Assembly: GCA_949288415.1 (NCBI GenBank) | Contig: CASEKE010000045.1 | Location: 1-64,000, forward strand | DNA length: 64,000 nucleotides | Reading direction: 5' to 3' | From: an uncultured Spirochaetales bacterium | GTDB lineage: Bacteria; Spirochaetota; Spirochaetia; Sphaerochaetales; Sphaerochaetaceae | Shown: positions 1 through 64,000 of the stretch, in pieces | Numbering within the stretch: the first letter of the stretch is position 1 | Layout: every line of letters begins with the position of its first letter | Notes under the pieces: generated by a model | What the model was told of the DNA's origin: nothing | Seen by the model: only the letters and a program-made list of their open reading frames with translations | Databases searched by the model: none | Translations under genes and position numbers: made by a program

Positions 1-135
1 TAAGAAGAGTGTAGTCCAAAAGGTCCTCTCCTTCCTGATCTAGTCTGGTAAGCAAATCTTACTTCGGTCTGGTCCTTATGAACTTCTTTTTTGCCTTTTG
101 CTGTTGCACTTGAAAGTATAATTCACCCCACAATA

Positions 136-162
136 AAAGAAACCGCCCTTTCGGACGGTTTC
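136..162 (-). terminator. Intrinsic terminator of the GH112 operon
   Basis: Read on the minus strand, a GAAACCGTCC / GGGCGGTTTC hairpin with a short GAAA-like loop is followed by TTTTATTG. It lies about 20 bases beyond the stop codon of the GH112 gene, where an operon terminator is expected. Confidence 0.8.
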
Positions 163-182
163 CATGCTTCAAAAGCAAGTTT

Positions 183-2345
183 TCAGATGTTGTACCACCT
201 GATCTCGTTGGAATCCAGATCCAGATCGAACGAAGATCCGTCGCCTCTGAAGACAGTGGTCTTCTGCGGTTCGTAGGTATTGTTGACGACGCAGTACTTT
301 CCATTCTTGACGAACGCATGCACTTCGACGTTGTAGTTCGTGCTGAACCAGGTATGGAGAAGATCCTCGCTCGAGGATGCCCACAGGATCGCCCTATAGA
401 GAAGCCTGTTGTTCTCGAAACTGTACGGCAGTCCGGAAATATAGACGCTTCTGCCATTGCCGTAATCGTTCGCGGCAAGCTGGACTTCCTTGTCCTTCTG
501 CCTGATCACAGTTGCGCCGGGCAGGGCATAGATTCCGTGGACGCTCTCGCCGAAGTCGATATCCCCCTCGCTATCGGCAGTGATGAAGTGCTCGTGCTCG
601 TCCCAGTTATACTTGTCATAGTTGAACGTGAACCCTGTCTCCTTCTCCACGCCCATGACGCCGGCAAGCTGGAAGAAATGTCCCTGTGCCTGATGAGCGG
701 TAGGCTCTCCTACTCCGATGAAGCCGCCACCTTCGAAAATAAACTTTCTGACAGCCTCGACTATTACAGGATCCCTCCAGTTCTCCCCGCCGGTATGTGC
801 GGTATCGGCACCGCCGACATTGATGATCACATCAATGTTCTCGAGCATCTTAGGATCTTTCCTAATGTCGTCGAAGCTTATGAAAGAGACGTCGAACGGT
901 GCCCCGGAAAGGGCTTCGATGACTCCTGCATAGCTGTAGTTCTGCTTCTGGTAGAGCGCATGGTGCACCATGTGGCACCCCCAGCTTCTCATCTTTCCCC
1001 AGCAGTTGAGGACTGCAACACGCTTGAAGCAGTACGGGGTCGTTCCCTTGATGTTCCTGTATAATTCCCTGAACTCGTTGCATACCGACTCGACATAGTC
1101 GATGAATTCCGGGAACTTGAGCGCGAGCTTGAGGTATCCGCCATAGCCGATACGATCGATTGGCTTTCGCAGGATCGCCCTGCGTGCAGTCACCCAGTTC
1201 ACCTTCGCTTCCTTGACGGGATCTCCTCCTTCGTGGAACGTATCCGGGAAGAAGTAAGGCAGGAATCTTCCCTCAGTGTACTTGACGCCCTCGATATCCG
1301 AAATAAGGCGCAGAGTCATGCCGTTTCCTACGCTTCCTACTACAGCATCGAGCCCTATGGTCTTGAACTCGGGCATGAACGGTTCCGTACCAATCCAATG
1401 GTCTCCGAGGAACATCATCGCTTCCTTGCCGCACTCGTGAGTGATGTCGACCATCTCTTTTGCGAGCTTTGCGACCTCTCTCCTCTGGAAAGCCTGGAAG
1501 TCCCGGTATTCCTTAGTCGGGATCCTGTACTGGTTGTTGTGATAGCCCTGGTCGATGATGAACTCCGGACGGAATCTGTAACCGACCTCCTTCTCGAACT
1601 GATCGAGAATGTACGGGGAAACCGAAGCGGAATAGCCATACCAGTCGACGTACTTTTCGCGGGCAAGCTCGTCGAATACCAGTGTGAACTGATGGAAGAA
1701 CGTCGTGTACCGGATGACGTTGACATACGGATGTTCCGCGCAGAACTTTCTCAGCCTCTCCATGGAATATCTATGCGTCTTGGGCTGTCTTACATCGAAC
1801 GTGCACTGCTTCTCGAAATCCTTCCATCCGTTTGTCACGGCATTGTACATATGGACAGGATCCCAGATGATGAACGCAAGGAACGAGACAGTATACTCGT
1901 GGAACGGCCTTGCTTCCTGAATGGTGACAAGACCTGTGTCCTCGCTGTAGCTCCAGTCTGAGACTGGGACGACCTCGCCGGTGGTGCGGTCGATGACCTC
2001 CCACCATCTCTCTCGGTCCTTCGGATTGACCTTGAGCATGTCGGGATAGAGTCCCTTCATGAGCTTGATCTCGAGAGGTCCTTTGTCCGTAGAGCAGAAT
2101 GGCGTCATTATGTACATCTGCTGCACTTCGTCCGGATTGGCCTTTGCCCAGGCATTGTCCTTCCTGGTCGTATAGTATGTGGAATAGATCTTTGCATCGG
2201 CCTCTGCAAGTTCCTTAGGAAAATCGGTACCGTCGCAGTCGCGGATCGCATCGGCGCCCCAGCGCTTCAGGATTTCCAATGTCTCGGGAACGATGCCCAC
2301 ATCCGTAGGGATCGTCACGCGACCCTTCTTCAGTTCATCACTCAT
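183..2345 (-). CDS. GH112 beta-galactosyl-N-acetylhexosamine phosphorylase (lacto-N-biose phosphorylase family)
   Basis: Phosphorolytic enzyme of family GH112. Members split galactosyl-beta-1,3-N-acetylhexosamine (lacto-N-biose, galacto-N-biose) or Gal-beta-1,4-rhamnose with phosphate to give galactose-1-phosphate. The whole 720-residue protein has the family's size and sequence character, for example RVTIPTDVG near the N-terminus, the YTTFFHQFTLVFDE region and DQGYHNNQYRIPTKEYRDF. There is no signal peptide, so it acts in the cytoplasm on imported disaccharide. An ATG 36 bases further upstream is open, but GGAG 8 bases before the ATG at 2345 fixes the start. It is the last gene of a four-gene operon (binding protein, two permeases, enzyme). 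Neighbouring sulfatases suggest mucin-derived substrate. Which disaccharide is used cannot be read from the sequence. Confidence 0.9.
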   Translation of the reverse strand: MSDELKKGRVTIPTDVGIVPETLEILKRWGADAIRDCDGTDFPKELAEADAKIYSTYYTTRKDNAWAKANPDEVQQMYIMTPFCSTDKGPLEIKLMKGLYPDMLKVNPKDRERWWEVIDRTTGEVVPVSDWSYSEDTGLVTIQEARPFHEYTVSFLAFIIWDPVHMYNAVTNGWKDFEKQCTFDVRQPKTHRYSMERLRKFCAEHPYVNVIRYTTFFHQFTLVFDELAREKYVDWYGYSASVSPYILDQFEKEVGYRFRPEFIIDQGYHNNQYRIPTKEYRDFQAFQRREVAKLAKEMVDITHECGKEAMMFLGDHWIGTEPFMPEFKTIGLDAVVGSVGNGMTLRLISDIEGVKYTEGRFLPYFFPDTFHEGGDPVKEAKVNWVTARRAILRKPIDRIGYGGYLKLALKFPEFIDYVESVCNEFRELYRNIKGTTPYCFKRVAVLNCWGKMRSWGCHMVHHALYQKQNYSYAGVIEALSGAPFDVSFISFDDIRKDPKMLENIDVIINVGGADTAHTGGENWRDPVIVEAVRKFIFEGGGFIGVGEPTAHQAQGHFFQLAGVMGVEKETGFTFNYDKYNWDEHEHFITADSEGDIDFGESVHGIYALPGATVIRQKDKEVQLAANDYGNGRSVYISGLPYSFENNRLLYRAILWASSSEDLLHTWFSTNYNVEVHAFVKNGKYCVVNNTYEPQKTTVFRGDGSSFDLDLDSNEIRWYNI

Positions 2346-2423
2346 TTTTGGTCTCCATAAAGATTTTTCTTTGTTTGGCATGTTTCGGCAAGGGCGGGGA
2401 AATCCCCACCCCCTGACAAGCTA

Positions 2424-3290
2424 TCAGCCCTTGACTCCGCCGCCGGTCACACCCTGGATGATCTTCTCGGAAAGGAAGATGTAGAGCAGGAAGGTCGGGA
2501 GGAATACGATGATGACGGCTGCAAACATTCCGCCGTAATCGCCGGAGTATTTCATCGCGTTGACGATCTGCAGCAGTCCGACTCCTACAGGCGTCATGTT
2601 TCCGCTTGGAGCGAAGATGAGCGCCATGAAGAACTCGTTCCATACGCCGAGAAAGTTGAAGATCGTCACGGTCACCAGGCCAGGCTGCACAAGGGGGAAG
2701 ATGATCTTCCAGAATGTCATCATCGGCGAGCAACCGTCGATATATGCCGCTTCCTCGTAGCTTCGCGAGAGCGTCGCGAAGAAGTTCAGCAGGTATACTG
2801 TCGTATACGGCACCCTCATGAAGATGAAAAGTATGATAAGAAGTATCCTACCCTTGAGGTTGAACTGCGTCGTGATTGCGAAGATAGGCAGAATGATCAT
2901 GACAGCCGGTATGCTCATCGCTACGATGAGGCTGTTCTTTATAAGGCTGTTCGCAACGAACTTGAATCGGGATATTACATACGCCGCAGGAGCGGATATG
3001 AGTATCACGACCACGCATGTAGTGATCGAATACAGAAGCGAGTTTCCGAAGAAGAGCGATACGTTATGCTCGTTCCAGGCCTTCGCATAGTTCTCGAAGT
3101 GAAGTCCGGTCTCGAACTTGAACACGTTCCCGCTGAATATTTCCCTGGATGTGGAAAGACTGGCGGCAAGTATCCAGAGAAGGAATGCCGCAGTGAACAG
3201 GATCCATATTCCGAGGATGATGTATGTGGGAAGGAACCTAACCTCCCTCTTCCAACTGAAGGTAGTAAGCTGTTTTTCTTTTTTCTTCAT
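2424..3290 (-). CDS. Carbohydrate ABC transporter permease, MalG type
   Basis: Inner-membrane permease of the MalG/CUT1 family, 288 residues, with about six hydrophobic segments. The EAA loop reads EEAAYIDGCSPMMTFWKIIF near residue 185, which is where the shared ATPase docks. A perfect AGGAGG six bases before the ATG at 3290 decides the start, and this ribosome site overlaps the stop codon of the upstream permease gene. It pairs with that permease and the binding protein at 4261-5526. No ATPase gene accompanies them. The substrate is inferred from the downstream GH112 gene to be a galactosyl-HexNAc-type disaccharide. Confidence 0.92.
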   Translation of the reverse strand: MKKKEKQLTTFSWKREVRFLPTYIILGIWILFTAAFLLWILAASLSTSREIFSGNVFKFETGLHFENYAKAWNEHNVSLFFGNSLLYSITTCVVVILISAPAAYVISRFKFVANSLIKNSLIVAMSIPAVMIILPIFAITTQFNLKGRILLIILFIFMRVPYTTVYLLNFFATLSRSYEEAAYIDGCSPMMTFWKIIFPLVQPGLVTVTIFNFLGVWNEFFMALIFAPSGNMTPVGVGLLQIVNAMKYSGDYGGMFAAVIIVFLPTFLLYIFLSEKIIQGVTGGGVKG

Positions 3291-3300
3291 TTCGTCCTCC

Positions 3301-4194
3301 TTAGAACTCAAGGTCGTCGTCCTTGAGGACCTTGTTCATGACGACATACACTATCATGATGATCGCTGCAAGCATTACACCGATTGCGGCACCGGCACCC
3401 GCGTCACGAACGTTGTTTCCCTTCGATCCGAAGACTATGTCATAAAGATAGATCACAGGAACAATGGTGGACGCCTCTGTATCGACCGGGCTGAACATCT
3501 TCGACCAGAGGAAGAATGTCGCAGTGTTGATCGTCCAGAAAGTGAAATTGGTCTTCGTCACGCCCTTAAGAAGGGGGATGGTTATCTGCGTAGCCTGCTG
3601 GATCTTGCTTGCACCGTCGATGGTCGCAGCCTCGTAGATGTCCTGAGGAATCTTCTCGATTCCGCTGATGAAGATGAGCATGTAATATCCTACAGCTCCG
3701 AAGATGAACGCGATGAGCATCGACCAGAACTTCATGTCGGTTCCGAGCCACTTCACACCTTCTCCTCCGAAGGAACGTATGATCACGTTCAGCATTCCGT
3801 AATCCTGGTTGAACACATACTGGATCCACATGGTGGCAAGAGCAACTGCGCTGACGACGTTCGGCAGATAGATTGCGGCCCTGAAGAACTTCTTGAATCT
3901 GATTCCGCTTGTCAGCATCATCGCAAAGACCAGTGCGATCGTAAGAGTGATTACTCCGCCGACCAGCCAGATAAGGAACATGTTCATCATCGAAGTACGG
4001 AACGATGCGCTCTGGAAGAGACCTATGTAGTTCTGCAATCCGTAGAAATCCCAACTGGATACGGGGCTGGTTGCACTTCCTATCTTGAAGAATGTCATCA
4101 GGAATGTTCTGGCGACCGGATAGAGATACATCACGAACAATGTAAGGACAGTCGGGGCCAGGAACAAAATGATCATTTTCTTGTCTTTCTTCAT
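3301..4194 (-). CDS. Carbohydrate ABC transporter permease, MalF/UgpA type
   Basis: Permease of 297 residues with an N-terminal membrane segment (MIILFLAPTVLTLFVMYLYP) and about six segments in all. The EAA loop includes IYEAATIDGASKIQQATQI in the second half. Partner of the MalG-type permease that follows after ten bases. GGGGAG stands 5 bases before the ATG. The gene is separated from the binding-protein gene by a terminator-like hairpin, so it is probably expressed at a lower level than the binding protein. Confidence 0.92.
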   Translation of the reverse strand: MKKDKKMIILFLAPTVLTLFVMYLYPVARTFLMTFFKIGSATSPVSSWDFYGLQNYIGLFQSASFRTSMMNMFLIWLVGGVITLTIALVFAMMLTSGIRFKKFFRAAIYLPNVVSAVALATMWIQYVFNQDYGMLNVIIRSFGGEGVKWLGTDMKFWSMLIAFIFGAVGYYMLIFISGIEKIPQDIYEAATIDGASKIQQATQITIPLLKGVTKTNFTFWTINTATFFLWSKMFSPVDTEASTIVPVIYLYDIVFGSKGNNVRDAGAGAAIGVMLAAIIMIVYVVMNKVLKDDDLEF

Positions 4195-4208
4195 TTTTCT
4201 CCCCTTAG

Positions 4209-4240
4209 AAAAAAATCGGGAAGCCGATAGCGGCCTCCCG
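4209..4240 (-). terminator. Intercistronic terminator-like hairpin between binding protein and permease genes
   Basis: Read on the minus strand, CGGGAGGCC and GGCTTCCCG form a nine-pair stem (one G-U) around a six-base loop, and ATTTTTTT follows at once. It lies 20 bases after the binding-protein stop and just before the permease ribosome site. Such partial terminators are a known way to make more binding protein than permease. Confidence 0.75.
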
Positions 4241-4260
4241 TCTGAATCAGCACTTCAGGA

Positions 4261-5526
4261 TCAATAGAGCTTGTCCAGAGCCTGGCAGAACTCGAGACCC
4301 GTCGAGAACTTGCCTTCGAAGAGCTGGATGACAGTGCTCTTGAGGTTGGCCTTGATCGCGCTGTTGTCGCCAAGTCCCATGGACCAGGAGAGAGGTTCCT
4401 TTGTTGCAAGGAGAGCCTCGACCGTTCCATCCATGATCGCAGGAGCGACGTTGCTCGGATCCGCAGGAATCTGCTGGGCTTCGTCCGCCATCTTCTGGTC
4501 CCATTCTCCGCTTGTGAGGAAGAGGCAGAAGTCGATGGCCGCATCAGGATGTTCTGTATACTTCGCGATGGCGAGGGAGTTGGCACCGGCATATGCGTTC
4601 GTGCTGCCGCTTCCGCCGTTCTCGACGCTGATCGTAGGATAGTTGAACATACCCCAGTTGACGATCGTTCCGGTCGTGTTGTTGACTTCAGGAGCGACAT
4701 AGTTTGCGCATACGACCATCGCAACCTTTCCGGTCAGACCAATCTTGTTCTGGGAGGAAGGATACTCGTCCGGAGCTCCATCCGCCAGATAGCCGGCATT
4801 GCGGAATGCGATGATGTCGTCGGCAGCCGCGATGGCACCTGCGTTGTTAGCCCATCCGCCATTCATCGTAAGATCGTGCGTTGCAGCCTCTCCGATTCTT
4901 CTGTCAAGGTGATAGCCGAAGAAGAAGTCGGAATAGGTGGAGTCGAGAGCCATAGGCTGATAGCCGTTGTCTACCATGGTCTGGCAAGCAGCAAGGAACT
5001 CGTCCCAGGTCTCGGGAATCTCGATTCCACAAGCCTCGAAAATGTCCTTGTTGTAGAAGATTCCGCCGACCTGCGGCTGCTCTGCGATGGAGGAAAGGAA
5101 TCCGGACCAGCCGGTAGCTACGTCAGCAAAGCAAGCATAGCTCTGAGCTGCATAGTTCCTGTCCGCTGCAAGCTGTGTGAGATCAAGGCAGTAATCCTTG
5201 TATGTCTGTCCGATTCTCTTGTAGTCGTCCTCGAAGATATCGACCTTCTCGCCGGACTCGAGAGCTGTGAGAATGATGGTATTTACATCCCTGCCCTTCC
5301 ACTCGATATTGATCTTGCATCCGGTCTCAGCAGCGAATGCATCGGCTGCCTGCTGGATGACCTTGCCCTGAGGCTCGGCGGAATTCCACATCGACCACAT
5401 CGTGAGCTCGATGCCGGCATACTTGCCGTCGGCATTCACAGCAGTCTCGCTTGCGCCACCAGCGAAAACGCCGGAAATAGCGAGTGCAGCGACGAGAGCA
5501 ACTGCCAAAATTTTTTTCATTTTCAT
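4261..5526 (-). CDS. Extracellular sugar-binding protein (CUT1 family)
   Basis: Periplasmic solute-binding protein, 421 residues. It has a cleavable signal peptide (MKMKKILAVALVAALAISG) ending near VFAGGASE. There is no lipobox cysteine, unlike the other sugar-binding proteins of this window, so it is probably a free or differently anchored protein. The mature part has the SBP_bac family layout, with EDDYKRIGQ, NKDIFEACGIEIPETWDEF and a C-terminal GLEFCQALDKLY tail. AGGAGG precedes the first ATG by 10-11 bases. It is the first gene of the GH112 operon and faces a divergent sulfatase gene. Confidence 0.92.
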   Translation of the reverse strand: MKMKKILAVALVAALAISGVFAGGASETAVNADGKYAGIELTMWSMWNSAEPQGKVIQQAADAFAAETGCKINIEWKGRDVNTIILTALESGEKVDIFEDDYKRIGQTYKDYCLDLTQLAADRNYAAQSYACFADVATGWSGFLSSIAEQPQVGGIFYNKDIFEACGIEIPETWDEFLAACQTMVDNGYQPMALDSTYSDFFFGYHLDRRIGEAATHDLTMNGGWANNAGAIAAADDIIAFRNAGYLADGAPDEYPSSQNKIGLTGKVAMVVCANYVAPEVNNTTGTIVNWGMFNYPTISVENGGSGSTNAYAGANSLAIAKYTEHPDAAIDFCLFLTSGEWDQKMADEAQQIPADPSNVAPAIMDGTVEALLATKEPLSWSMGLGDNSAIKANLKSTVIQLFEGKFSTGLEFCQALDKLY

Positions 5527-5738
5527 TTTTCAAACACCTCCTGTGTTTTTCTTTTTTCTGCTTGATAATTTCAGTTAACAACCGATTTTGGCATCGAACA
5601 ACAAACATATTGACCTTTTTTTTATATTTCTTGTCATAAAATGTATTTTTTGTGTTATTTGATCAAAAATAGCACTGAAGTTCATGTACATCCATATTTC
5701 CAACCAGTCGAGGAAAAAGTCATGCTATCATCTCTGGT

Positions 5739-7118
5739 ATGACAAAAAAGAACATAGTCATGGTACTGGTCGACGACCTCGGGTGGAAGGACGTCGGCGG
5801 AGACTTCTACGAGACCCCGGTCCTCGACGAGATTGCGAAAAACGGAATGGTTTTCGACGAGGCTTATTCGACCTGCCCCGTGTGCTCCCCTTCGAGGGCG
5901 AGCATACTTACGGGAAAGTATCCGGCTTCACTGGGCCTTACGGACTGGATAGACAACTCGGGAAAGATCCATCCGCTTGAAGGCTATCTCATCGACGCCC
6001 CATATATAAAGCATCTGCCGAGAAGGGAGGACAATCTTGCAAAGATCCTGAAGAGAAACGGCTGGAGGACCTATCACGTGGGAAAATGGCATCTGGGAGG
6101 TACGCCCTACCATCCTGACCAACAGGGTTTCGACGTCAACATAGCAGGATGTTGCCTTGGACATCCACCGAACGGATATTTTTCTCCCTACCGGATAGAA
6201 AATCTCGAAGATGGCCCGCAGGGAGAATACCTGACCGATAGACTCACGGACGAGGCGATCGGATTGATAAAAAACAACGGGGACGCACCGTTTCTTCTCG
6301 ATCTATGGCACTATGCGGTGCACATGCCTGAAGGAGCAATCGAAAGCGACGTCGAATACTTCAGAAAGAAGGCCGCCGCAATGGGACTTGACAGGATAGA
6401 CCCGTTCCTGGACGGAAAAGAATTCCACACGCTGGACAAGAGAGGAATGCACGTGAGGAGAAGACTGCTGCGTTCCGATCCGGTATATGCGGCGATGATA
6501 CTGAGCGTGGACAGAAACCTCGGAAGACTGATAGAAGCGCTCGAGGAAACAGGGAAAAAAGAGGATACGATCATATTTTTCACAAGCGACAACGGAGGTC
6601 TCTCGACGGCGGAATGCTCCCCTACTAGCAATCTTCCTGCCTCGGAGGGGAAAGGATGGGTATACGAGGGAGGTGTGAGAGTCCCTCTGATCCTCTACGG
6701 ATCCGGCATTCCGAAAGGAAAGGTTTCCTCCTTCCCTGTGACCGGAGCCGATCTTCTTCCGACCATCCTGGACATGCTCGGTCTGGAAGCCCCTGACACA
6801 GACGGGACAAGCTTCCTTCCGACCATACAGGGGAATGAGCAGGAAGAAAGAGCGATATTCTGGCACTATCCCCATTACGGCAACCAAGGCGGGACGCCGG
6901 CATCGGCCGTACGGAAGGGCCGATGGAAACTCATCGAATTCTTCGAGGATTGGCGGACCGAACTGTATGACCTTGAAGCAGACATAGGAGAAAAGAACGA
7001 TCTTTCAAGCCAGTATCCTGAAATTGCATCCGAGCTCTCCAGACAACTCGCAAGCTGGAGAAAAAGCATCGGAGCAAGGATTCCGGAAAGGAATCCCAAG
7101 GTGGACCATCCTCTGTAG
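5739..7118 (+). CDS. Sulfatase (Cys-type, alkaline phosphatase superfamily)
   Basis: Sulfate ester hydrolase of 459 residues. The metal-binding start reads IVMVLVDDLGWKDVG. The formylglycine site CSPSRASILTGKYP lies near residue 48, and the signature GKWHLGG near residue 115. FFTSDNGG near residue 280 supplies further metal ligands. The cysteine must be converted to formylglycine by a maturase that is not encoded here. There is no signal peptide, so the enzyme looks cytoplasmic and would desulfate imported glycans. It has no ribosome binding site before the ATG. A weak TATCAT box ends seven bases upstream, so the mRNA may be leaderless. A six-codon mini-ORF (5722-5742), preceded by an AGGA, overlaps the start as ATGA. 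It is divergent from the GH112 operon. Confidence 0.92.
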   Translation: MTKKNIVMVLVDDLGWKDVGGDFYETPVLDEIAKNGMVFDEAYSTCPVCSPSRASILTGKYPASLGLTDWIDNSGKIHPLEGYLIDAPYIKHLPRREDNLAKILKRNGWRTYHVGKWHLGGTPYHPDQQGFDVNIAGCCLGHPPNGYFSPYRIENLEDGPQGEYLTDRLTDEAIGLIKNNGDAPFLLDLWHYAVHMPEGAIESDVEYFRKKAAAMGLDRIDPFLDGKEFHTLDKRGMHVRRRLLRSDPVYAAMILSVDRNLGRLIEALEETGKKEDTIIFFTSDNGGLSTAECSPTSNLPASEGKGWVYEGGVRVPLILYGSGIPKGKVSSFPVTGADLLPTILDMLGLEAPDTDGTSFLPTIQGNEQEERAIFWHYPHYGNQGGTPASAVRKGRWKLIEFFEDWRTELYDLEADIGEKNDLSSQYPEIASELSRQLASWRKSIGARIPERNPKVDHPL

Positions 7119-7122
7119 CCGG

Positions 7123-9072
7123 TCAGAACGATCGGAAACGAAGACTTGCAGGAACTCCTTCGGATTCTCGGCCCGTACGCACAAGCAGTTCTTCATAGAT
7201 GGTCCCAAGTTCGTCCGACCCTTCCCGGATATCGTCGGGAACCACAAGTCCTCTTTTCTTGAAGAATGAATATGCCTCCTCGTAAAGTCCAAGCCGGAAC
7301 AGAGCGACCATATAGGAACAGGATATCCGTCCGTCCAACTTGACGGAAGCGGCGAAGATCTCATCGTAGGCCTTCCTGACGAGGCCCGGCTCATCCGCCA
7401 GCAACAGCATCTTGACAGCATCCTTGGCCAGCGCCGGGGAATCAGGCATCATCCTGACGGCCCTCATCATCAGCAGCGCGGAATCCTTCTTTCTTCCAAG
7501 CCTCATCATGATTGCGGACAGAGCATGCAGAACCCACACGTTCTCGCCGCCGATATCGGATGCAAGACGCGCATGCCCAAGCGCTCTCTCGTAATCCCTT
7601 CTGGCGAAGAAGCAGAGAGAGAGGGCATATTCCATGTACCAGCTTCTGTCCTCAAGGTGTAGCAGAGCCTCGAAAATCTCGTCCTCGAAAAAGAACGTTC
7701 CAGGGGCCTCTCCGGGCCCTATGTCGAAGCCGCGACCGCTTTCCACCAATTCCAGCCACGACGAGAACTTTTCCTCGTCGAAAGGGAATTCCAGATGTCT
7801 TGCCAGTGCTCTTTGTCCTTTTGGAGTGCGTATATGTCTGATGAAACCGCTTGCGTCGCTTCCCTTCCCGACCAGTCTCCCCGGCTTTTTCGCAATGCTA
7901 TCCCTCGTCTTTGCGAGAAAGCTGTCCATATCGATAGTCTTGTACAACGTCGATGCCTTCGCCCCTGCTTCGGCGCAGAAGTCCTGCCAGCCGAGACTGG
8001 CATCCAGCTGGACGGCGCTGTAGCTCTCAAGCCATTCCCAGCTGGTCATGGGAGCCATAGGAACGCATCCGTACTGAGTCTTCCCGAGCCCCGCCTGCAG
8101 CTCGAGATATCTTCCGGCCTTGTCGGTCAGGAACGCCTGCCAATTGTCCGACCCCTGATTATGCCCCCAGGAAAAGAGTTTGCGGGAAGCAAGACGCGAC
8201 GTGGAAACATGCAATAGGCCGAATCCGTCGCGGTCTGTTCCAGCGATGAACTTCACAGGAGCCTGTCCCATATCGAAGAAGTAGTCCACCTGCCTCGGAA
8301 TGTCGCAGAAATGGGAGATGTCGATTCCGTCGACATACGGAATTCCGACCTTTTTCACGGAACCTCTTCCATTTCCGTCCATGGAGAATGTATATGCGCT
8401 CTCTGCCGGAACCGCGATTCTTCCGCCATCGTATTCGGGGAATGCGATGTTCGACCACCAGTACATAGGAACCACTTTTCCGCTTTCATTTACCACCCTC
8501 ATCCTGGCAAGAAGCGAATGCGAGCCTTCAGGGAGCATGAAATCCATCTGGTAGACGACTCCTCTGACTCTCTCGTATTCGTACATGCGAAGAACGGGAT
8601 AGCCTTCCTCCGATTCGAGCAAGGCGACATAGACGGGCTTTGCGGTGAACGGAGAATGCCCTATAAGACCTATGTTCCACTCTACTCCCCCGCTGAACCA
8701 TGCATCCAGTATGCCGAGATTCGAGAATCTGATCACGTCGTTCGTATAAAGAAGATTCCGCCCCGAATCCTTGTCGACAAGCGACCATAGCCGCCCCCCG
8801 AGCTCAGGAAGAAAGGTTGCTCTGAGATGTTCGTTCTCGAGAACGGCCGCTTTGAAATCACGGGTAACGAGCTTCCTCGAGTAAAGGTTCTGCCTTCTGT
8901 ACGGGAATGCTTCGGAAGCCGTCCCGTAGCCTTCGTATATCTCCTCATCCTCGCCAAGAGAGAAGTCGATGTCGTTCTGTAGGATGCCGCCTCCAAGCAG
9001 ATCGGGAAATTCGGTCTCGGCCAGGTCGCATGTCCGTATCGCGATCTTTTCGAATCCAAGCGTCGAAGCCAT
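7123..9072 (-). CDS. DUF5107-type protein with TPR-like C-terminal part
   Basis: A 649-residue protein resembling the DUF5107 family often found in carbohydrate-use loci. The first 400 residues look like a galactose-mutarotase-like beta-sandwich, with PELGGRLWSLVDK near residue 75, GGVEWNIG near residue 110 and WWSNIAFPEYDGG near residue 195. The last 250 residues are helical and TPR-like (ARRDYERALGHARLASDIGG). I infer sugar binding or conversion, but no reaction is established. The reading frame stays open for 190 codons upstream. GGGAGG seven bases before the ATG at 9072 sets the start. Its stop lies four bases from that of the convergent sulfatase gene, with no terminator visible between them. 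It is divergent from the AraC gene. Confidence 0.75.
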   Translation of the reverse strand: MASTLGFEKIAIRTCDLAETEFPDLLGGGILQNDIDFSLGEDEEIYEGYGTASEAFPYRRQNLYSRKLVTRDFKAAVLENEHLRATFLPELGGRLWSLVDKDSGRNLLYTNDVIRFSNLGILDAWFSGGVEWNIGLIGHSPFTAKPVYVALLESEEGYPVLRMYEYERVRGVVYQMDFMLPEGSHSLLARMRVVNESGKVVPMYWWSNIAFPEYDGGRIAVPAESAYTFSMDGNGRGSVKKVGIPYVDGIDISHFCDIPRQVDYFFDMGQAPVKFIAGTDRDGFGLLHVSTSRLASRKLFSWGHNQGSDNWQAFLTDKAGRYLELQAGLGKTQYGCVPMAPMTSWEWLESYSAVQLDASLGWQDFCAEAGAKASTLYKTIDMDSFLAKTRDSIAKKPGRLVGKGSDASGFIRHIRTPKGQRALARHLEFPFDEEKFSSWLELVESGRGFDIGPGEAPGTFFFEDEIFEALLHLEDRSWYMEYALSLCFFARRDYERALGHARLASDIGGENVWVLHALSAIMMRLGRKKDSALLMMRAVRMMPDSPALAKDAVKMLLLADEPGLVRKAYDEIFAASVKLDGRISCSYMVALFRLGLYEEAYSFFKKRGLVVPDDIREGSDELGTIYEELLVRTGRESEGVPASLRFRSF

Positions 9073-9171
9073 GTCATGCCCTCCCAGCAGGAAATGTCCT
9101 GCTTCTGATGGTAGATTACAATCGGCAAGGAAAAAAAGACATATCCGATATTGCCGAATTCTTTTGAAATC

Positions 9172-9200
9172 TTGCTTTTTCCGTTCTGCGGAACGATAAT
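9172..9200 (+). promoter_or_regulatory. Promoter of the AraC gene, predicted leaderless
   Basis: TTGCTT (9172-9177) and GATAAT (9195-9200) are separated by 17 bases. Only seven bases separate the -10 box from the ATG at 9208, so transcription should begin at or next to the start codon. No purine-rich ribosome site is present. Confidence 0.7.
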
Positions 9201-9207
9201 CATTTCC

Positions 9208-10041
9208 ATGAGCCAGACAAGATACGAAGTCGAACAGCAGAAACAGCAGATGCCGGAACTCATGTACGTCTCGTACTCCAAATACGAAAGGGACTGGGCA
9301 TCTGTCATGCACTCCCATTCGACAGCCGAGATCATATACGTGACAGGAGGAAACGGAACGCTGAAGATGAGAAGCGGAAACTTCTCGCTCTCCGACGGCG
9401 ACTTCGTGATGATACCTCCTCACATAATGCATACTGAGACCAGCAGCTCGGAAACTCCGCTCGAATACTATGTGCTCGGAGTGGCCAACATCACCGTCAT
9501 GATGAGGGAAGAAAAGAGTTTCTCGCCTATACTCGACCTCGGATCCAGCCGTGACGAGGCGAAAGGCTACATAACCCAGATATACAGGGAAATGCAGGAA
9601 AAGAGAGAGGGCTATCAGATGATGATGAAGAGCCTTCTCCTGCATCTCACAGTCATGATGATGAGAAGGAAAAAGCTCGAACTGGGCTTCGAGGAAAGCC
9701 TAAACCTCAAGACGGACCTTGCGAACGTAAAGAGCTACATCGACAGCCACTATGCAAATGCGATCACGCTGGACGAGCTTGCGGAAATCGCAATCATGAG
9801 CAAGTTCCATCTGGTGAGGGAATTCACGAAGGCTCTGGGAACGAGTCCGATAGAATACCTGCAGGAAAGGAGGATCGGGGAAGCTAGGATACTCCTTTCG
9901 TCCACTAGCATGAGCATCAGCGACATCGCATCGTCGATCGGCTTCTCTTCCGCATCCTACTTCTCGCAACGCTTCAAGCTGGTCACAGGGACGACCCCGA
10001 TAGAATTCAGGAACTCGACGCGTCTGATGCGTGGAAAATAG
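9208..10041 (+). CDS. AraC-family transcription regulator
   Basis: Sugar-responsive regulator of 277 residues. The N-terminal cupin region carries HSHSTAEIIYVTGG near residue 35 and DFVMIPPHIMHTE near residue 68. The C-terminal double helix-turn-helix spans about 180-275, with TLDELAEIAIMSKFHLVREF and ISDIASSIGFSSASYFSQRF. The longer open frame starting at 9151 is rejected because the promoter boxes lie inside it. The gene sits between the DUF5107 gene and a second sulfatase gene, so control of the host-glycan block is likely. I found no clear AraC sites. Confidence 0.9.
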   Translation: MSQTRYEVEQQKQQMPELMYVSYSKYERDWASVMHSHSTAEIIYVTGGNGTLKMRSGNFSLSDGDFVMIPPHIMHTETSSSETPLEYYVLGVANITVMMREEKSFSPILDLGSSRDEAKGYITQIYREMQEKREGYQMMMKSLLLHLTVMMMRRKKLELGFEESLNLKTDLANVKSYIDSHYANAITLDELAEIAIMSKFHLVREFTKALGTSPIEYLQERRIGEARILLSSTSMSISDIASSIGFSSASYFSQRFKLVTGTTPIEFRNSTRLMRGK

Positions 10042-10045
10042 AAAC

Positions 10046-10074
10046 TTGCAAACTTGGTCGATCGGTCCTACAGT
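10046..10074 (+). promoter_or_regulatory. Promoter of the second sulfatase gene, predicted leaderless
   Basis: TTGCAA (10046-10051) and TACAGT (10069-10074) are separated by 17 bases, and the ATG follows six bases later. No ribosome binding site fits before the ATG at 10081. Confidence 0.65.
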
Positions 10075-10080
10075 AAGAAC

Positions 10081-11523
10081 ATGAACAGAAAACCGAACAT
10101 TCTCGTGATAATGGCGGATCAGTTCCGCGGGGACTGCATGGGAAATGCAGGCCATCCGGACGTCAAGACACCCTACCTGGATACCCTCGCAGGAAGAGGC
10201 GTTGCATTCGACAACGCTTACTCCGCATGTCCGAGCTGCATTGCAGCGAGGGCAGGATTCCATACGGGTCTCAAGCCAGAGCACCACAAAAGAGTCGGCT
10301 ACGAAGATCTGGTGCCCTGGAGATACGACCGGACGATTGCAGGAGAGATGGCGAAGGCCGGCTATTACACGAAGTGCGTCGGGAAAATGCACGTGCACCC
10401 TTCGCGCAGTCTGCAGGGCTTCCATCACGTCGAGCTGCATGACGGTTACCTGCATGCGCTGAGATACCAGGACAGAAACACCTACTTCGAAGCCCAGAGG
10501 AACTCGGACGACTACTACCATTGGCTACGCAACGAGCTCGGCGTGGATGCCGACAGCATAGACACAGGACTCGAATGCAACAGCTGGTGCGCACGGCCAT
10601 GGTGCTACGACGAGAAATACCATCCGACGAACTGGGTTACCGACCGCTCGATCGATTTCCTGCGGACCAGAGATCCCGAAAAGCCGTTCTTCCTTTTTTC
10701 TTCCTATCTGAAGCCGCATCCCCCTCTCGATCCTCCGAAATACTACTACGACATGTACATGGACATGGATTTGAGGGGACCGGCAATCGGCGACTGGGAG
10801 ACGACGGAAGATCTTGAAAAGTACGGAGCTATCTTCGACAGCAAGACAGGCCCAAAAGACAGTTTTCTGATAAAACAGATGATGGCGGCCTACTATGGGC
10901 TCGTCACACACCTCGATCATCAGATAGGCAAGCTTATACAGGCACTTGTCGAACACGATCTCTACGACAATACAATAATAATATTCACCGCCGACCACGG
11001 CGAAGAGCTCGGGGACCATCATCTCTTCAGAAAATCGAGAGCATACGAAGGTTCCTCCCACATCCCGCTAATCATCAGCGCTCCCGATTCACTGATTCCC
11101 GGAATCAGGAGAGGAGAACGGACCGACTCTCTCGCGGAACTCATGGACATCATGCCTACTGTACTCGAAATGGCAGGACGGAAGATGGAAGGTCTGGACG
11201 GATCCTCGCTCTGCGGAATTCTGAAAGATACGAAGAAAACCGTAAGGCAGTATATCCACGGAGAGCATTCATATCTCGATCTGTCTAGCCATTGGATCGT
11301 CACGGAAAAGGACAAGTACATATGGAACTGTGCCACAGGTAAAGAGGAATACTTCGATCTGGAAAAGGATCCCAGGGAACTTGCCGGCGATGACGGAAAA
11401 CATGAGGACAGGAAAAAAATCCTTCGCGACATTCTCATAAATGAACTGGAACAAAGAGAGGAAGGTTTCGTGGAAGATGGGAAACTCATTCCGGGCCGAC
11501 CATACCCGCCTACTCTTTCATGA
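10081..11523 (+). CDS. Sulfatase with a non-proline CxAxR activation motif
   Basis: Sulfatase of 480 residues, without a signal peptide. The N-terminus NILVIMADQFRGDCMGNAGH carries the metal-binding Asp. The activation site near residue 47 reads CIAARAGFHTG, that is C-x-A-x-R in place of the usual C-x-P-S-R. KCVGKMHVHPSR near residue 100 and IIIFTADHGEELGDHHLF near residue 305 complete the active site. The Cys still fits the general formylglycine consensus. The substrate is unknown; arylsulfatase and choline-sulfatase-like enzymes share this build. It follows the AraC gene by 39 bases but has its own promoter. Confidence 0.9.
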   Translation: MNRKPNILVIMADQFRGDCMGNAGHPDVKTPYLDTLAGRGVAFDNAYSACPSCIAARAGFHTGLKPEHHKRVGYEDLVPWRYDRTIAGEMAKAGYYTKCVGKMHVHPSRSLQGFHHVELHDGYLHALRYQDRNTYFEAQRNSDDYYHWLRNELGVDADSIDTGLECNSWCARPWCYDEKYHPTNWVTDRSIDFLRTRDPEKPFFLFSSYLKPHPPLDPPKYYYDMYMDMDLRGPAIGDWETTEDLEKYGAIFDSKTGPKDSFLIKQMMAAYYGLVTHLDHQIGKLIQALVEHDLYDNTIIIFTADHGEELGDHHLFRKSRAYEGSSHIPLIISAPDSLIPGIRRGERTDSLAELMDIMPTVLEMAGRKMEGLDGSSLCGILKDTKKTVRQYIHGEHSYLDLSSHWIVTEKDKYIWNCATGKEEYFDLEKDPRELAGDDGKHEDRKKILRDILINELEQREEGFVEDGKLIPGRPYPPTLS

Positions 11524-11600
11524 ATATCGAGGGATCCCAGTTTTCCTTTTTTCCGTCCGGAAGCCTGCCGTTTTCCACTCTTCAAACAAGGAGTGGATGT

Positions 11601-12818
11601 ATGAAAAAACGCTATTTCATTGTGCGGTTCGACGCCGATTTCACCGGTAGCGATCTGGAAGAACTTGTCCTGGAGTATGTACAAAGCATGGAGTCGGACC
11701 AATCGTATACGACGGATACTGCGATTCCCGACGGAATCCCATTGGCCTCGTTTTTGATAGACGACGATGTACGGAGAATCGAAGGCGTTCTTATGGACTC
11801 CCAAGACGGCAAGGAGCTTCTGATTACGGAGGACGGCGAAGCTTTTCCTCTTCGCATGGATGAATTCCTCATGGCTCATCCGAGATCCGGCAAGAGAATT
11901 CCGAAAGAGGGTCTGGACGAGCAGCAGGCTTCGGTGCTGTCGGCTTCTGCACTTGCACCCGTACTCATGATTCCGAACGGCTTCCGGCTGAAGGACAATG
12001 CCATGCTTTCCTCGTTCGAGATAGTCCAATCCGACCCCGGCAGAAGATACATATCCATCCATCAGGAAGGGCGAAGGACGAAGAAAATCATTGCCGAGGA
12101 GGAGGGTCTCGATGAAAAGCTCCATGCCGCACTCCACGCAGCACTAGCGAAGGCAAGCAGGAGATTCTTCTCCCATGACGAGGTCTCGAGGCTTGCGGAA
12201 ATGAGGAAAAACGAAGCTGAGCTGAACTCGAGACTACATGGAGAGGAAATACAAGGCTACATCCGCATGGTGGAAGATGCCGAGGAGGAGAGCGCAAGAC
12301 ACAGAGCGGAACGGGACGAGGCCCTGAGGGATGCAGATATTCTCAGAGCCACCATAACGGATCTGAGGCATCAACTGGAGTGCAAGATGTCGACGAAAGG
12401 AAAAAGCATATCGCTGGAATTCGGAGAGAAGGAGTTCTACCAGGGAGAAGTGCACGACCTGGTGCTGTCGCTGATCAGGAAAGAGGCGACAAGACGGCCG
12501 GCATCGAACTGTGGCGAATACAGGAAATACCATCTGCTGTCCTCGATTGCGGATGCAAACGAGATGATGCACGGAGCACGGAAAATAAGGGAGGTGCTTG
12601 AGCGTACGCTTCTGGACGGCAGAAGCATCTCGAAAAGAACGATCAGAAATCTGGAAAGCATAGGCTTTTCGGTCGATTGCAGGGGAAAGCATCCTGCCAT
12701 CTGCTTCAATGGCGACAGCAGATATACATTCACCATGCCGCTGACAGGAAGCGATACACATTCCGGAATGAATCTTCTGAAGGAGATAGAGCAGTCTCTG
12801 AACCTCAGGGATTGCTAG
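11601..12818 (+). CDS. Unrecognised 405-residue protein with coiled coil
   Basis: I do not recognise the family. The start at 11601 is set by AAGGAG seven bases upstream. The N-terminal 170 residues are mixed alpha/beta. Residues about 195-285 are highly charged and helical (EVSRLAEMRKNEAELNSRLH), probably a coiled coil. The last 80 residues (RSISKRTIRNLESIGFSVDC and FNGDSRYTFTMPLTGSDT) resemble the small HicA/dsRBD-like alpha-beta fold, so nucleic-acid binding is possible; this is a pattern impression only. There is no signal peptide and no membrane segment. The gene follows the sulfatase by 77 bases and its last 14 bases overlap the convergent LacI gene. Confidence 0.75.
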   Translation: MKKRYFIVRFDADFTGSDLEELVLEYVQSMESDQSYTTDTAIPDGIPLASFLIDDDVRRIEGVLMDSQDGKELLITEDGEAFPLRMDEFLMAHPRSGKRIPKEGLDEQQASVLSASALAPVLMIPNGFRLKDNAMLSSFEIVQSDPGRRYISIHQEGRRTKKIIAEEEGLDEKLHAALHAALAKASRRFFSHDEVSRLAEMRKNEAELNSRLHGEEIQGYIRMVEDAEEESARHRAERDEALRDADILRATITDLRHQLECKMSTKGKSISLEFGEKEFYQGEVHDLVLSLIRKEATRRPASNCGEYRKYHLLSSIADANEMMHGARKIREVLERTLLDGRSISKRTIRNLESIGFSVDCRGKHPAICFNGDSRYTFTMPLTGSDTHSGMNLLKEIEQSLNLRDC

Positions 12819-13809
12819 GAGAGAACCCCATAGTGCTCTCCCTCTTCACAAGCGAAACCTTGACGCTGATGCTCATCGACGGGAAATCCTTGCTGCCCCT
12901 GATGTTCTTGAACGTCGACACGGCTATGCGGGCCATCTCGAAAATCGGCTGTCGGATGGAAGTTATCGTCGGGCTAGTCATCGTGGCAATGGTACTGTCA
13001 TCGAAACCACAGAGTTTGATATCCTCAGGTATTATTTTTCCACGCTTTCTTGCCACTTGTATGGCCTCTGCGGCTATCACATCCGACGATACGAAAAGGC
13101 CGTCCATATCGGGATTCTCCTCGAACACACGGTCAATAAGGCTATAGTAGTCCTGACTGTGGAACATGCTCTTCGTCGCGTTGTATATACGTGGCTCCAG
13201 GTTCATCTTCCTCATGGCATCTCCGTAACCCTCGCTTCTGCTGTCGGCAGGCATCGAGACATCCTGCTCGCCGGATATAAGCACGATTCTCCTGCAGCCT
13301 AGGGATAGAAGATGCTCGGTCGCAAGCAATCCTCCTTCGTAGTTATCGCATATGATGCTTACAGTGCTGTTGTTGTTCGTTCTCTCGATGCTGACGAGAG
13401 GAACGTCGAAATCCGCAAGTTTCACCGCCTTGAAATTGCCGGAAAGAAGAATTATTCCGCAGACGCGGTTTCTGCGACATTCGGCAAGAAAGGTCATCTC
13501 CTTCTCATCGTCTCCGTCGCTTATGAAAAGAAGCGGCTGGAAACCGGCCGACTCGAGCTCGTCCTCGAGAGCCGAGACGAGAGAGGAAAAGTATGGATTG
13601 ATCAAAGTGGGCACTATCAGCCCCACTATCGACGAGGACGACTTGCTTAGACTGCGGGCAATCTCGTTCGGCTGATAATTGAGTTTTCTCATCGCCTGTT
13701 CGACAAGATCCCGGGTCTTGCCGCTTATGTATCCGCGATTGTTCAATACACGGGAGACCGTTCCGACGCTCAACCCGGTCTCTTTCGCCACATCCTTTAT
13801 CGTCGCCAT
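12805..13809 (-). CDS. LacI-family repressor of the sucrose/fructoside locus
   Basis: DNA-binding regulator of 334 residues. The N-terminal helix-turn-helix and hinge read MATIKDVAKETGLSVGTVSR and RKLNYQPNEIARSLSKSSS. The periplasmic-binding-protein-like sensor domain follows, including a VFEENPDMDGLFVSSDVIAA segment. AGGGTGA precedes the ATG at 13809; an upstream in-frame ATG at 13881 is rejected. It is divergent from amylosucrase, and the shared intergenic region holds two operator-like sequences. The effector is probably sucrose, fructose or a phosphate of these, inferred from the gene neighbours. Confidence 0.93.
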   Translation of the reverse strand: MATIKDVAKETGLSVGTVSRVLNNRGYISGKTRDLVEQAMRKLNYQPNEIARSLSKSSSSIVGLIVPTLINPYFSSLVSALEDELESAGFQPLLFISDGDDEKEMTFLAECRRNRVCGIILLSGNFKAVKLADFDVPLVSIERTNNNSTVSIICDNYEGGLLATEHLLSLGCRRIVLISGEQDVSMPADSRSEGYGDAMRKMNLEPRIYNATKSMFHSQDYYSLIDRVFEENPDMDGLFVSSDVIAAEAIQVARKRGKIIPEDIKLCGFDDSTIATMTSPTITSIRQPIFEMARIAVSTFKNIRGSKDFPSMSISVKVSLVKRESTMGFSPSNP

Positions 13810-13864
13810 ATCTTCACCCTTGCCACAATTAACGAAAAAAACTTTTTCTTTTTGATATATTATA

Positions 13865-13880
13865 TAGTAACCGCAAAACA
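13865..13880 (+). promoter_or_regulatory. Candidate LacI operator, autoregulatory
   Basis: TAGTAACCGCAAAACA matches 11 of 16 positions of the operator at 13943. It overlaps the likely promoter of the LacI gene, whose -10 box TATAAT is read on the minus strand just beside it. This would allow autoregulation. Confidence 0.45.
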
Positions 13881-13911
13881 TAATAAAGCAAGAAAAATAT
13901 ATAAATTTTCC

Positions 13912-13940
13912 TTTACAAGTGAAATAAAGTGCATTACGAT
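13912..13940 (+). promoter_or_regulatory. Promoter of the amylosucrase gene
   Basis: TTTACA (13912-13917) and TACGAT (13935-13940) stand 17 bases apart. The predicted start of transcription lies inside the operator that follows, and AAAGGAG then precedes the ATG. Confidence 0.65.
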
Positions 13941-13942
13941 TA

Positions 13943-13958
13943 TGTCAACCGCTTAACA
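13943..13958 (+). promoter_or_regulatory. LacI-type operator at amylosucrase promoter
   Basis: TGTCAACCGCTTAACA is an imperfect palindrome centred on CG, as in LacI/CcpA-type operators. It covers the transcription start predicted from the adjoining promoter, so binding would repress. A 14-of-16 match in reverse orientation occurs at 15881. Confidence 0.7.
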
Positions 13959-13973
13959 CAAAGGAGTCCGAAA

Positions 13974-15794
13974 ATGCCGTCGACAGCAGAAAGGATGAAA
14001 GAGCTGGAAGAGCTATATACGAAGCTGTATCCGGACCAAAAAGGATTCGAAGAACTCGTTCGTACCATGGACCGGTACGCACAGGAAAGAAAGGCCAGTC
14101 TGAGGGCACTCGACGAGAAAAGACGGTCGATGCCGCTATGGTATCTTGCCTCGGACATGGTGGGAGAAACCATGTATACGGAACTTTTTCGCGGCAACTT
14201 CGAAGGACTTCGCGGAAAGGTAGACCACATAAAGGGAATGGGTGTCAGATATCTGCATCTGATGCCTTTCCTCAGGATGCCAAAAGGAGACAACGACGGA
14301 GGCTTCGCCGTGAGCGATTTCATGCACGTCGACGAGAAGTTCGGCAGCGACAAGGATCTGGAGAACCTTGCGGACACGCTGCGCGAGAACGGGATAAGCT
14401 TATGCATGGACTTCGTCATGAACCATTCGGCGGACAGCCACGAATGGGCGATCAGGGCAAAAAAAGGGGAAAAGGAATACCAGGACATGTATTTCTGCTA
14501 TCCAGACAGGTCGTTCCCCGACGAATACGAGAAGACAGTGCCGGAAGTGTTTCCCGAATCAGCCCCGGGAAACTTCACATGGTCGGAAGAAATGGGAAAG
14601 TGGGTACTCACGTCGTTCTACCCCTACCAGTGGGATCTCAACTACGCCAATCCTAAAGTGTTCAACGCAATAGCGGAGGCCATGCTCAGATGGGCCAACA
14701 TGGGAGTCGAGGTCTTCAGGCTTGATGCAGTTCCGTACATTTGGAAGAAGCTGGGGACAAGCTCGCGCAACCTTCCCGAAGTACACACTATCGTACGCAT
14801 GATAAGGATAATCCTCGAAGAGGTGGCACCGAGCGTGATTCTGAAGGGAGAGGTCGTCATGGCGCCGAAGGAGCTTGCTGCGTACTTCGGGACCGCGGAG
14901 CATCCGGAATGCCATCTGCTCTATGGGGTTTCGACAATGGTGAACCTCTGGGGCGCTCTTGCCAGCGAGGACGTGAGGCTGCTGGAAAGCCAGGTCGAGG
15001 CGCTGCTCGCGCTTCCTCCACACTGCAACTTCGTCAACTACATACGCTGCCACGACGACATAGGCTGGGGTTTCGACGAACAGAAGGAACGAGAACTGGG
15101 AATCGACCCCCTGAAGCACAAGATTTTCATGTACAGCTTCTTCTGCGGACGATACCCGAGCTCTTATGCCAGAGGCGAGCTCTACAACTACGACGAAAGA
15201 AGTCTCGACGCACGCTCGTGCGGCACGACCGCCAGCCTTGTCGGCTGCGAGAGCGCTTTCGAAAACGGGATCGAAGCCAGGATGGACAGCTCGAAAAGGC
15301 GTTTTTTCCTTCTCTATTCCGCCGTGTACGCCCTGCGTGGATTCCCGCTGATAAATTCCGGGGACGAGATTGGACAGCTAAACGACTATACATACAGGAA
15401 CAATCCGGACAAAAAGGACGACCAGAGATATCTGCACCGTTCGCGCTTCGACTGGAAGAAGGCGGAACTCAAGGATGAGAAAGGAACATACCAGAATTTC
15501 TTCTACTCCACGCTCAGGCTGCTTGCCGACATACGCAGGAGCCATTGCGATGTCTTCACCCCCGAGGCCTCCGTCTCCACTTGGCACACGCACAACCCGC
15601 ATGTGTTCGCGATACGGAGAATGAACAAAGGAAAGGACATGCTGATAGTCTTCAACTTCTCCCACGAGGCACAGAACGCTCAGTTCGATTACTTCGAGGG
15701 TTCGTATCGCGACATTCTGACAGGTCGCAGCCAGGAGCCGGGACTCAATGTGACGCTCGGAGACTGGCAGGTCCGATTTTTGGAAAAGATATAA
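13974..15794 (+). CDS. Amylosucrase-like glucosyltransferase (GH13_4)
   Basis: A 606-residue enzyme matching amylosucrases, which move glucose from sucrose onto alpha-1,4-glucan and release fructose (some relatives hydrolyse sucrose). Family blocks are clear: DFVMNHSADSHEWA, FYPYQWDLNYANP, the nucleophile region EVFRLDAVPYIWKKLGTSS, the acid/base region ILKGEVVMAPKEL, and NYIRCHDDIGWGF with the third Asp. Its helical N-terminal region is also typical. It has no signal peptide, so it works on imported sucrose. AAAGGAG before the ATG at 13974 sets the start; the open frame begins 45 bases earlier. It has its own promoter and operator ahead of the importer operon. The fructose released can go to the fructokinase at 22145. 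Confidence 0.88.
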   Translation: MPSTAERMKELEELYTKLYPDQKGFEELVRTMDRYAQERKASLRALDEKRRSMPLWYLASDMVGETMYTELFRGNFEGLRGKVDHIKGMGVRYLHLMPFLRMPKGDNDGGFAVSDFMHVDEKFGSDKDLENLADTLRENGISLCMDFVMNHSADSHEWAIRAKKGEKEYQDMYFCYPDRSFPDEYEKTVPEVFPESAPGNFTWSEEMGKWVLTSFYPYQWDLNYANPKVFNAIAEAMLRWANMGVEVFRLDAVPYIWKKLGTSSRNLPEVHTIVRMIRIILEEVAPSVILKGEVVMAPKELAAYFGTAEHPECHLLYGVSTMVNLWGALASEDVRLLESQVEALLALPPHCNFVNYIRCHDDIGWGFDEQKERELGIDPLKHKIFMYSFFCGRYPSSYARGELYNYDERSLDARSCGTTASLVGCESAFENGIEARMDSSKRRFFLLYSAVYALRGFPLINSGDEIGQLNDYTYRNNPDKKDDQRYLHRSRFDWKKAELKDEKGTYQNFFYSTLRLLADIRRSHCDVFTPEASVSTWHTHNPHVFAIRRMNKGKDMLIVFNFSHEAQNAQFDYFEGSYRDILTGRSQEPGLNVTLGDWQVRFLEKI

Positions 15795-15807
15795 CATTCG
15801 GTTGACA
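15792..15807 (-). promoter_or_regulatory. Weak LacI-type half operator after amylosucrase
   Basis: On the minus strand this reads TGTCAACCGAATGTTA, which keeps the full left half TGTCAACCG but loses most of the right half (11 of 16). It overlaps the amylosucrase stop codon and could help DNA looping with the site at 15881. Confidence 0.4.
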
Positions 15808-15809
15808 TA

Positions 15810-15830
15810 GATTTTTCCTGTAGAAAAATC
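15810..15830 (+). terminator. Hairpin after amylosucrase gene
   Basis: GATTTTTC and GAAAAATC form a perfect eight-pair stem around CTGTA, 15 bases after the amylosucrase stop. Only a weak T-rich tail (ATTAATTT) follows, so it may terminate inefficiently or protect the 3' end. Confidence 0.4.
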
Positions 15831-15880
15831 ATTAATTTGGCTAATTGAAACAGCAAATCTGTCATGTATGAAAAAAAATA

Positions 15881-15919
15881 TGTTATACGGTTGACATATC
15901 GAATTTCATAGCTTACTCT
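15881..15919 (+). promoter_or_regulatory. Promoter with embedded LacI operator for the fructoside importer operon
   Basis: TTGACA (15891-15896) and TACTCT (15914-15919) are 17 bases apart. The operator TGTTATACGGTTGACA (15881-15896) swallows the whole -35 box; its complement, TGTCAACCGTATAACA, matches the amylosucrase operator at 14 of 16 positions. Repressor bound here would block RNA polymerase. Confidence 0.75.
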
Positions 15920-15942
15920 ATAGAAGCAAAAGGAGAAAAACA

Positions 15943-17256
15943 ATGAAAGCTTTCAAAAAGATTGCTTTGGCTGCATTGGTTTGCACGCTCTCAATCGTCC
16001 TTCTTTCCGCATGCGGCAAGAAAGAAGAATCATCGACGACCTCCGACTCCACGGCCAAATCAGACGTGTCGATAACGATCCTGAATTCGAAGGGAGAAAT
16101 CCAGGTAGCGCTCGAGGATATGGCAAGCGCATTCGAGAAAGAGACGGGAATCAAGGTGGACGTCCTCGCATGCGGCGCTGGAGAGGTCCCCTACACCAAG
16201 ATTACGAGCATGTACAATTCCGGAACGGCTCCGACAATGGCCATTCTCGATCCGCTCGACATAGACTCTCTTGCCCAGAGCAAGGCAGTCGACCTCACCG
16301 ACGAGGAATGGGTTGCCGAATGCGAGAATTCCGTCATGAGGATCGACGGAAAGGTCTATGCCTTCCCGCTCTGCATCGAGGGACGCGGAATCATCTACAA
16401 CAAAAGTGCCGTCGAGAACGTTCTGGGACATGAATTCGATCCGGATTCGATCGACAGCTACGACGCGCTCGAAGCACTTCTCGAGGAGCTCAGAGCAGGT
16501 GGAATGGAATATCCTATCGTCATAAGCAAAGAGGACTGGTCACTCGGAGCCCATATGCTCGGCTATATCTACGATGCCTACGACGGAACCACTGCAGGCG
16601 GAGCCGAACTGGTCGGAAAGCTGAAGAGCGGAGAGCTGTCCGTAGCGGACTATGACAGGTTCAACCAGCTCGTAGATACGTTCAGCCTTATCAAGAAGTA
16701 CAACTACAACCATGCCGACCCGCTCGGAGCCAGCTACGACAGAGATCCCATGTACCTTGCAGATGGCGATGCAGCTCTCTGGTTCAACGGATGCTGGGCA
16801 TGGCCGAACATCTACGATTCCGGAGCTGACAACAGCGACGAATACGGATTCCTCCCGTTCGTACTCGGAAACGAACAGGATTTCAACAACACCGGTATGC
16901 AGGCATCGGCTTCCAAGATGGTCATGATCGACAAGGAACAGAGCACCGCCGAGGAAATCGAAGCAGCCAAGCAGTTCATCGACTGGATTGTCTATAGCGA
17001 GACCGGACAGAGAATGCTCGTCGAAGACTGCGCACTCATTCCTTCCTGCACGAACAACCAGACAGCGTCTCTTGACCCGCTCAGCCTCGACATAAGAGCC
17101 AAGATGGCTGAAGGAAGGACATACAACGCATCCACCATCCTGCCGAGCGACCACTGGTCCAAGCTCGGAGCGAGCATGCAACGCTTCCTTGCAGATACGA
17201 TCGACAGGAACGGTCTTGCAGCCGAGATCGATGCCTACTGGGCTGCTCAGAACTGA
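15943..17256 (+). CDS. Sugar-binding lipoprotein of the fructoside ABC importer
   Basis: Solute-binding lipoprotein of 437 residues. The signal peptide ends in the lipobox LLSAC near residue 24, followed by a Ser/Thr/charged linker. The body has the CUT1 binding-protein build (FEKETGIKVDVLACG, YNKSAVENVLGHEF, IDWIVYSETGQRML). AAAGGAG lies eight bases before the ATG. First gene of the importer-GH32-GH13-fructokinase operon under the LacI operator. Sucrose or short fructo-oligosaccharides are the likely ligands from context. Confidence 0.93.
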   Translation: MKAFKKIALAALVCTLSIVLLSACGKKEESSTTSDSTAKSDVSITILNSKGEIQVALEDMASAFEKETGIKVDVLACGAGEVPYTKITSMYNSGTAPTMAILDPLDIDSLAQSKAVDLTDEEWVAECENSVMRIDGKVYAFPLCIEGRGIIYNKSAVENVLGHEFDPDSIDSYDALEALLEELRAGGMEYPIVISKEDWSLGAHMLGYIYDAYDGTTAGGAELVGKLKSGELSVADYDRFNQLVDTFSLIKKYNYNHADPLGASYDRDPMYLADGDAALWFNGCWAWPNIYDSGADNSDEYGFLPFVLGNEQDFNNTGMQASASKMVMIDKEQSTAEEIEAAKQFIDWIVYSETGQRMLVEDCALIPSCTNNQTASLDPLSLDIRAKMAEGRTYNASTILPSDHWSKLGASMQRFLADTIDRNGLAAEIDAYWAAQN

Positions 17257-17267
17257 CGAGGTTACAC

Positions 17268-17289
17268 TGTGCAGGCTTCGGCCTGCACA
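17268..17289 (+). other. Intercistronic UUCG hairpin
   Basis: TGTGCAGGC and GCCTGCACA form a nine-pair perfect stem closed by the very stable TTCG tetraloop, 12 bases after the binding-protein stop. No T-run follows, so it should shield the upstream mRNA from 3' exonucleases and raise binding-protein levels, not end transcription. Confidence 0.7.
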
Positions 17290-17310
17290 TGGTTGAAAAA
17301 GGGGAAAACA

Positions 17311-18201
17311 ATGGACAGCAACAAGAAAATGAAGTTACGGTACGAACTATCCGGCTTTGCACAGTTCGCGCTTCCGGGTGTACTCGTGTTCGTACTCGTG
17401 GTGATCGTACCGTTCGCATACGGACTTTATCTGACGTTCACCGACTGGGACGGCGTGAGTACCGCCAAGAACTTCATCGCTTTCAAAAACTATGCGGCAC
17501 TCTTCTCCGACAAGACGTTCTGGACGTCGATGCTGCTTACGCTCAAATACGTATTCTTCTCTGTGGTTCTCGTGAACGTCGTGGCCTTCGGCCTTGCGTT
17601 CCTGCTTACAAGCGGGATGAAGGGACAGAATTTCTTCAGGACAGGATTCTTCACTCCGAACCTCATAGGAGGAGTCGTTCTTGGCTTCATATGGCAGTTC
17701 ATATTCTCCAACGTACTTGTGGAGATCGGCCGATCGACCGAATGGGGCATTTTCAGCCAGAGCTGGCTCTCCGATCCCACAAAGGCTTTCTGGGCTCTTG
17801 TAATAGTCACAGTCTGGCAGCTTGCCGGATATATGATGATAATCTACATCGCCGGCTTCACTGGAATGAGCACCGACGTCCTCGAAGCGGCAAGCATCGA
17901 CGGGGCGACAGGATTCACCAAGCTCAGGACGATCACGATCCCGATGATGGTCCCCTCCTTTGTGATCTGTCTTTTTCTGACGCTTTCACGCGCGTTCATC
18001 GTCTACGACATCAACCTCACGTTGACCAAGGGTGGTCCCTACGAATCGACCAAGATGGTCGCGATGCACGTCTATGAGACGGCATTCACGGCACGCAACT
18101 ACGGCGTGGGCCAGGCGGAAGCCCTGTTCCTGTTCCTGGTCGTGGCAATCGTAAGCGGAATCCAGGTATACATCGGCAAGAAGGGAGAGATAGAAGCATG
18201 A
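17311..18201 (+). CDS. Carbohydrate ABC transporter permease, MalF/UgpA type
   Basis: Inner-membrane permease of 296 residues with about six segments, including FALPGVLVFVLVVIVPFAYG near the N-terminus. The EAA loop reads VLEAASIDGATGFTKLRTI around residue 198. An open frame begins upstream at 17269, inside the hairpin; GGGG eight bases before the ATG at 17311 supports the shorter form. Its stop overlaps the next permease start as ATGA, so the two are translationally coupled. Confidence 0.93.
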   Translation: MDSNKKMKLRYELSGFAQFALPGVLVFVLVVIVPFAYGLYLTFTDWDGVSTAKNFIAFKNYAALFSDKTFWTSMLLTLKYVFFSVVLVNVVAFGLAFLLTSGMKGQNFFRTGFFTPNLIGGVVLGFIWQFIFSNVLVEIGRSTEWGIFSQSWLSDPTKAFWALVIVTVWQLAGYMMIIYIAGFTGMSTDVLEAASIDGATGFTKLRTITIPMMVPSFVICLFLTLSRAFIVYDINLTLTKGGPYESTKMVAMHVYETAFTARNYGVGQAEALFLFLVVAIVSGIQVYIGKKGEIEA

Positions 18202-19079
18202 GCGAAAAAGCATTGAAGATAAACAACAGAGTCGGCGGAACCAAGGCTCTCCTGGCGGATGTAGTAAAGTTCATCATAGTGCTTTTCTTCTTCTGCATGT
18301 TCATGGTGCCGTTTGTAATGGTCCTGATAAATTCGTTCAAGACGAAGAGGGACATCATCAGAAGTCCGTTCTCGCTGTTCGCATCCGAAGGCGGGCTGTC
18401 CTTGGACAACTACATCGGAGCATTCGAAAGGATGAACTTCCTCAGAAGCTTCGCCAACAGCCTTATGGTGACGACGCTTTCGACCGTTCTCGTGATAGTC
18501 CTGTCCTCAATGGTCGCCTACTACATCGTCAGGAACAAGAACAAAACTAGCAACGTGATCTACTTCGGCATGGTCGCATCGATGATAATTCCGTTCCAGG
18601 CAATAATGATTCCACTGGTATACATCTACGGAGCACAGCTCAATCTTCTCAACCACAGAGCTACGCTCATATTCCTGCACACAGGCTTCGGAATGAGCAT
18701 GAGCATGTTCATGTATGCGGGCTTCCTGCGCTCCAGCATACCGCTGTCGCTCGAGGAAGCTGCCAAGATCGACGGATGCACCAGAATGGGGACGTTCTTC
18801 AAGATCGTATTCCCGCTGCTCAAACCTACGACCGCTACTCTTACAGTTCTCAACGTCATGGCGTTCTGGAACGACTATCTGCTTCCAAGTCTGGTTCTCG
18901 GACGGAAGGAACTCTATACTCTGCCTCTATCGACATATTCGTTCTACGGGACATATTCGTCGGACTACGGCATGATAATGGCAGCTCTGATTCTCACGGT
19001 TCTTCCGCTGCTCATACTCTACATGTTCCTCCAGAGGCAGATAATCAACGGAGTCATCGCAGGAGCGGTGAAATCCTGA
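18198..19079 (+). CDS. Carbohydrate ABC transporter permease, MalG type
   Basis: Second permease of the fructoside importer, 293 residues. The first membrane segment is FIIVLFFFCMFMVPFVMVL, and the EAA loop is LEEAAKIDGCTRMGTFFKIV around residue 190. It ends with the usual MalG tail RQIINGVIAGAVKS. It overlaps the preceding gene by four bases. No ATPase gene is in the operon. Confidence 0.94.
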   Translation: MSEKALKINNRVGGTKALLADVVKFIIVLFFFCMFMVPFVMVLINSFKTKRDIIRSPFSLFASEGGLSLDNYIGAFERMNFLRSFANSLMVTTLSTVLVIVLSSMVAYYIVRNKNKTSNVIYFGMVASMIIPFQAIMIPLVYIYGAQLNLLNHRATLIFLHTGFGMSMSMFMYAGFLRSSIPLSLEEAAKIDGCTRMGTFFKIVFPLLKPTTATLTVLNVMAFWNDYLLPSLVLGRKELYTLPLSTYSFYGTYSSDYGMIMAALILTVLPLLILYMFLQRQIINGVIAGAVKS

Positions 19080-19124
19080 AAAAAGTACTTGCAAAACCGG
19101 TATTATCGTTATAAAGGAAATAGC

Positions 19125-20507
19125 ATGAAGCTTATCCTCGAAAAGAACTATCTGCTCGTCCCGGCAATGTCGTCGGGCGAGCTCGAGGCCCTTGTGATAA
19201 AGGCCAGCAAAACGGTAATCCCATTGAAGGTCGCCTTTCCGAGAGACGGAAAGGCAGACTTCTTCGCATCCATTCCTGCCTCGATACTCGGCAAAGGGGA
19301 AATCGAGCTCGTGGGGAACCTTCCGGAGTCATTCACGAGAAACATATCGCAGAGCGACGAGCGATATGCGAATGTATCGCCCCAGAGACCTCATGTTCAC
19401 TTCTCCGCAGAAAACGGCTGGATCAACGACCCCAACGGACTCTTCTTCTCGGACGGCATATACCACATGTATTTCCAGTACAATCCGTTCTCGTCTCAAT
19501 GGCAGAACATGAGCTGGGGACATGCTACGAGTCGCGATCTGCTGCACTGGCAGGAAGAGGATATCGCAATGATTCCGGACGAGGACGGAATGATATTCTC
19601 CGGCTCCGCATATGAAACGGACGACAGCCTCGATTTCTTCTATACCAGAGCCTCCAGACTGGAGGAGAAAGACGAAAGCTTCCGCTTTTTCTCGCAGCGT
19701 CTCGCTGTAAGCCATGACGGAGGGACGACACTCGAGAAGAAGGGCGACATACTGGGCTACCAGTACGCCGACACAAGAGATCCGAAGGTCTTCCGCCATG
19801 AGGAATCGGACTCATACATAATGGTTCTATGGACGCGCGGCAACGAATTCGGATTCTATCGCTCCAAGGATCTTGTCTCGTGGGAAAAAGCAGGAACAGT
19901 GACTCTGGAAGGCGGCTGGGAATGTCCGGATCTGTTGAGATTCGGAGATAGATATGCGCTTTTCACCGCTGACGGGACATATGCTATGGGCTATTTTGAC
20001 GGATATGGATTCACGAAGACGGGAAAAGAGAAAAAGCTGTACATGACGAACCTGCCCTATGCGGCCCAGAGCTGGAGCGGCCTGAATGACAGGGTACTCA
20101 TGGTTCCTTGGCTGAGAAGCGGACAGCACGGCACGCACTGCGGAGCGATGGGATTCCCGACGGAGATCAGGACGGACGGAGAGAAACTGCTGTCGTTCTT
20201 TGCCAAGGAGCTTTGGATGCATGCCGTCCCGACAGACAGGATATGCAAAGAAAAGCCATTCGTCGCAGTCCTGAAGTCAGGCAGTGTAGATATAGGCGGG
20301 CACAGGTTCGAGAAACTCGCCGACGGAGTCGCTGTGGACGGAATCCTATATGCGGCCGGAAGCAATCCCGGAAACATCGAAATTCTTGCAGACGGCTATA
20401 TCCTCGAGGCAAGATGCACATCAGGAGAGATCAACATCGCACTCGAAGGCGATATGGCGAAGGACTTCGTGAAGAACGGCGACATCGAGACATTTTCGAT
20501 AGATTGA
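19125..20507 (+). CDS. GH32 beta-fructosidase (sucrose/fructan hydrolase)
   Basis: Hydrolase of 460 residues removing fructose from sucrose or fructans. An 85-residue N-terminal beta-rich part comes before the five-bladed propeller. The nucleophile motif is GWINDPNGLFFSDG near residue 102. FSGSAYE and the RDPKVF stabiliser near residue 220 follow, and the acid/base motif is WECPDLLRF near residue 265. The C-terminal beta-sandwich is short. No signal peptide: it acts in the cytoplasm on imported sugar. A modest GGA before the ATG at 19125 supports this start. It could be an invertase, levanase or exo-inulinase-like enzyme; the motifs do not decide. Confidence 0.92.
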   Translation: MKLILEKNYLLVPAMSSGELEALVIKASKTVIPLKVAFPRDGKADFFASIPASILGKGEIELVGNLPESFTRNISQSDERYANVSPQRPHVHFSAENGWINDPNGLFFSDGIYHMYFQYNPFSSQWQNMSWGHATSRDLLHWQEEDIAMIPDEDGMIFSGSAYETDDSLDFFYTRASRLEEKDESFRFFSQRLAVSHDGGTTLEKKGDILGYQYADTRDPKVFRHEESDSYIMVLWTRGNEFGFYRSKDLVSWEKAGTVTLEGGWECPDLLRFGDRYALFTADGTYAMGYFDGYGFTKTGKEKKLYMTNLPYAAQSWSGLNDRVLMVPWLRSGQHGTHCGAMGFPTEIRTDGEKLLSFFAKELWMHAVPTDRICKEKPFVAVLKSGSVDIGGHRFEKLADGVAVDGILYAAGSNPGNIEILADGYILEARCTSGEINIALEGDMAKDFVKNGDIETFSID

Positions 20508-20520
20508 CAGGAACGACGAA

Positions 20521-22131
20521 ATGGAAGAAAGAAAATGGTGGCACACCGCCACCGTGTACCAGGTATATCCAAAGAGCTTCAAGGACTCGAACGGAGACGG
20601 AATCGGGGATCTTGCAGGCATCACTGAAAAACTCGATTACCTCCAAAATCTGGGAATAACGATCCTTTGGATCTGTCCGTTCTTCAGAAGTCCGGAAGTC
20701 GACAACGGCTACGACATCTCCGACTACATGGATATCAATCCGAAATTCGGTACGATGGCAGACATGGAGAAATTGATCGAGGAAGCGGGCAGAAGAGGAA
20801 TCTCGATCATAATGGACCTTGTGGCTAACCACTGCTCGGACCAGCACCGCTGGTTCCAGGAAGCCCTCAAGGGAAAGGACAATCCATACAGGAACTATTT
20901 CATCTGGAGGGACGGCAAGGACGGCAAGGCTCCCAACGACCTTAAGGCAGCCTTCAGCCTCGACGCCTGGCAAAAGGACGAGAAATCCGGGCAGTACTAC
21001 TTCCATCAGTTTGCAGTAGAGCAGCCGGATCTCAACTGGGCAAACCCTGCTATGAGGCATGAGCTCTATGACATGATGAACTTCTGGATAGGGAAAGGCA
21101 TAAAAGGCTTCCGGATGGACGTGATAGAACTCATAGGAAAGGATCCCGACCGCAAGATCACGGCGAACGGACCGATGCTCCATCCATACATCGAGGAAAT
21201 GGCAAGAGAAACGTTCCTCGGGAAAAACCTCTTCACCGTAGGAGAATGCTGGAATGCGAATCCCGACGAGACTCTCAGATATACAAACGGCAAGGAACTC
21301 GACATGGTGTTCCAGTTCGACCATCTTGTGATAGACGAAGGCAAGAACAAGTTCGACATACTTCCCTTCGACTTCATCAAGCTGAAAAAGACGTTCAGGA
21401 AATGGCAGGAAATCTTTTCCGACAGAGGATGGTATGCACTGGTATGGGACAACCACGACCTTGCCAGAATTGTATCGCGCTATGGCGACACGGAAAGGTA
21501 CTGGAAGGAAAGTGCGAAGATGCTTGCTCTCACCCTGCACGGCATGAAAGGGACGCCTTATGTCTACGAAGGCGAGGAAATCGGGATGACGAACATGGAT
21601 TTCGAGAACAAGAGCCAGCTGGATGACATCGAGTCCATCAACTTTCTCGAAGCGGAAAAGGAAAAAGGAAGGGACGAAAAGGAACTTCTGCGTCTCATAT
21701 CGCTCAGGGGAAGGGACAATGCCAGGACACCGATGCAATGGGATGCGACCAGGAACGCAGGATTCACCTCGGGCAAAACGACGTGGCTATGCATGAACCC
21801 GAACTACAGAAGCATCAACGTCGCCGCAGAAGAAAACGATCCGGACTCGATTCTCTGTTTCTACAAAACGCTGATACACATGCGAAAGGAAGGGAAATAC
21901 TCGGAATTGCTTGTCTACGGAAGATTCGATATGCTGATGGAAGACGACGAGCACATATTCATGTATACAAGGACGCTGGGCGGCAGAAGACTTACCGTGG
22001 TCTCCAACTGGGGAGGTTCGGAAGTGGAGGCTCCTTCAGTCGGCAATGACGACAGGATCGTCCTTTCGAACTACAGGGAAAATGGAAGCGTGCTCAAACC
22101 GTACGAGACCAGACTATATGCCAACTGCTGA
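20521..22131 (+). CDS. GH13 oligo-1,6-glucosidase / alpha-glucosidase
   Basis: Retaining alpha-glucosidase of 536 residues, GH13_31-like. It starts with WWHTATVYQVYPKSFKDSNG. Conserved regions are DLVANHCSDQH near residue 100, the nucleophile KGFRMDVIELIGK near residue 195, FTVGECW with the acid/base Glu near residue 240, and WDNHDLARIVSRYG with the third Asp near residue 315. The GFRMDVI form resembles oligo-1,6-glucosidases and dextran glucosidases, several of which also split sucrose or isomaltulose. It follows GH32 by 13 bases and has no signal peptide. It could cleave glucose ends of imported sucrose-like oligosaccharides. Confidence 0.92.
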   Translation: MEERKWWHTATVYQVYPKSFKDSNGDGIGDLAGITEKLDYLQNLGITILWICPFFRSPEVDNGYDISDYMDINPKFGTMADMEKLIEEAGRRGISIIMDLVANHCSDQHRWFQEALKGKDNPYRNYFIWRDGKDGKAPNDLKAAFSLDAWQKDEKSGQYYFHQFAVEQPDLNWANPAMRHELYDMMNFWIGKGIKGFRMDVIELIGKDPDRKITANGPMLHPYIEEMARETFLGKNLFTVGECWNANPDETLRYTNGKELDMVFQFDHLVIDEGKNKFDILPFDFIKLKKTFRKWQEIFSDRGWYALVWDNHDLARIVSRYGDTERYWKESAKMLALTLHGMKGTPYVYEGEEIGMTNMDFENKSQLDDIESINFLEAEKEKGRDEKELLRLISLRGRDNARTPMQWDATRNAGFTSGKTTWLCMNPNYRSINVAAEENDPDSILCFYKTLIHMRKEGKYSELLVYGRFDMLMEDDEHIFMYTRTLGGRRLTVVSNWGGSEVEAPSVGNDDRIVLSNYRENGSVLKPYETRLYANC

Positions 22132-22144
22132 GAAGGAGGATGAA

Positions 22145-23023
22145 ATGAAGGCACTTTGTTTCGGAGAAGTCCTTTGGGATGTTTTCGGAGACGATAGGAA
22201 ACTTGGAGGAGCCCCGCTGAACGTTGCCGGGCACATAACAAGACTCGGAGGATCGGCAGAAATCGTCAGCGCCGTAGGCGACGACGATCTCGGAAGAAGC
22301 ACTCTTTCCTACATAGATCGGATCGGAGTCGGAAGAAAATACATGAAAACGGTCGCAGCCGAGACCGGAAAGGCGATTGTGACGTTGAAGGACGGGATTC
22401 CGTCGTACCGGTTCACCGATCCTTCGGCATGGGACGAGATCGCCCTCACGGAAAGCGAGAAAGAGGAAATCAGGAATACGCACTACGATGTGTTCGTATT
22501 CGGATCCCTGGCCCAGAGAAAAAAGGAAAGCCACGAAACGCTTCTATGGCTGCTTGACAATGTGGATGCGGATAACATCTTCTTCGATGTGAATCTCCGT
22601 CTCGACTTCTATACAAAGGACATCATCGAGCACGGCATAGAGAAAGCCGACATACTCAAGATGAACGACGAGGAAGTCCCTGTGATAGCCGGACTTCTCG
22701 GCATCGGGAACGATGAAAATGCGATTGCAGGAATCAAGGACAAGTACGGCCTGAAAATGGTTCTTCTTACATGCGGCAAGCAGGGAACCTACCTATATAC
22801 CGACAAGGGAGTCATCCATCAGGACATAAGGAAGGTGAAGGTCGTAGACACCGTGGGCGCCGGAGACAGCCTTTCGTCCGGATTCCTTTACTTCCTGTCC
22901 AAAGGCGAAGAGCTTGTCGACGTAGTGAGAAAGGCAAGTTATCTTGCCGACTACGTGGTACAGAACCAGGGAGCCATTCCCGAGTATGACGAATACCTCA
23001 GGAAAGAGCTCGGACTGGATTGA
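22145..23023 (+). CDS. scrK: Fructokinase (PfkB family)
   Basis: Sugar kinase of 292 residues making fructose-6-phosphate from fructose and ATP. The N-terminal sugar-binding motif KLGGAPLNVAGHITRLGG and the C-terminal PfkB signature VVDTVGAGDSLSSGFLYF (catalytic Asp within GAGD) are intact. GGAGG seven bases before the ATG at 22145 sets the start; the open frame reaches back to 22046 inside the GH13 gene. As last gene of the operon it collects fructose from amylosucrase and GH32, which argues for fructokinase over ribokinase-type specificity. Confidence 0.9.
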   Translation: MKALCFGEVLWDVFGDDRKLGGAPLNVAGHITRLGGSAEIVSAVGDDDLGRSTLSYIDRIGVGRKYMKTVAAETGKAIVTLKDGIPSYRFTDPSAWDEIALTESEKEEIRNTHYDVFVFGSLAQRKKESHETLLWLLDNVDADNIFFDVNLRLDFYTKDIIEHGIEKADILKMNDEEVPVIAGLLGIGNDENAIAGIKDKYGLKMVLLTCGKQGTYLYTDKGVIHQDIRKVKVVDTVGAGDSLSSGFLYFLSKGEELVDVVRKASYLADYVVQNQGAIPEYDEYLRKELGLD

Positions 23024-23044
23024 CAGAAGGTGGGAAAGGCTTTT

Positions 23045-23076
23045 CAGGGTGGATGATTTCCACCCTGTCTTTTTTC
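23045..23076 (+). terminator. Intrinsic terminator of the fructoside operon
   Basis: CAGGGTGG and CCACCCTG form an eight-pair stem with a seven-base loop, followed by TCTTTTTTC. It lies 21 bases after the fructokinase stop and touches the 3' end of the convergent ABC exporter gene. Confidence 0.9.
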
Positions 23077-24832
23077 AGTATGCGGTACGCCCTGAGAGCA
23101 TGTCGGAAAAGATTCCTCCGGCAGAGGCAAGCTCTTCGTAGCTTCCCTCCTCCTCTACAAGTCCATCCTTCATGACGACTATGCAATCAGTATTGCGGAG
23201 CGTCGTGAGACGATGTGCTATTGCGATTACCGTCGTTCCTTGTCTGTTCATCCTCTCTATCTCCGAAAGGATTTTTGCCTCAGACACGTTGTCTAGGGCG
23301 CTTGTGGCCTCGTCAAGTATGAGGACATTCATCTGACGAAGGAAAATTCGAGAGAGAGCCAGGCGTTGCCTCTGCCCGCCGGACAGGTTCTCCCCGGCCT
23401 CCGAGACGAGGAAATCAAGTCCATCGGGCTTGGACGAAACAAAGTCGCCCAGATTGGCCTTTTCCAGCGCCTGCATTACCTCTCCATCCGACGGGGTGCG
23501 ATCCAGTCCATATATCACGTTCTCCCTGATGGTGCCGGTGATTATGAAAGGTTGCTGAGGAACGAGCGTCAGTATACGGGAGAGCTCGACTCTTGAAAAA
23601 TCGGAAAGCGCTCTTCCCCCGATAGCTATGTCACCCTCTCCCCTTTCAAGCTTCGCAACAAGCTTGACAAGCGTAGACTTGCCGCTGCCGGACGGGCCGG
23701 CAAGACCTAGATACATTCCCTCCGGTATCGTCAGATCGACTTTTCCGAGAATCTTCTTGCCCGGATTCTCTTCATATGAAAACGACGATATGCCGATCCT
23801 TACGGCATGGCCGTCGCCTTCGGCCCTGCCGGTCTCGTCGAGATACGAGAAGTCCGGAACGATGGAAACGAAAGAAAAGAAGTCTTCGGCGAGAACGAGG
23901 GCTTCAGATGCCTCGTCGAGAATTCTGTGCAGCTCTCTCAGCGGCCCAGTGAGCTGGGTGAAACAGAGATATGCCGTCAGAATGGTTCCGACCGTTATGT
24001 CCCCCCTGAAGGCCAGGAATACGGCAGAAGCGATTACAAGAACGCTGAAGACCACCTCGTTTGCGAACTTGAGAAAATCGTATCCGGCCATGGCGACATG
24101 GTGCTTCATCTCCTTCTGCCTCAGTTTTTCCGAAAAAACGCCGATCCTCCCAGTCTCGCGGTCCGTAGTGTCCAACGTACGTATCGTCTCTATTCCTCCG
24201 AGAAGCTCAACCATCGTACCATCCATTCCGGCCTTTCCTTCGAGCAGGGAGACTCGGATCCCTCGCTGTGTGGATATCTGGCGGAACACTATGAACAGCC
24301 CTACGGGAATGACGAGAATGATCGACAAGGCGACAAGGAAAGGAAGCGAGGTGAATATGACTGCTATGGCTGCGATGCCTGTAGCAAGGGAAGGAGCAAA
24401 ATCCATGAACACAAGCTTAACAAGCTTGCTCGTTCCCTCTATGCTGCGATTGAGGCGTCCGTAGATGTTCCCGGTCATATGCGTCCTGAAATAGCTCATA
24501 GGAGCCTTGAGAAGCGCCTCCGTAGCCTTTATTCTGGCCTTCTCCTCCGTGCTTGTGGCAGCATCTTCTACAAGTATGCGTCTGACGACCTTCAGGACCT
24601 CGTTGACGAGATTCACCACAAGGATGAACACCAGAACGGGAATTACAGAAGAAAACGACGCGCCAGCCGAAGAGAGAACGCTGTCGGTAAGAAAGCCAAG
24701 AGCCAATGGCGTCAGCTGGCTCAGCACGGCCGTGACGGCAAGAAGCAGAAGCACGACAAGAAAGAAAACGCGTCCTTTTCTCCCCAACAGAGATACAAGT
24801 TCCTTCATGAGAATCTTCCTGCCATTGTCCAT
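23075..24832 (-). CDS. ABC exporter half-transporter (permease-ATPase fusion)
   Basis: A 585-residue MsbA/MdlB-like half-transporter: six membrane segments in the first 310 residues and a nucleotide-binding domain after residue 345. Walker A is GPSGSGKSTL near residue 382, the signature LSGGQRQRLALSR near residue 490, and Walker B VLILDEATSALD follows. It would work as a homodimer or with a partner not in this window. GGAAGG precedes the ATG at 24832. Drug, lipid or peptide export cannot be told apart. It lies downstream of an epimerase-like gene on the same strand, 94 bases away. Confidence 0.9.
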   Translation of the reverse strand: MDNGRKILMKELVSLLGRKGRVFFLVVLLLLAVTAVLSQLTPLALGFLTDSVLSSAGASFSSVIPVLVFILVVNLVNEVLKVVRRILVEDAATSTEEKARIKATEALLKAPMSYFRTHMTGNIYGRLNRSIEGTSKLVKLVFMDFAPSLATGIAAIAVIFTSLPFLVALSIILVIPVGLFIVFRQISTQRGIRVSLLEGKAGMDGTMVELLGGIETIRTLDTTDRETGRIGVFSEKLRQKEMKHHVAMAGYDFLKFANEVVFSVLVIASAVFLAFRGDITVGTILTAYLCFTQLTGPLRELHRILDEASEALVLAEDFFSFVSIVPDFSYLDETGRAEGDGHAVRIGISSFSYEENPGKKILGKVDLTIPEGMYLGLAGPSGSGKSTLVKLVAKLERGEGDIAIGGRALSDFSRVELSRILTLVPQQPFIITGTIRENVIYGLDRTPSDGEVMQALEKANLGDFVSSKPDGLDFLVSEAGENLSGGQRQRLALSRIFLRQMNVLILDEATSALDNVSEAKILSEIERMNRQGTTVIAIAHRLTTLRNTDCIVVMKDGLVEEEGSYEELASAGGIFSDMLSGRTAY

Positions 24833-24926
24833 ACGATGCCTTCCTTATTGGAAAATGATACAACATAAATGAAGGAAACAAGAGATAATATTGTATTCTT
24901 CTTGGTATGTCCTTCAATCGGATCCG

Positions 24927-25667
24927 TCAGCGGGCCGGCTTGCAGACAAGATGTGCCATAGTGTAAACATCTCTTTCCAAAGTTTCAGGATCCTGACGAC
25001 ACAGAAATTCCAGCAGGTATGTTCGATCCGTTCCGAGAACGCCAACATACGACTTCCATTCTTCCGCATCCAGAGGCATTCGAACATCATTTTCTTCCTC
25101 TCTTATCCAGGAGAAGACATGTACGATCTCGACGGTATCTTTCAAAAGCGATAGCTCCTTGAGTCTTTCGCTGTGCAGAAGCTCCGGGTTAGGCTGCCAA
25201 TACGAAGCTATTCCTGTCTCTCCGATAAGCTCCATTGCACTTTCCGCTGTGTCAGTAAGAGTATTTCTGTGATACTCCCAGAACAGTCTGATTCCATAGC
25301 TCGACGCACGCTCCTTGATTTTCAGAGCTTCGTCGACAAGCTTTTTGCGCGCGTTTCCGTCTACCATAGACGAACCTTTCCTGCCTGCCCATATTCTAAT
25401 TCTGTCGGCTCCAAGCGCGGCGGCGCTGTCCAGAAAAGGAGAGATGTCCATACCGTCGCCGAGGAAGAAATACGATCCGTATGACGATATCCGTACATTT
25501 TCATCCGCACAGAGCCGCCTTACGTAGACGGCCTTTTCGATATCGCCATGAGGAACGTGTACATCGCTTCCCCATTCGACTATTCCAAGTCCCGCCCGGC
25601 CCATCATGGCGACGATCTCCTCTACGGACTTTTCCCGATAGCTCACCGATGCAAGGCCCAGCCTCAT
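24927..25667 (-). CDS. TIM-barrel sugar epimerase/isomerase-like protein
   Basis: A 246-residue protein of the xylose-isomerase-like TIM-barrel superfamily (sugar phosphate isomerases/epimerases). Telling stretches are RIRIWAGRKGSSMVDG near residue 85, GIRLFWEYHRNTLTDTAESA near residue 130 with the metal-binding Glu, and IASYWQPNPELLHSERLKEL near residue 155. AGGAGG eight bases before the ATG at 25667 sets the start. The substrate is not evident. The facing GntR gene lies 486 bases upstream in divergent orientation and may control it. Confidence 0.8.
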   Translation of the reverse strand: MRLGLASVSYREKSVEEIVAMMGRAGLGIVEWGSDVHVPHGDIEKAVYVRRLCADENVRISSYGSYFFLGDGMDISPFLDSAAALGADRIRIWAGRKGSSMVDGNARKKLVDEALKIKERASSYGIRLFWEYHRNTLTDTAESAMELIGETGIASYWQPNPELLHSERLKELSLLKDTVEIVHVFSWIREEENDVRMPLDAEEWKSYVGVLGTDRTYLLEFLCRQDPETLERDVYTMAHLVCKPAR

Positions 25668-25841
25668 GACGCATCCTCCTGGAAAGAGTCTACCATGGGA
25701 ACGGCCAATATGCACTTGCATTCATCAAGGATCCGACAAGCGTCCATGGAAAAACAGCAAAGTCAAATACCTTGCCGCCCAGAATCAGGATTTCGATTTT
25801 TCGACGACCTAATTCCTGCCAATTGCAAACATCAAGCATTA

Positions 25842-25865
25842 TCTGGTACTATAAATTGAACCAGA
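25842..25865. promoter_or_regulatory. Inverted repeat, possible GntR operator
   Basis: TCTGGT and ACCAGA flank 12 AT-rich bases that include TATAAAT. It lies in the 486-base space between the divergent epimerase and GntR genes, where a regulator would bind. The half sites are short, so chance is not excluded. Apart from this repeat, the hairpin at 25956 and the GntR promoter, I see nothing in this gap. Confidence 0.3.
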
Positions 25866-25955
25866 CAACAGAAAATCGAATTTAAAAAGTGGAATCGCAG
25901 GGAATTGACGATTATGCAAGTTTCTCTCGAAACCCCATTATTTTGAAGCAATTTT

Positions 25956-26053
25956 TCCTTCCTTCCTTTTTCCTATGGTCCGGAGGCTTCAACATAGTAC
26001 TTCCCAAAACGAAGTCCCCGGATCGCGAAGGAAAGCGGAAGGAAGGATTTTTT
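25956..26053 (+). other. Long imperfect hairpin followed by a T-tract
   Basis: An outer stem TCCTTCCTTCC/GGAAGGAAGGA (11 pairs) continues, after small internal loops, with TTTCC/GGAAA. An inner stem follows, TCCGGAGGCTTC/GAAGTCCCCGGA (10 of 12), around a 20-base loop. TTTTTT follows at once on the plus strand. It is 100 bases before the GntR start. It could be a terminator of a small upstream transcript, a structured leader or a small palindromic element. Confidence 0.55.
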
Positions 26054-26132
26054 CATTTGCCGTCGAACGAGGGAAAAGGGAAAATAAAAGCTTGAAAAGG
26101 ACTTTTTCGATGGAAGAAAGCATCTCCATGAG

Positions 26133-26138
26133 GTAGAA
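26133..26138 (+). promoter_or_regulatory. -10 box of the GntR gene
   Basis: TAGAAT stands 15 bases before the GntR start codon, leaving a very short leader with AGGAA. I see no good -35 box at 17 bases. Confidence 0.4.
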
Positions 26139-26153
26139 TGAACAGGAAACGAT

Positions 26154-26894
26154 ATGCAGAAATCACAGATAGTCCTAGAGGAAATAAGATCGAGGATCGA
26201 AAGCGGCATCTGGAGAAGCGGTGCCATGATTCCTACCGAGGCCGAGCTATGCTCGATGTTCGCGGTAAGCCGCATAACGATCCGCAAAGCTCTTGAGGAG
26301 CTGGCGGAAAAAGGATACATAAGACGCGTACAGGGAAAAGGTACGTTCGTATCCTCGAATTCCGTCCTCAACTCGGGACAGTCACCTCTCGGATTTTCCC
26401 AGCATATGGCGGAATATGGAATCGCAGTAAGTTCTCGCCTGGTCTCCGCAGAACTCATCGTCCCCCCATACGAGATAAGACGAAAGCTGTTCCTACGCGA
26501 AAATGAAAACGAAGTCTGGCATTTCAGAAGATTGAGATTCGTAATGGAAAGGCCGATAGCCCTCATGGACAGCTTCATCAGGAAGCCGATCGGCGACATG
26601 ATGCATGAGATGGAACTTGGGAACTCTTCCTTCTTCGAACTGTTCGAAAAGATCACAGGAGAGAAAATCGTAGAGACAATCGGCTCCGTGACCGCGATAA
26701 TACCGGAGAAGGACATTTGCGATCTGATGCAGGTTGAATACCCGTCGGCTCAGCTTCTATACAAGAATACGGCATATCTGGAAAGCGGCACGCCGATACA
26801 GTTCGACCATTCGATCTTCAACAGCAGAAGATACGAGTTCACGGTGGATCTGAAGGACAATCCCATCGTCCCTATTTCTCCCATTTCCCCTTGA
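26154..26894 (+). CDS. GntR/UTRA-family transcription regulator
   Basis: Regulator of 246 residues, HutC subfamily. The winged helix (residues 5-70) has IPTEAELCSMFAVSRITIRK and GYIRRVQGKGTFVSS. The UTRA effector domain (about 90-235) includes EVWHFRRLRFVMERPIALM and FDHSIFNSRRYEFTVD. UTRA domains usually sense sugars, sugar phosphates or purine-like metabolites. The 3' end overlaps the convergent LOG gene by 23 bases. It could control the divergent epimerase/exporter genes or the neighbouring NADAR operon; the sequence does not settle it. Confidence 0.92.
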   Translation: MQKSQIVLEEIRSRIESGIWRSGAMIPTEAELCSMFAVSRITIRKALEELAEKGYIRRVQGKGTFVSSNSVLNSGQSPLGFSQHMAEYGIAVSSRLVSAELIVPPYEIRRKLFLRENENEVWHFRRLRFVMERPIALMDSFIRKPIGDMMHEMELGNSSFFELFEKITGEKIVETIGSVTAIIPEKDICDLMQVEYPSAQLLYKNTAYLESGTPIQFDHSIFNSRRYEFTVDLKDNPIVPISPISP

Positions 26895-27441
26895 CGAACT
26901 CGAAAGAATCGAAATAACCGAATATCTTTTCCACATCGTTTGAAAACAGCAGGAAATCACGGAATTCCTGTTTTATGAACCCATCCTGTAACATTCTATC
27001 CAGCTGCATCTGCAAACCGGAGAAAAATCCTTTGTAATCATAGAATGCAACAGGTTTGCCGGAGAAACCTATCTGGTACCAGGATGATATCTCCGCACCT
27101 TCGTCAAGGGTCCCTATTCCACCGGGGAAAACTATGAACGCATCTGCCTTTTCGTACATGAGCGCCTTGCGCTGATGCATTGTATCGACTAGATGGAATT
27201 CCTTAGAGAGTTTCTCGTCTCCTTGTTTGTAGAATCTTCTTGGTGATACGCCTATTGTCCTGCAGCCATGCTCCGTCATGTAGGCAGAGATATCACCCAT
27301 CAAGCCTCTGCGTCCTCCGCCGTAGACAAGCCCCCAGCCTCTTTTTTCCAAGGCCTGCCCAAGATCGACGATCGACTTTCTCAGATCGGGATCGTTGCCA
27401 TAGTTGGAACCGCAGAAAACAGCTACGTTGTCTATCTTCAT
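26872..27441 (-). CDS. LOG-family nucleoside 5'-monophosphate phosphoribohydrolase
   Basis: A 189-residue protein of the LOG family (formerly called lysine decarboxylases). Members cleave the N-glycosidic bond of nucleoside monophosphates, giving base and ribose-5-phosphate. The Rossmann start VAVFCGSNYGNDP, GLVYGGGRRGLMG near residue 40 and the signature FPGGIGTLDE near residue 105, with catalytic Glu and Arg neighbours, are intact. It is the last gene of the NADAR operon and its ATG overlaps the stop of the PHP gene (ATGA). In this setting it may act on a base released from the imported compound. Confidence 0.9.
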   Translation of the reverse strand: MKIDNVAVFCGSNYGNDPDLRKSIVDLGQALEKRGWGLVYGGGRRGLMGDISAYMTEHGCRTIGVSPRRFYKQGDEKLSKEFHLVDTMHQRKALMYEKADAFIVFPGGIGTLDEGAEISSWYQIGFSGKPVAFYDYKGFFSGLQMQLDRMLQDGFIKQEFRDFLLFSNDVEKIFGYFDSFEFVKGKWEK

Positions 27442-28922
27442 CGACTTCTCCTTTCATCGTCGATCCATATCGGGTTCGACAGCAGCCTCATGCTTTCTGC
27501 ATCACGCCATGCCATGCCCCAGAATTTCGCTTTCACAGTATCCTCGAAAAACTCCGTACGGACGAATGCGAATTTCTCCTGGATGAATCGTATGCAACCT
27601 TCGTTCATGGCGAATCGATATTCTTGCCGACCTTCCTTTTCGGAACCATTGAAATACTTCACATCGAAAAGCTGTGCAGAAGCCATTATGAAAAGATTTC
27701 CGGAAGGATTGTCCCACACGGAAAACGAAAAATCAACCGGTCCTCCATAGTATGGAATTCTCTGGCCCATCTCATAGCGTTTCCCGCGGTATTCGGCATG
27801 AAAATCCATCTTAGAACTCCCCATGGCAACATAGACCCTTCCTCGCCTCAGACCTTCCACTATGCCGCGGGAAGACAGTTCGGGAGCATGGATATATGTG
27901 AATATTCTTCCGAACGACCAAGGTCCGTCTTTCTGGTCCGGGTTATGGCTATCGGAAGATCCGACTCCTATCATACGGTACCCCTGACACAGATATCCGT
28001 CGTAAAGTGTTGGATACTCCAACGATACAGCGGCATCAGGTGTGGCCCAGAGATCGATCAGATCGCTCTTTTCCGGAGGGAAACCGGAATATCTCCAGCC
28101 GACCATGCCGCTTAAAGGGTGGTTGATCCCGAAAATTCCTCCCTGCGAATGGATTTCATCGGCAATGCTCTCCATAGTCGGACGTTTCCGAAGATCCAGG
28201 AATGCCGCAAGTTCCTCATTGTCGTCGACAAGCGGATCGATCCAGGTCTTGCAGGCATGTACATTGGCATGCCCATAGTCTCCGGATATCTCCATCGACG
28301 CAATAGGAAGAACTCTGTGTCTTCTGTAGCATTCCTCGATTCTCAGCCAGTGACTTGCCGTGAAATGGTCGGTTATAGCGACAAAATCCAACCCGACCTT
28401 GTCGGCACTTTCAAGAACGCTTTCGACATCGGTACGCCCGGTGCTTTCGCTGGAATGGACATGCAGTTCTCCGCGATACCACCCTTCTGTTCGGCATCTG
28501 ACTTCATCCATGAAAGAATAGAAAAGTCTTGGGACATTGGTTGCATGGGCAGTATCGCCGCATACCTTCACGACTACGTCTATGTCCTCGAAGAACCGCC
28601 TCTTGTATAGGACAAGTTTCCATATCCCGGACGGTATCGGTCCTGGGATGCAACCAGGGGAGGCCGAGTTCTCGCCTATCCTGTAGGTCTCGACACCTTC
28701 CCCTGAAAATCCCTCGGAGGCCTTGAATATGCGTACATGTCCGAGACTGTCGAACAATGCCACAGGAATTTGAGCCTCCTTGACGGAACAGCGCGAAATC
28801 GAGATCTCAAGGGCGCCCAGACCTTCCCCAACGAAGAAGGCAAGCCTCCCGTACTGCAACGATTGCCTGCCGTCCCTGGCCTGGTAAAGCAGTCTTATGC
28901 CGTCCTTGAAGATCTCCGTCAT
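27438..28922 (-). CDS. CehA/McbA-type PHP-domain metallo-hydrolase
   Basis: A 494-residue protein. The N-terminal 165 residues are beta-rich and hold no obvious catalytic motif. The PHP domain follows with metal ligands in RGELHVHSSESTG near residue 170, FVAITDHF near residue 200, FGINHPLSG near residue 275 and GVGSSDSHNPDQKDG near residue 325. PHP enzymes of this group hydrolyse phosphoesters or carbamate-type esters. No signal peptide is seen, so it is probably cytoplasmic. It follows the binding-protein gene by eight bases and overlaps LOG, so its substrate is likely tied to the imported compound. Confidence 0.82.
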   Translation of the reverse strand: MTEIFKDGIRLLYQARDGRQSLQYGRLAFFVGEGLGALEISISRCSVKEAQIPVALFDSLGHVRIFKASEGFSGEGVETYRIGENSASPGCIPGPIPSGIWKLVLYKRRFFEDIDVVVKVCGDTAHATNVPRLFYSFMDEVRCRTEGWYRGELHVHSSESTGRTDVESVLESADKVGLDFVAITDHFTASHWLRIEECYRRHRVLPIASMEISGDYGHANVHACKTWIDPLVDDNEELAAFLDLRKRPTMESIADEIHSQGGIFGINHPLSGMVGWRYSGFPPEKSDLIDLWATPDAAVSLEYPTLYDGYLCQGYRMIGVGSSDSHNPDQKDGPWSFGRIFTYIHAPELSSRGIVEGLRRGRVYVAMGSSKMDFHAEYRGKRYEMGQRIPYYGGPVDFSFSVWDNPSGNLFIMASAQLFDVKYFNGSEKEGRQEYRFAMNEGCIRFIQEKFAFVRTEFFEDTVKAKFWGMAWRDAESMRLLSNPIWIDDERRSR

Positions 28923-28930
28923 CGCTCCTC

Positions 28931-30271
28931 CTAGTAAATGAACTCTCCGAAGCTCTTGGCCTCGTCGATCTCGCTCTGGAAGAGAGCCGTATATTCTTCG
29001 AGTACCGTCTTCGCATCCTCGTTGTTGAGGATGATCCTACTCATCATATCATTTTCCCTATTGAAAACATCAAGTATGTTCTTCGTGACACTCGGAACAG
29101 GTCTGCCGAATTCAAGCTGGTCGAGCATCTTCTGATATGCCGGATTGGCTGCCAGATATTCCTGGACATCCGGTTCGTCCAGCACGCTCATCCTGACAGG
29201 AAGGTTCTTTGTCTCCATGAAGAACTCCTTGACGATGTCAGGAGAAGACATGAATTCGAAGAATTTCAGGCAAGCCTGCTTCTCCTCCTCCGTCACGCCG
29301 GAGGTGATTGCAAGGTTTCCGCCTCCGATCGTTATGGCATTTCCACCCTTTCCTGCCGGGATGAACTCGAAAGACCAGTCGCAGTCAAGAAGAGACTCCG
29401 CGGTTGGAGCGAACGAAGATGTCTGGAACACTGTCGCCACATGCCCGTCAAGGAAAGCGCCGTTGAGTTCCTCGAATCCTCCGACAAGAGCAGGAGGCAT
29501 GAGAAGAAGACCTTCGTTGTTCATCTGCTGGAAATAGGTCATCAGGTCCACGATCTCGGGACTATCCAGAAGGACTTCGCCATCCTGCGTGCTGATCTCA
29601 GCACCCCAGGAATATGCAATAGCATCGAATATGAACTGATTGAAGAAGGAATACCCGTAATAGTAGTCGTCTCCAAGACTCTTGATCTTCTTGGCGTCCT
29701 CCAGGAATTCATCCCATGTGGCGGCGACACGATCGATTCCGGCCTCTCTGAGAAGATCGTTGTTGACATAGAAGCCCTGAGTGCTCCTGTTGTACGGGAT
29801 GGCGTACAGCTCTCCGTCATATTTGAGATCAATGAGCATAGATGGATAATAGTCCGAAATAAGATCTTCGCTCAAAAGGCCCTCGAGAGACGAAAGAAGA
29901 CCAAGCTGTGCATAGTATGGAACATCGATGTAATCGCAGATCAGCATGTCCGGAAGATTGTGCGCATTTGCAGCTGCGGCGACCTTCTGTCTGAGAATCG
30001 TGTAACCACCCTGATGGATGACGTTCACCACGACATCGCTCTGACTTTCATTGAATGCGGCAACCTGCTTGTCGAATACGCTTGCCTTTGTTCCGCTGAG
30101 AGAACTCCAGAGTTCTACGGTCACAGGCTCGGATGAACCTGTCGCCGTCGCAGCGGTCGTAGTTGCGGTCACAGTCGTTGCCGCATCGGAAGAGGTCCCG
30201 CTTTTCGAGCAGGCTACGAGCATCATCGCAGCGGCGAAAATCGCCATGACGACAAAAAGTTTCTTTTTCAT
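28931..30271 (-). CDS. Sugar-type binding lipoprotein of the NADAR operon
   Basis: Solute-binding lipoprotein of 446 residues. The signal peptide MKKKLFVVMAIFAAAMMLVAC ends in a lipobox, then a Ser/Thr-rich linker. The body follows CUT1 binding proteins (VELWSSLSGTKASVFDKQVA, WDEFLEDAKKIKSLGD, FFEFMSSPDIVKEFFMETK). Its closest look is to glycerol-3-phosphate/sugar binders (UgpB type). GGAG precedes the ATG at 30271; the frame is open far upstream but overlaps the permease gene. It delivers substrate to the two permeases encoded just upstream. Confidence 0.93.
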   Translation of the reverse strand: MKKKLFVVMAIFAAAMMLVACSKSGTSSDAATTVTATTTAATATGSSEPVTVELWSSLSGTKASVFDKQVAAFNESQSDVVVNVIHQGGYTILRQKVAAAANAHNLPDMLICDYIDVPYYAQLGLLSSLEGLLSEDLISDYYPSMLIDLKYDGELYAIPYNRSTQGFYVNNDLLREAGIDRVAATWDEFLEDAKKIKSLGDDYYYGYSFFNQFIFDAIAYSWGAEISTQDGEVLLDSPEIVDLMTYFQQMNNEGLLLMPPALVGGFEELNGAFLDGHVATVFQTSSFAPTAESLLDCDWSFEFIPAGKGGNAITIGGGNLAITSGVTEEEKQACLKFFEFMSSPDIVKEFFMETKNLPVRMSVLDEPDVQEYLAANPAYQKMLDQLEFGRPVPSVTKNILDVFNRENDMMSRIILNNEDAKTVLEEYTALFQSEIDEAKSFGEFIY

Positions 30272-30291
30272 TTTTTTACTCCTTTGGGCTA

Positions 30292-31143
30292 TCAGCCTTT
30301 TATTCCACCGTCCATGTAGTCGTTCATGAAATACTTCTGAAGACACAGGAACAGAATTATCATCGGAAGAAGGACGTAAAGCGTGGCTGCCATCAGAAGA
30401 TGCCATTGCGTTCCGCCATCGCTGACTTCCTTCATCATCACTATCCCGACCGGCAGGGTTCTCCTAGAGACGCTGTTTGTCATGATGAGGACCCAGAAAT
30501 AGTCGTTCCATCGCCATTTGATCGCCATGATCGCATAGGCTATCAGGCCAGGCTTGACCAGGTGCGGCATTATCGAGAACGCAATTCTCAGATGCCCGGC
30601 CCCTTCCATCTTTGCTGCCTCGATATAATCCTTCGGCAGACTTTGCATCGACTGTCGTAGAAGGAAGATTCCATATGCATCCGCCGCGAACGGTATAATC
30701 AGGCCCAGATAGCTGTCAAGCCATCCGAGTTTCGTCATGATCGAATAGAGGGGAATTATCGCAACCTGCGTAGGCATCATCAGTACCGCAAGAACGAACA
30801 TGAACGCGATTCTTTTGCCGGGAAACCGGAGTACGCTGAACGCATATGATGCAAGAAGCGCAGTCATGAGCTGAAGAAACGTTGCCGATATCGATACGAT
30901 CAGGCTGTTCACCGTATATATTCCGAAAGGTTCGATCGAGAATATTTTTATGAAGTTTCCAAAAGCCGGGGGGAAAGGAAGATGCATCGGCCGTTTCAGC
31001 ACCGCAGCCGACGACGACTGCAGACTCGTCAGTATCATCCATAAGAACGGAATCATGACAAGAGCCGACACGACGGAAAGAAATACTATCCTTATTATTT
31101 TGAAAGCCTTCTCGGAAGGCGACGATGCTGCATATTCTTTCAT
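30292..31143 (-). CDS. Carbohydrate ABC transporter permease, MalG/UgpE type
   Basis: Permease of 283 residues with about six segments. The EAA loop reads YIEAAKMEGAGHLRIAFSIM around residue 180, and the C-terminus QKYFMNDYMDGGIKG resembles UgpE-like proteins. GGAGG six bases before the ATG. It begins one base after the stop of its partner permease. Confidence 0.94.
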   Translation of the reverse strand: MKEYAASSPSEKAFKIIRIVFLSVVSALVMIPFLWMILTSLQSSSAAVLKRPMHLPFPPAFGNFIKIFSIEPFGIYTVNSLIVSISATFLQLMTALLASYAFSVLRFPGKRIAFMFVLAVLMMPTQVAIIPLYSIMTKLGWLDSYLGLIIPFAADAYGIFLLRQSMQSLPKDYIEAAKMEGAGHLRIAFSIMPHLVKPGLIAYAIMAIKWRWNDYFWVLIMTNSVSRRTLPVGIVMMKEVSDGGTQWHLLMAATLYVLLPMIILFLCLQKYFMNDYMDGGIKG

Positions 31144-31144
31144 T

Positions 31145-32035
31145 TCAGTCCTCCTTCCTCGACGAGATAACCTGCTGCAATATGGTGCAGACGAGAAGAA
31201 TCAGGAACAGTATCACGGACAAAGCCGATGCATATCCCGCCTTGGAACGTCTGAAGGCCATCTGGTATATGTAAAGGTTCAGGACGTTCGTCGAATCGTA
31301 CGGACCACCACCTGTCATAACGGAGACTATGTCGAATACCTGCATAGCCTGTATGAACGATGTCAGCAAGAGGAAATAGGTGGTAGGTTTCAGAAGCGGA
31401 AATGTGATTCTCACCATCTTCTGGAACGATGATGCCCCGTCTATCGTGGCAGCTTCGTATACATCGTTCCCGATGCCGGCAAGTCCGCTTGAATAGATGA
31501 GCATCACATAGCCCATCGATCTCCAGACGGAAAGGGAAATGACGATCCACATAGCATAGCCCTCCGTCATCAGCCAACGTGGACTTTGTTTGCCGAGCAT
31601 GGAGAAAATCTGCCCCGACAGACCGAAGTCGGGATCGAATATCCACATCCAGAGTATCGCGACCGCACTGGCTGTCGTCACGTTCGGGACAAAGAACATA
31701 GTCTTGAGGAAACTTCTACGTTTCGATGGCTTACCGAACAGGGCTATCGCCACCATCAGGCCCAGAAAGACCGAAATCAGAGTGGAAAAAATAGTATAGA
31801 AGAATGTGTTCCCCAGAATCTTCCAGAATGCCGGCGAAGTGAATATCGACTTGTAGTTCGCCATGCCGACGAACCTTTTCTCCGGGGAAAAAAGGTTCCA
31901 ACTGGTCATGCTTATCCTGAAATTGTCGATGAGCGGAATATATTTGAATACCAGAAAAACGAGAAAGGCAGGCAGCAGGAACAAAAATGCCGTAGCCACC
32001 TCCTTTTTGCTGTAGCGTTCCTTGGAACCGATCAC
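31145..32035 (-). CDS. Carbohydrate ABC transporter permease, MalF/UgpA type
   Basis: Permease of 296 residues (FLFLLPAFLVFLVFKYIPLI near the N-terminus). The EAA loop is VYEAATIDGASSFQKMVRI around residue 200. The start codon is GTG, with GGAGG six bases ahead of it lying inside the last codons of the upstream gene. Three bases separate it from that gene, so coupling is tight. Confidence 0.93.
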   Translation of the reverse strand: MIGSKERYSKKEVATAFLFLLPAFLVFLVFKYIPLIDNFRISMTSWNLFSPEKRFVGMANYKSIFTSPAFWKILGNTFFYTIFSTLISVFLGLMVAIALFGKPSKRRSFLKTMFFVPNVTTASAVAILWMWIFDPDFGLSGQIFSMLGKQSPRWLMTEGYAMWIVISLSVWRSMGYVMLIYSSGLAGIGNDVYEAATIDGASSFQKMVRITFPLLKPTTYFLLLTSFIQAMQVFDIVSVMTGGGPYDSTNVLNLYIYQMAFRRSKAGYASALSVILFLILLVCTILQQVISSRKED

Positions 32036-32038
32036 AAC

Positions 32039-33712
32039 TCACCTCCTCTGCCTTTGTTCAAGGCAGTTCCTTATTCTATCCATGACGACACGCGTCACGG
32101 CATATGTCGCATCCACGCCATCGAGCGCAAGCCCGGTCGAGAGTCTGGATCCGCTAAGTGGATTGTCCGATACGTAATGCACAATTCCGAAATCGAAGCT
32201 GGAAGATGCGAAAGTGACGGATTCATTCTCCGGATACCGCTTCGATTCGAGTATCTCATAGACCGCAGATAGATACGGTCCGGCCTCCATCTCCATATCC
32301 GTTATACCGTCGAGCAGAAGGTCATTCAGAAGCTGTCTGTTCTGGAGGAAAGTTCCAAGTACGGTCACCGCCTTCTGGTTGTCGTATATTCCATGCATCT
32401 CCGGATCTATGTAGCGGAGAATGCTCTCTGCAGTTATTGCATTCGGAAAGAAATACTGGTTCCTCGTATGCTGATCGTATATACACGAAGGAATCAGAAT
32501 GTCTCCTCGCTCGGCAAAAAGCGATGCCGCCTTGCCTATGACGTATACACCGAGAATCGACGCGACATGCTCACTGATCTTGTTGAGTATGAAATATGCC
32601 GTCCTTCCGAGGGGATAATCGATGTTCAGAATCAGGGCATCGGTATCGGTAGTCCAATTCTCCAGCCCTATTCCAGTATCTCTTCCCGAAAGCGATGCTG
32701 AGAGCTTTCCCAGATCTATTATCTGGGTGGGAACATCAAGAGTCTGGAGGCTCCTTATGCGAAGTATGCCGACGCTTTCCTCGTAGCGTATCCTCCTTGC
32801 TGTCACCGCCTCCCCATTCTCCGAGGCTTCGTACTTCATCAGAAGATAGTATAGGATGTTCTTCCGTTGCAGTTCGGAGGTTTCTTTGTCTCGGTATTCA
32901 CCTACGAGATCAGAGAGCGAATCGTCGGACGAAGCGAACGAGAGTATCTCATCCGATATGCTTTCGGCAAATCCGGAGATGAGATTGATCAGACTGTGCG
33001 TATTCGAGGAGACGAAATAGATTCTCCTGTTCTCGAGGTCGGGGCAATGTCTGATGATCTGCTGCCACCATATCTCGGTCTCCTTCCTGTAGCGGCAATA
33101 GCTGGCCTCATAGTTCTGTACGCTGAAATTGCACGGCTCTTCGGCCATGCGTCTGATGGCCTTCGCATACGGCTTCAACTTCGAGGCATCAACAAGAAGA
33201 ATTCCGGAAGCTACCCTGGCAATTTCCTCATCAGCCATCCCGGAAGTGAATCTGATGCCGGATCTCTGGAAGTGGGAATGTGCTTTGTTCCACTCTATCT
33301 GCAGACACATCAGCGACGGAATGACATCGTCGATATCCGACTTTGACGACATAAAAGCCACAAGAGTCGACTCTCCATCGAAAAGATATCTCCTTCGTCT
33401 GGAGCTGGCGAAAGCCTCCTGCCAGGAGGATACTGCGACGCCGTTCTCCTCAAAGAACGTCTCGCTCTGTCCGAGAAGGATCTTCCTTGTGGCGAATATG
33501 CATTCAGGCAGACGCTGTGTCACATATCTGAAAGCCGCATAGTCGAACACGTCGTCGCATGCGTGCTCATGGATGCAGGGCTGCATTCCCGCATAGGCGA
33601 CCTCAAGCCTCTTGAGGGGGATCGCCCCGGAGCTTCTGAGCGTCATGTAGGTCAGCTTCATGAAGCGGCTGATGCTCTCGTTCGATTCGATTCCTATCCT
33701 CCTCGGGCTCAT
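32039..33712 (-). CDS. Two-part protein with nucleoside-phosphorylase-like C-terminal half, function unknown
   Basis: A 557-residue protein I cannot place in a named family. The first half is helical and contains HEHACDDVFDYAAFRYVTQR and WWQQIIRHCPDLENRRIYFV. From about residue 330 the pattern recalls the purine nucleoside phosphorylase/MTAN superfamily: ILNIDYPLGRTAYFILNKIS, a GVYVIGKAASLFAERGDILI stretch like the IxxGxAG...GDxVxP region, GITDMEMEAGPYLSA like the M-E-M-E-A nucleoside-binding motif, and HYVSDNPLSG like the catalytic S-D. I infer N-glycosidic bond chemistry on a base or nucleoside, not proven. GGAG before the ATG at 33712 lies in the NADAR gene's end; the frame is open 87 bases further. 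Confidence 0.6.
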   Translation of the reverse strand: MSPRRIGIESNESISRFMKLTYMTLRSSGAIPLKRLEVAYAGMQPCIHEHACDDVFDYAAFRYVTQRLPECIFATRKILLGQSETFFEENGVAVSSWQEAFASSRRRRYLFDGESTLVAFMSSKSDIDDVIPSLMCLQIEWNKAHSHFQRSGIRFTSGMADEEIARVASGILLVDASKLKPYAKAIRRMAEEPCNFSVQNYEASYCRYRKETEIWWQQIIRHCPDLENRRIYFVSSNTHSLINLISGFAESISDEILSFASSDDSLSDLVGEYRDKETSELQRKNILYYLLMKYEASENGEAVTARRIRYEESVGILRIRSLQTLDVPTQIIDLGKLSASLSGRDTGIGLENWTTDTDALILNIDYPLGRTAYFILNKISEHVASILGVYVIGKAASLFAERGDILIPSCIYDQHTRNQYFFPNAITAESILRYIDPEMHGIYDNQKAVTVLGTFLQNRQLLNDLLLDGITDMEMEAGPYLSAVYEILESKRYPENESVTFASSSFDFGIVHYVSDNPLSGSRLSTGLALDGVDATYAVTRVVMDRIRNCLEQRQRR

Positions 33713-33714
33713 TT

Positions 33715-34155
33715 TCAGTTCTCCTTGAGTTCGTCGCGCAGTTTCATAAGAAGCTTTCCGAGCATGCTCTTGCCGGTTCCGTCGGCTCCGATTCCCCAAT
33801 AATAGTCCTTCTGGGAGTTCTCCATGAGAATCGCATCCCCTGTATCCAGAAGAAGCTTTCGAAGATCATCATGCTGTGTAAATTTCGCACGTAACACCTT
33901 CATCATGACATCATCCTTGCACGCAATCCAATCAGGGCGGTATATGCATTCTTCACTGTTGCCAAGATTCTTGGCATCGTCGCATGTCGCCGCAGCCCGC
34001 ACCTTCTCCCTGAAGTTCTCGTCAAGGCTCTTGTTCGCCTGGTAATAGTGCTCGCTCGAAGGCCATATCTTGCCGTCCAGATCGATATCTACCAGCCAGT
34101 AGTTCGAAAGGTAACCGTAGTCCTCGTATTCATAATAGAACTTTATTGTATTCAT
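33715..34155 (-). CDS. NADAR-family N-glycosidase
   Basis: A 146-residue protein of the NADAR (YbiA-like) family. Members hydrolyse N-glycosidic bonds of riboflavin-pathway intermediates or remove ADP-ribose from guanine. Family marks are YLSNYW near residue 16, WPSSEHYYQANKS near residue 31, AKNLG, RPDW, VMMKVLRAKFTQH near residue 84 and YYWGIGADGTG near the end. The usual G-x-N-x-L-G of the last motif reads GKSMLG here, so Asn is replaced by Ser. First gene of a seven-gene operon with its own strong promoter; GGAGG precedes the ATG. No DarT-type toxin gene is adjacent, so a catabolic or housekeeping role seems likelier than antitoxin. Confidence 0.88.
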   Translation of the reverse strand: MNTIKFYYEYEDYGYLSNYWLVDIDLDGKIWPSSEHYYQANKSLDENFREKVRAAATCDDAKNLGNSEECIYRPDWIACKDDVMMKVLRAKFTQHDDLRKLLLDTGDAILMENSQKDYYWGIGADGTGKSMLGKLLMKLRDELKEN

Positions 34156-34190
34156 ATATCCTCCATATAAAATACAACTTTGTTATATGA

Positions 34191-34219
34191 ATCATACGTC
34201 CGTAAAATATAGCTGTCAA
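34191..34219 (-). promoter_or_regulatory. Promoter of the NADAR operon
   Basis: On the minus strand, TTGACA (34219-34214) and TATGAT (34196-34191) are exactly 17 bases apart. A leader of roughly 30 bases with GGAGG follows. It is one of the best promoter matches in the window. Confidence 0.8.
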
Positions 34220-34460
34220 GTAAATTATAATTGTAAATCTATGTTAATTCTTTGTTATAAAATGAAATCTAAAGGATTTTGAATACATGTAACGACTTTA
34301 TCGTCAAAATAAAATTATGGCCTTAACATAACTAATATGTTCCACCAATTAATTAAGAATTACAAATTTGTTATTAAGTTGACGTTCTTCTTGATGCGCT
34401 TCTTCCAGATAGACAAGCCATCGCTGCATGGCGAACTCATCCGTTCGGGACACCTGGCCC
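34220..34460. other. AT-rich intergenic region with a small GC-richer block
   Basis: No gene is supported. Bases 34220-34375 are very AT-rich. From about 34376 to 34460 the composition becomes that of coding DNA. The minus strand there reads without stops for about 30 codons (SRTDEFAMQRWLVYLEEAHQ), which could be the relic of a lost gene. I do not recognise it. Confidence 0.3.
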
Positions 34461-34489
34461 TTTACAAAGCCGCACAAAAAACATATACT
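34461..34489 (+). promoter_or_regulatory. Promoter of tRNA-Ser
   Basis: TTTACA (34461-34466) and TATACT (34484-34489) with a 17-base spacer; the tRNA begins 19 bases after the -10 box. Confidence 0.65.
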
Positions 34490-34507
34490 TGCCATGTTTG
34501 AAACCTT

Positions 34508-34593
<86 letters not shown>

Positions 34594-34600
34594 TTTTTTT

Positions 34601-34703
34601 CCGGCAACAGATCCCAAGCAATATGAGCCGCCCAACCCCGTCAGGATCGGAAGATAGCAGCGGTAAGCGGAATTCATATGTGACTCGGTCAATTTGTTGC
34701 CGG
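34601..34703 (+). ncRNA. ffs: Signal recognition particle RNA (small bacterial type)
   Basis: The ends CCGGCAACA and TGTTGCCGG pair over nine bases, closing a molecule of about 103 bases. The apical domain carries GTCAGGATCGGAAGATAGCAGC, close to the universal GTCAGG..CGGAAG..AGCAGC core that binds Ffh. TTTTCTTTTTC after the closing stem acts as terminator tail. It starts seven bases after tRNA-Ser, so the two are probably cotranscribed. Confidence 0.9.
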
Positions 34704-34780
34704 TTTTCTTTTTCATCATGACACGGCAAGCATGCCGGCCAGCGCTTTTAATTGATAAGGAACAACACATCTTGCCTCGT

Positions 34781-34809
34781 TTGACCGAGAGGCCCATATA
34801 TTCTAGAAT
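34781..34809 (+). promoter_or_regulatory. Promoter of the small gene before dnaX, predicted leaderless
   Basis: TTGACC (34781-34786), a 17-base spacer and TAGAAT (34804-34809) are followed by only six bases and the ATG at 34816. This is the cleanest leaderless promoter seen here. Confidence 0.75.
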
Positions 34810-34815
34810 GGCTTC

Positions 34816-35106
34816 ATGCAGAATCTCGATTTCATCACACCGCCATGGTATCTCGAGTCGCTGGAGCTCGAGCCGGCTCCTGTATACGAGGCTATAGGCC
34901 TGCAGTTCGTTGCCAAGGTATCGTTCGATGCCGAATCGATAGAAGGCAAGCCCATCGTCGAAACTACCACCGAGAACGTCATGTACGGCTACATGGAAGG
35001 AAAGAAGCTCTACATCACTACGGAGCTTCCCATAGTTGTCGACGACGACGGCAGGAAAAGGACGGTCAGACCTGAATGGTTCCCACGTCACGGACTTTTT
35101 TTCTGA
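34816..35106 (+). CDS. Small acidic protein of unknown function
   Basis: A 96-residue protein, not recognised. It is acidic and beta-rich (FVAKVSFDAESIEGKPIVE, YMEGKKLYITTELPIVVDDD), with a basic end RTVRPEWFPRHGLFF. It has no signal peptide or membrane segment. The strong -35/-10 pair six bases before the ATG and the codon use of its neighbours support a real gene. It lies between SRP RNA and dnaX. Confidence 0.7.
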   Translation: MQNLDFITPPWYLESLELEPAPVYEAIGLQFVAKVSFDAESIEGKPIVETTTENVMYGYMEGKKLYITTELPIVVDDDGRKRTVRPEWFPRHGLFF

Positions 35107-35173
35107 ACCGACCGAAATATATATGAAAAATCCTGATCGCGGATTCCGGGAGCAGTAATCCGCCCCCATTCTG

Positions 35174-35182
35174 TGCTATAAT
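35174..35182 (+). promoter_or_regulatory. Extended -10 promoter of dnaX
   Basis: TGCTATAAT is a perfect -10 box with the TG extension; no good -35 box is seen. It lies 16 bases before the dnaX start with GGAGG in between. The same CTGTGCTATAATC sequence drives nagA. Confidence 0.65.
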
Positions 35183-35198
35183 CGCAAACGGAGGAAAA

Positions 35199-36956
35199 AT
35201 GGCCTACGAAGTAACAGCCACAAGGAAGAGACCCCAAGACTTCGATTCGCTTGTCGGACAGGAGTTCGTCGTATCCACGCTGGAGAATGCGATCAAGGAG
35301 AACAGGATAGCTCACGCATATCTCTTCAGCGGCCCGAGGGGAGTCGGAAAGACAAGCTCCGCAAGGCTTCTTGCCAAGGCCCTGAACTGCGAGAAGGGAC
35401 TCTCGGCACACCCGTGCGGAGTCTGCGAGTCATGCAGGGAGATAACGGCAGGGAACTCGGTCGACGTCATCGAAATCGACGGAGCCAGCTACAACGGCGT
35501 CGATGCCGTGAGGGCAATCAAGGAGGAGGTCACGTTTCCTCCGCAGGCGTCCAGGTACAAGATATACATAATCGACGAGGTCCACATGCTGAGTATCAGC
35601 GCGTTCAACGCATTGCTCAAGACAATAGAGGAACCGCCGGAATACGTAATCTTCATATTTGCAACCACTGAACTGCAGAAAGTCCCGCAGACGATTCGCA
35701 GCCGTTGCCAGCAGTTCCATTTCCAGCTGATCAGTCAGGAGAACATCGTGAGATGCCTGAAGAGCGCCGCAGAAGATCTTGGGATACAGGCCGACGAGGA
35801 CGCTTTGTACTGGATAAGCAAGGAAGGCGCTGGATCGATGAGAGACAGCTATACGCTCTTCGACCAAGTGGCAGCATTTTCGGAAGGACACATAACTCTC
35901 GGGAAAATCCGGGAAAAGCTTGGCATAGCCTCTGGAGAGGCGATAGCCTCCATACTCAGATTCTCCTATCAGGGGGACACCAAAAGCGCAATCGAAGCCC
36001 TCGACGAGCTTTTCTCGAGCGGCGCAAGCGAAGGACAGCTTCTGAAGGATTTCACTGACTATGTACGTTGCCTGCTGTTCTACAAGGCTGGTATACGCCG
36101 GGCAGAGCTGTTGTCCTTCCCTCGGCAGGATATGCCCGAAGACATAATCGAAATGTACTCGAAGGAGATGCTGGAAACCGTCCTCAAGGCATTGATGGAC
36201 CTATACAGAGACATAAGGTATTCGATAAGTCCGCGGTTCGAACTTGAACTGCTGATTTCTCGGCTCTCATCCATAAGATTCCTTTCCTCCCCTCTCGAGA
36301 CTGTACGCAAACTGGAAGAGATACGCAACAGCATCAAGGAAGGACGCATCGAAGTAAGAAGCCAGGTCGTCCCGGTCCGGATGCGTCAGGACGAAGGCTC
36401 AAAAAAAAAGAGTCCTGAGCCGGTAGAAGACGTACAGCAAGACAAGGAGGGCTCCACGGAGCCCGTTGCGGAAGCACCTTTCCAGGATGAGGATGCCCCG
36501 GCTATGGACGATGGGTACGACGACGGATACGAAGCGAAGGAACCGCAAGCCGACGAACTTATAGGAAATCTCGCAAAGGCCCTGAAGGCAGACGGACGGA
36601 GCATCGAATCGATGGCGCTTTCCAGCAAGGTGGTATCTTCCGCACTGGAGAATGGCCGCCTGTCCATCCAGGTCGAATCGAGGATGGCATACGAAACCCT
36701 CACGCGCATCAGAAGACTGATGGAAGGCGAACTTGCCAAGCTCACCGGAAAGAACTACCTTCTTGATGTGCAGATCTTCCACAAAGAGGAAGAAAAGCTC
36801 TCGAAGGAGCTGGAATTTCTGAAACAGCAGTTCAGGAATTCAGAGATATACGACATCAAGGAGGCTGTCAGACATGAATCTAAACCCGTTCGAACTGATG
36901 AAACAACTAGGGTCGATAGAGGGCCAGATGAAACAGATGAAGGAGGAGATGTCTAA
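35199..36956 (+). CDS. dnaX: DNA polymerase III subunit tau (and gamma)
   Basis: Clamp-loader ATPase of 585 residues. Walker A is GPRGVGKTSSARLL near residue 45. The zinc module Cys residues lie in LNCEKG, HPCGVCESCRE (about 65-85). DEVHMLSISAFNALLKTIEEPP is the Walker B region, and sensor 1 FATTELQKVPQTIRSRCQQF follows. After residue 400 comes a low-complexity acidic linker and a C-terminal polymerase-binding region. An A9G run at codons 401-404 is a likely frameshift site giving the short gamma form. Its last 83 bases overlap ybaB, an unusually long overlap. GGAGG lies six bases before the ATG. First of dnaX-ybaB-recR. Confidence 0.97.
   Translation: MAYEVTATRKRPQDFDSLVGQEFVVSTLENAIKENRIAHAYLFSGPRGVGKTSSARLLAKALNCEKGLSAHPCGVCESCREITAGNSVDVIEIDGASYNGVDAVRAIKEEVTFPPQASRYKIYIIDEVHMLSISAFNALLKTIEEPPEYVIFIFATTELQKVPQTIRSRCQQFHFQLISQENIVRCLKSAAEDLGIQADEDALYWISKEGAGSMRDSYTLFDQVAAFSEGHITLGKIREKLGIASGEAIASILRFSYQGDTKSAIEALDELFSSGASEGQLLKDFTDYVRCLLFYKAGIRRAELLSFPRQDMPEDIIEMYSKEMLETVLKALMDLYRDIRYSISPRFELELLISRLSSIRFLSSPLETVRKLEEIRNSIKEGRIEVRSQVVPVRMRQDEGSKKKSPEPVEDVQQDKEGSTEPVAEAPFQDEDAPAMDDGYDDGYEAKEPQADELIGNLAKALKADGRSIESMALSSKVVSSALENGRLSIQVESRMAYETLTRIRRLMEGELAKLTGKNYLLDVQIFHKEEEKLSKELEFLKQQFRNSEIYDIKEAVRHESKPVRTDETTRVDRGPDETDEGGDV
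36401..36418 (+). other. Probable programmed slippage site in dnaX
   Basis: Nine A followed by G (36401-36410) are read as TCA AAA AAA AAG. Slipping back one base gives AAA GAG TCC TGA, a stop at 36416-36418, so a gamma-like product of about 406 residues would result. A CAGGA lies some 15 bases upstream and a GGGCTC/GAGCCC hairpin about 38 bases downstream. Both ribosomal and transcriptional slippage in dnaX are known. Confidence 0.7.
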
Positions 36957-37203
36957 GCTTACGAGCACCGGAAGTGCAGGAGCCGGCCTGGTGGAGATCA
37001 CGATAAACGGAGACTTCATCGTCCAGAAGATAGACATCAATCCCGTGATGATCGACAAGAATGAGAAAGATACTCTGGAAGTGCTCATACAGAGCGCATT
37101 CAACGACGCGACCGTGAAGATGAAAGCGATAATCGAGGATGCGACGAGGCGCAGACTCCAAGCGGCCGGAGTCCCTAACATTCCGCCCTTCGGAGGAAGA
37201 TGA
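36874..37203 (+). CDS. ybaB: YbaB/EbfC nucleoid-associated protein
   Basis: A 109-residue DNA-binding protein of the YbaB/EbfC family. It has the heptad-like N-terminal helix NPFELMKQLGSIEGQMKQMK, the beta core AGLVEITINGDFIVQKIDI and the C-terminal helix LIQSAFNDATVKMKAIIEDA, ending in a Pro/Gly tail. GGAGG precedes its ATG, which lies inside the dnaX frame, 83 bases before the dnaX stop. Its own stop overlaps the recR start. Confidence 0.95.
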   Translation: MNLNPFELMKQLGSIEGQMKQMKEEMSKLTSTGSAGAGLVEITINGDFIVQKIDINPVMIDKNEKDTLEVLIQSAFNDATVKMKAIIEDATRRRLQAAGVPNIPPFGGR

Positions 37204-37793
37204 TGAACGCGATCGAGGATCTTGCGAGACTTCTGAAGAAACTTCCCGGAATGGGCGAGAAATCGGCACTTCGCCTGAGCTATCATCTGATAAAGACCGA
37301 TCCAAGCTTCAACAAGGCTCTCGGAGAGAAGATATCCACACTCCAGGACAGGATACATCCCTGCCCAATCTGCGGATCGTACACCGAAGATGACATATGC
37401 CAGGTGTGCGCCGACCAGAACAGGGACAGAAGCCTTCTGTGCATAGTCGAACAGCCGCAGGATGTTGTGACCATCTCTCAGGCTGGAGTGTACAACGGTC
37501 TCTTCCATGTGCTCGGAGGCGCCATAAATCCACTCGAAGGAATCGGCCCCGATTCGATATCGATCGCTCCTTTGATGAAGAGGATAGAGGAAGGGGCGTT
37601 CAAGGAAATCATAATCGCGACAAACCCGACAGAGGAAGGAGACACGACAGCGCTGTACATACGCAACATGCTCAAGAACCATGGAGAGATAACCCTGACA
37701 CGTCTTGCATCCGGACTTCCGATAGGCGGAGATCTGGGCTATGCGGATAAGACGACTCTAATCAGGTCGATGAGAGGACGGATCAGACTGTAG
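37200..37793 (+). CDS. recR: Recombination mediator protein RecR
   Basis: Recombinational repair protein of 197 residues. The helix-hairpin-helix start LARLLKKLPGMGEKSALRLS, the zinc module CPICGSYTEDDICQVC near residue 58 and the Toprim domain (LLCIVEQPQDVVTISQ to EIIIATNPTEEGDTTALYI) are complete. Starts at 37200 (ATGA with the ybaB stop); a second ATG follows directly. The 3' end overlaps the convergent peptide permease gene by 36 bases without a terminator. Confidence 0.96.
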   Translation: MMNAIEDLARLLKKLPGMGEKSALRLSYHLIKTDPSFNKALGEKISTLQDRIHPCPICGSYTEDDICQVCADQNRDRSLLCIVEQPQDVVTISQAGVYNGLFHVLGGAINPLEGIGPDSISIAPLMKRIEEGAFKEIIIATNPTEEGDTTALYIRNMLKNHGEITLTRLASGLPIGGDLGYADKTTLIRSMRGRIRL

Positions 37794-38528
37794 ATATAGC
37801 GCAAGGCCGGCCAGGAAAAGAATTGCGGCCGGAAAGAAGAAAAGGAAGGGAGAGGTGAAAAGGAAACTTCTCCCTTCCGCCATTATCGACCCGAGACTTG
37901 GGATATCGACCGGAAGTCCGCAGCCCAGGAACGACAGAGAAGCCTCCGTGAGGATGGATGTAGAAAATATGCTTATACTCTGGTTCGCAATTTCCGGATA
38001 TATATGCGGCACATAGTGGCGAAACACAATTCTTCGTCCTCTTATTCCCTCGGCACGCAAAGCCAGCATGAACTCCTCTTTTTCAAGAACCAGAAGCCTA
38101 GCCTGGCTCGTCCGGGCAATGTTCGGTATCTGGGACAACGTCAGAGAAAGATAGAGGATATCGACTCCCTGCCCGAAAAGAGCGACAAGGAAAAGAGAGA
38201 AAAGAACTGCCGGCAAGGACTTCAGCATGTCGGACAATCCTCTGGAAAGGATGCCTATCCATCCGTCTCTGACCATGGCAACGGAAAGTGCGACACCGGC
38301 CACGGTAGCGCTTGCGGTAACGCAGAGCGACAACAGGAACGATACAAGGAATCCTCCGGATGTACGTGCAAGCAGATCGCGTCCGAAGCTGTCCGTACCG
38401 AACGGATGTTCGGCCGAAGGCACAAGCAGTCTCGAGGAAAGATCGGTGTCGGTTCCATGTACAAACAAGACTGCCATTGCAAGCAGCATAGCCATGAGCA
38501 CGAAGCCCAGAACACGCTTTCCGCTCAT
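37758..38528 (-). CDS. Peptide ABC transporter permease, DppC/OppC type
   Basis: Permease of 256 residues. After the first membrane segment comes the DppC-type stretch LLVPSAEHPFGTDSFGRDLLARTSGG, only partly matching the family. The EAA-like loop is MLALRAEGIRGRRIVFRHYVP. It is somewhat shorter than usual DppC proteins. GGAGG before the ATG; four-base overlap (ATGA) with the DppB-type gene. Substrate peptide, nickel or oligosaccharide is open. Confidence 0.88.
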   Translation of the reverse strand: MSGKRVLGFVLMAMLLAMAVLFVHGTDTDLSSRLLVPSAEHPFGTDSFGRDLLARTSGGFLVSFLLSLCVTASATVAGVALSVAMVRDGWIGILSRGLSDMLKSLPAVLFSLFLVALFGQGVDILYLSLTLSQIPNIARTSQARLLVLEKEEFMLALRAEGIRGRRIVFRHYVPHIYPEIANQSISIFSTSILTEASLSFLGCGLPVDIPSLGSIMAEGRSFLFTSPFLFFFPAAILFLAGLALYLQSDPSSHRPD

Positions 38529-39448
38529 CTTTCTTCCCTCCTTATCCGAGGATCCGCAATCGACATCGCTATCTCGCTTACGATGGACGAGAAAGAGACG
38601 AACAGAAAGAACAGCATTATCAGCGTGACTGCAAGCCGTATATCCCTGCTCAGGGCGGCCGATACGAAAAGCGATCCCAGCCCCGGAAGCGCGAATACGC
38701 TCTCTGTGACCGCGCTTCCGGCCATCATTGCACCGAAACTCTGGCTGAGAAGGGCAAGGTAAGGCGGCAGCGACGGACGGAGAATGACGTGCGACACTAT
38801 TTTTCTTCCGCTCCTACCCTTCGCAATCGACGTCGTCACATACGGCTGTCTTGCCTCGCGGCGAAGGCTATTCTTCAGGACGCGGGAAAGAAGTGCGGAA
38901 TGCATCAGGCTCGTGGAAAGCACAGGAAGCAGCATATGACGCAGATTTTCGGAAAGAGAAACTGAAACAGGGACGAAACCTCCGGAAGGAAGTCCGGAGA
39001 CCACCACTATGAGCAGTATCGACAGTAGAAAAGACGGCAAGGAGAATATGACTATCGAAAGAATATCTCCCGCGACATCCAGGAATGCCCCGCTTCTGTG
39101 CACGCCTGTAACGGCCATCACCAAAGAAAAGACGATCGACAGACAAAGGGAAAGGAGAGTCAGCTCAAGCGTCACGGAAAACCGCGAAAGAACGAGGCTC
39201 GATATGGCAGTGCCTTTTACGTCATAGCCCCAATCAAGCAGAAAGAAGTCCTTCATGAACGAAAGATATCCTACGAACGGATTTTCCGAAGTTCCCAGAT
39301 GTGCGTTCAGGGCAGCTACGCTCTCTTCGTCGGCATAATCCCCGAGAAGGTACGAAGCCTGGTTTCCAGAGGCAAGATCCGCCAACATGTATGCGACGAA
39401 GGATACGGCAAGAAGCAGAACCAGGACGCTTGCTATTCTTCTTCCCAT
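38525..39448 (-). CDS. Peptide ABC transporter permease, DppB/OppB type
   Basis: Permease of 307 residues with N-terminal RRIASVLVLLLAVSFVAYML, the long periplasmic loop and FGAMMAGSAVTESVFALPGLG, the hallmark of DppB-type permeases, near residue 245. GAGGAAG before the ATG at 39448 decides against the upstream ATG. It overlaps the end of the binding-protein gene by 16 bases. Confidence 0.9.
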   Translation of the reverse strand: MGRRIASVLVLLLAVSFVAYMLADLASGNQASYLLGDYADEESVAALNAHLGTSENPFVGYLSFMKDFFLLDWGYDVKGTAISSLVLSRFSVTLELTLLSLCLSIVFSLVMAVTGVHRSGAFLDVAGDILSIVIFSLPSFLLSILLIVVVSGLPSGGFVPVSVSLSENLRHMLLPVLSTSLMHSALLSRVLKNSLRREARQPYVTTSIAKGRSGRKIVSHVILRPSLPPYLALLSQSFGAMMAGSAVTESVFALPGLGSLFVSAALSRDIRLAVTLIMLFFLFVSFSSIVSEIAMSIADPRIRREER

Positions 39449-40944
39449 CCAGTCTTCCTCGCATTCCAAAGATGCGCACCATCGAAATAGATGACGCCTT
39501 CGAGGTCGCTCGACGAAGCATGGATCGTCATGTAATGACCTGGGACTATCACGGGAAGATCGGCATAGTAGAACTCCTGTGCTTCGTTCCAGATTGCGAC
39601 GGCCTCCTCCATGCTCGGCGCATCGAGAAAAGATTCCAGATACGCTTCACTCGTCTCGCTAGAATACCACCCCGGATACGTAGGGGAAAGGTAGAGCTTC
39701 ATTACAGGCAGGGGAACCGAAGAAAAAGCGCTGATCATTATCTCGAATTCGCCTTCGTTCCTCTTTTCAAGGAACCCAGCCCAATCGAGAACGGTTATGC
39801 TTGCATCAAGACCCGCCTGCTCCAGTTCGTCCGCAAGAACTACTGCAATCTTGTCCAGATTGGACAGATTCGAAACCAGTATTCTCACCTGCCGACCTGC
39901 AAGATCGTTCTCCTCGATGAATTCCCGGGCCCTTTCGACTCCTCTTTCTATTCCGGGATCCGGAACGGAAAAAGGTCCTTTCTCCATGTAATCCTCATGA
40001 AGAGCATACCCGTAATCGCCGTAGCAGGCCTTCATCAGACTGTCAGGATCGATTGCAAGGTCCACGGCTTTCCTCAAATCGGGATCGGCCGTCCTCTTGT
40101 TGAAAACAAGAGCTATGGAGCCGGACTCGTCCCCTCCGTACAGCTTTATTTCTCCGTTTTTCTCGAACGCCGGGATGTCCTGGCTCATCACGTCGTTGAT
40201 ATAATCGTATTCTCCCCTTTCAAGACCGATTCTACGAGCAATTGAATCGGGGACAATCAGGTATTCTATCCTGTCTGCATATGCCTTCTTGTCAGCGGCA
40301 ATTCCATCCCCTCCGCGGCCGGTGCCGACATACGAGGGAAAGCGTTCCAGCACGATCCTGTGCCCTTCCTCGTATCCGGAAAGCATGTACGGTCCGGTTC
40401 CTACGACGGAAGAGACAAGGTCGTCAGGAGAAAGGCAGAGTTCCTTAGGCATGATAACGGCCGAAAGGGGGCTGGAAGCAAGAAGATAAGGGAGGAAAGT
40501 CAGGGAATTCATTGCTTCGAGGACAACCTCTCCGTCGTCCGAGACCTCGAACCTCGCCGTACCTGCGATCCTGGCGGCATCCTCGTAGCAATCGATCCAC
40601 CTGTTCAGGCTGCAGACCACATCCTCCGGTTCCATCAGTGTCCCGTCATGAAAAGGCACGCCGCTCCGAAGTGTCGCAACGAACCTTCTTCCTTCGTTCT
40701 CGAGGCGATATTCCTCGGCAAGTTCCCCTGTTATGTTTCCATCCTCGTCAAGCACGAACAGCCTTTCATAGACTTGGCCGACCAGCATGTCCCTGAGAGA
40801 CCTGTTGTTGCTTCTCATGACATCCAGCGACGGCACATCCTGGCTGTATGCCACGTGCAGAACACGGCCCTCATCCTCAGGAGCGGAACATGCGACAAGC
40901 AGGAAAGACAAAAGCGACACAAGGTACAGGAGCTTTTTCATCAT
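39433..40944 (-). CDS. Peptide-type binding lipoprotein (SBP_bac_5)
   Basis: Lipoprotein of 503 residues; the signal peptide MMKKLLYLVSLLSFLLVAC ends in a lipobox. DppA/OppA-type blocks are VGQVYERLFVLDEDGNITGE, FVATLRSGVPFHDGTLMEPE and SSVVGTGPYMLSGYEEGH. No ribosome site is seen before either of the two tandem ATGs; a TACATT box six bases upstream suggests a leaderless mRNA. First gene of a three-gene importer operon without ATPase genes. Divergent from a second OppA-like gene. Confidence 0.9.
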   Translation of the reverse strand: MMKKLLYLVSLLSFLLVACSAPEDEGRVLHVAYSQDVPSLDVMRSNNRSLRDMLVGQVYERLFVLDEDGNITGELAEEYRLENEGRRFVATLRSGVPFHDGTLMEPEDVVCSLNRWIDCYEDAARIAGTARFEVSDDGEVVLEAMNSLTFLPYLLASSPLSAVIMPKELCLSPDDLVSSVVGTGPYMLSGYEEGHRIVLERFPSYVGTGRGGDGIAADKKAYADRIEYLIVPDSIARRIGLERGEYDYINDVMSQDIPAFEKNGEIKLYGGDESGSIALVFNKRTADPDLRKAVDLAIDPDSLMKACYGDYGYALHEDYMEKGPFSVPDPGIERGVERAREFIEENDLAGRQVRILVSNLSNLDKIAVVLADELEQAGLDASITVLDWAGFLEKRNEGEFEIMISAFSSVPLPVMKLYLSPTYPGWYSSETSEAYLESFLDAPSMEEAVAIWNEAQEFYYADLPVIVPGHYMTIHASSSDLEGVIYFDGAHLWNARKTGWEEE

Positions 40945-41055
40945 GAAAACAATGTATCCTATTTCCGATTCTTTTCATAGTGATGAGTTTTTACCCATGA
41001 ATGTATAAATATTCATATATCGGACGATATTTTCATATTTTATGCATCAAAGTAC

Positions 41056-41084
41056 TTGAATAATGCATATCGGATGAATATGAT
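41056..41084 (+). promoter_or_regulatory. Promoter of the OppA-like gene
   Basis: TTGAAT (41056-41061) and TATGAT (41079-41084) with 17 bases between; the gene starts 40 bases later with GAGAGG in the leader. Confidence 0.7.
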
Positions 41085-41123
41085 GCTATTTCGGAAAACT
41101 GGTTTAGAGAGGTTTCGAAAAAA

Positions 41124-42767
41124 ATGGGAAAATACATTGCAACACTGCTTTCCATCCTTGCCGCATTTCTTTTTCTGACATCATGCACGAAAGAGAACAC
41201 CGCGGCAAGCTTGGAAACCTCAAGCAAAACTATCGCAGAGGAATCCGTCACGGATGACGACGGAAAGACCGAAGAGCCGCTGACATTCACGATTGCAAAC
41301 GGAAGCGAGCCAATGAGCCTGGATCCGGCACAGATGCAGGGTACTGTCGAACACAGGATCTTCGAAGCGCTTTTCGAGGGCCTCGTCTCGACAGATGAAA
41401 ACGGACAGCCTGTACCCGGAGTCGCAGAAAGCTGGCAGATCAGCGACGACGGCCTTACCTACACCTTCACTCTTCGCGACGATGCGCTATGGTCCGACGG
41501 AACGAAGATAACGGCCGACGACGTAGTATATTCCTGGCTCAGGGAACTTGCGCCCGAGACAGCATCGCCATATGCATGGTTCCCTGCCATGTTCATCGCG
41601 GGAGCCGCCGAATACAACGCCTCGGAGGCCGGTGCCGACGCAGTGAAGATAGCCGCGATCGACGAGAGGACCTTCACCATGGAACTCATAGGCCCGTTTC
41701 CATATGTGCTGAACGCTCTTACGCACTACACTTTCGCCATAGTCCCGAAACAGGCCATCGAAGCCCATGGAGACGAATGGACGCTCCCCGGCAATTTCGT
41801 CGGAAACGGACCGTTCGTGCTCAAGGAATGGGCGCCTCAGAACAAGATAGTATGCGAAAAGAGCTCCACCTACTGGGACAAGGATGCCGTAAGCCTCGAC
41901 GAGGTGATCTACCTAGCTTCCGACGATATCAACACCAACTACATCATGTTCCAGGCCGGACAGGTCGACTGGTGCACGACGGTACCCGCGGATCTGCTTG
42001 ATTCGATCATGATGAGCAACGAATACCAGGCATCGCCGCAGCTCTCGACCTACTACTATTCGATCAACGTCGACAAGGCACCTCTCAACGACGTGCGCGT
42101 CAGGAAGGCGCTCGCATACGCAATCGATCGTTATGCCCTCGTCGATTCAGTCCTCAAGGCCGGCCAGATACCATGCTGGGGAATAGTTCCGCCGATGCAG
42201 GGATACGAAGGACTTGGCGACGACAGGTTCGATCCTGAGCTTGCCCAGGAACTTCTTGCGGAGGCCGGATATCCGAACGGAGTCGGATTCCCGACCATAA
42301 GCATCCTGTACAACACGGATGACAACCACAAGGCGATAGCCGAATTCATACAGGCACAGTTCAAGGAGAATCTCAACATCGAAGTAACGCTCGAAAACCA
42401 GGAATGGGCGACCTACAATGCGAACAGGGACTCACACAACTTCGAGCTCGCCAGAGCAGGTTGGGTCGGAGACTATCAGGATCCGAACACATTCCTCGAT
42501 ATGTTCGTATCCGGAGCCGCAATGAACGATGTCGGATATGCCAACGAGGAATACGACGCATTGATCGAGAAGGCAGCTTCCATGCCTGACGGAGCAGAAC
42601 GATATGCGGTGCTTCAGGAAGCCGAGAACATGCTTGTGCTCGAAGACCAGGCAATCATACCCCTCTTCTTCTATGTTTCGCAGCATCTTGTAGACACGGC
42701 AAAATGGGGAGGATGGGAAAGCAATCTGATGGATTACCATCCGGTCAAGTACATCTACAAAAAGTAG
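41124..42767 (+). CDS. oppA: Oligopeptide-binding lipoprotein, OppA type
   Basis: Lipoprotein of 547 residues. The signal peptide ends in LTSC near residue 21, then an acidic/Thr linker. OppA blocks are plain: GSEPMSLDPAQMQGTVEHRI, RIFEALFEGLVSTDENGQPV, FTLRDDALWSDGTKITADDV and LPGNFVGNGPFVLKEWAPQN. Monocistronic, with its own promoter and terminator, so it probably serves permeases encoded elsewhere or shares the DppBC pair across the divergent region. Confidence 0.93.
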   Translation: MGKYIATLLSILAAFLFLTSCTKENTAASLETSSKTIAEESVTDDDGKTEEPLTFTIANGSEPMSLDPAQMQGTVEHRIFEALFEGLVSTDENGQPVPGVAESWQISDDGLTYTFTLRDDALWSDGTKITADDVVYSWLRELAPETASPYAWFPAMFIAGAAEYNASEAGADAVKIAAIDERTFTMELIGPFPYVLNALTHYTFAIVPKQAIEAHGDEWTLPGNFVGNGPFVLKEWAPQNKIVCEKSSTYWDKDAVSLDEVIYLASDDINTNYIMFQAGQVDWCTTVPADLLDSIMMSNEYQASPQLSTYYYSINVDKAPLNDVRVRKALAYAIDRYALVDSVLKAGQIPCWGIVPPMQGYEGLGDDRFDPELAQELLAEAGYPNGVGFPTISILYNTDDNHKAIAEFIQAQFKENLNIEVTLENQEWATYNANRDSHNFELARAGWVGDYQDPNTFLDMFVSGAAMNDVGYANEEYDALIEKAASMPDGAERYAVLQEAENMLVLEDQAIIPLFFYVSQHLVDTAKWGGWESNLMDYHPVKYIYKK

Positions 42768-42778
42768 AGAAACGGAGA

Positions 42779-42808
42779 AGGGACTGCCGGCAAGGCGGTC
42801 CCTTTTTC
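42779..42808 (+). terminator. Intrinsic terminator of the OppA-like gene
   Basis: AGGGACTGCC and GGCGGTCCCT pair over ten positions (one T-G) around GGCAA, followed by TTTTT. It starts 12 bases after the stop. Confidence 0.9.
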
Positions 42809-42907
42809 CATCCGACGTGGTGTTTTGCCCTTCCTGCTTTCCGGCAAATGTGACACAAGTCCCCATTCGGGACACGTAACGTCTCTTTCCTGTACAAAAA
42901 AACGCAA

Positions 42908-44236
42908 TCATTCCGTGCTGTCGCTTTTGAAAACCGGCAGACGGATTTCCTCGATGAAGACTCCACCCTCGGCACGGGAGGAAAACGACCCGTTGTGATA
43001 GCCTGCGATTCTTCGGCATGTCCTGAGGCCGATGCCGGAACTGTCCTTCTTCAGAGGCTGTGGCAGAATTCCGTTGCTGATACGGATACAGACCATATCA
43101 TCTTCCCTGAAACAGGCAAAAACAACGGGAACCGACGGATCGGAATACTTTTCCACATTCGAGCTTATATTGTCAAATGCTCTGGCAAGGAGAGAGACGT
43201 CGGCCAGTACGGAACATGAAAGAGGAGAAAACGAAGCCTCCGTCATGAATCCTTTGCTCTCCAAAGAGAAAACCACATCCATCCAATACCGAGAAAAAAG
43301 CGGATAGGCATCCACCTTCTCCAGTTCCGGCAGATCCCATCCTGACGAATAGGCGAGAAGGTACTCGAAAAGCTTGTCCGCCATCGATTTTATGAGACCT
43401 GTCTTTTCGAGGCTGCGCCTGATGAAGTGCTTCATCTGTTCTTCGCTGTCGTATTTTCCGCCATCGAGAAGTTCCAGGTAGACGAGAAGAGACGTCAGGG
43501 GTGTCCTGAGGTCGTGGGACAGCGCCGTGACCAGTTCTGTGTTCTCGGCCCGGATCCGGTCCTCGGCGATCTGATGCGACACAACCGCTTTCCTGAGCTG
43601 TTCGATCCCGTTCGCCAGCTCCCCCAGTTCATCGCTTCCCTTGACGCATATCTGATAGTCCAGATTTCCGCCTGCAAGGATGTCGATTTCGGTTTTCAAT
43701 CTCTCGATATACTTGAGCTTCCGATGCACGAAGAATATGAAGCACGCATAAAACGATATGAAAGAAAAGAAGCCTGACACAACTATGGTCCAGTAGTAGT
43801 ATGCATCCCCTGAATAATAATAGAGGAACGCACTCAGGACCGTGCCGTCGCAGAGAACAAGCTCATGCCGGTTTCCCTCGTCCTCCAGAGCCGGATCGTA
43901 TACAGCCGGATTCAGTTTGATCCGCGATTTCAGTACCGACTCGTACACTATTTCATCTCCCAGATAGACGGACAGATAGACCCGATCTCCCCTGCTGCAC
44001 CATATGTCCAACGGCCTCAGGTTGGAAACCGATACATCTTCGTCCTGTACGAAGGCCTGCAGATCGTTGAAATACTTGTCTCCCATGCTGTCCATGAACT
44101 TCAGGCCGTATACGGTCCTGTCAAGTATTTCGTTGCCAAGCAGCATGAATAAGAGGAAAACGGCACCGGCGACAAAAGTCGAAACTGCAATTCCGACAAG
44201 AAGCTTGGCCTTGAGAGGGATGTGCCGGTCAGCCAA
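42908..44236 (-). CDS. Sensor histidine kinase
   Basis: Membrane-bound kinase of about 442 residues. Two membrane segments (about 10-32 and 150-175) flank an extracytoplasmic domain of some 115 residues. HAMP-like DILAGGNLDYQICVKGSDEL follows, then the phosphoacceptor SHDLRTPLTSLLVYLELLDG and the ATPase N-box FDNISSNVEKYS. G2 is SGIGLRTCRRIAGYHNG. The D-x-G-x-G (G1) motif is not evident. I place the start at a TTG (44236) overlapping the regulator's stop by eight bases, with GGGGG seven bases before it; the open frame extends further but inside the regulator gene. It pairs with the response regulator encoded just upstream. Confidence 0.9.
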   Translation of the reverse strand: MADRHIPLKAKLLVGIAVSTFVAGAVFLLFMLLGNEILDRTVYGLKFMDSMGDKYFNDLQAFVQDEDVSVSNLRPLDIWCSRGDRVYLSVYLGDEIVYESVLKSRIKLNPAVYDPALEDEGNRHELVLCDGTVLSAFLYYYSGDAYYYWTIVVSGFFSFISFYACFIFFVHRKLKYIERLKTEIDILAGGNLDYQICVKGSDELGELANGIEQLRKAVVSHQIAEDRIRAENTELVTALSHDLRTPLTSLLVYLELLDGGKYDSEEQMKHFIRRSLEKTGLIKSMADKLFEYLLAYSSGWDLPELEKVDAYPLFSRYWMDVVFSLESKGFMTEASFSPLSCSVLADVSLLARAFDNISSNVEKYSDPSVPVVFACFREDDMVCIRISNGILPQPLKKDSSGIGLRTCRRIAGYHNGSFSSRAEGGVFIEEIRLPVFKSDSTE

Positions 44237-44924
44237 TGCGGTACCCCCTGCCCCATACAGTCTGGATGATGCGGCTATTCTGGTTGTCGTCGCCGAGCTT
44301 TCGCCGTATGTTCCTGATATGGACCATGACAGTGTTGTTGGAACTATAGAAAAAAGGTTCGTTCCATACGCTTTCGTAAATATTCTGTGAGGAAAAAACC
44401 TTTCTGGGATGGGTAGCAAGAAGCAAAAGTATCCTGTACTCGATATCTGTGAGAACGACATCCCTGCCGGACATCCTGACGCTGCATTGGGAAGTATCTA
44501 TCTCGATACCGCAGGGAACCTTTACTATATTACCGGCTTCTTCATTTTTAGCTCCGTACTCGCAATAGCGTCTCAGGAGAGCCTTCACTCTGGAAACGAT
44601 CTCGCTGCACGAGAAAGGTTTTACAAGATAGTCGTCCCCGCCCACGGAAAAGCCGAGAGTCTTGTCCGAATCCTGGGACTTCGCCGTCAGAAAAAGAATC
44701 GGGACCGGCGAACGCTTACGGATTTCGGAACAGACAAGGAATCCTCCGAGATCGGGCATCATGACATCGAGGATGACGAGATCGACAGTTTCGTCCATAA
44801 TGCGCAGAACCTCTGCCCCATTCGAGGCTTCGACAACGTCATACCCCTCGCTTTCAAGCAGAAGTCGAAGGACCTCCCTTATTTCGGGATCATCATCGGC
44901 GAAAAGAATCTTGCGAGGATTCAA
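44229..44924 (-). CDS. OmpR/PhoB-family response regulator
   Basis: Regulator of 231 residues. The receiver domain has FADDDPEIREVL, the phosphoacceptor Asp in LVILDVMMPDLGG near residue 53 and the Lys of DDYLVKPFS near residue 103. The C-terminal winged helix (about 130-230) ends in RNIRRKLGDDNQNSRIIQTV and WGRGYRIG. The start codon is TTG with GGAGG five bases ahead. TTAAGA repeats between this gene and the divergent TVP38 gene are candidate binding sites. Confidence 0.95.
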   Translation of the reverse strand: MNPRKILFADDDPEIREVLRLLLESEGYDVVEASNGAEVLRIMDETVDLVILDVMMPDLGGFLVCSEIRKRSPVPILFLTAKSQDSDKTLGFSVGGDDYLVKPFSCSEIVSRVKALLRRYCEYGAKNEEAGNIVKVPCGIEIDTSQCSVRMSGRDVVLTDIEYRILLLLATHPRKVFSSQNIYESVWNEPFFYSSNNTVMVHIRNIRRKLGDDNQNSRIIQTVWGRGYRIG

Positions 44925-44948
44925 AGCTTCCTCCAGAAGTTTTTGACA

Positions 44949-44977
44949 ATTATAATGCCGGTGCAGCCCATTGTACA
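44949..44977 (-). promoter_or_regulatory. Promoter of the two-component system
   Basis: On the minus strand TGTACA and a perfect TATAAT are 17 bases apart; the TTG start lies 24 bases beyond the -10 box. Confidence 0.6.
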
Positions 44978-44993
44978 GGAATGAAGTCCGAAT

Positions 44994-45032
44994 TTAAGAT
45001 TTCTTAAGAATTTCCAAAGTCCCATATTAAGA
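44994..45032 (+). promoter_or_regulatory. TTAAGA repeats, candidate response-regulator sites
   Basis: TTAAGA occurs at 44994, 45004 and 45027. The first two are ten bases apart, one helical turn, as for OmpR/PhoB-type direct repeats. They precede a TAGACT -10-like box and the TVP38 gene, which has no clear -35 box. Confidence 0.5.
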
Positions 45033-45074
45033 ATCTTCTGATAGACTCCGTTTCAGAAAAGAACGGAAGGAACC

Positions 45075-45674
45075 ATGGAACAAGATACTGAATCTGTAGA
45101 AAAAAAAGGAATCGGAATCAGGAACTGCCTTACGATATTGCTGTTTTCCCTGCTGCTCTTTTCCATTGTTTTTCTATCGAAGGCCTATTTCTCCGGCTGT
45201 TTCGACTCCGCGGAAAGCCTGAGGGCATATATCGGAGGATTCGGGCTCTTTGCGCCGATGATACTGGTCCTGATACAGATCATCCAAGTCATACTTCCCA
45301 TCCTTCCCGGATTTCTAGGATGCATCGTCGGAGCGGGAATGTTCGGTGTATCGGGAGGATTCATATACAACTACATAGGTATAAGCACAGGATCGATAAT
45401 CGCCTTTTTCCTTGCCAGAAAATTCGGATCCGCCTTTGTGAAAAAAATGATTCCGGAAAAGAAATACGATTCGTATGTCGAATGGGTGAACACAAAAAAA
45501 AGCTATACCGTCTTTCTCTTCCTCGCAATCCTTCTACCGCTCGCCCCAGATGATTTTTTATGCTATTTCTCCGGTCTGACCGGCATGACCGCAAAGAAGT
45601 TCATATGGATCATCATATTGGCCAAACCTTGGTGCATTCTGGCTTACAGCATCATATTCGGAAAATTGATTTAA
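45075..45674 (+). CDS. TVP38/TMEM64-family membrane protein
   Basis: A 199-residue membrane protein of the VTT (DedA-like/TVP38) family. Four to five hydrophobic segments surround the family core, including VILPILPGFLGCIVGAGMFG near residue 72 and a GSIIAFFLARKFGSAFVKKM segment near residue 105. Relatives move lipids between membrane leaflets. GGAAGGA before the ATG. It heads an operon with pssA and psd, which fits a phospholipid task. Confidence 0.88.
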   Translation: MEQDTESVEKKGIGIRNCLTILLFSLLLFSIVFLSKAYFSGCFDSAESLRAYIGGFGLFAPMILVLIQIIQVILPILPGFLGCIVGAGMFGVSGGFIYNYIGISTGSIIAFFLARKFGSAFVKKMIPEKKYDSYVEWVNTKKSYTVFLFLAILLPLAPDDFLCYFSGLTGMTAKKFIWIIILAKPWCILAYSIIFGKLI

Positions 45675-45686
45675 AGGAGGTCCGCG

Positions 45687-46307
45687 ATGCTCGGATTCTA
45701 CAACTACACCGTCATTCTCACGTATCTCGGAATGGTGATATCCTTCCTGGGGATAACAGCCTCGCTGAACGGAGGACTGCATCTCGCACTGGTCTGCCTC
45801 ATGATCTCGGGAGTGTGCGACATGTTCGACGGCAAGATAGCATCGACCAGGGAACGTGACAGGAGAGAAAAAAGTTTCGGAATACAGATCGATTCGCTGA
45901 GCGATCTGATATGTTTCGGCGTGCTTCCAGCGATAATAGTGTTTCAAATTGCGTCGGAAAGCAGAAGTACGGCCTACATCTGTGCCTTGTATCTTCTGGC
46001 GGCACTGATACGACTTGCATACTTCAACGTCGAAGAGGAGGAAAGGCAGAGAAGTACAAAAAGCAACAGGGTCTCGTATCTGGGGCTTCCCGTAACGGCA
46101 GCGGCCCTTTTCCTGCCCCTTTTCATCTGTTTTGCAATTTTCTTTTCCCTGCCGACGGACAGAATAGGGAAAGCCGTACTTGCTGCCATGGGCATAGCCT
46201 TTCTCACTCCATTCCCGCTGAAAAAGCCGGCATTGAAGGGAAAGATGGCATTGCTTATATGCGGATGCGCGGAACTGTTTTTGATATTCAAGGTAAGAGG
46301 ACTATGA
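45687..46307 (+). CDS. pssA: CDP-diacylglycerol-serine O-phosphatidyltransferase
   Basis: Membrane enzyme of 206 residues making phosphatidylserine from CDP-diacylglycerol and serine. The CDP-alcohol phosphotransferase motif reads DGKIAS..(spacer)..GIQIDSLSD near residue 48, with the D-G, G-x3-D and D-x3-D elements; the Arg usual after the Ala is displaced to STRERDR. About six to seven hydrophobic segments follow. AAAGGAGG before the ATG. The next gene, psd, overlaps by four bases and uses its product. Confidence 0.9.
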   Translation: MLGFYNYTVILTYLGMVISFLGITASLNGGLHLALVCLMISGVCDMFDGKIASTRERDRREKSFGIQIDSLSDLICFGVLPAIIVFQIASESRSTAYICALYLLAALIRLAYFNVEEEERQRSTKSNRVSYLGLPVTAAALFLPLFICFAIFFSLPTDRIGKAVLAAMGIAFLTPFPLKKPALKGKMALLICGCAELFLIFKVRGL

Positions 46308-47128
46308 AGACGACAAGCGTGGAATTCGCATACAGGACGGCATTAGGCAGATTCCTGCTACGGATAATTCTGCACACGCATATGGACAGGATTGTCGTTG
46401 CATACCTGAAATCCCCGCTGTCCAGACCGCTGATCGGAAGATACATCAAAAAGCATCGCATCCCCATGGACGATTTCAAAGGAAGAAACTTCCGTACGTT
46501 CAGGGACTTTTTCGCAAGAAGGAAGGCGGATATCCGATTCGACATGGCCCCTGGACACCTGATCAGCCCCTGCGACAGTTTCCTAAGTGCCTATAGAATA
46601 GAAAAGGACAGTATTTTCAACATAAAAGGCACAGAATATTCCGTCAAAGAGCTGATCGAATCGCAGGATCTTGCAGAAGAATACAGCGGAGGGCTGTGCC
46701 TGATGTTCCGCCTGTGCGCCTCTGACTATCACCACTATTGCTATCTCGATGACGGATACCAAGGAAAGAACCACTACATACCGGGTTCGCTTCACAGCAT
46801 CCAATCTGCGGCCTACGAGAAGTATCCAGTTTTCAAGACGAACCGGCGAACATGGACGCTCATGGCGACGGAAAACTTCGGTCCGGTCATACAGGTCAAC
46901 GTCGGGGCATTCGTCGTAGGAGGCATCGTCAACCTCCAGGAAAATGCAAGGTTTTCGAAAGGAAGCGAGATGGGATACTTCGACCTGTGCGGCTCGACGA
47001 TCGTACTGCTGTTCAAGGAAAACCGGATTTCCCTTCTCAAGGAAATAGAAGAAAAAATCTTACATGGCAAAGAAGCCAGAGTGACACAAGGAATGTGGAT
47101 TGCAGATGCAATCTGCAAAAAAAAATGA
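46304..47128 (+). CDS. psd: Phosphatidylserine decarboxylase proenzyme
   Basis: A 274-residue enzyme converting phosphatidylserine to phosphatidylethanolamine. YIKKHRIPMDDFKGRNFRTF and FRDFFARR open the protein, and RLCASDYHHYCYLDDG near residue 145 holds the catalytic His. FVVGGIVNL lies near residue 205. The self-cleavage site is CGST near residue 230, in place of the common LGST, and the Ser becomes the pyruvoyl group. The start at 46304 (ATGA with pssA) is chosen over a longer open frame that runs inside pssA. Confidence 0.92.
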   Translation: MKTTSVEFAYRTALGRFLLRIILHTHMDRIVVAYLKSPLSRPLIGRYIKKHRIPMDDFKGRNFRTFRDFFARRKADIRFDMAPGHLISPCDSFLSAYRIEKDSIFNIKGTEYSVKELIESQDLAEEYSGGLCLMFRLCASDYHHYCYLDDGYQGKNHYIPGSLHSIQSAAYEKYPVFKTNRRTWTLMATENFGPVIQVNVGAFVVGGIVNLQENARFSKGSEMGYFDLCGSTIVLLFKENRISLLKEIEEKILHGKEARVTQGMWIADAICKKK

Positions 47129-47152
47129 CATTTACTCGCGGAACAGAGGAAT

Positions 47153-47188
47153 GAAAAAGGGACCGATGCCCGCAGGCAGGAGTCCCTT
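47153..47188 (-). terminator. Intrinsic terminator of the GH63-like gene
   Basis: On the minus strand AGGGAC...GTCCCT with an inner GCC/GGC stem is followed by TTTTTCATT. It lies about 20 bases after the stop of the gene at 47207-48631 and close to the convergent psd gene. Confidence 0.75.
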
Positions 47189-47206
47189 CGCATAAGCTCC
47201 GTTTTC

Positions 47207-48631
47207 TTAGAGTTTGTCGATCAGCATGCTGCACTTTCCTGACGGAATGGGCAGTGTCTTCTTCTTGTCCTCGTCGAGGATCTGTATAGTGAAGTAGTAG
47301 AGCTTCTCGCTTTCGAGCCTTATCTCCCATCCTCTCTGGTTCTTGTTCGAAAGGATAGTGATGTTGTTCTTCTTCAGGGAGAGCTTCTCGATTCCCATCG
47401 CCTCGAGCGACTGCATGGTCCAGTAGACGGTCTTTCTGGGAAGCGAAATGTCCAGTCCGATTATGTCCTCGATTGCAAGAGTTATGGATATCAGGCCAAG
47501 CTGCGGAAGGCATCGCTTGCGGTTCTCCTTTCCTCCGCTGAGGACGGGGGCCGCGCCCTCGCTCATCGGCTTGTATATCTCCCAGCAATCTCCCATGACC
47601 TCCTCTCCGGGATGGAGAGTATCAAGGATGAAATAGAGATGTCTTATCGCGCACTCGCGAGCGAATATGAAAGAATTGTAGTTCTGCAGTCCCTTGACGA
47701 CCATATAGGTTGCAAACGGAACGACTCCGCATCTGTAGCCGTCGCCGTTCTCGTTGTAATACTTGGAAGACACAGGAACCGTCGGGAACGGGTTGTCGGT
47801 TCCGAACTCCTTGTCGTCCTTCAGCTGGTCGATGAGGAAAGAGGCATATTCGTCGTTGGGGATAACGGCAAGCAGCGTCCAGTAGCATCCGATGTGCTTG
47901 TTGCGTATGATGTTCTCGTTCTCGTCGAGATCGTAGTAGAACTTGTCCTCCGGAGACCACATCATGCTGTTGATTCTCGTCTTCAGAGCAAAGTAGATGC
48001 GCTTATAGCGGAACGCAAGCTCCTTGTCGTTGAGGATGTCACCGATGTACGACATATAAAGCGCCGCCATGGCAACCATAGCATTGTAGTCTATCGTGTA
48101 TACGGCACCTTCCCTTTCCAGGCCAAGCATCTCGGTAGCCTCATAGGGAACGCGGAAAAGGCCGTTCGGCTGCTGGAAATTGGCCCTAAGCCAATCGAAA
48201 TATTTCTCCATGTAAGGCACGACATCCTTGAGCCTCTTCTTGTTTCCTATCTTGTGGTAGAATACGAACTCGACATAAGGGAAAAGAGGCAGGGAGGCTC
48301 CCAGAGGGTTTCCTTCGCTGACCACAGGCTCCAGAGTCTCAATGTCATATCCTGCCGCGATCGAACCGTCTTCCTTCTGTCTCGCATAGAAGAAATCGAC
48401 AAGGGAATATGGGCTGTAGGTCTGATTGCTGTAGGAAAGGAAAAGAGAAGACAGCATGGCATCGAAAAGCCTCAATTCCTTCCCGTAACCTTGGGTGAAG
48501 AACCCTTCCTCGAAGTTCGGGTTGTCATCGGCGGTCTTCCAGTGCTCATCGATCCACACCCAGGTTCTATCATACATGTCGACAAAATCCTGGTCGTAAA
48601 AATGTATTCTTGGAACGTAATCCTTTACCAC
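47207..48631 (-). CDS. GH63/trehalase-like (alpha/alpha)6-barrel glycoside hydrolase
   Basis: A 474-residue protein with the look of MGH1/GH63-type or trehalase-like barrels. It has VDMYDRTWVWIDEHW near the N-terminus and GFFTQGYGKELRLFDAMLSS near residue 40. VYTIDYNAMVAMAALYMSYI comes near residue 175, and CYWTLLAVIPNDEYA and EEVMGDCWEIYKPMSEG near residue 355. I infer hydrolysis of an alpha-glucoside-type bond, with the substrate unknown; no signal peptide is seen. The start is taken as GTG at 48631 with GGAG six bases ahead; a TTG 24 bases earlier has no ribosome site. Confidence 0.78.
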   Translation of the reverse strand: MVKDYVPRIHFYDQDFVDMYDRTWVWIDEHWKTADDNPNFEEGFFTQGYGKELRLFDAMLSSLFLSYSNQTYSPYSLVDFFYARQKEDGSIAAGYDIETLEPVVSEGNPLGASLPLFPYVEFVFYHKIGNKKRLKDVVPYMEKYFDWLRANFQQPNGLFRVPYEATEMLGLEREGAVYTIDYNAMVAMAALYMSYIGDILNDKELAFRYKRIYFALKTRINSMMWSPEDKFYYDLDENENIIRNKHIGCYWTLLAVIPNDEYASFLIDQLKDDKEFGTDNPFPTVPVSSKYYNENGDGYRCGVVPFATYMVVKGLQNYNSFIFARECAIRHLYFILDTLHPGEEVMGDCWEIYKPMSEGAAPVLSGGKENRKRCLPQLGLISITLAIEDIIGLDISLPRKTVYWTMQSLEAMGIEKLSLKKNNITILSNKNQRGWEIRLESEKLYYFTIQILDEDKKKTLPIPSGKCSMLIDKL

Positions 48632-48690
48632 AAAAAACTCCGTAAAAACAGGCAAAAATCGTGAATTTTCGTCCTAAAATCGCATCATAT

Positions 48691-48719
48691 AGAATAAATT
48701 GTTTGAGCTAGATTGTCAA
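48691..48719 (-). promoter_or_regulatory. Promoter of the GH63-like gene
   Basis: On the minus strand TTGACA (48719-48714) and TATTCT (48696-48691) are 17 bases apart, giving a leader of roughly 55 bases. Confidence 0.75.
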
Positions 48720-48811
48720 ACTATTTTTCATTGCAATTTTTTCTTACAAAATAAGAAATTAAAAATTAATTCAAAATTTGACAAGCCTGTACGGCAACAT
48801 GACGGGAAATA

Positions 48812-49750
48812 TCAGGACCGGAGCGAAGACGCGGGGGCGAAAATTCTCATGCAACGTGCAAGCAGGCATATGTCATACTCCATTCCGTCATTGATGGCCA
48901 TCATCTCGCCGTCCACATGGCTTGTAATGTTCGCACGTTCGGAAAGTATCCTGACCTTTCTGACCTTTGCAGTATGGAATGTCTTCTTGTTGTCGACATG
49001 GGTTCCCCTGATGAACTGCATTGCAGCCACGAACAGAGAGAAGCTGGAAAGGGGCCTTTTGGTATACATCAGATCGAAGTATCCGTCATCCAGAACGGCA
49101 TTTGGAGCAAGCATGAATGCGCTGCCCATCCTTCTTCCCAGACAGATAGACACCTGCTGAGTCTGAAGAAGCACTTCCTCTTCGTCGTCGATCAGTTTCA
49201 GAAGATATGGTTTGGGTGGAGCCAAAAGGATTCCGATGAAAGCCACTATATAGCTGGGCATGCCGTTGAGATGCTTGAATCTCATTGCACGATAGTTCAC
49301 AAGAGGCTCGAAACCGTACCCGTTCCCGTTCAGAAAGTACCTTGAACTGTCCTTGACAAGGTCTGTCACCTTCCCGAGATCCACTTTCCTGACACAGCCT
49401 TCCACTATTATCTGGGCAGCCTTCCTGACGTCGGTCGGAATGCCCAGAGAGTATGCATAATCGTTGCCTCGACCTATCGGGATGATTCCAAGCTTGACAC
49501 GCTCCGGATTGTTCGATTTCATTATCCCGTTCACGACTTCGTTGACCGACCCGTCACCGCCTGCCGCAACAATCACGTCGAAGCCTTCGTTGGCCGCCTG
49601 CGTGGCAAGCTCCTCGGCATGGTCCGGACCTCTGGTATATGCGACGGAGACACTTATCGAATGCTCCTTGAAAATGTCGACTATCTCGCGGGCCTTTTCC
49701 ATTCCCTTGCCTTTCTTGGCATTCGGATTGATTATCAGCAGAACGTCCAT
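48812..49750 (-). CDS. Diacylglycerol kinase-family lipid kinase
   Basis: A 312-residue DagK/YegS-type kinase. LLIINPNAKKGKG at the N-terminus, the nucleotide-binding VIVAAGGDGSVNEVVNG near residue 60 and IIPIGRGNDYAYSLG near residue 90 are intact; FDLMYTKRPLSSF and HVDGEMM lie in the C-terminal beta domain. It phosphorylates diacylglycerol or a related lipid at the membrane. GGGGAG before the ATG. Divergent from the MATE gene. Upstream of the GH63-like gene but separated by AT-rich DNA with a separate promoter. Confidence 0.92.
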   Translation of the reverse strand: MDVLLIINPNAKKGKGMEKAREIVDIFKEHSISVSVAYTRGPDHAEELATQAANEGFDVIVAAGGDGSVNEVVNGIMKSNNPERVKLGIIPIGRGNDYAYSLGIPTDVRKAAQIIVEGCVRKVDLGKVTDLVKDSSRYFLNGNGYGFEPLVNYRAMRFKHLNGMPSYIVAFIGILLAPPKPYLLKLIDDEEEVLLQTQQVSICLGRRMGSAFMLAPNAVLDDGYFDLMYTKRPLSSFSLFVAAMQFIRGTHVDNKKTFHTAKVRKVRILSERANITSHVDGEMMAINDGMEYDICLLARCMRIFAPASSLRS

Positions 49751-49805
49751 GGCTTCTCCCCTGTACCAATTCTACAAAATGGTTTTTCCTCTTGCAACAA
49801 TGCTC

Positions 49806-49834
49806 TTTAACCTTTCATTTCTTTCTGATAGATT
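49806..49834 (+). promoter_or_regulatory. Promoter of the MATE gene, predicted leaderless
   Basis: TTTAAC (49806-49811) and TAGATT (49829-49834) are 17 bases apart; the ATG follows eight bases later and no ribosome site is present. Confidence 0.6.
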
Positions 49835-49842
49835 ACATTGCT

Positions 49843-51189
49843 ATGCAGTACGGACATCTTTACAGGAGACTTTTCTCTATAACATTTCCAATAATGATAC
49901 AGAACCTGATCTCCTCGTCTCTTTCTTTCGTCGATACTCTGATGATCGGGCAGATCGGGCAGGACCAGATTGCCGCCGTCGGCATAGCGAACCAGGTATT
50001 CTTCCTGATCAGTCTCTTCTTCTTCGGCATCGCAAGCGGTACAAGCATATATCTCAGTCAGTACTACGGTGCAGGAGAGACGGACAAGATGGAAAAGACC
50101 ATGGCATTTGCAACGGCTATCTGTCTGGCAGGAGCTATGGTCATAAGCGCGTTCTCATTCATCAGACCGGATCTGATCGTCCGTATTTTCACAGAAGATC
50201 CCGCAGTCATCGAACCCGGTGTGGAATACCTCAAGGTAGTCGCATTCAGCTATATGTTCTCTGCCGCCTCATCCACGCTGTCGATCGGATTCAGAAGCAT
50301 CAACAAAGCCCATATACCTATGACGGTCACGCTGATATCGCTGACGCAGAACGCGATTGGAAACTACTTGCTGATCTTCGGCATAGGACCGTTCCCCGAG
50401 ATGGGCGTTGCCGGAGCGGCTCTTTCTACAGCACTCGCCCGCCTCGTAGAGCTTGTCGTGCTCATCGCCTTCACCTGGGGAGGGAAAGCCCCTTTCGCAT
50501 TCCGCGACAGGAAGGCATTCTCCTGGGACAGGGACTTCAGGATAGCATTTTCGTCGACAAGTCTTCCCGTGATGTTCAACGAAGTCTTCTGGGCTATCGG
50601 CATGATATTGTACAAGGTCGCATACTCCAGACTCGGTACCGAAGCGCTGGCGACGATCAACATAACGGAAAGCATAGCGAACTTCTTCTTCATAGCGATG
50701 ATGGGAGTAGGAAACGGAACCACCATTCTGCTTGGAAACATACTCGGTTCAGGAGACCGGAATACGGCAATCGCATTCTCGAAGAAGATATTGGTACTAT
50801 CTGTCGGAATAGGATTCTTGATGCTTGCCCTGGAATTCTCGACCGCACCGCTGTTCGCCTCCTGGTTCAACGTAGGTCCGGCGGTATTCGCATCGGCGGT
50901 GACATGTCTCAGGATATGCGCCCTTGCCCAGCCGCTCAAGAGCATCAACATGACGAACGTGGTCGGAATACTTCGCTCGGGTGGAGATACGAAGGCGGCG
51001 ATGCTGTGCGAGATCATCGGACTTTACGTCGTGGGAGTTCCTCTGTCTTTCATTGCAGTGCTCGTCTTAGGCCTTCCCCTTCCGGTAGTCTATGCCGTGA
51101 CCGCACTCGAGGAACTGACGAAGCTGATATTGGGAATGCATCGATACAGAAAAGGAATCTGGGCAAAAGTCCTTTCAGGCCGGGCTTGA
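49843..51189 (+). CDS. MATE-family efflux protein
   Basis: A 448-residue multidrug/toxin exporter with twelve membrane segments. The N-terminal MATE signature SITFPIMIQNLISSSLSFVD and GQIGQDQIAAVGIANQ, and the matching second half beginning FSSTSLPVMFNEVFWAIGMI, are present. It uses a Na+ or H+ gradient, substrate unknown. A longer open frame starts at 49792, but the promoter boxes lie within it, so the ATG at 49843 is preferred. Confidence 0.93.
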   Translation: MQYGHLYRRLFSITFPIMIQNLISSSLSFVDTLMIGQIGQDQIAAVGIANQVFFLISLFFFGIASGTSIYLSQYYGAGETDKMEKTMAFATAICLAGAMVISAFSFIRPDLIVRIFTEDPAVIEPGVEYLKVVAFSYMFSAASSTLSIGFRSINKAHIPMTVTLISLTQNAIGNYLLIFGIGPFPEMGVAGAALSTALARLVELVVLIAFTWGGKAPFAFRDRKAFSWDRDFRIAFSSTSLPVMFNEVFWAIGMILYKVAYSRLGTEALATINITESIANFFFIAMMGVGNGTTILLGNILGSGDRNTAIAFSKKILVLSVGIGFLMLALEFSTAPLFASWFNVGPAVFASAVTCLRICALAQPLKSINMTNVVGILRSGGDTKAAMLCEIIGLYVVGVPLSFIAVLVLGLPLPVVYAVTALEELTKLILGMHRYRKGIWAKVLSGRA

Positions 51190-51235
51190 TTTCTACGGCT
51201 TATGTGCCATTGTTCCACAACTTTCCTTTCGCCTG

Positions 51236-51244
51236 TGCTATAAT
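51236..51244 (+). promoter_or_regulatory. Extended -10 promoter of nagA, predicted leaderless
   Basis: TGCTATAAT ends eight bases before the nagA ATG. No -35 box at normal distance and no ribosome site are seen. Confidence 0.65.
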
Positions 51245-51252
51245 CAATCAAT

Positions 51253-52350
51253 ATGAAAAAAATTCTTAAAGGCGTACTCGCCGTTACACCAGACGGCACG
51301 GACAATCTGGACATCACCATCGAAGATGGGATCATCGCAAGCATCGACAAAAGCAAGGAAAAGACACCTCTGATCGCAATACCCGGATTTATCGATACAC
51401 ACATCCACGGCTTCGGAGGAAACGGCACCGAGGATTGCAAGCCGGAATCGATTCTCGGAATGTCCGAATCTCTGATCAAGTTCGGCGTCACAACATTCTT
51501 CCCGACGATCTACACCGACGTGGAGAGCAAGATGAGGAAAAGCATCCATGCCTGCTACGAGGCAAAGGGCAAGGAAAAGGGCGCTACGATCGGCGGCATC
51601 CACATAGAAGGACCATTCATCTCTCCGAAGCGCATCGGAGCCCAGAACCCGGACGGAAGAAAAAATCCTTCCAAGGAATTCTTCGAGCTGCTGCTATCGG
51701 AGGCTCCAGGTCTCGTAAAGGCCATGACGATGGCCCCGGAACTTCCCGGGACGGAGGAAGTGGCAGCCTGTGCGGCAGAGAACAAGGTGAAGCTTCTCTG
51801 CGGACACACGAACGCGACCTACGAGGAGACGCTGAAGGGACACGAGCTCGGAGTAAGCCATGGAACGCACCTGTTCAACGCGATGGTCGGACTGCATCAC
51901 AGAAAACCCGGAACGGTCGGAGCGATACTTACGAGCGACATGACGACGGAGATAATCGGCGACGGGCTGCACACGCATCCAGCGATTCTCAAGATGGTCG
52001 TGGACCTGAAAGGGTCCGATAGAGTCGTCATCGTCACGGATTCGCTGAGGCCGACGGCACAAACGGAAGGAAAACTTACGGCAAACGACGTCGAAGTCGA
52101 GCTTCTCAACGGACTCTGGGTCACAAAGGGAAATCCGGATCTGATACAAGGCTCCGCTGCGACCATGCTAAAAGGATTCCAGAATCTGATCGGCTGGGGC
52201 ATATCGCTCGAAGATGCCGTCAAGCTAACCTCCTCTACTGCCGCCAGACTCTATGGACTTGACGATGTGGGAACTATTGAAGTAGGAAAGAAGGCAGATA
52301 TCGTAGTCCTTAACATGGACTATACCATCAACGAGGTAATAAAAGGCTGA
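51253..52350 (+). CDS. nagA: N-acetylglucosamine-6-phosphate deacetylase
   Basis: Amidohydrolase of 365 residues removing acetate from GlcNAc-6-phosphate. Metal and substrate motifs are IPGFIDTHIHGFGGNGTED near residue 45, IGGIHIEGPFISPKRIGAQN near residue 120, LCGHTNATYEE near residue 180, GTHLFNAMVGLHHRKPG near residue 200 and the catalytic Asp in VIVTDSLRPT near residue 260 (commonly TDA). It heads an operon with two peptidase-like genes, so amino sugars and peptides of cell wall or mucin may be processed together. Confidence 0.94.
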   Translation: MKKILKGVLAVTPDGTDNLDITIEDGIIASIDKSKEKTPLIAIPGFIDTHIHGFGGNGTEDCKPESILGMSESLIKFGVTTFFPTIYTDVESKMRKSIHACYEAKGKEKGATIGGIHIEGPFISPKRIGAQNPDGRKNPSKEFFELLLSEAPGLVKAMTMAPELPGTEEVAACAAENKVKLLCGHTNATYEETLKGHELGVSHGTHLFNAMVGLHHRKPGTVGAILTSDMTTEIIGDGLHTHPAILKMVVDLKGSDRVVIVTDSLRPTAQTEGKLTANDVEVELLNGLWVTKGNPDLIQGSAATMLKGFQNLIGWGISLEDAVKLTSSTAARLYGLDDVGTIEVGKKADIVVLNMDYTINEVIKG

Positions 52351-52352
52351 AA

Positions 52353-53777
52353 ATGTGGTACGACAATCTTTCCGATAGAAGGCTATGGGAGATCTTCGAG
52401 GAGATCTCCAGAATACCGAGAGAAAGCGGCAACGAGGAAGGCATAAGAAACTTCCTTCTCAGATGGGCCGATGAGCACGGGCTTGCAAACGATACTGACG
52501 ACATTGGCAACGTATTCATCTATGCGCCCGCAACAAGCGGACACGAGAACGTCCCTGCTATAGCATTGCAGGGCCATATGGACATGGTATGCGTGAAACG
52601 TCCGGGATCGATGCACGACTTCACGAAAGATCCGATAGAGATAGTCTGCGAAGATGGAATCATCCATGCAAAGGACACCTCTCTCGGTGCGGACAACGGC
52701 ATAGCGATCGCAATTGCCCTGTCGATCTTCACAGATCCGACAGCCGAGCATGGACCTCTGGAAGCCATCTTTACTGTAAGCGAAGAGACGGGACTGACCG
52801 GAGCATTCAACCTCGATGCAAGCAAAGTCAAGGCTCGCAGGATGATCAACCTCGACAGCGAGGAGGAGTCGATCATATACATAGGCTGCGCGGGAGGAGT
52901 CGACATGAAGGCCGTCCTTCCTCTCAGAAAGACTACGAACAAGGCTGCGCACACCTATGAGATAAAGGTCCATGGACTTCTCGGAGGACACTCAGGAGGA
53001 GAAATCCACAAGGAAAGAGGGAATGCAGTGAAGCTTCTTGCCAGAATCCTTGAAAGAATCGGACGCTACAGTCTGGTCTCGATCGCCGGCGGCACGAAGC
53101 ACAACGTGATTCCATCGGAAGCCGTTGCAACGATTTCTGCATCTTCCGACCCGACATCGAAGGTGAAAAAGGCCGCCAAGGAAATCGCAAACGAGCTCAA
53201 GTATGCCGATCCGGGATTCGATTTTACGGTGAAAGAGATAGACAACGTCGACGAAGTCCTTTCCTCGAAGACCCGCGACAGGATCGTTGACCTACTGTTC
53301 ACCGCTCCGCACGGAGTCAAAACAATGAGCACAGCGATACCAGGCATCGTCGAGACGTCGAACAACCTTGCAATAGTCGAAACCGGGAAGGACGAATTCG
53401 TCATACGAAACAGCATAAGAAGCAACATAGGTTCTGCAAGAGATAATCATCTCCTGATGTTGACCACCCTTTACAAAGCCTATGGTTTTTCCGTGGAAGC
53501 TGGCGACGGGTATCCTGAATGGGAACCGGATCCGAATTCGAAATTCCTGAAGATCGTAGCAAAGGCGTACAAGGACATCCTCGGCAAGGAACCTGAGATA
53601 ACCGCGATCCATGCAGGCCTTGAATGCGGTATAATAAACAAGCGCATAAAAGGAATGGATTCGATATCCATCGGACCGGACCTTCTCGACGTACACTCGG
53701 TGAACGAACATGTAGTCGCAGAATCCGCAGAGAGAATCTCGTATTTTATACGAGAGCTTCTGGCAAGGATGAAATAG
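52353..53777 (+). CDS. pepD: Aminoacyl-histidine dipeptidase (PepD, M20)
   Basis: Metallopeptidase of 474 residues that splits Xaa-His and other dipeptides. Metal ligands and neighbours are IALQGHMDMVCVK near residue 70, the bridging Asp in DTSLGADNGIAIA near residue 110, the catalytic Glu pair in FTVSEETGLTGAF near residue 143 and NLDSEEE near residue 170. HAGLECGIINKRIKG near residue 420 holds further ligands. It follows nagA after two bases without a strong ribosome site, so coupling is likely. Confidence 0.94.
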   Translation: MWYDNLSDRRLWEIFEEISRIPRESGNEEGIRNFLLRWADEHGLANDTDDIGNVFIYAPATSGHENVPAIALQGHMDMVCVKRPGSMHDFTKDPIEIVCEDGIIHAKDTSLGADNGIAIAIALSIFTDPTAEHGPLEAIFTVSEETGLTGAFNLDASKVKARRMINLDSEEESIIYIGCAGGVDMKAVLPLRKTTNKAAHTYEIKVHGLLGGHSGGEIHKERGNAVKLLARILERIGRYSLVSIAGGTKHNVIPSEAVATISASSDPTSKVKKAAKEIANELKYADPGFDFTVKEIDNVDEVLSSKTRDRIVDLLFTAPHGVKTMSTAIPGIVETSNNLAIVETGKDEFVIRNSIRSNIGSARDNHLLMLTTLYKAYGFSVEAGDGYPEWEPDPNSKFLKIVAKAYKDILGKEPEITAIHAGLECGIINKRIKGMDSISIGPDLLDVHSVNEHVVAESAERISYFIRELLARMK

Positions 53778-53784
53778 GACCATC

Positions 53785-54516
53785 ATGTCAAGACCACGCA
53801 TCGGAATAATCTCGTATCTCGAGGAGAACAAGGAAAGCGTATTCCGCTTCAGGCAGAACATGATAAACGAAGCCTATACTTCCGCCTTGCTCGAATCGGG
53901 AGCGATTCCCTCAATAATTCCGTCGATCGGAGACAAGGAGGCAATCGATCTCCTGCTTTCTTCCGTAGACGGGATTCTCATACCGGGAGGAGAGGATATC
54001 GATCCGAGTCTATACGGGGAAGAGAGTGAAGGCCTGAGCCAGAAAACGAACAAGGATCAGGATCTCTTCCAGAAAGACATCATATTGAGAGCTCTGGATA
54101 TGCACAAATGTATCATGGGTATATGCAGAGGGCATCAGATTGTCAATGTCACTCTCGGGGGAAAGCTGTTCCAGGATATTCCGTCACAGGTTCCGAATGC
54201 GACTATCCACAAGGACATATCCAATGCATACACTACTTCGCATGCAATCCGAATCGAAGAAAACTCCATGCTCCGACAGGCCGTCGGCTCTGCCATGATA
54301 AAAGTCAATACGCTTCACCATCAGGCTGTGAGGATACCGGGCTGCAAACTGGCCGCATCGGCATGGGCGGAGGACGGATTGATCGAGGCCACAGAGGATC
54401 GCGAAAGAAGAATAATCACAGTACAATGGCATCCTGAAGCTCTTCAGGACCAGGAGGAGGAAAGGGAAAGGAACCTGCGCATATTCAGGTTCTTCGCATC
54501 CCTCGCACGGAAATGA
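53785..54516 (+). CDS. Class I glutamine amidotransferase-like hydrolase (gamma-glutamyl-GABA hydrolase family)
   Basis: A 243-residue peptidase C26 protein. DGILIPGGEDIDPSLYG near residue 55, the nucleophile Cys in IMGICRGHQIVNVTLGG near residue 112 and the His-Glu pair in VQWHPEAL near residue 215 form the triad. Relatives such as PuuD hydrolyse gamma-glutamyl amides. With pepD next to it a role in gamma-glutamyl peptide breakdown is plausible. Starts seven bases after pepD. Confidence 0.9.
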   Translation: MSRPRIGIISYLEENKESVFRFRQNMINEAYTSALLESGAIPSIIPSIGDKEAIDLLLSSVDGILIPGGEDIDPSLYGEESEGLSQKTNKDQDLFQKDIILRALDMHKCIMGICRGHQIVNVTLGGKLFQDIPSQVPNATIHKDISNAYTTSHAIRIEENSMLRQAVGSAMIKVNTLHHQAVRIPGCKLAASAWAEDGLIEATEDRERRIITVQWHPEALQDQEEERERNLRIFRFFASLARK

Positions 54517-54947
54517 GAAACAGACTGCAGAAACTTACCCTTATCAATCCCCTCACTTACAAGCCGAAGGAGATGGACTTCAACGCGATGCTGCGATTCA
54601 TACTTCTTGCGCCTGTCGGAACCGATGCCTTCATCAGATTCCGCTTTTCGTTCTCCGACTCGGGAGCAGCATTCGAACGGATGGAATCCGGATACAAGGA
54701 ACCCCTGACGGAAAAGGAAAAGGCAGAGACGGAAGCCGGGATGAGGCCGAAGATGCGCGAAGGAGAGACGCTATCGATTCCGAGCGGTACTTACTACTTC
54801 GAACAGTATCCGGACCTCTCCGAGGAGAAACTTTTGACGAGAACGCTATCCGCACTGCTCTCAGTAGGAAACGGCGACGAGATATACGTCAGGCTGTTCA
54901 AGGAAAACATGCTCGAATGCGTCATGCAGGGATTCAAGGCACTCTAA
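54513..54947 (+). CDS. Conserved-looking protein of unknown function
   Basis: A 144-residue protein, not recognised, starting in the ATGA overlap with the amidotransferase gene. It is mixed alpha/beta: MLRFILLAPVGTDAFIRFRF near the N-terminus, SIPSGTYYFEQYPDLSEEKL in the middle and GDEIYVRLFKENMLECVMQG at the end. No signal peptide, no membrane segment. Its operon place suggests it is translated; no function is proposed. Confidence 0.75.
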   Translation: MRNRLQKLTLINPLTYKPKEMDFNAMLRFILLAPVGTDAFIRFRFSFSDSGAAFERMESGYKEPLTEKEKAETEAGMRPKMREGETLSIPSGTYYFEQYPDLSEEKLLTRTLSALLSVGNGDEIYVRLFKENMLECVMQGFKAL

Positions 54948-55002
54948 GTGTTGTTACTGAAGGGAAAATAAGTTAGATTCTTATGGATAGGAGTCGACTG
55001 AT

Positions 55003-56190
55003 TTGAACGTTGAGACAATAGACAGCACACTTCATGTGATCACTTTCGACGACGGCAGTGTCATCCACCTGATCGGAACGGCGCACGTATCCTCCGGATC
55101 TGTGGAACAGGTCGGAAAAATCATAGATGAAGTGCAACCAGACAGAATATGCATCGAGCTGGACAGCTCGAGAATGAAAAGCAAGACGGACACGAGCTAT
55201 TCCGATACCGATATACGCAAGGTGATCAAGGAAGGCAAAGGATTCTTCCTTCTTGCGAATACAGCTCTTGCATCCTTCCAGAAAAGGATGGGAGCCCAGA
55301 CCGGAATCAAACCGGGAGAAGAGATTCTCACAGCCGCCAAGCTTGCAAAAGAGAGAGACATTCCGATTTCTCTTTGCGACAGGGAAATACAGATAACTTT
55401 CAAGCGGGCATGGGCGAAATCGTCCTTATGGAACAAGATCAAACTGCTTGCAACTCTCATCTCGGCCGCATTCTCGGACGAATCGCTGTCCGAGGAAGAG
55501 CTCGAGAAGCTGAAGAATCAGGACACGCTGGAAAGCATGATGAACGAGATTGCAAAGGAACTGCCTGCCGTCAAGGAGGTCCTGATCGACGAGAGAGACC
55601 GATACCTTGCAACCAGCATATACAATGCACCCGGACGAAACAAAGTGGCTGTGATAGGTGCCGGCCATACCGGAGGAATCATAAAAACGCTCGGGCAGCT
55701 CGAGAAAAACGAGATAACGAACGAAACAGAATCTCTGGTATCCGTCCCGAAAGGCAAGCCCGTCGGCAAGGTCCTATCCTATCTCATACCTGCACTAATA
55801 GTGCTTCTTATAGTAATCGGATGCATACAATCGGGTTTCGACCAGGGAATCAGGATGTTCCTTCTCTGGGTAGTCGTCTGCATGTGCTCCACAGCTGTCG
55901 GAACGGTCATTTCTCTTGCCCATCCGCTCAACATACTTCTCTGTGCCGCCACCGCACCGTTCTTCGCGCTCAATCCAGTACTCGGAGTCGGAATGCTCGG
56001 AGGAGTGCTCGAGGCGACGTTCAGAAAGCCGAAGGTCAAGGATTTCGAGAACATGACCGACGACGCAGGGAAACTGACAGGATGGTATAGAAACCGGATA
56101 CTTCATGCCTTGCTTGTCTTCCTTCTGTCAAGCATAGGAAGCTCGCTGGGAACACTCGTAGCATTCCCTATGCTGATTGCACGGCTATAG
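55003..56190 (+). CDS. TraB-family membrane protein
   Basis: A 395-residue protein of the TraB/GumN-like family (pheromone-shutdown type). The conserved opening VIHLIGTAHVSSGSVEQVGK and IIDEVQPDRICIELDSSR, then AVIGAGHTGGIIKTLG near residue 215, define the soluble domain. Four or so hydrophobic segments follow from residue 250. The start is TTG with AGGAG nine bases before it. The exact activity is unknown in bacteria. It ends in front of a strong terminator. Confidence 0.88.
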   Translation: MNVETIDSTLHVITFDDGSVIHLIGTAHVSSGSVEQVGKIIDEVQPDRICIELDSSRMKSKTDTSYSDTDIRKVIKEGKGFFLLANTALASFQKRMGAQTGIKPGEEILTAAKLAKERDIPISLCDREIQITFKRAWAKSSLWNKIKLLATLISAAFSDESLSEEELEKLKNQDTLESMMNEIAKELPAVKEVLIDERDRYLATSIYNAPGRNKVAVIGAGHTGGIIKTLGQLEKNEITNETESLVSVPKGKPVGKVLSYLIPALIVLLIVIGCIQSGFDQGIRMFLLWVVVCMCSTAVGTVISLAHPLNILLCAATAPFFALNPVLGVGMLGGVLEATFRKPKVKDFENMTDDAGKLTGWYRNRILHALLVFLLSSIGSSLGTLVAFPMLIARL

Positions 56191-56226
56191 GAAAAAGATA
56201 TACAAAGCCCTGAACAACCGAGGAAG

Positions 56227-56267
56227 AAAACCTCCCGATGGACTGGAAATCCGAAGGGAGGTTTTTT
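56227..56267 (+). terminator. Intrinsic terminator after the TraB-family gene
   Basis: AAAACCTCCC and GGGAGGTTTT form a ten-pair stem with a 19-base loop that can pair further, followed by TTTT. The A-run on the other arm lets it also work for minus-strand transcripts. Between here and the gene ending at 56448 I see nothing. Confidence 0.9.
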
Positions 56268-56447
56268 GATGGAGAGCATGGACGAACATAGACAGAACCT
56301 GACAAACAGACGGAAATGAAAAATCATTCTATTGGCAATATTTCCGGTAGCACAGAGTCCGATTTCCGCTCGATGAAGATTAGTAAGGACTTCGAACCAA
56401 TACCCATATACAACTCATCTATAGTCAGGAAAAAGAAATATCTTGCA

Positions 56448-56711
56448 TCAGCATGAAACCTTCCATCCGGCATCGATCAGATCGTCTATGGTTTCGTAAG
56501 GCCCTATAACCTTTTCAGTTTTCAGGTCACGCACATAATAGCGATCGGAAAAAGCGTCCACAAGATCCACATATCCGTTCCGGCCGTCCAGATGCACGAC
56601 ATGGCAACCGCTGCCGAAAGCAAACGATCCGACCGGCATATTGTAAAGGATTTCCCGTGTCTCTATCTTGTTTCTCTCAGGCCAGGAAGCAGACTTCGAT
56701 ATATTCTTCAT
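56448..56711 (-). CDS. Small protein of unknown function
   Basis: An 87-residue protein, not recognised. GGGAGG stands five bases before the ATG, which supports a real gene. Sequence features are YNMPVGSFAFGSGCHVVHLD, DRYYVRDLKTEKVIGPYETI and the end DDLIDAGWKVSC. It looks like a small beta-rich soluble domain. It lies 50 bases downstream of radA on the same strand. Confidence 0.65.
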   Translation of the reverse strand: MKNISKSASWPERNKIETREILYNMPVGSFAFGSGCHVVHLDGRNGYVDLVDAFSDRYYVRDLKTEKVIGPYETIDDLIDAGWKVSC

Positions 56712-56761
56712 GTTTTCCTCCCTATGGACTATAGCCCAAAAAAGAGGAACATGGATCGAAA

Positions 56762-58117
56762 CTAGAGAAGAAATGCACTCTTGATTGCGCTTCGAAGCGT
56801 CCTGACCTGTATATTCGACCCGGAAGACAGACGTCCTTTCTCGTATGGAGTAAGCAGGCTGTCGAATCCGAGATCCTGTGCAGCCTTTGCACGTCTTTCA
56901 GCAAAGCCTACATACCTTACTTCCCCTGCCAGCGACAGCTCTCCGTACGACACCAGCTTTGACGGTATGCTCTTGTTCATCTTTGAGCTGAACAGAGCCA
57001 AAGCCAGAGGAAGCTCGATCGACACATCGCTCAGCTTCACTCCTCCGGCAACATTGACATAAATGTCCTGGTCTGAAAGTTTCATACCAACATGGCGCTC
57101 AAGGATGGCAGCGACACGAGACACACGTGCAATTTCGATCTTGTCGGAATATATACGCTGCAAACCGGTTTTGGCAGGAACAACCAAGGCCTGTATCTCC
57201 ACGACGAAAGTCCTGGAACCTTCGGCTATAGATGTAAAAGCAATGCCGGGAGGAAACTCTCCTTCCTCCCTTGAGGATAGGAATATGCCAGTAGGATCCT
57301 TGATGCCATGCAAACCCTTCGCATCCATCTCGAAAAGTCCTATCTCATCCACAGAGCCGAAACGGTTCTTTGCTGCCCTAAGCAGACGGATGCCGCTTTC
57401 GGCATCCTCGAAGTACAGCACCGTGTCTACCATGTGCTCGACTATCTTCGGGCCTGCTATGTTCCCGTCCTTCGTAACATGTCCCACGAAGAATATTGCA
57501 GCTCCTATCTTCTTGGCCAGAAGAGAAAGGGACAGGCAGCAAGCACGCACCTGGTTCGGAGAGCCCTGCAGAGAGGCTACAGAAGCGCTCGACAGGGTCT
57601 GGAGGGAATCTATCACCACAATGCGCGGTTCGAGGCGTTCAAGGCATTCCTCGAGCGCCTCAAGACGCGTATCGCAAAATATCGATATGTCATCAAGCCG
57701 CAGACCAAGCCTTTCTCCTCTCAGCCGTACCTGTGAAGGAGACTCTTCGCCGCTGACATAAAGCACATCACCTTCGGAGGAAAGGTTTGCAATCATCTCG
57801 AGCATGAGCGTGGATTTTCCTATACCCGGCTCACCGCCGACAAGAACGGACGACGGAATCATGACCCCTCCGCCAAGAACGCGATCAAGTTCGTCATATC
57901 CGCTCGAAAGCCTGACAGCCTTATCGGCAGGAACTTCGGAAAGTTTCTTTATTCCCGTCTCCATTACGACAGATGCAGGAGAGGCGGTCTTTCTCTCGGG
58001 AACGACCGTCTCTTCCTCAAAACTGTTCCAGGAACCGCATTTGTTGCAACGCCCCATCCACTTTGTCTCGACATGTCCGCATTCAGTGCAGACATACCTC
58101 TTCTGGACTTCCTTCAT
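56762..58117 (-). CDS. radA: DNA repair protein RadA
   Basis: Branch-migration helicase-like repair protein of 451 residues. The zinc finger YVCTECGHVETKWMGRCNKC opens the protein. Walker A GGEPGIGKSTLMLEM lies near residue 93, the RadA-specific KNRFGSVDEIG near residue 250, and the Lon-protease-like domain (NVAGGVKLSDVSIELPLALA, SLAGEVRYVG) ends it. It begins six bases after the immunophilin gene and has no strong ribosome site, so it depends on coupling. Confidence 0.96.
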   Translation of the reverse strand: MKEVQKRYVCTECGHVETKWMGRCNKCGSWNSFEEETVVPERKTASPASVVMETGIKKLSEVPADKAVRLSSGYDELDRVLGGGVMIPSSVLVGGEPGIGKSTLMLEMIANLSSEGDVLYVSGEESPSQVRLRGERLGLRLDDISIFCDTRLEALEECLERLEPRIVVIDSLQTLSSASVASLQGSPNQVRACCLSLSLLAKKIGAAIFFVGHVTKDGNIAGPKIVEHMVDTVLYFEDAESGIRLLRAAKNRFGSVDEIGLFEMDAKGLHGIKDPTGIFLSSREEGEFPPGIAFTSIAEGSRTFVVEIQALVVPAKTGLQRIYSDKIEIARVSRVAAILERHVGMKLSDQDIYVNVAGGVKLSDVSIELPLALALFSSKMNKSIPSKLVSYGELSLAGEVRYVGFAERRAKAAQDLGFDSLLTPYEKGRLSSGSNIQVRTLRSAIKSAFLL

Positions 58118-58123
58118 GTCTAA

Positions 58124-59074
58124 TCAGAAATCGAGCAGTTCAACCTCGAAAATCAGATACGAATTTGGAGGGATTACTCCTGGATACCCATATTCGCCAT
58201 AACCAAGTTCGGGAGGAATAATGAGAGTGCGCTTCTCCCCCCTTGTCATCGTCTGAAGCGCTTCGTTCCAACCTTCTATGACCTGTCCGATCTTGAAAGA
58301 TGCAGGCTCCTTGCGTGCAATCGACGAGTCGAATACCTTTCCATTGAGAAGGTATCCTTCGTAATGTACTGTGACGTACTGACCGAACTTCGGGGAAGAT
58401 TTACCGTCTCCGGCCTTATCGACAACATACATAAGACCTGAACCTGTCGTCTTAACTCCGGGATATCTGTTGTGGATTTCCTTTACGATACGCTCCCTGG
58501 CCGCCTTCTGTTTCTCGAGCTGAGCTTTCTCGACGTTTTCCACATAATCGCTGAAAGCTTCTCCCGACGTGTCGAACTTGTTTGCATCTTCACCGACCCT
58601 GACAATCTTCACACTGTTGATGCGATCTCCCTGCTCTATGGAATTCACCACATCCTGGCCTTCGACGACATGTCCGAATACGGTATGCTTTCTATCGAGC
58701 CAAGGCGTCTCGACATGCGTTATGAAGAACTGGCTTCCGTTTGTGCCGGGGCCTGCATTGGCCATCGAAAGAACACCAGGCCCTGAATGTCTGAGGGAAT
58801 CGTCGAATTCATCCGGAAAGCGATACCCAGGTCCGCCGGTTCCATCGCCCTTTGGACAGCCACCCTGGATCATGAAGTCCTTTATGACCCTATGGAACGA
58901 AAGTCCGTCATAGAACGGAACCCCCTTGTCCTCCATATTAAGTTCGCCTTCCGCCAATCCGATGAAATTGCAGCAAGTCATCGGACATTTCTTGTATTCA
59001 AGTTCAAGAAGAATTTCACCTTTTGCAGTATCGATGACGGCATAAATACCGTCTTTCAGCTTACTAACATCCAT
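58124..59074 (-). CDS. Dual immunophilin: cyclophilin-FKBP fusion peptidyl-prolyl isomerase
   Basis: A 316-residue protein holding two unrelated prolyl isomerase domains. Residues about 10-165 are a cyclophilin ([55 protein letters not shown]). A charged helical linker, about 170-205, joins it to an FKBP domain, about 210-316 ([58 protein letters not shown]). Such cyclophilin-first fusions are known from spirochaetes and a few other bacteria. No signal peptide, so it acts in the cytoplasm in protein folding. AAGGA before the ATG. Confidence 0.95.
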
Positions 59075-59088
59075 AATTAATTCCTTAT

Positions 59089-59097
59089 ATTATAACA
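59089..59097 (-). promoter_or_regulatory. Extended -10 promoter of the immunophilin-radA pair
   Basis: On the minus strand TGTTATAAT is a perfect extended -10 box, 14 bases before the ATG and just outside the parB stop. The -35 region is poor. Confidence 0.55.
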
Positions 59098-59099
59098 GA

Positions 59100-60032
59100 T
59101 TATTCATCAAACAAGTCTTCGTCTTTACTCAGGAAGGAATATATTCTCTCCAATTCCTTCTGGCTACGATACCTAATCTGTAGCTTCCCTCTTCGCAAAG
59201 ATCCCTTGATTTCCACTTTCGCTCCGAGAACGGATACGAATTTTTCCTCGACACGGATTATATCCGTATCCTTCTCCTTTTTCTTCCCTTTTGGAACCAC
59301 CTTGTGTCCGGCATTGTATTCCGAGGCAAGATGTTCCGCCTCTCTGACAGTAAGCCCATCTTCGACAATCCTGTTTCTCAGAAGCCCATAGTCGGCAGGA
59401 TTCGTCAAAGAAAGGATTGCCCTTGCGTGTCCGGCAGACAGCAATCCCGATATGACATCATCCTTTATGCTGTCCGGAAGCACCAGAAGACGAAGGGAAT
59501 TGGCAACGGCAGAGCGTGATTTGCCGACTCTCTGCGCAACTTCTTCCTGGGTGTATCCGGATTTCTGAATAAGCTGCTGATAAGCAAAAGCCTCTTCCAT
59601 CGGATTCAGGTCCTCACGTTGGACATTTTCTATCAAAGCAATTTCAGCTCTTTGCAGTTCGGTAAAGTTCTTTACTATGACTGGAATCTCCTGCAGACCC
59701 GCCATTTCCGCCGCTCTATATCTTCGCTCTCCGGCAACGATCGAATACTTTCCTGGAGCATATTCTTCTACTATGATCGGCTGAATTACACCCTGTGTCC
59801 TTATCGAATCGGCAAGTTCCTTTAGCTTTTCTTCGTCGAAGTTTTTTCTGGGCTGATTCGGATTGGGTTTCACGTGAAACAACGAAACATTCAATACCTC
59901 GTTGTCCTTGGATTCGAACTCGTGCGGAAGAATCGTCGCATTTATGACATTTTCTATCTGGGCATCGTAGTCGAATCCATTCAAAAGGGATCCCATTCCT
60001 TTTCCGAGTCCGTGCTTCTTATCAGTAGACAC
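59100..60032 (-). CDS. parB: Chromosome partition protein ParB
   Basis: CTP-dependent DNA clamp of 310 residues that loads on parS. The CTP-binding motif VAGERRYRAAEMAGL lies near residue 95, LIENVQREDLNPMEEAFAYQ near residue 125, and the helix-turn-helix YTQEEVAQRVGKSRSAVANS near residue 150. The C-terminal dimer domain follows a Lys-rich linker. The start is GTG at 60032, with AGGAGG nine bases ahead inside parA; the two genes overlap by 11 bases. A parS site is embedded at the codons for LFHVKP. Confidence 0.96.
   Translation of the reverse strand: MSTDKKHGLGKGMGSLLNGFDYDAQIENVINATILPHEFESKDNEVLNVSLFHVKPNPNQPRKNFDEEKLKELADSIRTQGVIQPIIVEEYAPGKYSIVAGERRYRAAEMAGLQEIPVIVKNFTELQRAEIALIENVQREDLNPMEEAFAYQQLIQKSGYTQEEVAQRVGKSRSAVANSLRLLVLPDSIKDDVISGLLSAGHARAILSLTNPADYGLLRNRIVEDGLTVREAEHLASEYNAGHKVVPKGKKKEKDTDIIRVEEKFVSVLGAKVEIKGSLRRGKLQIRYRSQKELERIYSFLSKDEDLFDE
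59866..59881. repeat. parS site within parB
   Basis: GGTTTCACGTGAAACA matches the bacterial parS consensus TGTTTCACGTGAAACA at 15 of 16 positions. It is read as LFHVKP in ParB, as in other bacteria whose parB gene carries a parS. Confidence 0.93.
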
Positions 60033-60783
60033 GACTTGCAACCTCCTTTGCCAATTGAGCATACGCTTTCGCGCCTGCACTCCCCTTGTCGTAGATGTTT
60101 ATCGGAAGTCCGTGGCTTGGAGCCTCGGAAAGCCTGGACGATCTTGGAATGACCGTCTCGAAGACAAGATCCTTGAAATATCCTGTAACGTCATCGACCA
60201 CATCCTGGTTGAGTAGGATACGTTTGCTGTACATGGTAAAAAGTATCCCCATGATTCTCAATTCAGGATTGAGACTTCTTCTGACATTCGTAATCGTTCG
60301 CATCAGAAGATTGAGACCTTCCATAGCCATGTATTCGCATTGTAGCGGTATGATGACCGCATCCGCCCAGACTAAGGCGTTCATAGTCTCAAGTCCCAAG
60401 GAAGGAGGACAATCGAGAAGTATATAGTCGAACATCTCATCAAGACATGAGAGCGCGTTCTTCAGATAGAACTCTCTATTATCCTCATCAACCAATTCGA
60501 TAGCCAAGCCGGCTGTATCGACAGAACCCGCAATAAGAGAAAGATTCTTCACTATTGTCTGCTGCAAAGCGTCCTTTGCATTTTTTTTGCCGATAACAAC
60601 CTGGTATATGGTACTCTTCCTTCCATCCCCTGAGACAGCACCTGTAAGATTAGCCTGAGCATCAAAATCAATCAGCAGAACCCGGAAACCCATCTCCGCA
60701 AGGCAGGAGCCCAGATTCACGCAGGTCGTAGTCTTTCCGACTCCTCCCTTCTGGTTAAAAAAGATGATCTTATGAGCTTTCAT
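60022..60783 (-). CDS. parA: Chromosome partition ATPase ParA
   Basis: A 253-residue Soj/ParA ATPase. The deviant Walker A FNQKGGVGKTTTCVNLG comes at residue 8, Walker B DYILLDCPPSLGLETMNALV near residue 115, and the C-terminal FETVIPRSSRLSEAPSHGLP near residue 205. An upstream ATG (60822) is open, but the promoter -10 box lies between the two, so the start at 60783 is preferred. It works with ParB and the parS sites to move origins apart. Followed by parB with an 11-base overlap. Confidence 0.96.
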   Translation of the reverse strand: MKAHKIIFFNQKGGVGKTTTCVNLGSCLAEMGFRVLLIDFDAQANLTGAVSGDGRKSTIYQVVIGKKNAKDALQQTIVKNLSLIAGSVDTAGLAIELVDEDNREFYLKNALSCLDEMFDYILLDCPPSLGLETMNALVWADAVIIPLQCEYMAMEGLNLLMRTITNVRRSLNPELRIMGILFTMYSKRILLNQDVVDDVTGYFKDLVFETVIPRSSRLSEAPSHGLPINIYDKGSAGAKAYAQLAKEVASRVY

Positions 60784-60792
60784 GATTTTAAT

Positions 60793-60822
60793 ATTATGAA
60801 AAATATCATCACTTGTCGACAA
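60793..60822 (-). promoter_or_regulatory. Promoter of parAB, possibly leaderless
   Basis: On the minus strand TTGTCG and CATAAT are 18 bases apart, and the -10 box ends nine bases before the parA ATG. No ribosome site is visible. An alternative pair, TTGAAA and TGATAT with 17 bases, lies a little further upstream and would give a short leader. Confidence 0.5.
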
Positions 60823-60835
60823 CTATTTCAAAAAC

Positions 60836-60864
60836 TTGACCGAGGCTAACTCTTAAAGTATATT
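60836..60864 (+). promoter_or_regulatory. Promoter of the NifU-like gene
   Basis: TTGACC (60836-60841) and TATATT (60859-60864) with a 17-base spacer, divergent from parAB. The leader contains AAGGAGAGG. Confidence 0.8.
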
Positions 60865-60899
60865 GATACATACATTGAAGCAAAGGAGAGGGAAACCCT

Positions 60900-61124
60900 A
60901 TGGAAGATAAAGTAAAGGAAGCTATCGAAGCCATCAGACCGGCACTTCAGAATGACGGAGGAGACATTGAATTCATCAGGATGGAAGGAAAGAACGTATA
61001 CGTAAAACTCGTTGGAGCATGTGCAGGATGTCCAATGAGCCAGCTGACTCTTTCCAACGGAGTTCAACGTTATGTGAGGGAGACCGTAGATCCAGAACTA
61101 GTCATTGTGAACGAAACATTCTGA
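60900..61124 (+). CDS. NifU-type iron-sulfur cluster scaffold
   Basis: A 74-residue protein equal to the NifU C-terminal domain. AIRPALQNDGGDIEFIRMEG opens it and the cluster ligands are the two Cys in GACAGCPMSQLTL near residue 43. Two such proteins bind one 4Fe-4S cluster for delivery to target enzymes. It is monocistronic, with its own promoter and terminator, between parA and the parS region. Confidence 0.93.
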   Translation: MEDKVKEAIEAIRPALQNDGGDIEFIRMEGKNVYVKLVGACAGCPMSQLTLSNGVQRYVRETVDPELVIVNETF

Positions 61125-61149
61125 TAGGCAGAACAAACACACGAACCAA

Positions 61150-61178
61150 TCCAGCCTCGACAAGGCTGGATTTTTCTT
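61150..61178 (+). terminator. Intrinsic terminator of the NifU-like gene
   Basis: TCCAGCCT and AGGCTGGA form an eight-pair stem around CGACA, followed by TTTTTCTTT. It ends where a perfect parS begins. Confidence 0.92.
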
Positions 61179-61194
61179 TGTTTCACGTGAAACA
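61179..61194. repeat. parS site, perfect consensus
   Basis: TGTTTCACGTGAAACA, 16 of 16, directly after the terminator of the NifU-like gene. Confidence 0.97.
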
Positions 61195-61756
61195 CAGTAA
61201 AAAAACAAAACAAATTATACTTTCCAACATTATACGACAACCTAAAACATGACAGACCTAAACAAACCCATAAAATACTGTATACAAAATAGGGTTTTGA
61301 AAGAATATGCCAAGTGCTTTCATAAAAGAATGTTGCCCAAATTTTCATACAAACATCAAATAACATTATTTAGGTATCACAACCATAAAATAAAAATTAC
61401 GCAAAATTCTATATCAAGGTTCAATAAAATGCAAAAAACCATCTCTAATATAAACTTACAATTCTCTATCTCAGAGTAAAGCAACAAAGAGTCAAAACCC
61501 ACCTGACGACTGAATTTACTTATATTGTCAGAACATCGCCATAACAAAAAAAATTTCCGTTTAATTAAGAAAATAGATATTTTTTTCCAAGCAATATCGA
61601 TACTGAACTAATTTCCAAAATTTTCTTCGAAAAGTGAAGAATTCCTTCTAGCCTTATTCAACTCGAGAAAGAACCTTGGGTACAAGTATGACCACGACAA
61701 AAACAATGGCAGATCATATCGTACAGCTCCGTATCAAGTTGCTTCAAACTTTCTTT

Positions 61757-61772
61757 TGTTTCACGTGAAACA
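61757..61772. repeat. parS site, perfect consensus
   Basis: TGTTTCACGTGAAACA, 16 of 16, within the AT-rich region. Confidence 0.97.
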
Positions 61773-62050
61773 CACACGCTTAAACACGGACATGTTGTGC
61801 AAAAAAGAATAGATATAATTTGACAACGCATTATATTTTGCTGGATTCAGGGCGGTTTTCGAGGTTTACAATTGAGACTGTAAATATTTTTTTCTATATA
61901 TATCAAGTAATTATATCAATTCATCGTACAGCAAACTTATACTGTTTCATACTATATCGTATTATTTTCCTTATTAAAGTTTTTTTTTGGAGTTTTCTTG
62001 CGCGTTCATTATTTTAAGAAAATTTAGCGAACAGTCAAAATTATAAATGC

Positions 62051-62066
62051 TGTTTCACGTGAAACT
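62051..62066. repeat. parS site
   Basis: TGTTTCACGTGAAACT, 15 of 16, last base differs from consensus. Confidence 0.93.
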
Positions 62067-62504
62067 CCTAATTTATATCTAGCAATAATGAAAATCAACG
62101 TTACCGATCTTTTATAAAAAAACGAATCACACATATGAATAGAACGCTGTTCGGAGACTTTCATGCCATACATCAAACATTATTCTGGCATATGACATAC
62201 GAACACCTCTGCGACAAAACCCATGCACATGAAAACATCAAGCAGAAGTGTTTTTTTATGATTACAAAAAGGCATTCTATCACAAATCAAGTAACACACA
62301 CTTACTTCTTGGGATGGACGGACAATGCTGCTATTCCAAATTGCTTTTTATCATTATTGCATTTTGACAATCGAGCACCAAAATGCTTAAACAACGTTGA
62401 GACACAAAACATAATTATACAATCAGGACTCTTCGTCGTTTTCGAAAAACATTCATAAAATAGATTAATAAAAAAAGAGAAAAGCCGCTGAAGAAAAAAA
62501 ACAG

Positions 62505-62520
62505 CGTTTCACGTGAAACA
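62505..62520. repeat. parS site
   Basis: CGTTTCACGTGAAACA, 15 of 16, first base differs from consensus. Confidence 0.93.
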
Positions 62521-63065
62521 TGGAAAACATGCTACAGAACCATCAGGTAGAAACATACAAAAAAAGGTACGGAAACATAAAAAAGTCAATTCCATTGTAT
62601 CAGCTATACCCCTGATATGACCGGTTCTGGTAAGTTTTTTTGTTTTCATTTCTTTTTTTCCAAAAACATCAAATAAACGCTTAAAATGCGGTTTTTGAGC
62701 TTAAAATACTATTGATAGAAACAGATTCTAAGTATCTTTTACACCAATTCTATACTATCTAATAGGGTACTTTTCCCATGCTTGGAATAAATATCATTTT
62801 CTCACTGTTTTTATGGCATTTAAACACCACGAAATAGCCATTGCGAGTTTTGCCGTATGGAGTCTTTTGGATACGGAAAGTATAAAGATCGCCACAAAAG
62901 AAGGTAAGTAAATATAAACACCTATGCACAACTGCTTAGAAAAGATGTTCATTCCGCTTTGTTACATGTGGAGTTGTCTTATTTTCCAATTGTTGATGAG
63001 AAAAAAGTCCACGTCATCGGACGTGGACCGGAAAACAGTTTTAATGACAATCAATCTTCTGCGTT

Positions 63066-64000
63066 TTACACTTCATCGGAAGCCTGTACTTCGGAAGATA
63101 CAGATGTTTCTACAGAATCCATTACATCCGCATCAGGAATATCAGAAGCTGTATCGTCATCTTCCTCGTCGTCTTCCTGATATGTTGTCACGGCCATGGC
63201 GTTGATCATATCGTTTGCTCTCTTGAACGAAGCGACTTTGACACCCCTTGCGGCACGTCCCTGCGTCGAGATATCCTTGCAATGCACTCTTATCGCCTGA
63301 CCCTTCATCGTGATGAAAATTACATCATGATCGTCGTCGACAGCGAATGCATCCACGATTCCATTCTCGCCTTTTTCAATACTGTAGATCTTCTGACCAA
63401 GAGTGGCTCTGCCATGGTTGTTGAAATCCTCGAACCTGACTCTCTTGCCCTTTCCTTTCTCCGTAATCATGAGGATGTTCTTTCCTTCCTCCACTCTTAC
63501 GAGAGCAACAAGACAATCCTCGCCGAGAAGCTTGATTCCCTTTACACCATGAGTGCTTCTACCCATAGTCCTAATGTTGGCAGCCTCTGTTCTAAGGCCT
63601 TTTCCATCGCGTGTCACGAGCATCACATCGTCCTCGTCACTGACGAATATGGACTGTGCAAGCTCATCATCCTCGTCGAGTATTATCGCCTTTACACCAC
63701 GTACCTTCGCATTGACGAAATCGTTGAGCCTTACCTTCTTGACTACGCCGTACTTCGTTCCCATCAGGATATACCTGTCTTCGCTGAACTCGGTGAAGGT
63801 GATGATAGAGGTAACCTTCTCATTGTTCTCGATCTGGATGATGCTCTTCAGGCTTGTTCCCTTTGCCGTCTTTGCGTTCTCAGGAATTTCGAATGCCTTT
63901 ACATAATATGCCTTGCCAAGGTTCGTCACAAACATTATGTAATCATGGCTGTTGCAGATGAAAAGGTGCTGTACGAAATCGCCGTCTACAAGCTTGGCTC
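63066..64000 (-). CDS. gyrA: DNA gyrase subunit A, C-terminal part (cut by window edge)
   Basis: The frame is open from the right edge and covers most of the six-bladed C-terminal DNA-wrapping domain. Repeated blades show as YIMFVTNLGKAYYVKAFEIP, VMLVTRDGKGLRTEAANIRT, ILMITEKGKGKRVRFEDFNN and VIFITMKGQAIRVHCKDIST. The GyrA box itself should lie beyond the edge. After the last blade (QGRAARGVKVASF) comes an acidic tail rich in Asp, Glu and Ser, of a kind known to tune supercoiling in some gyrases. ParC is the alternative, but the blade number and origin-proximal place favour gyrA. Confidence 0.9.
   Translation of the reverse strand, partial: AKLVDGDFVQHLFICNSHDYIMFVTNLGKAYYVKAFEIPENAKTAKGTSLKSIIQIENNEKVTSIITFTEFSEDRYILMGTKYGVVKKVRLNDFVNAKVRGVKAIILDEDDELAQSIFVSDEDDVMLVTRDGKGLRTEAANIRTMGRSTHGVKGIKLLGEDCLVALVRVEEGKNILMITEKGKGKRVRFEDFNNHGRATLGQKIYSIEKGENGIVDAFAVDDDHDVIFITMKGQAIRVHCKDISTQGRAARGVKVASFKRANDMINAMAVTTYQEDDEEDDDTASDIPDADVMDSVETSVSSEVQASDEV

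Follow-up and report, generated by a model that had tools for sequence, protein, structure and literature searches.

The gene under study occupies positions 32039-33712 of the minus strand in the window, which is the whole stretch of 64,000 nucleotides that was analysed. Its frame runs from an ATG at 33712 to 32039 and encodes 557 residues, with AAGGAGAACTGAAA, an AAGGAG-type site, upstream of the start. A longer frame beginning with a TTG at 33799 would run into the adjoining NADAR gene, and the plus strand at 32039-33712 contains stops. The protein matches the Pfam family DUF6909 (PF21850) over its full length, covering profile positions 1-533 of 535 with 542.1 bits against a cut-off of 27 (E 1.5e-162). 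Given this match and the relatives present across genomes the frame is not a chance one, and the 557-residue protein proposed at this place by a sequence-only reading of the DNA is real. The motifs quoted in that reading were all found in the minus-strand translation, which carries GKAASLFAERGDILIP at residues 393-408, MEMEAGPY at 473-480 and VSDNP at 514-518.

The operon and its surroundings

The operon lies on the minus strand and begins with a gene of the NADAR/riboflavin-intermediate N-glycosidase type (33715-34155; ORF, Pfam, NCBIfam and synteny), located 2 bp before DUF6909. The genes that follow DUF6909 are two ABC permeases with BPD_transp_1 domains, one UgpA-like (permease 1, 31145-32035) and one UgpE-like (permease 2, 30292-31143), an ABC substrate-binding protein (28931-30271), a PHP-type metallohydrolase of the CehA/McbA family (27438-28922) and a TIGR00730/LOG-type gene, a possible nucleotide phosphoribohydrolase (26872-27441). 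These were assigned by Pfam, NCBIfam and synteny, with the exception of the binding protein (ORF, Pfam and homologue alignment), whose start was shifted from 30406 because the homologues in L205 and L206 begin to align only at residue 48. With the start at 30271, the six junctions from NADAR to LOG are five gaps of 2, 3, 1, 20 and 8 bp and then an overlap of 4 bp. A convergent GntR/UTRA regulator (26154-26894, plus strand; Pfam and synteny) is conserved with the module. About 36 bp before the NADAR start there is a promoter-like TTGACA-17-TATGAT (34191-34219, minus strand), identified by consensus match only, in a scan giving 14 sites versus 10.3 in shuffles. Riboswitches at gathering score were absent from the window, from the stretches of three congeners and from loci L083, L094 and L100.

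In the genus, 4 of 48 genomes (the window's among them) contain DUF6909, and all four carry the eight-gene module in the same order. A permease-1-like gene at E<=1e-60 is present in 14 of the 48; its identity is 72-73% in the three congeners with DUF6909 and no higher than 42% in all the others. In the window dnaX lies roughly 1 kb away from the start of NADAR; in the three congeners it was not found in the 3.7-5.8 kb of NADAR-side flank, so the window copy sits elsewhere than the congener copies and the module behaves as a unit. Just beyond the operon are a tRNA-Ser(GGA) and then a small SRP RNA gene (34507-34702, plus strand). A tRNA-linked insertion was considered, as the window module adjoins this tRNA-Ser, and rejected, as ARAGORN found no tRNA in the congeners' three 14-kb stretches.

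A defence reading was likewise not adopted, PADLOC returning nothing for the DUF6909 protein. The NADAR gene matches the candidate defence model PDC-M42C and, below cut-off, the NCBIfam anti-phage NADAR model; the cyclic-nucleotide-binding part of a same-class relative (L003) has a weak match to TIR effector models, which comes through that domain.

Elsewhere in the window, parB, parA and a gene of gyrase A C-terminal type (59100-63935, minus strand) surround an AT-rich stretch (windows of 39-40% G+C), and the region from 60.8 to 63.1 kb contains no ORF of 120 aa or more. An open frame of 601 residues (49464-51266, plus strand) has no Pfam match at 0.001 and is overlapped by a frame of 465 residues.

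Distribution, relatives and gene context of DUF6909

The sequence-only reading had suggested that a fused or degenerate phosphorylase within a transporter operon would be a new architecture. The architecture is not new to the window, being that of a Pfam family which occurs in several phyla. Of 392 genomes from the phylum, probably Spirochaetota, with the window's own counted among them, 26 contain true members; the search gave 27 hits at E<=0.001, one of which (L027) is a P-type ATPase and was discounted. In the named genome collection at least 556 matched stretches encode a relative, perhaps not all of them distinct genes, and the best 80 of these are mostly from Chloroflexota. The plasmid and phage collections gave no match at 1e-5. 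The Pfam entry is without function, and neither DUF6909 nor PF21850 was mentioned in the literature searched. No NCBIfam model matched the window protein, and 44 C-terminal family rows gave only stray NCBIfam matches. PF01048 (PNP_UDP_1) was not matched by the window protein in the Pfam scan; it matches 10 of the 44 C-terminal rows at E<=1 (best 1.1e-6), and one relative, L004, passes its cut-off (25.7 against 25.1).

Two alignments were used. The first covers the phylum, with G271, G154 and G195 left out from among the 26 genomes that have true members; the second comprises 69 of the 80 named loci, L080 and L116 being dropped as truncated and L094, L095, L101, L107, L108, L114, L115, L125 and L133 by choice as near-duplicates. 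In a tree built from about residue 205 onwards, the 15 same-class rows from outside the window's genus form one clade (100/99), separated by a 100/100 branch from the window and its congener, which group with Chloroflexota, Myxococcota, Planctomycetota and other named rows. Long branches are flagged in this tree, the position of L028 and the deep joins are unsure, and it shows groupings, neither root nor direction of transfer. The window protein is 34-42% identical to the named rows versus 23-28% to the same-class rows.

In the alignment, fourteen of the 15 same-class rows show an N-terminal cyclic-nucleotide-binding domain (CNB); in the fifteenth, L018, only 199 bases of contig precede the match. 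The five same-class rows scanned all gave a Pfam match for the domain. Its G-E pair is present in all 14, and 12 of the 14 also have the Arg expected to bind the nucleotide. The CNB was not seen in four scanned rows of other classes (L028, L020, L023 and L024), and the window protein is without it. No cyclase was recognised among the scanned neighbours of CNB members, a scan that covered part of the neighbours. A gene of about 320 aa lies upstream in seven of the same-class loci L003-L017, where a CNB precedes DUF6909 (for example L036, 4558-5541, minus strand) and has no Pfam match at 0.001.

In the distant relatives, gene context was studied in the best 80 of the at least 556 named stretches, counting same-strand genes within 2 kb. 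Of the 71 loci whose upstream flank is that long, 25 have a xanthine-dehydrogenase-type (XDH-type) gene there; downstream the figure is 18 of 65, and 22 of the 59 loci with both flanks have such a gene on one side or the other. The pieces identified are FAD/2Fe-2S and Mo-binding subunits and XdhC-like, YqeC/MobA-like and YqeB genes. The FAD-subunit gene ends within 20 bases of the start of the DUF6909 match in 13 of the 28 loci that have it. As the subunits score below the NCBIfam equivalog cut-offs, the substrate of these XDH-type enzymes is not fixed. Selenium-dependent hydroxylases are reported to be implicated in clostridial hypoxanthine breakdown (PMC11448449). The remaining 37 of the 59 loci have no widely shared same-strand partner listed. 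Other neighbours are a cluster of purine nucleoside phosphorylase type (identified in L097) at 4-7 kb in 11 loci and, in six loci, a gene from a single cluster that lies on the reverse strand no more than 0.7 kb downstream and is valyl-tRNA-synthetase-like in L057. In L100 DUF6909 lies in a PnrA/Bmp-type transporter cluster, between the permeases and a Bmp/PnrA-like binding protein, which was met near DUF6909 only there. No XDH-type gene was identified in the stretches from members of the same phylum, the same-class ones included. The genome of the window has four molybdenum-hydroxylase (PF02738) matches (G000, contigs C22, C32 and C45), one of them about 117 kb away on the window's contig.

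Predicted fold and active-site residues

An AlphaFold2 model of the window protein, built from 70 aligned sequences, is confident throughout (mean pLDDT 92.7, pTM 0.92). The fold prediction is strong for residues 211-557 (32042-33082, minus strand), which are modelled as an NP-I nucleoside phosphorylase/nucleosidase domain. Foldseek gave 415 PDB matches at E<=0.001 and the best 50 of the 415 are all NP-I: the MTAN 3bl6 ranks first (E 3.0e-6), and the top rows also include AMP nucleosidase (2guw, 1t8s) and uridine phosphorylase. VIA aligned residues from about 211 to 552 to entire NP-I chains: uridine phosphorylase 6k8p with Z 18.4 (225 residues, rmsd 2.9), adenosine phosphorylase with Z 17.7 and Salmonella AMP nucleosidase 2guw_B with Z 17.2 (244 residues, rmsd 3.9). 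The highest rows are phosphorylases, but the differences in Z are small and the fold alone therefore picks no NP-I subfamily. Secondary structure in the model and the aligned length suggest that a largely helical insertion interrupts the domain at roughly 250-315. Structure prediction and fold search thus agree with the phosphorylase-type alpha/beta fold that had been proposed for the C-terminal part; the limit of 330-557 given for it was too narrow, the domain beginning near 211, about 120 residues earlier.

The N-terminal domain, residues 1-208 (33089-33712, minus strand), which the same reading had described as lacking a recognised match, indeed has no significant solved-fold match. Folded alone (pLDDT 93.1, pTM 0.89) it gave no Foldseek match at E<=0.001 (best 0.36) and no VIA Z above 3.2; AMP nucleosidase 7uwq was aligned with Z 3.1 (102 residues, rmsd 4.2). 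Its conserved residues are R67, RRR 105-107, D129, E140 and K143. The idea that it is a decayed second NP-I half, forming a pseudo-dimer, was dropped on these values: NP-I chains make up 43 of the best 50 Foldseek rows, yet the best E is 0.36. At the profile level, too, residues 1-208 resembled neither NP-I nor the C-terminal half (E 0.15-0.82).

In sequence searches of solved structures the single protein had no match and the C-terminal profile retrieved only eight CorA rows (E 0.87-1.3), taken as chance; neither search retrieved an NP-I structure. Aligning to individual E. coli sequences with hhalign was of no use. The whole-family profile retrieved cyclic-nucleotide-binding proteins as the best 60 of its 260 matches because CNB rows were included in it.

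Four motifs form the putative active site. They are the loop S235-S-N237-T-H239-S240 after the first strand (32993-33010), identified by family alignment and comparison with AMP nucleosidase, and three identified by profile alignment and conservation: G393-K394-A...G403-D404 (32501-32536), the E474-M475-E476 of the NP-I ribose-binding and catalytic Glu (32285-32293), and S515-D516-N-P518 (32159-32170), with the base-contacting Asp in an SDxP like that of AMP nucleosidases, all on the minus strand. Residues S235, N237, G393, K394, G403, D404, E474, M475, E476, S515, D516 and P518 are invariant in 92 of 92 distinct rows from two subfamilies, and H239 differs in one row. In alignments with E. coli-anchored NP-I profiles GKA...GD falls on the GS/GT...GD stretch (RD in PNP), E474-M475-E476 on E-M-E and S515-D516 on S-D, a clear placing of the motifs though at weak score: single-pair E values are 0.0013-0.0042 with a probability of 8-19%, and 0.018-0.054 with 1-3% for AMP nucleosidase. 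The Glu and Asp named in the sequence-only reading therefore align, at that weak score, to catalytic positions, and being invariant they do not fit the degenerate phosphorylase that it raised as one option.

Two features separate DUF6909 from phosphorylases and favour a nucleosidase over the phosphorylase named before. Position 391, which the weak profile alignment places at Arg87 of PNP (Arg91 of UP), the Arg that binds phosphate in phosphorylases, is V, I, L, F, S or M and never Arg in the 92 rows. All 92 DUF6909 rows and all 9 AMP nucleosidases have the SDxP motif, which is missing from each of 14 distinct phosphorylase/MTAN-type sequences (15 rows, with one gene twice). These PF01048 enzymes otherwise share with DUF6909 the fold, the E/D-M-E motif and, in purine-type members, S-D.

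Among the closest known counterparts is AMP nucleosidase (Amn, EC 3.2.2.4; E. coli b1982, Klebsiella 7uwq), which resembles DUF6909 in the NP-I domain, in the M-E and S-D-x-P motifs, in lacking the phosphorylase Arg and in having an additional domain ahead of the NP-I domain. In DUF6909 this N-terminal domain has no AMNp_N (PF10423) match in a Pfam scan at E<=0.1, and DUF6909 also differs in the probable insertion and in having no NCBIfam name. A report on the Klebsiella enzyme assigns N205, W383, M404, E405 and D428 to the surroundings of the base and sugar and R381, K436, H188' and Y189' to the phosphate site, and describes active-site conservation in distant homologues as confined to M404, E405 and D428 (PMC9584410). 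The E. coli enzyme has identical letters at these numbers. N237 was set opposite N205 by eye; the weak profile alignments established no counterparts in DUF6909 of the four phosphate residues. A short Bacteroidota AMP nucleosidase (L185 from Parabacteroides; 1ybf comes from Bacteroides) has G-K-x-x-x-L...G-D-x-x-L-P and S-D-K-P like DUF6909; L185 differs in its length of 258 aa, its lack of an N-terminal domain and its weak profile similarity.

Proposed function and alternatives

The reading put forward here, with a probability of roughly 0.55, is that DUF6909 is an active NP-I enzyme which cleaves a purine nucleoside, or more probably a purine 5'-nucleotide, by hydrolysing its N-glycosidic bond. 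From the predicted nucleosidase-type fold and the catalytic residues kept, it is likely an active base-releasing enzyme and probably releases purines. A hydrolytic, AMP-nucleosidase-like reaction is favoured because SDxP is common to AMP nucleosidases and missing from phosphorylase/MTAN-type sequences. The enzyme is read as a hydrolytic purine nucleosidase, possibly one for 5'-nucleotides, and purine nucleotide hydrolysis is the preferred reaction; we infer substrate, chemistry and regulation alike. Glu476 would hold the ribose, Asp516 would assist the departure of the purine and Asn237 would stand at the place of the nucleosidase Asn. Water would be the attacking group, since the phosphate-binding Arg of phosphorylases is missing, and a 5'-phosphate may be held by a basic patch, either K394 or R67, RRR105-107 and K143 of the N-terminal domain. 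As with AMP nucleosidase, the products would be the free base plus either ribose or ribose 5-phosphate. Beside XDH-type genes the enzyme would feed them purine. Against the reading stand the weak profile similarity to NP-I, the Z values that favour no subfamily, and the XDH-type genes, which are close in only 22 of the 59 loci with both flanks and were found beside no same-class member. In the window, the ABC importer, the NADAR N-glycosidase, the LOG-type phosphoribohydrolase and DUF6909 may together scavenge imported N-ribosyl compounds. The operon (26872-34155) joins to one importer three families that cleave N-glycosides, NADAR, NP-I and LOG, which have unrelated folds.

Three other functions were weighed. 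A true phosphorylase, using phosphate as nucleophile and yielding ribose 1-phosphate as PNP or uridine phosphorylase does, is closest to the sequence-only reading and agrees with the highest Z values; the residues at position 391 and the distribution of SDxP speak against it, and it is considered unlikely. A catalytically dead NP-I protein, serving as a nucleotide sensor or regulator, would fit the CNB fusions within the same class and the lack of consistent metabolic neighbours in those CNB members that were scanned for them. Such a protein is hard to reconcile with a catalytic Glu and Asp invariant across two subfamilies at 23-28% identity, or with genes placed between those of a molybdenum hydroxylase, and its probability is low.

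The enzyme might instead be a nucleosidase for another N-riboside, such as 5'-methylthioadenosine/SAH, a modified riboside or an ADP-ribosyl compound. The best Foldseek row, an MTAN, and the adjoining NADAR gene, together with DUF6909 in four of four genomes, point in this direction, as does the reversal of guanine ADP-ribosylation by NADARs described in PMC11125620. However, a BLAST search with the window NADAR at 1e-8 had no hit in the stretches fetched for the best 80 named loci, and the XDH-type linkage favours ordinary purines, which leaves this substrate range improbable.

The family was already in Pfam and the fold is a known one; the fold assignment, the catalytic reading and the gene contexts are what is added here for DUF6909. 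A wider proposal, tentative and rather doubtful as a whole, is that DUF6909 represents a second, separately built class of purine nucleotide nucleosidase with its own N-terminal domain and a helical NP-I insertion, bearing in one lineage a CNB fusion that gates it, so that a second messenger would switch purine breakdown directly, and that the sporadic window module joins NADAR, NP-I and LOG enzymes to an importer. The CNB fusions, if they bind, would mean direct cyclic-nucleotide control over nucleotide breakdown. An AMP-nucleosidase-type enzyme could also fill a gap in the phylum, since the AMNp_N domain of the classical AMP nucleosidase was found in 0 of the 149 genomes scanned. In this way a widespread unnamed family becomes a testable purine-releasing enzyme.
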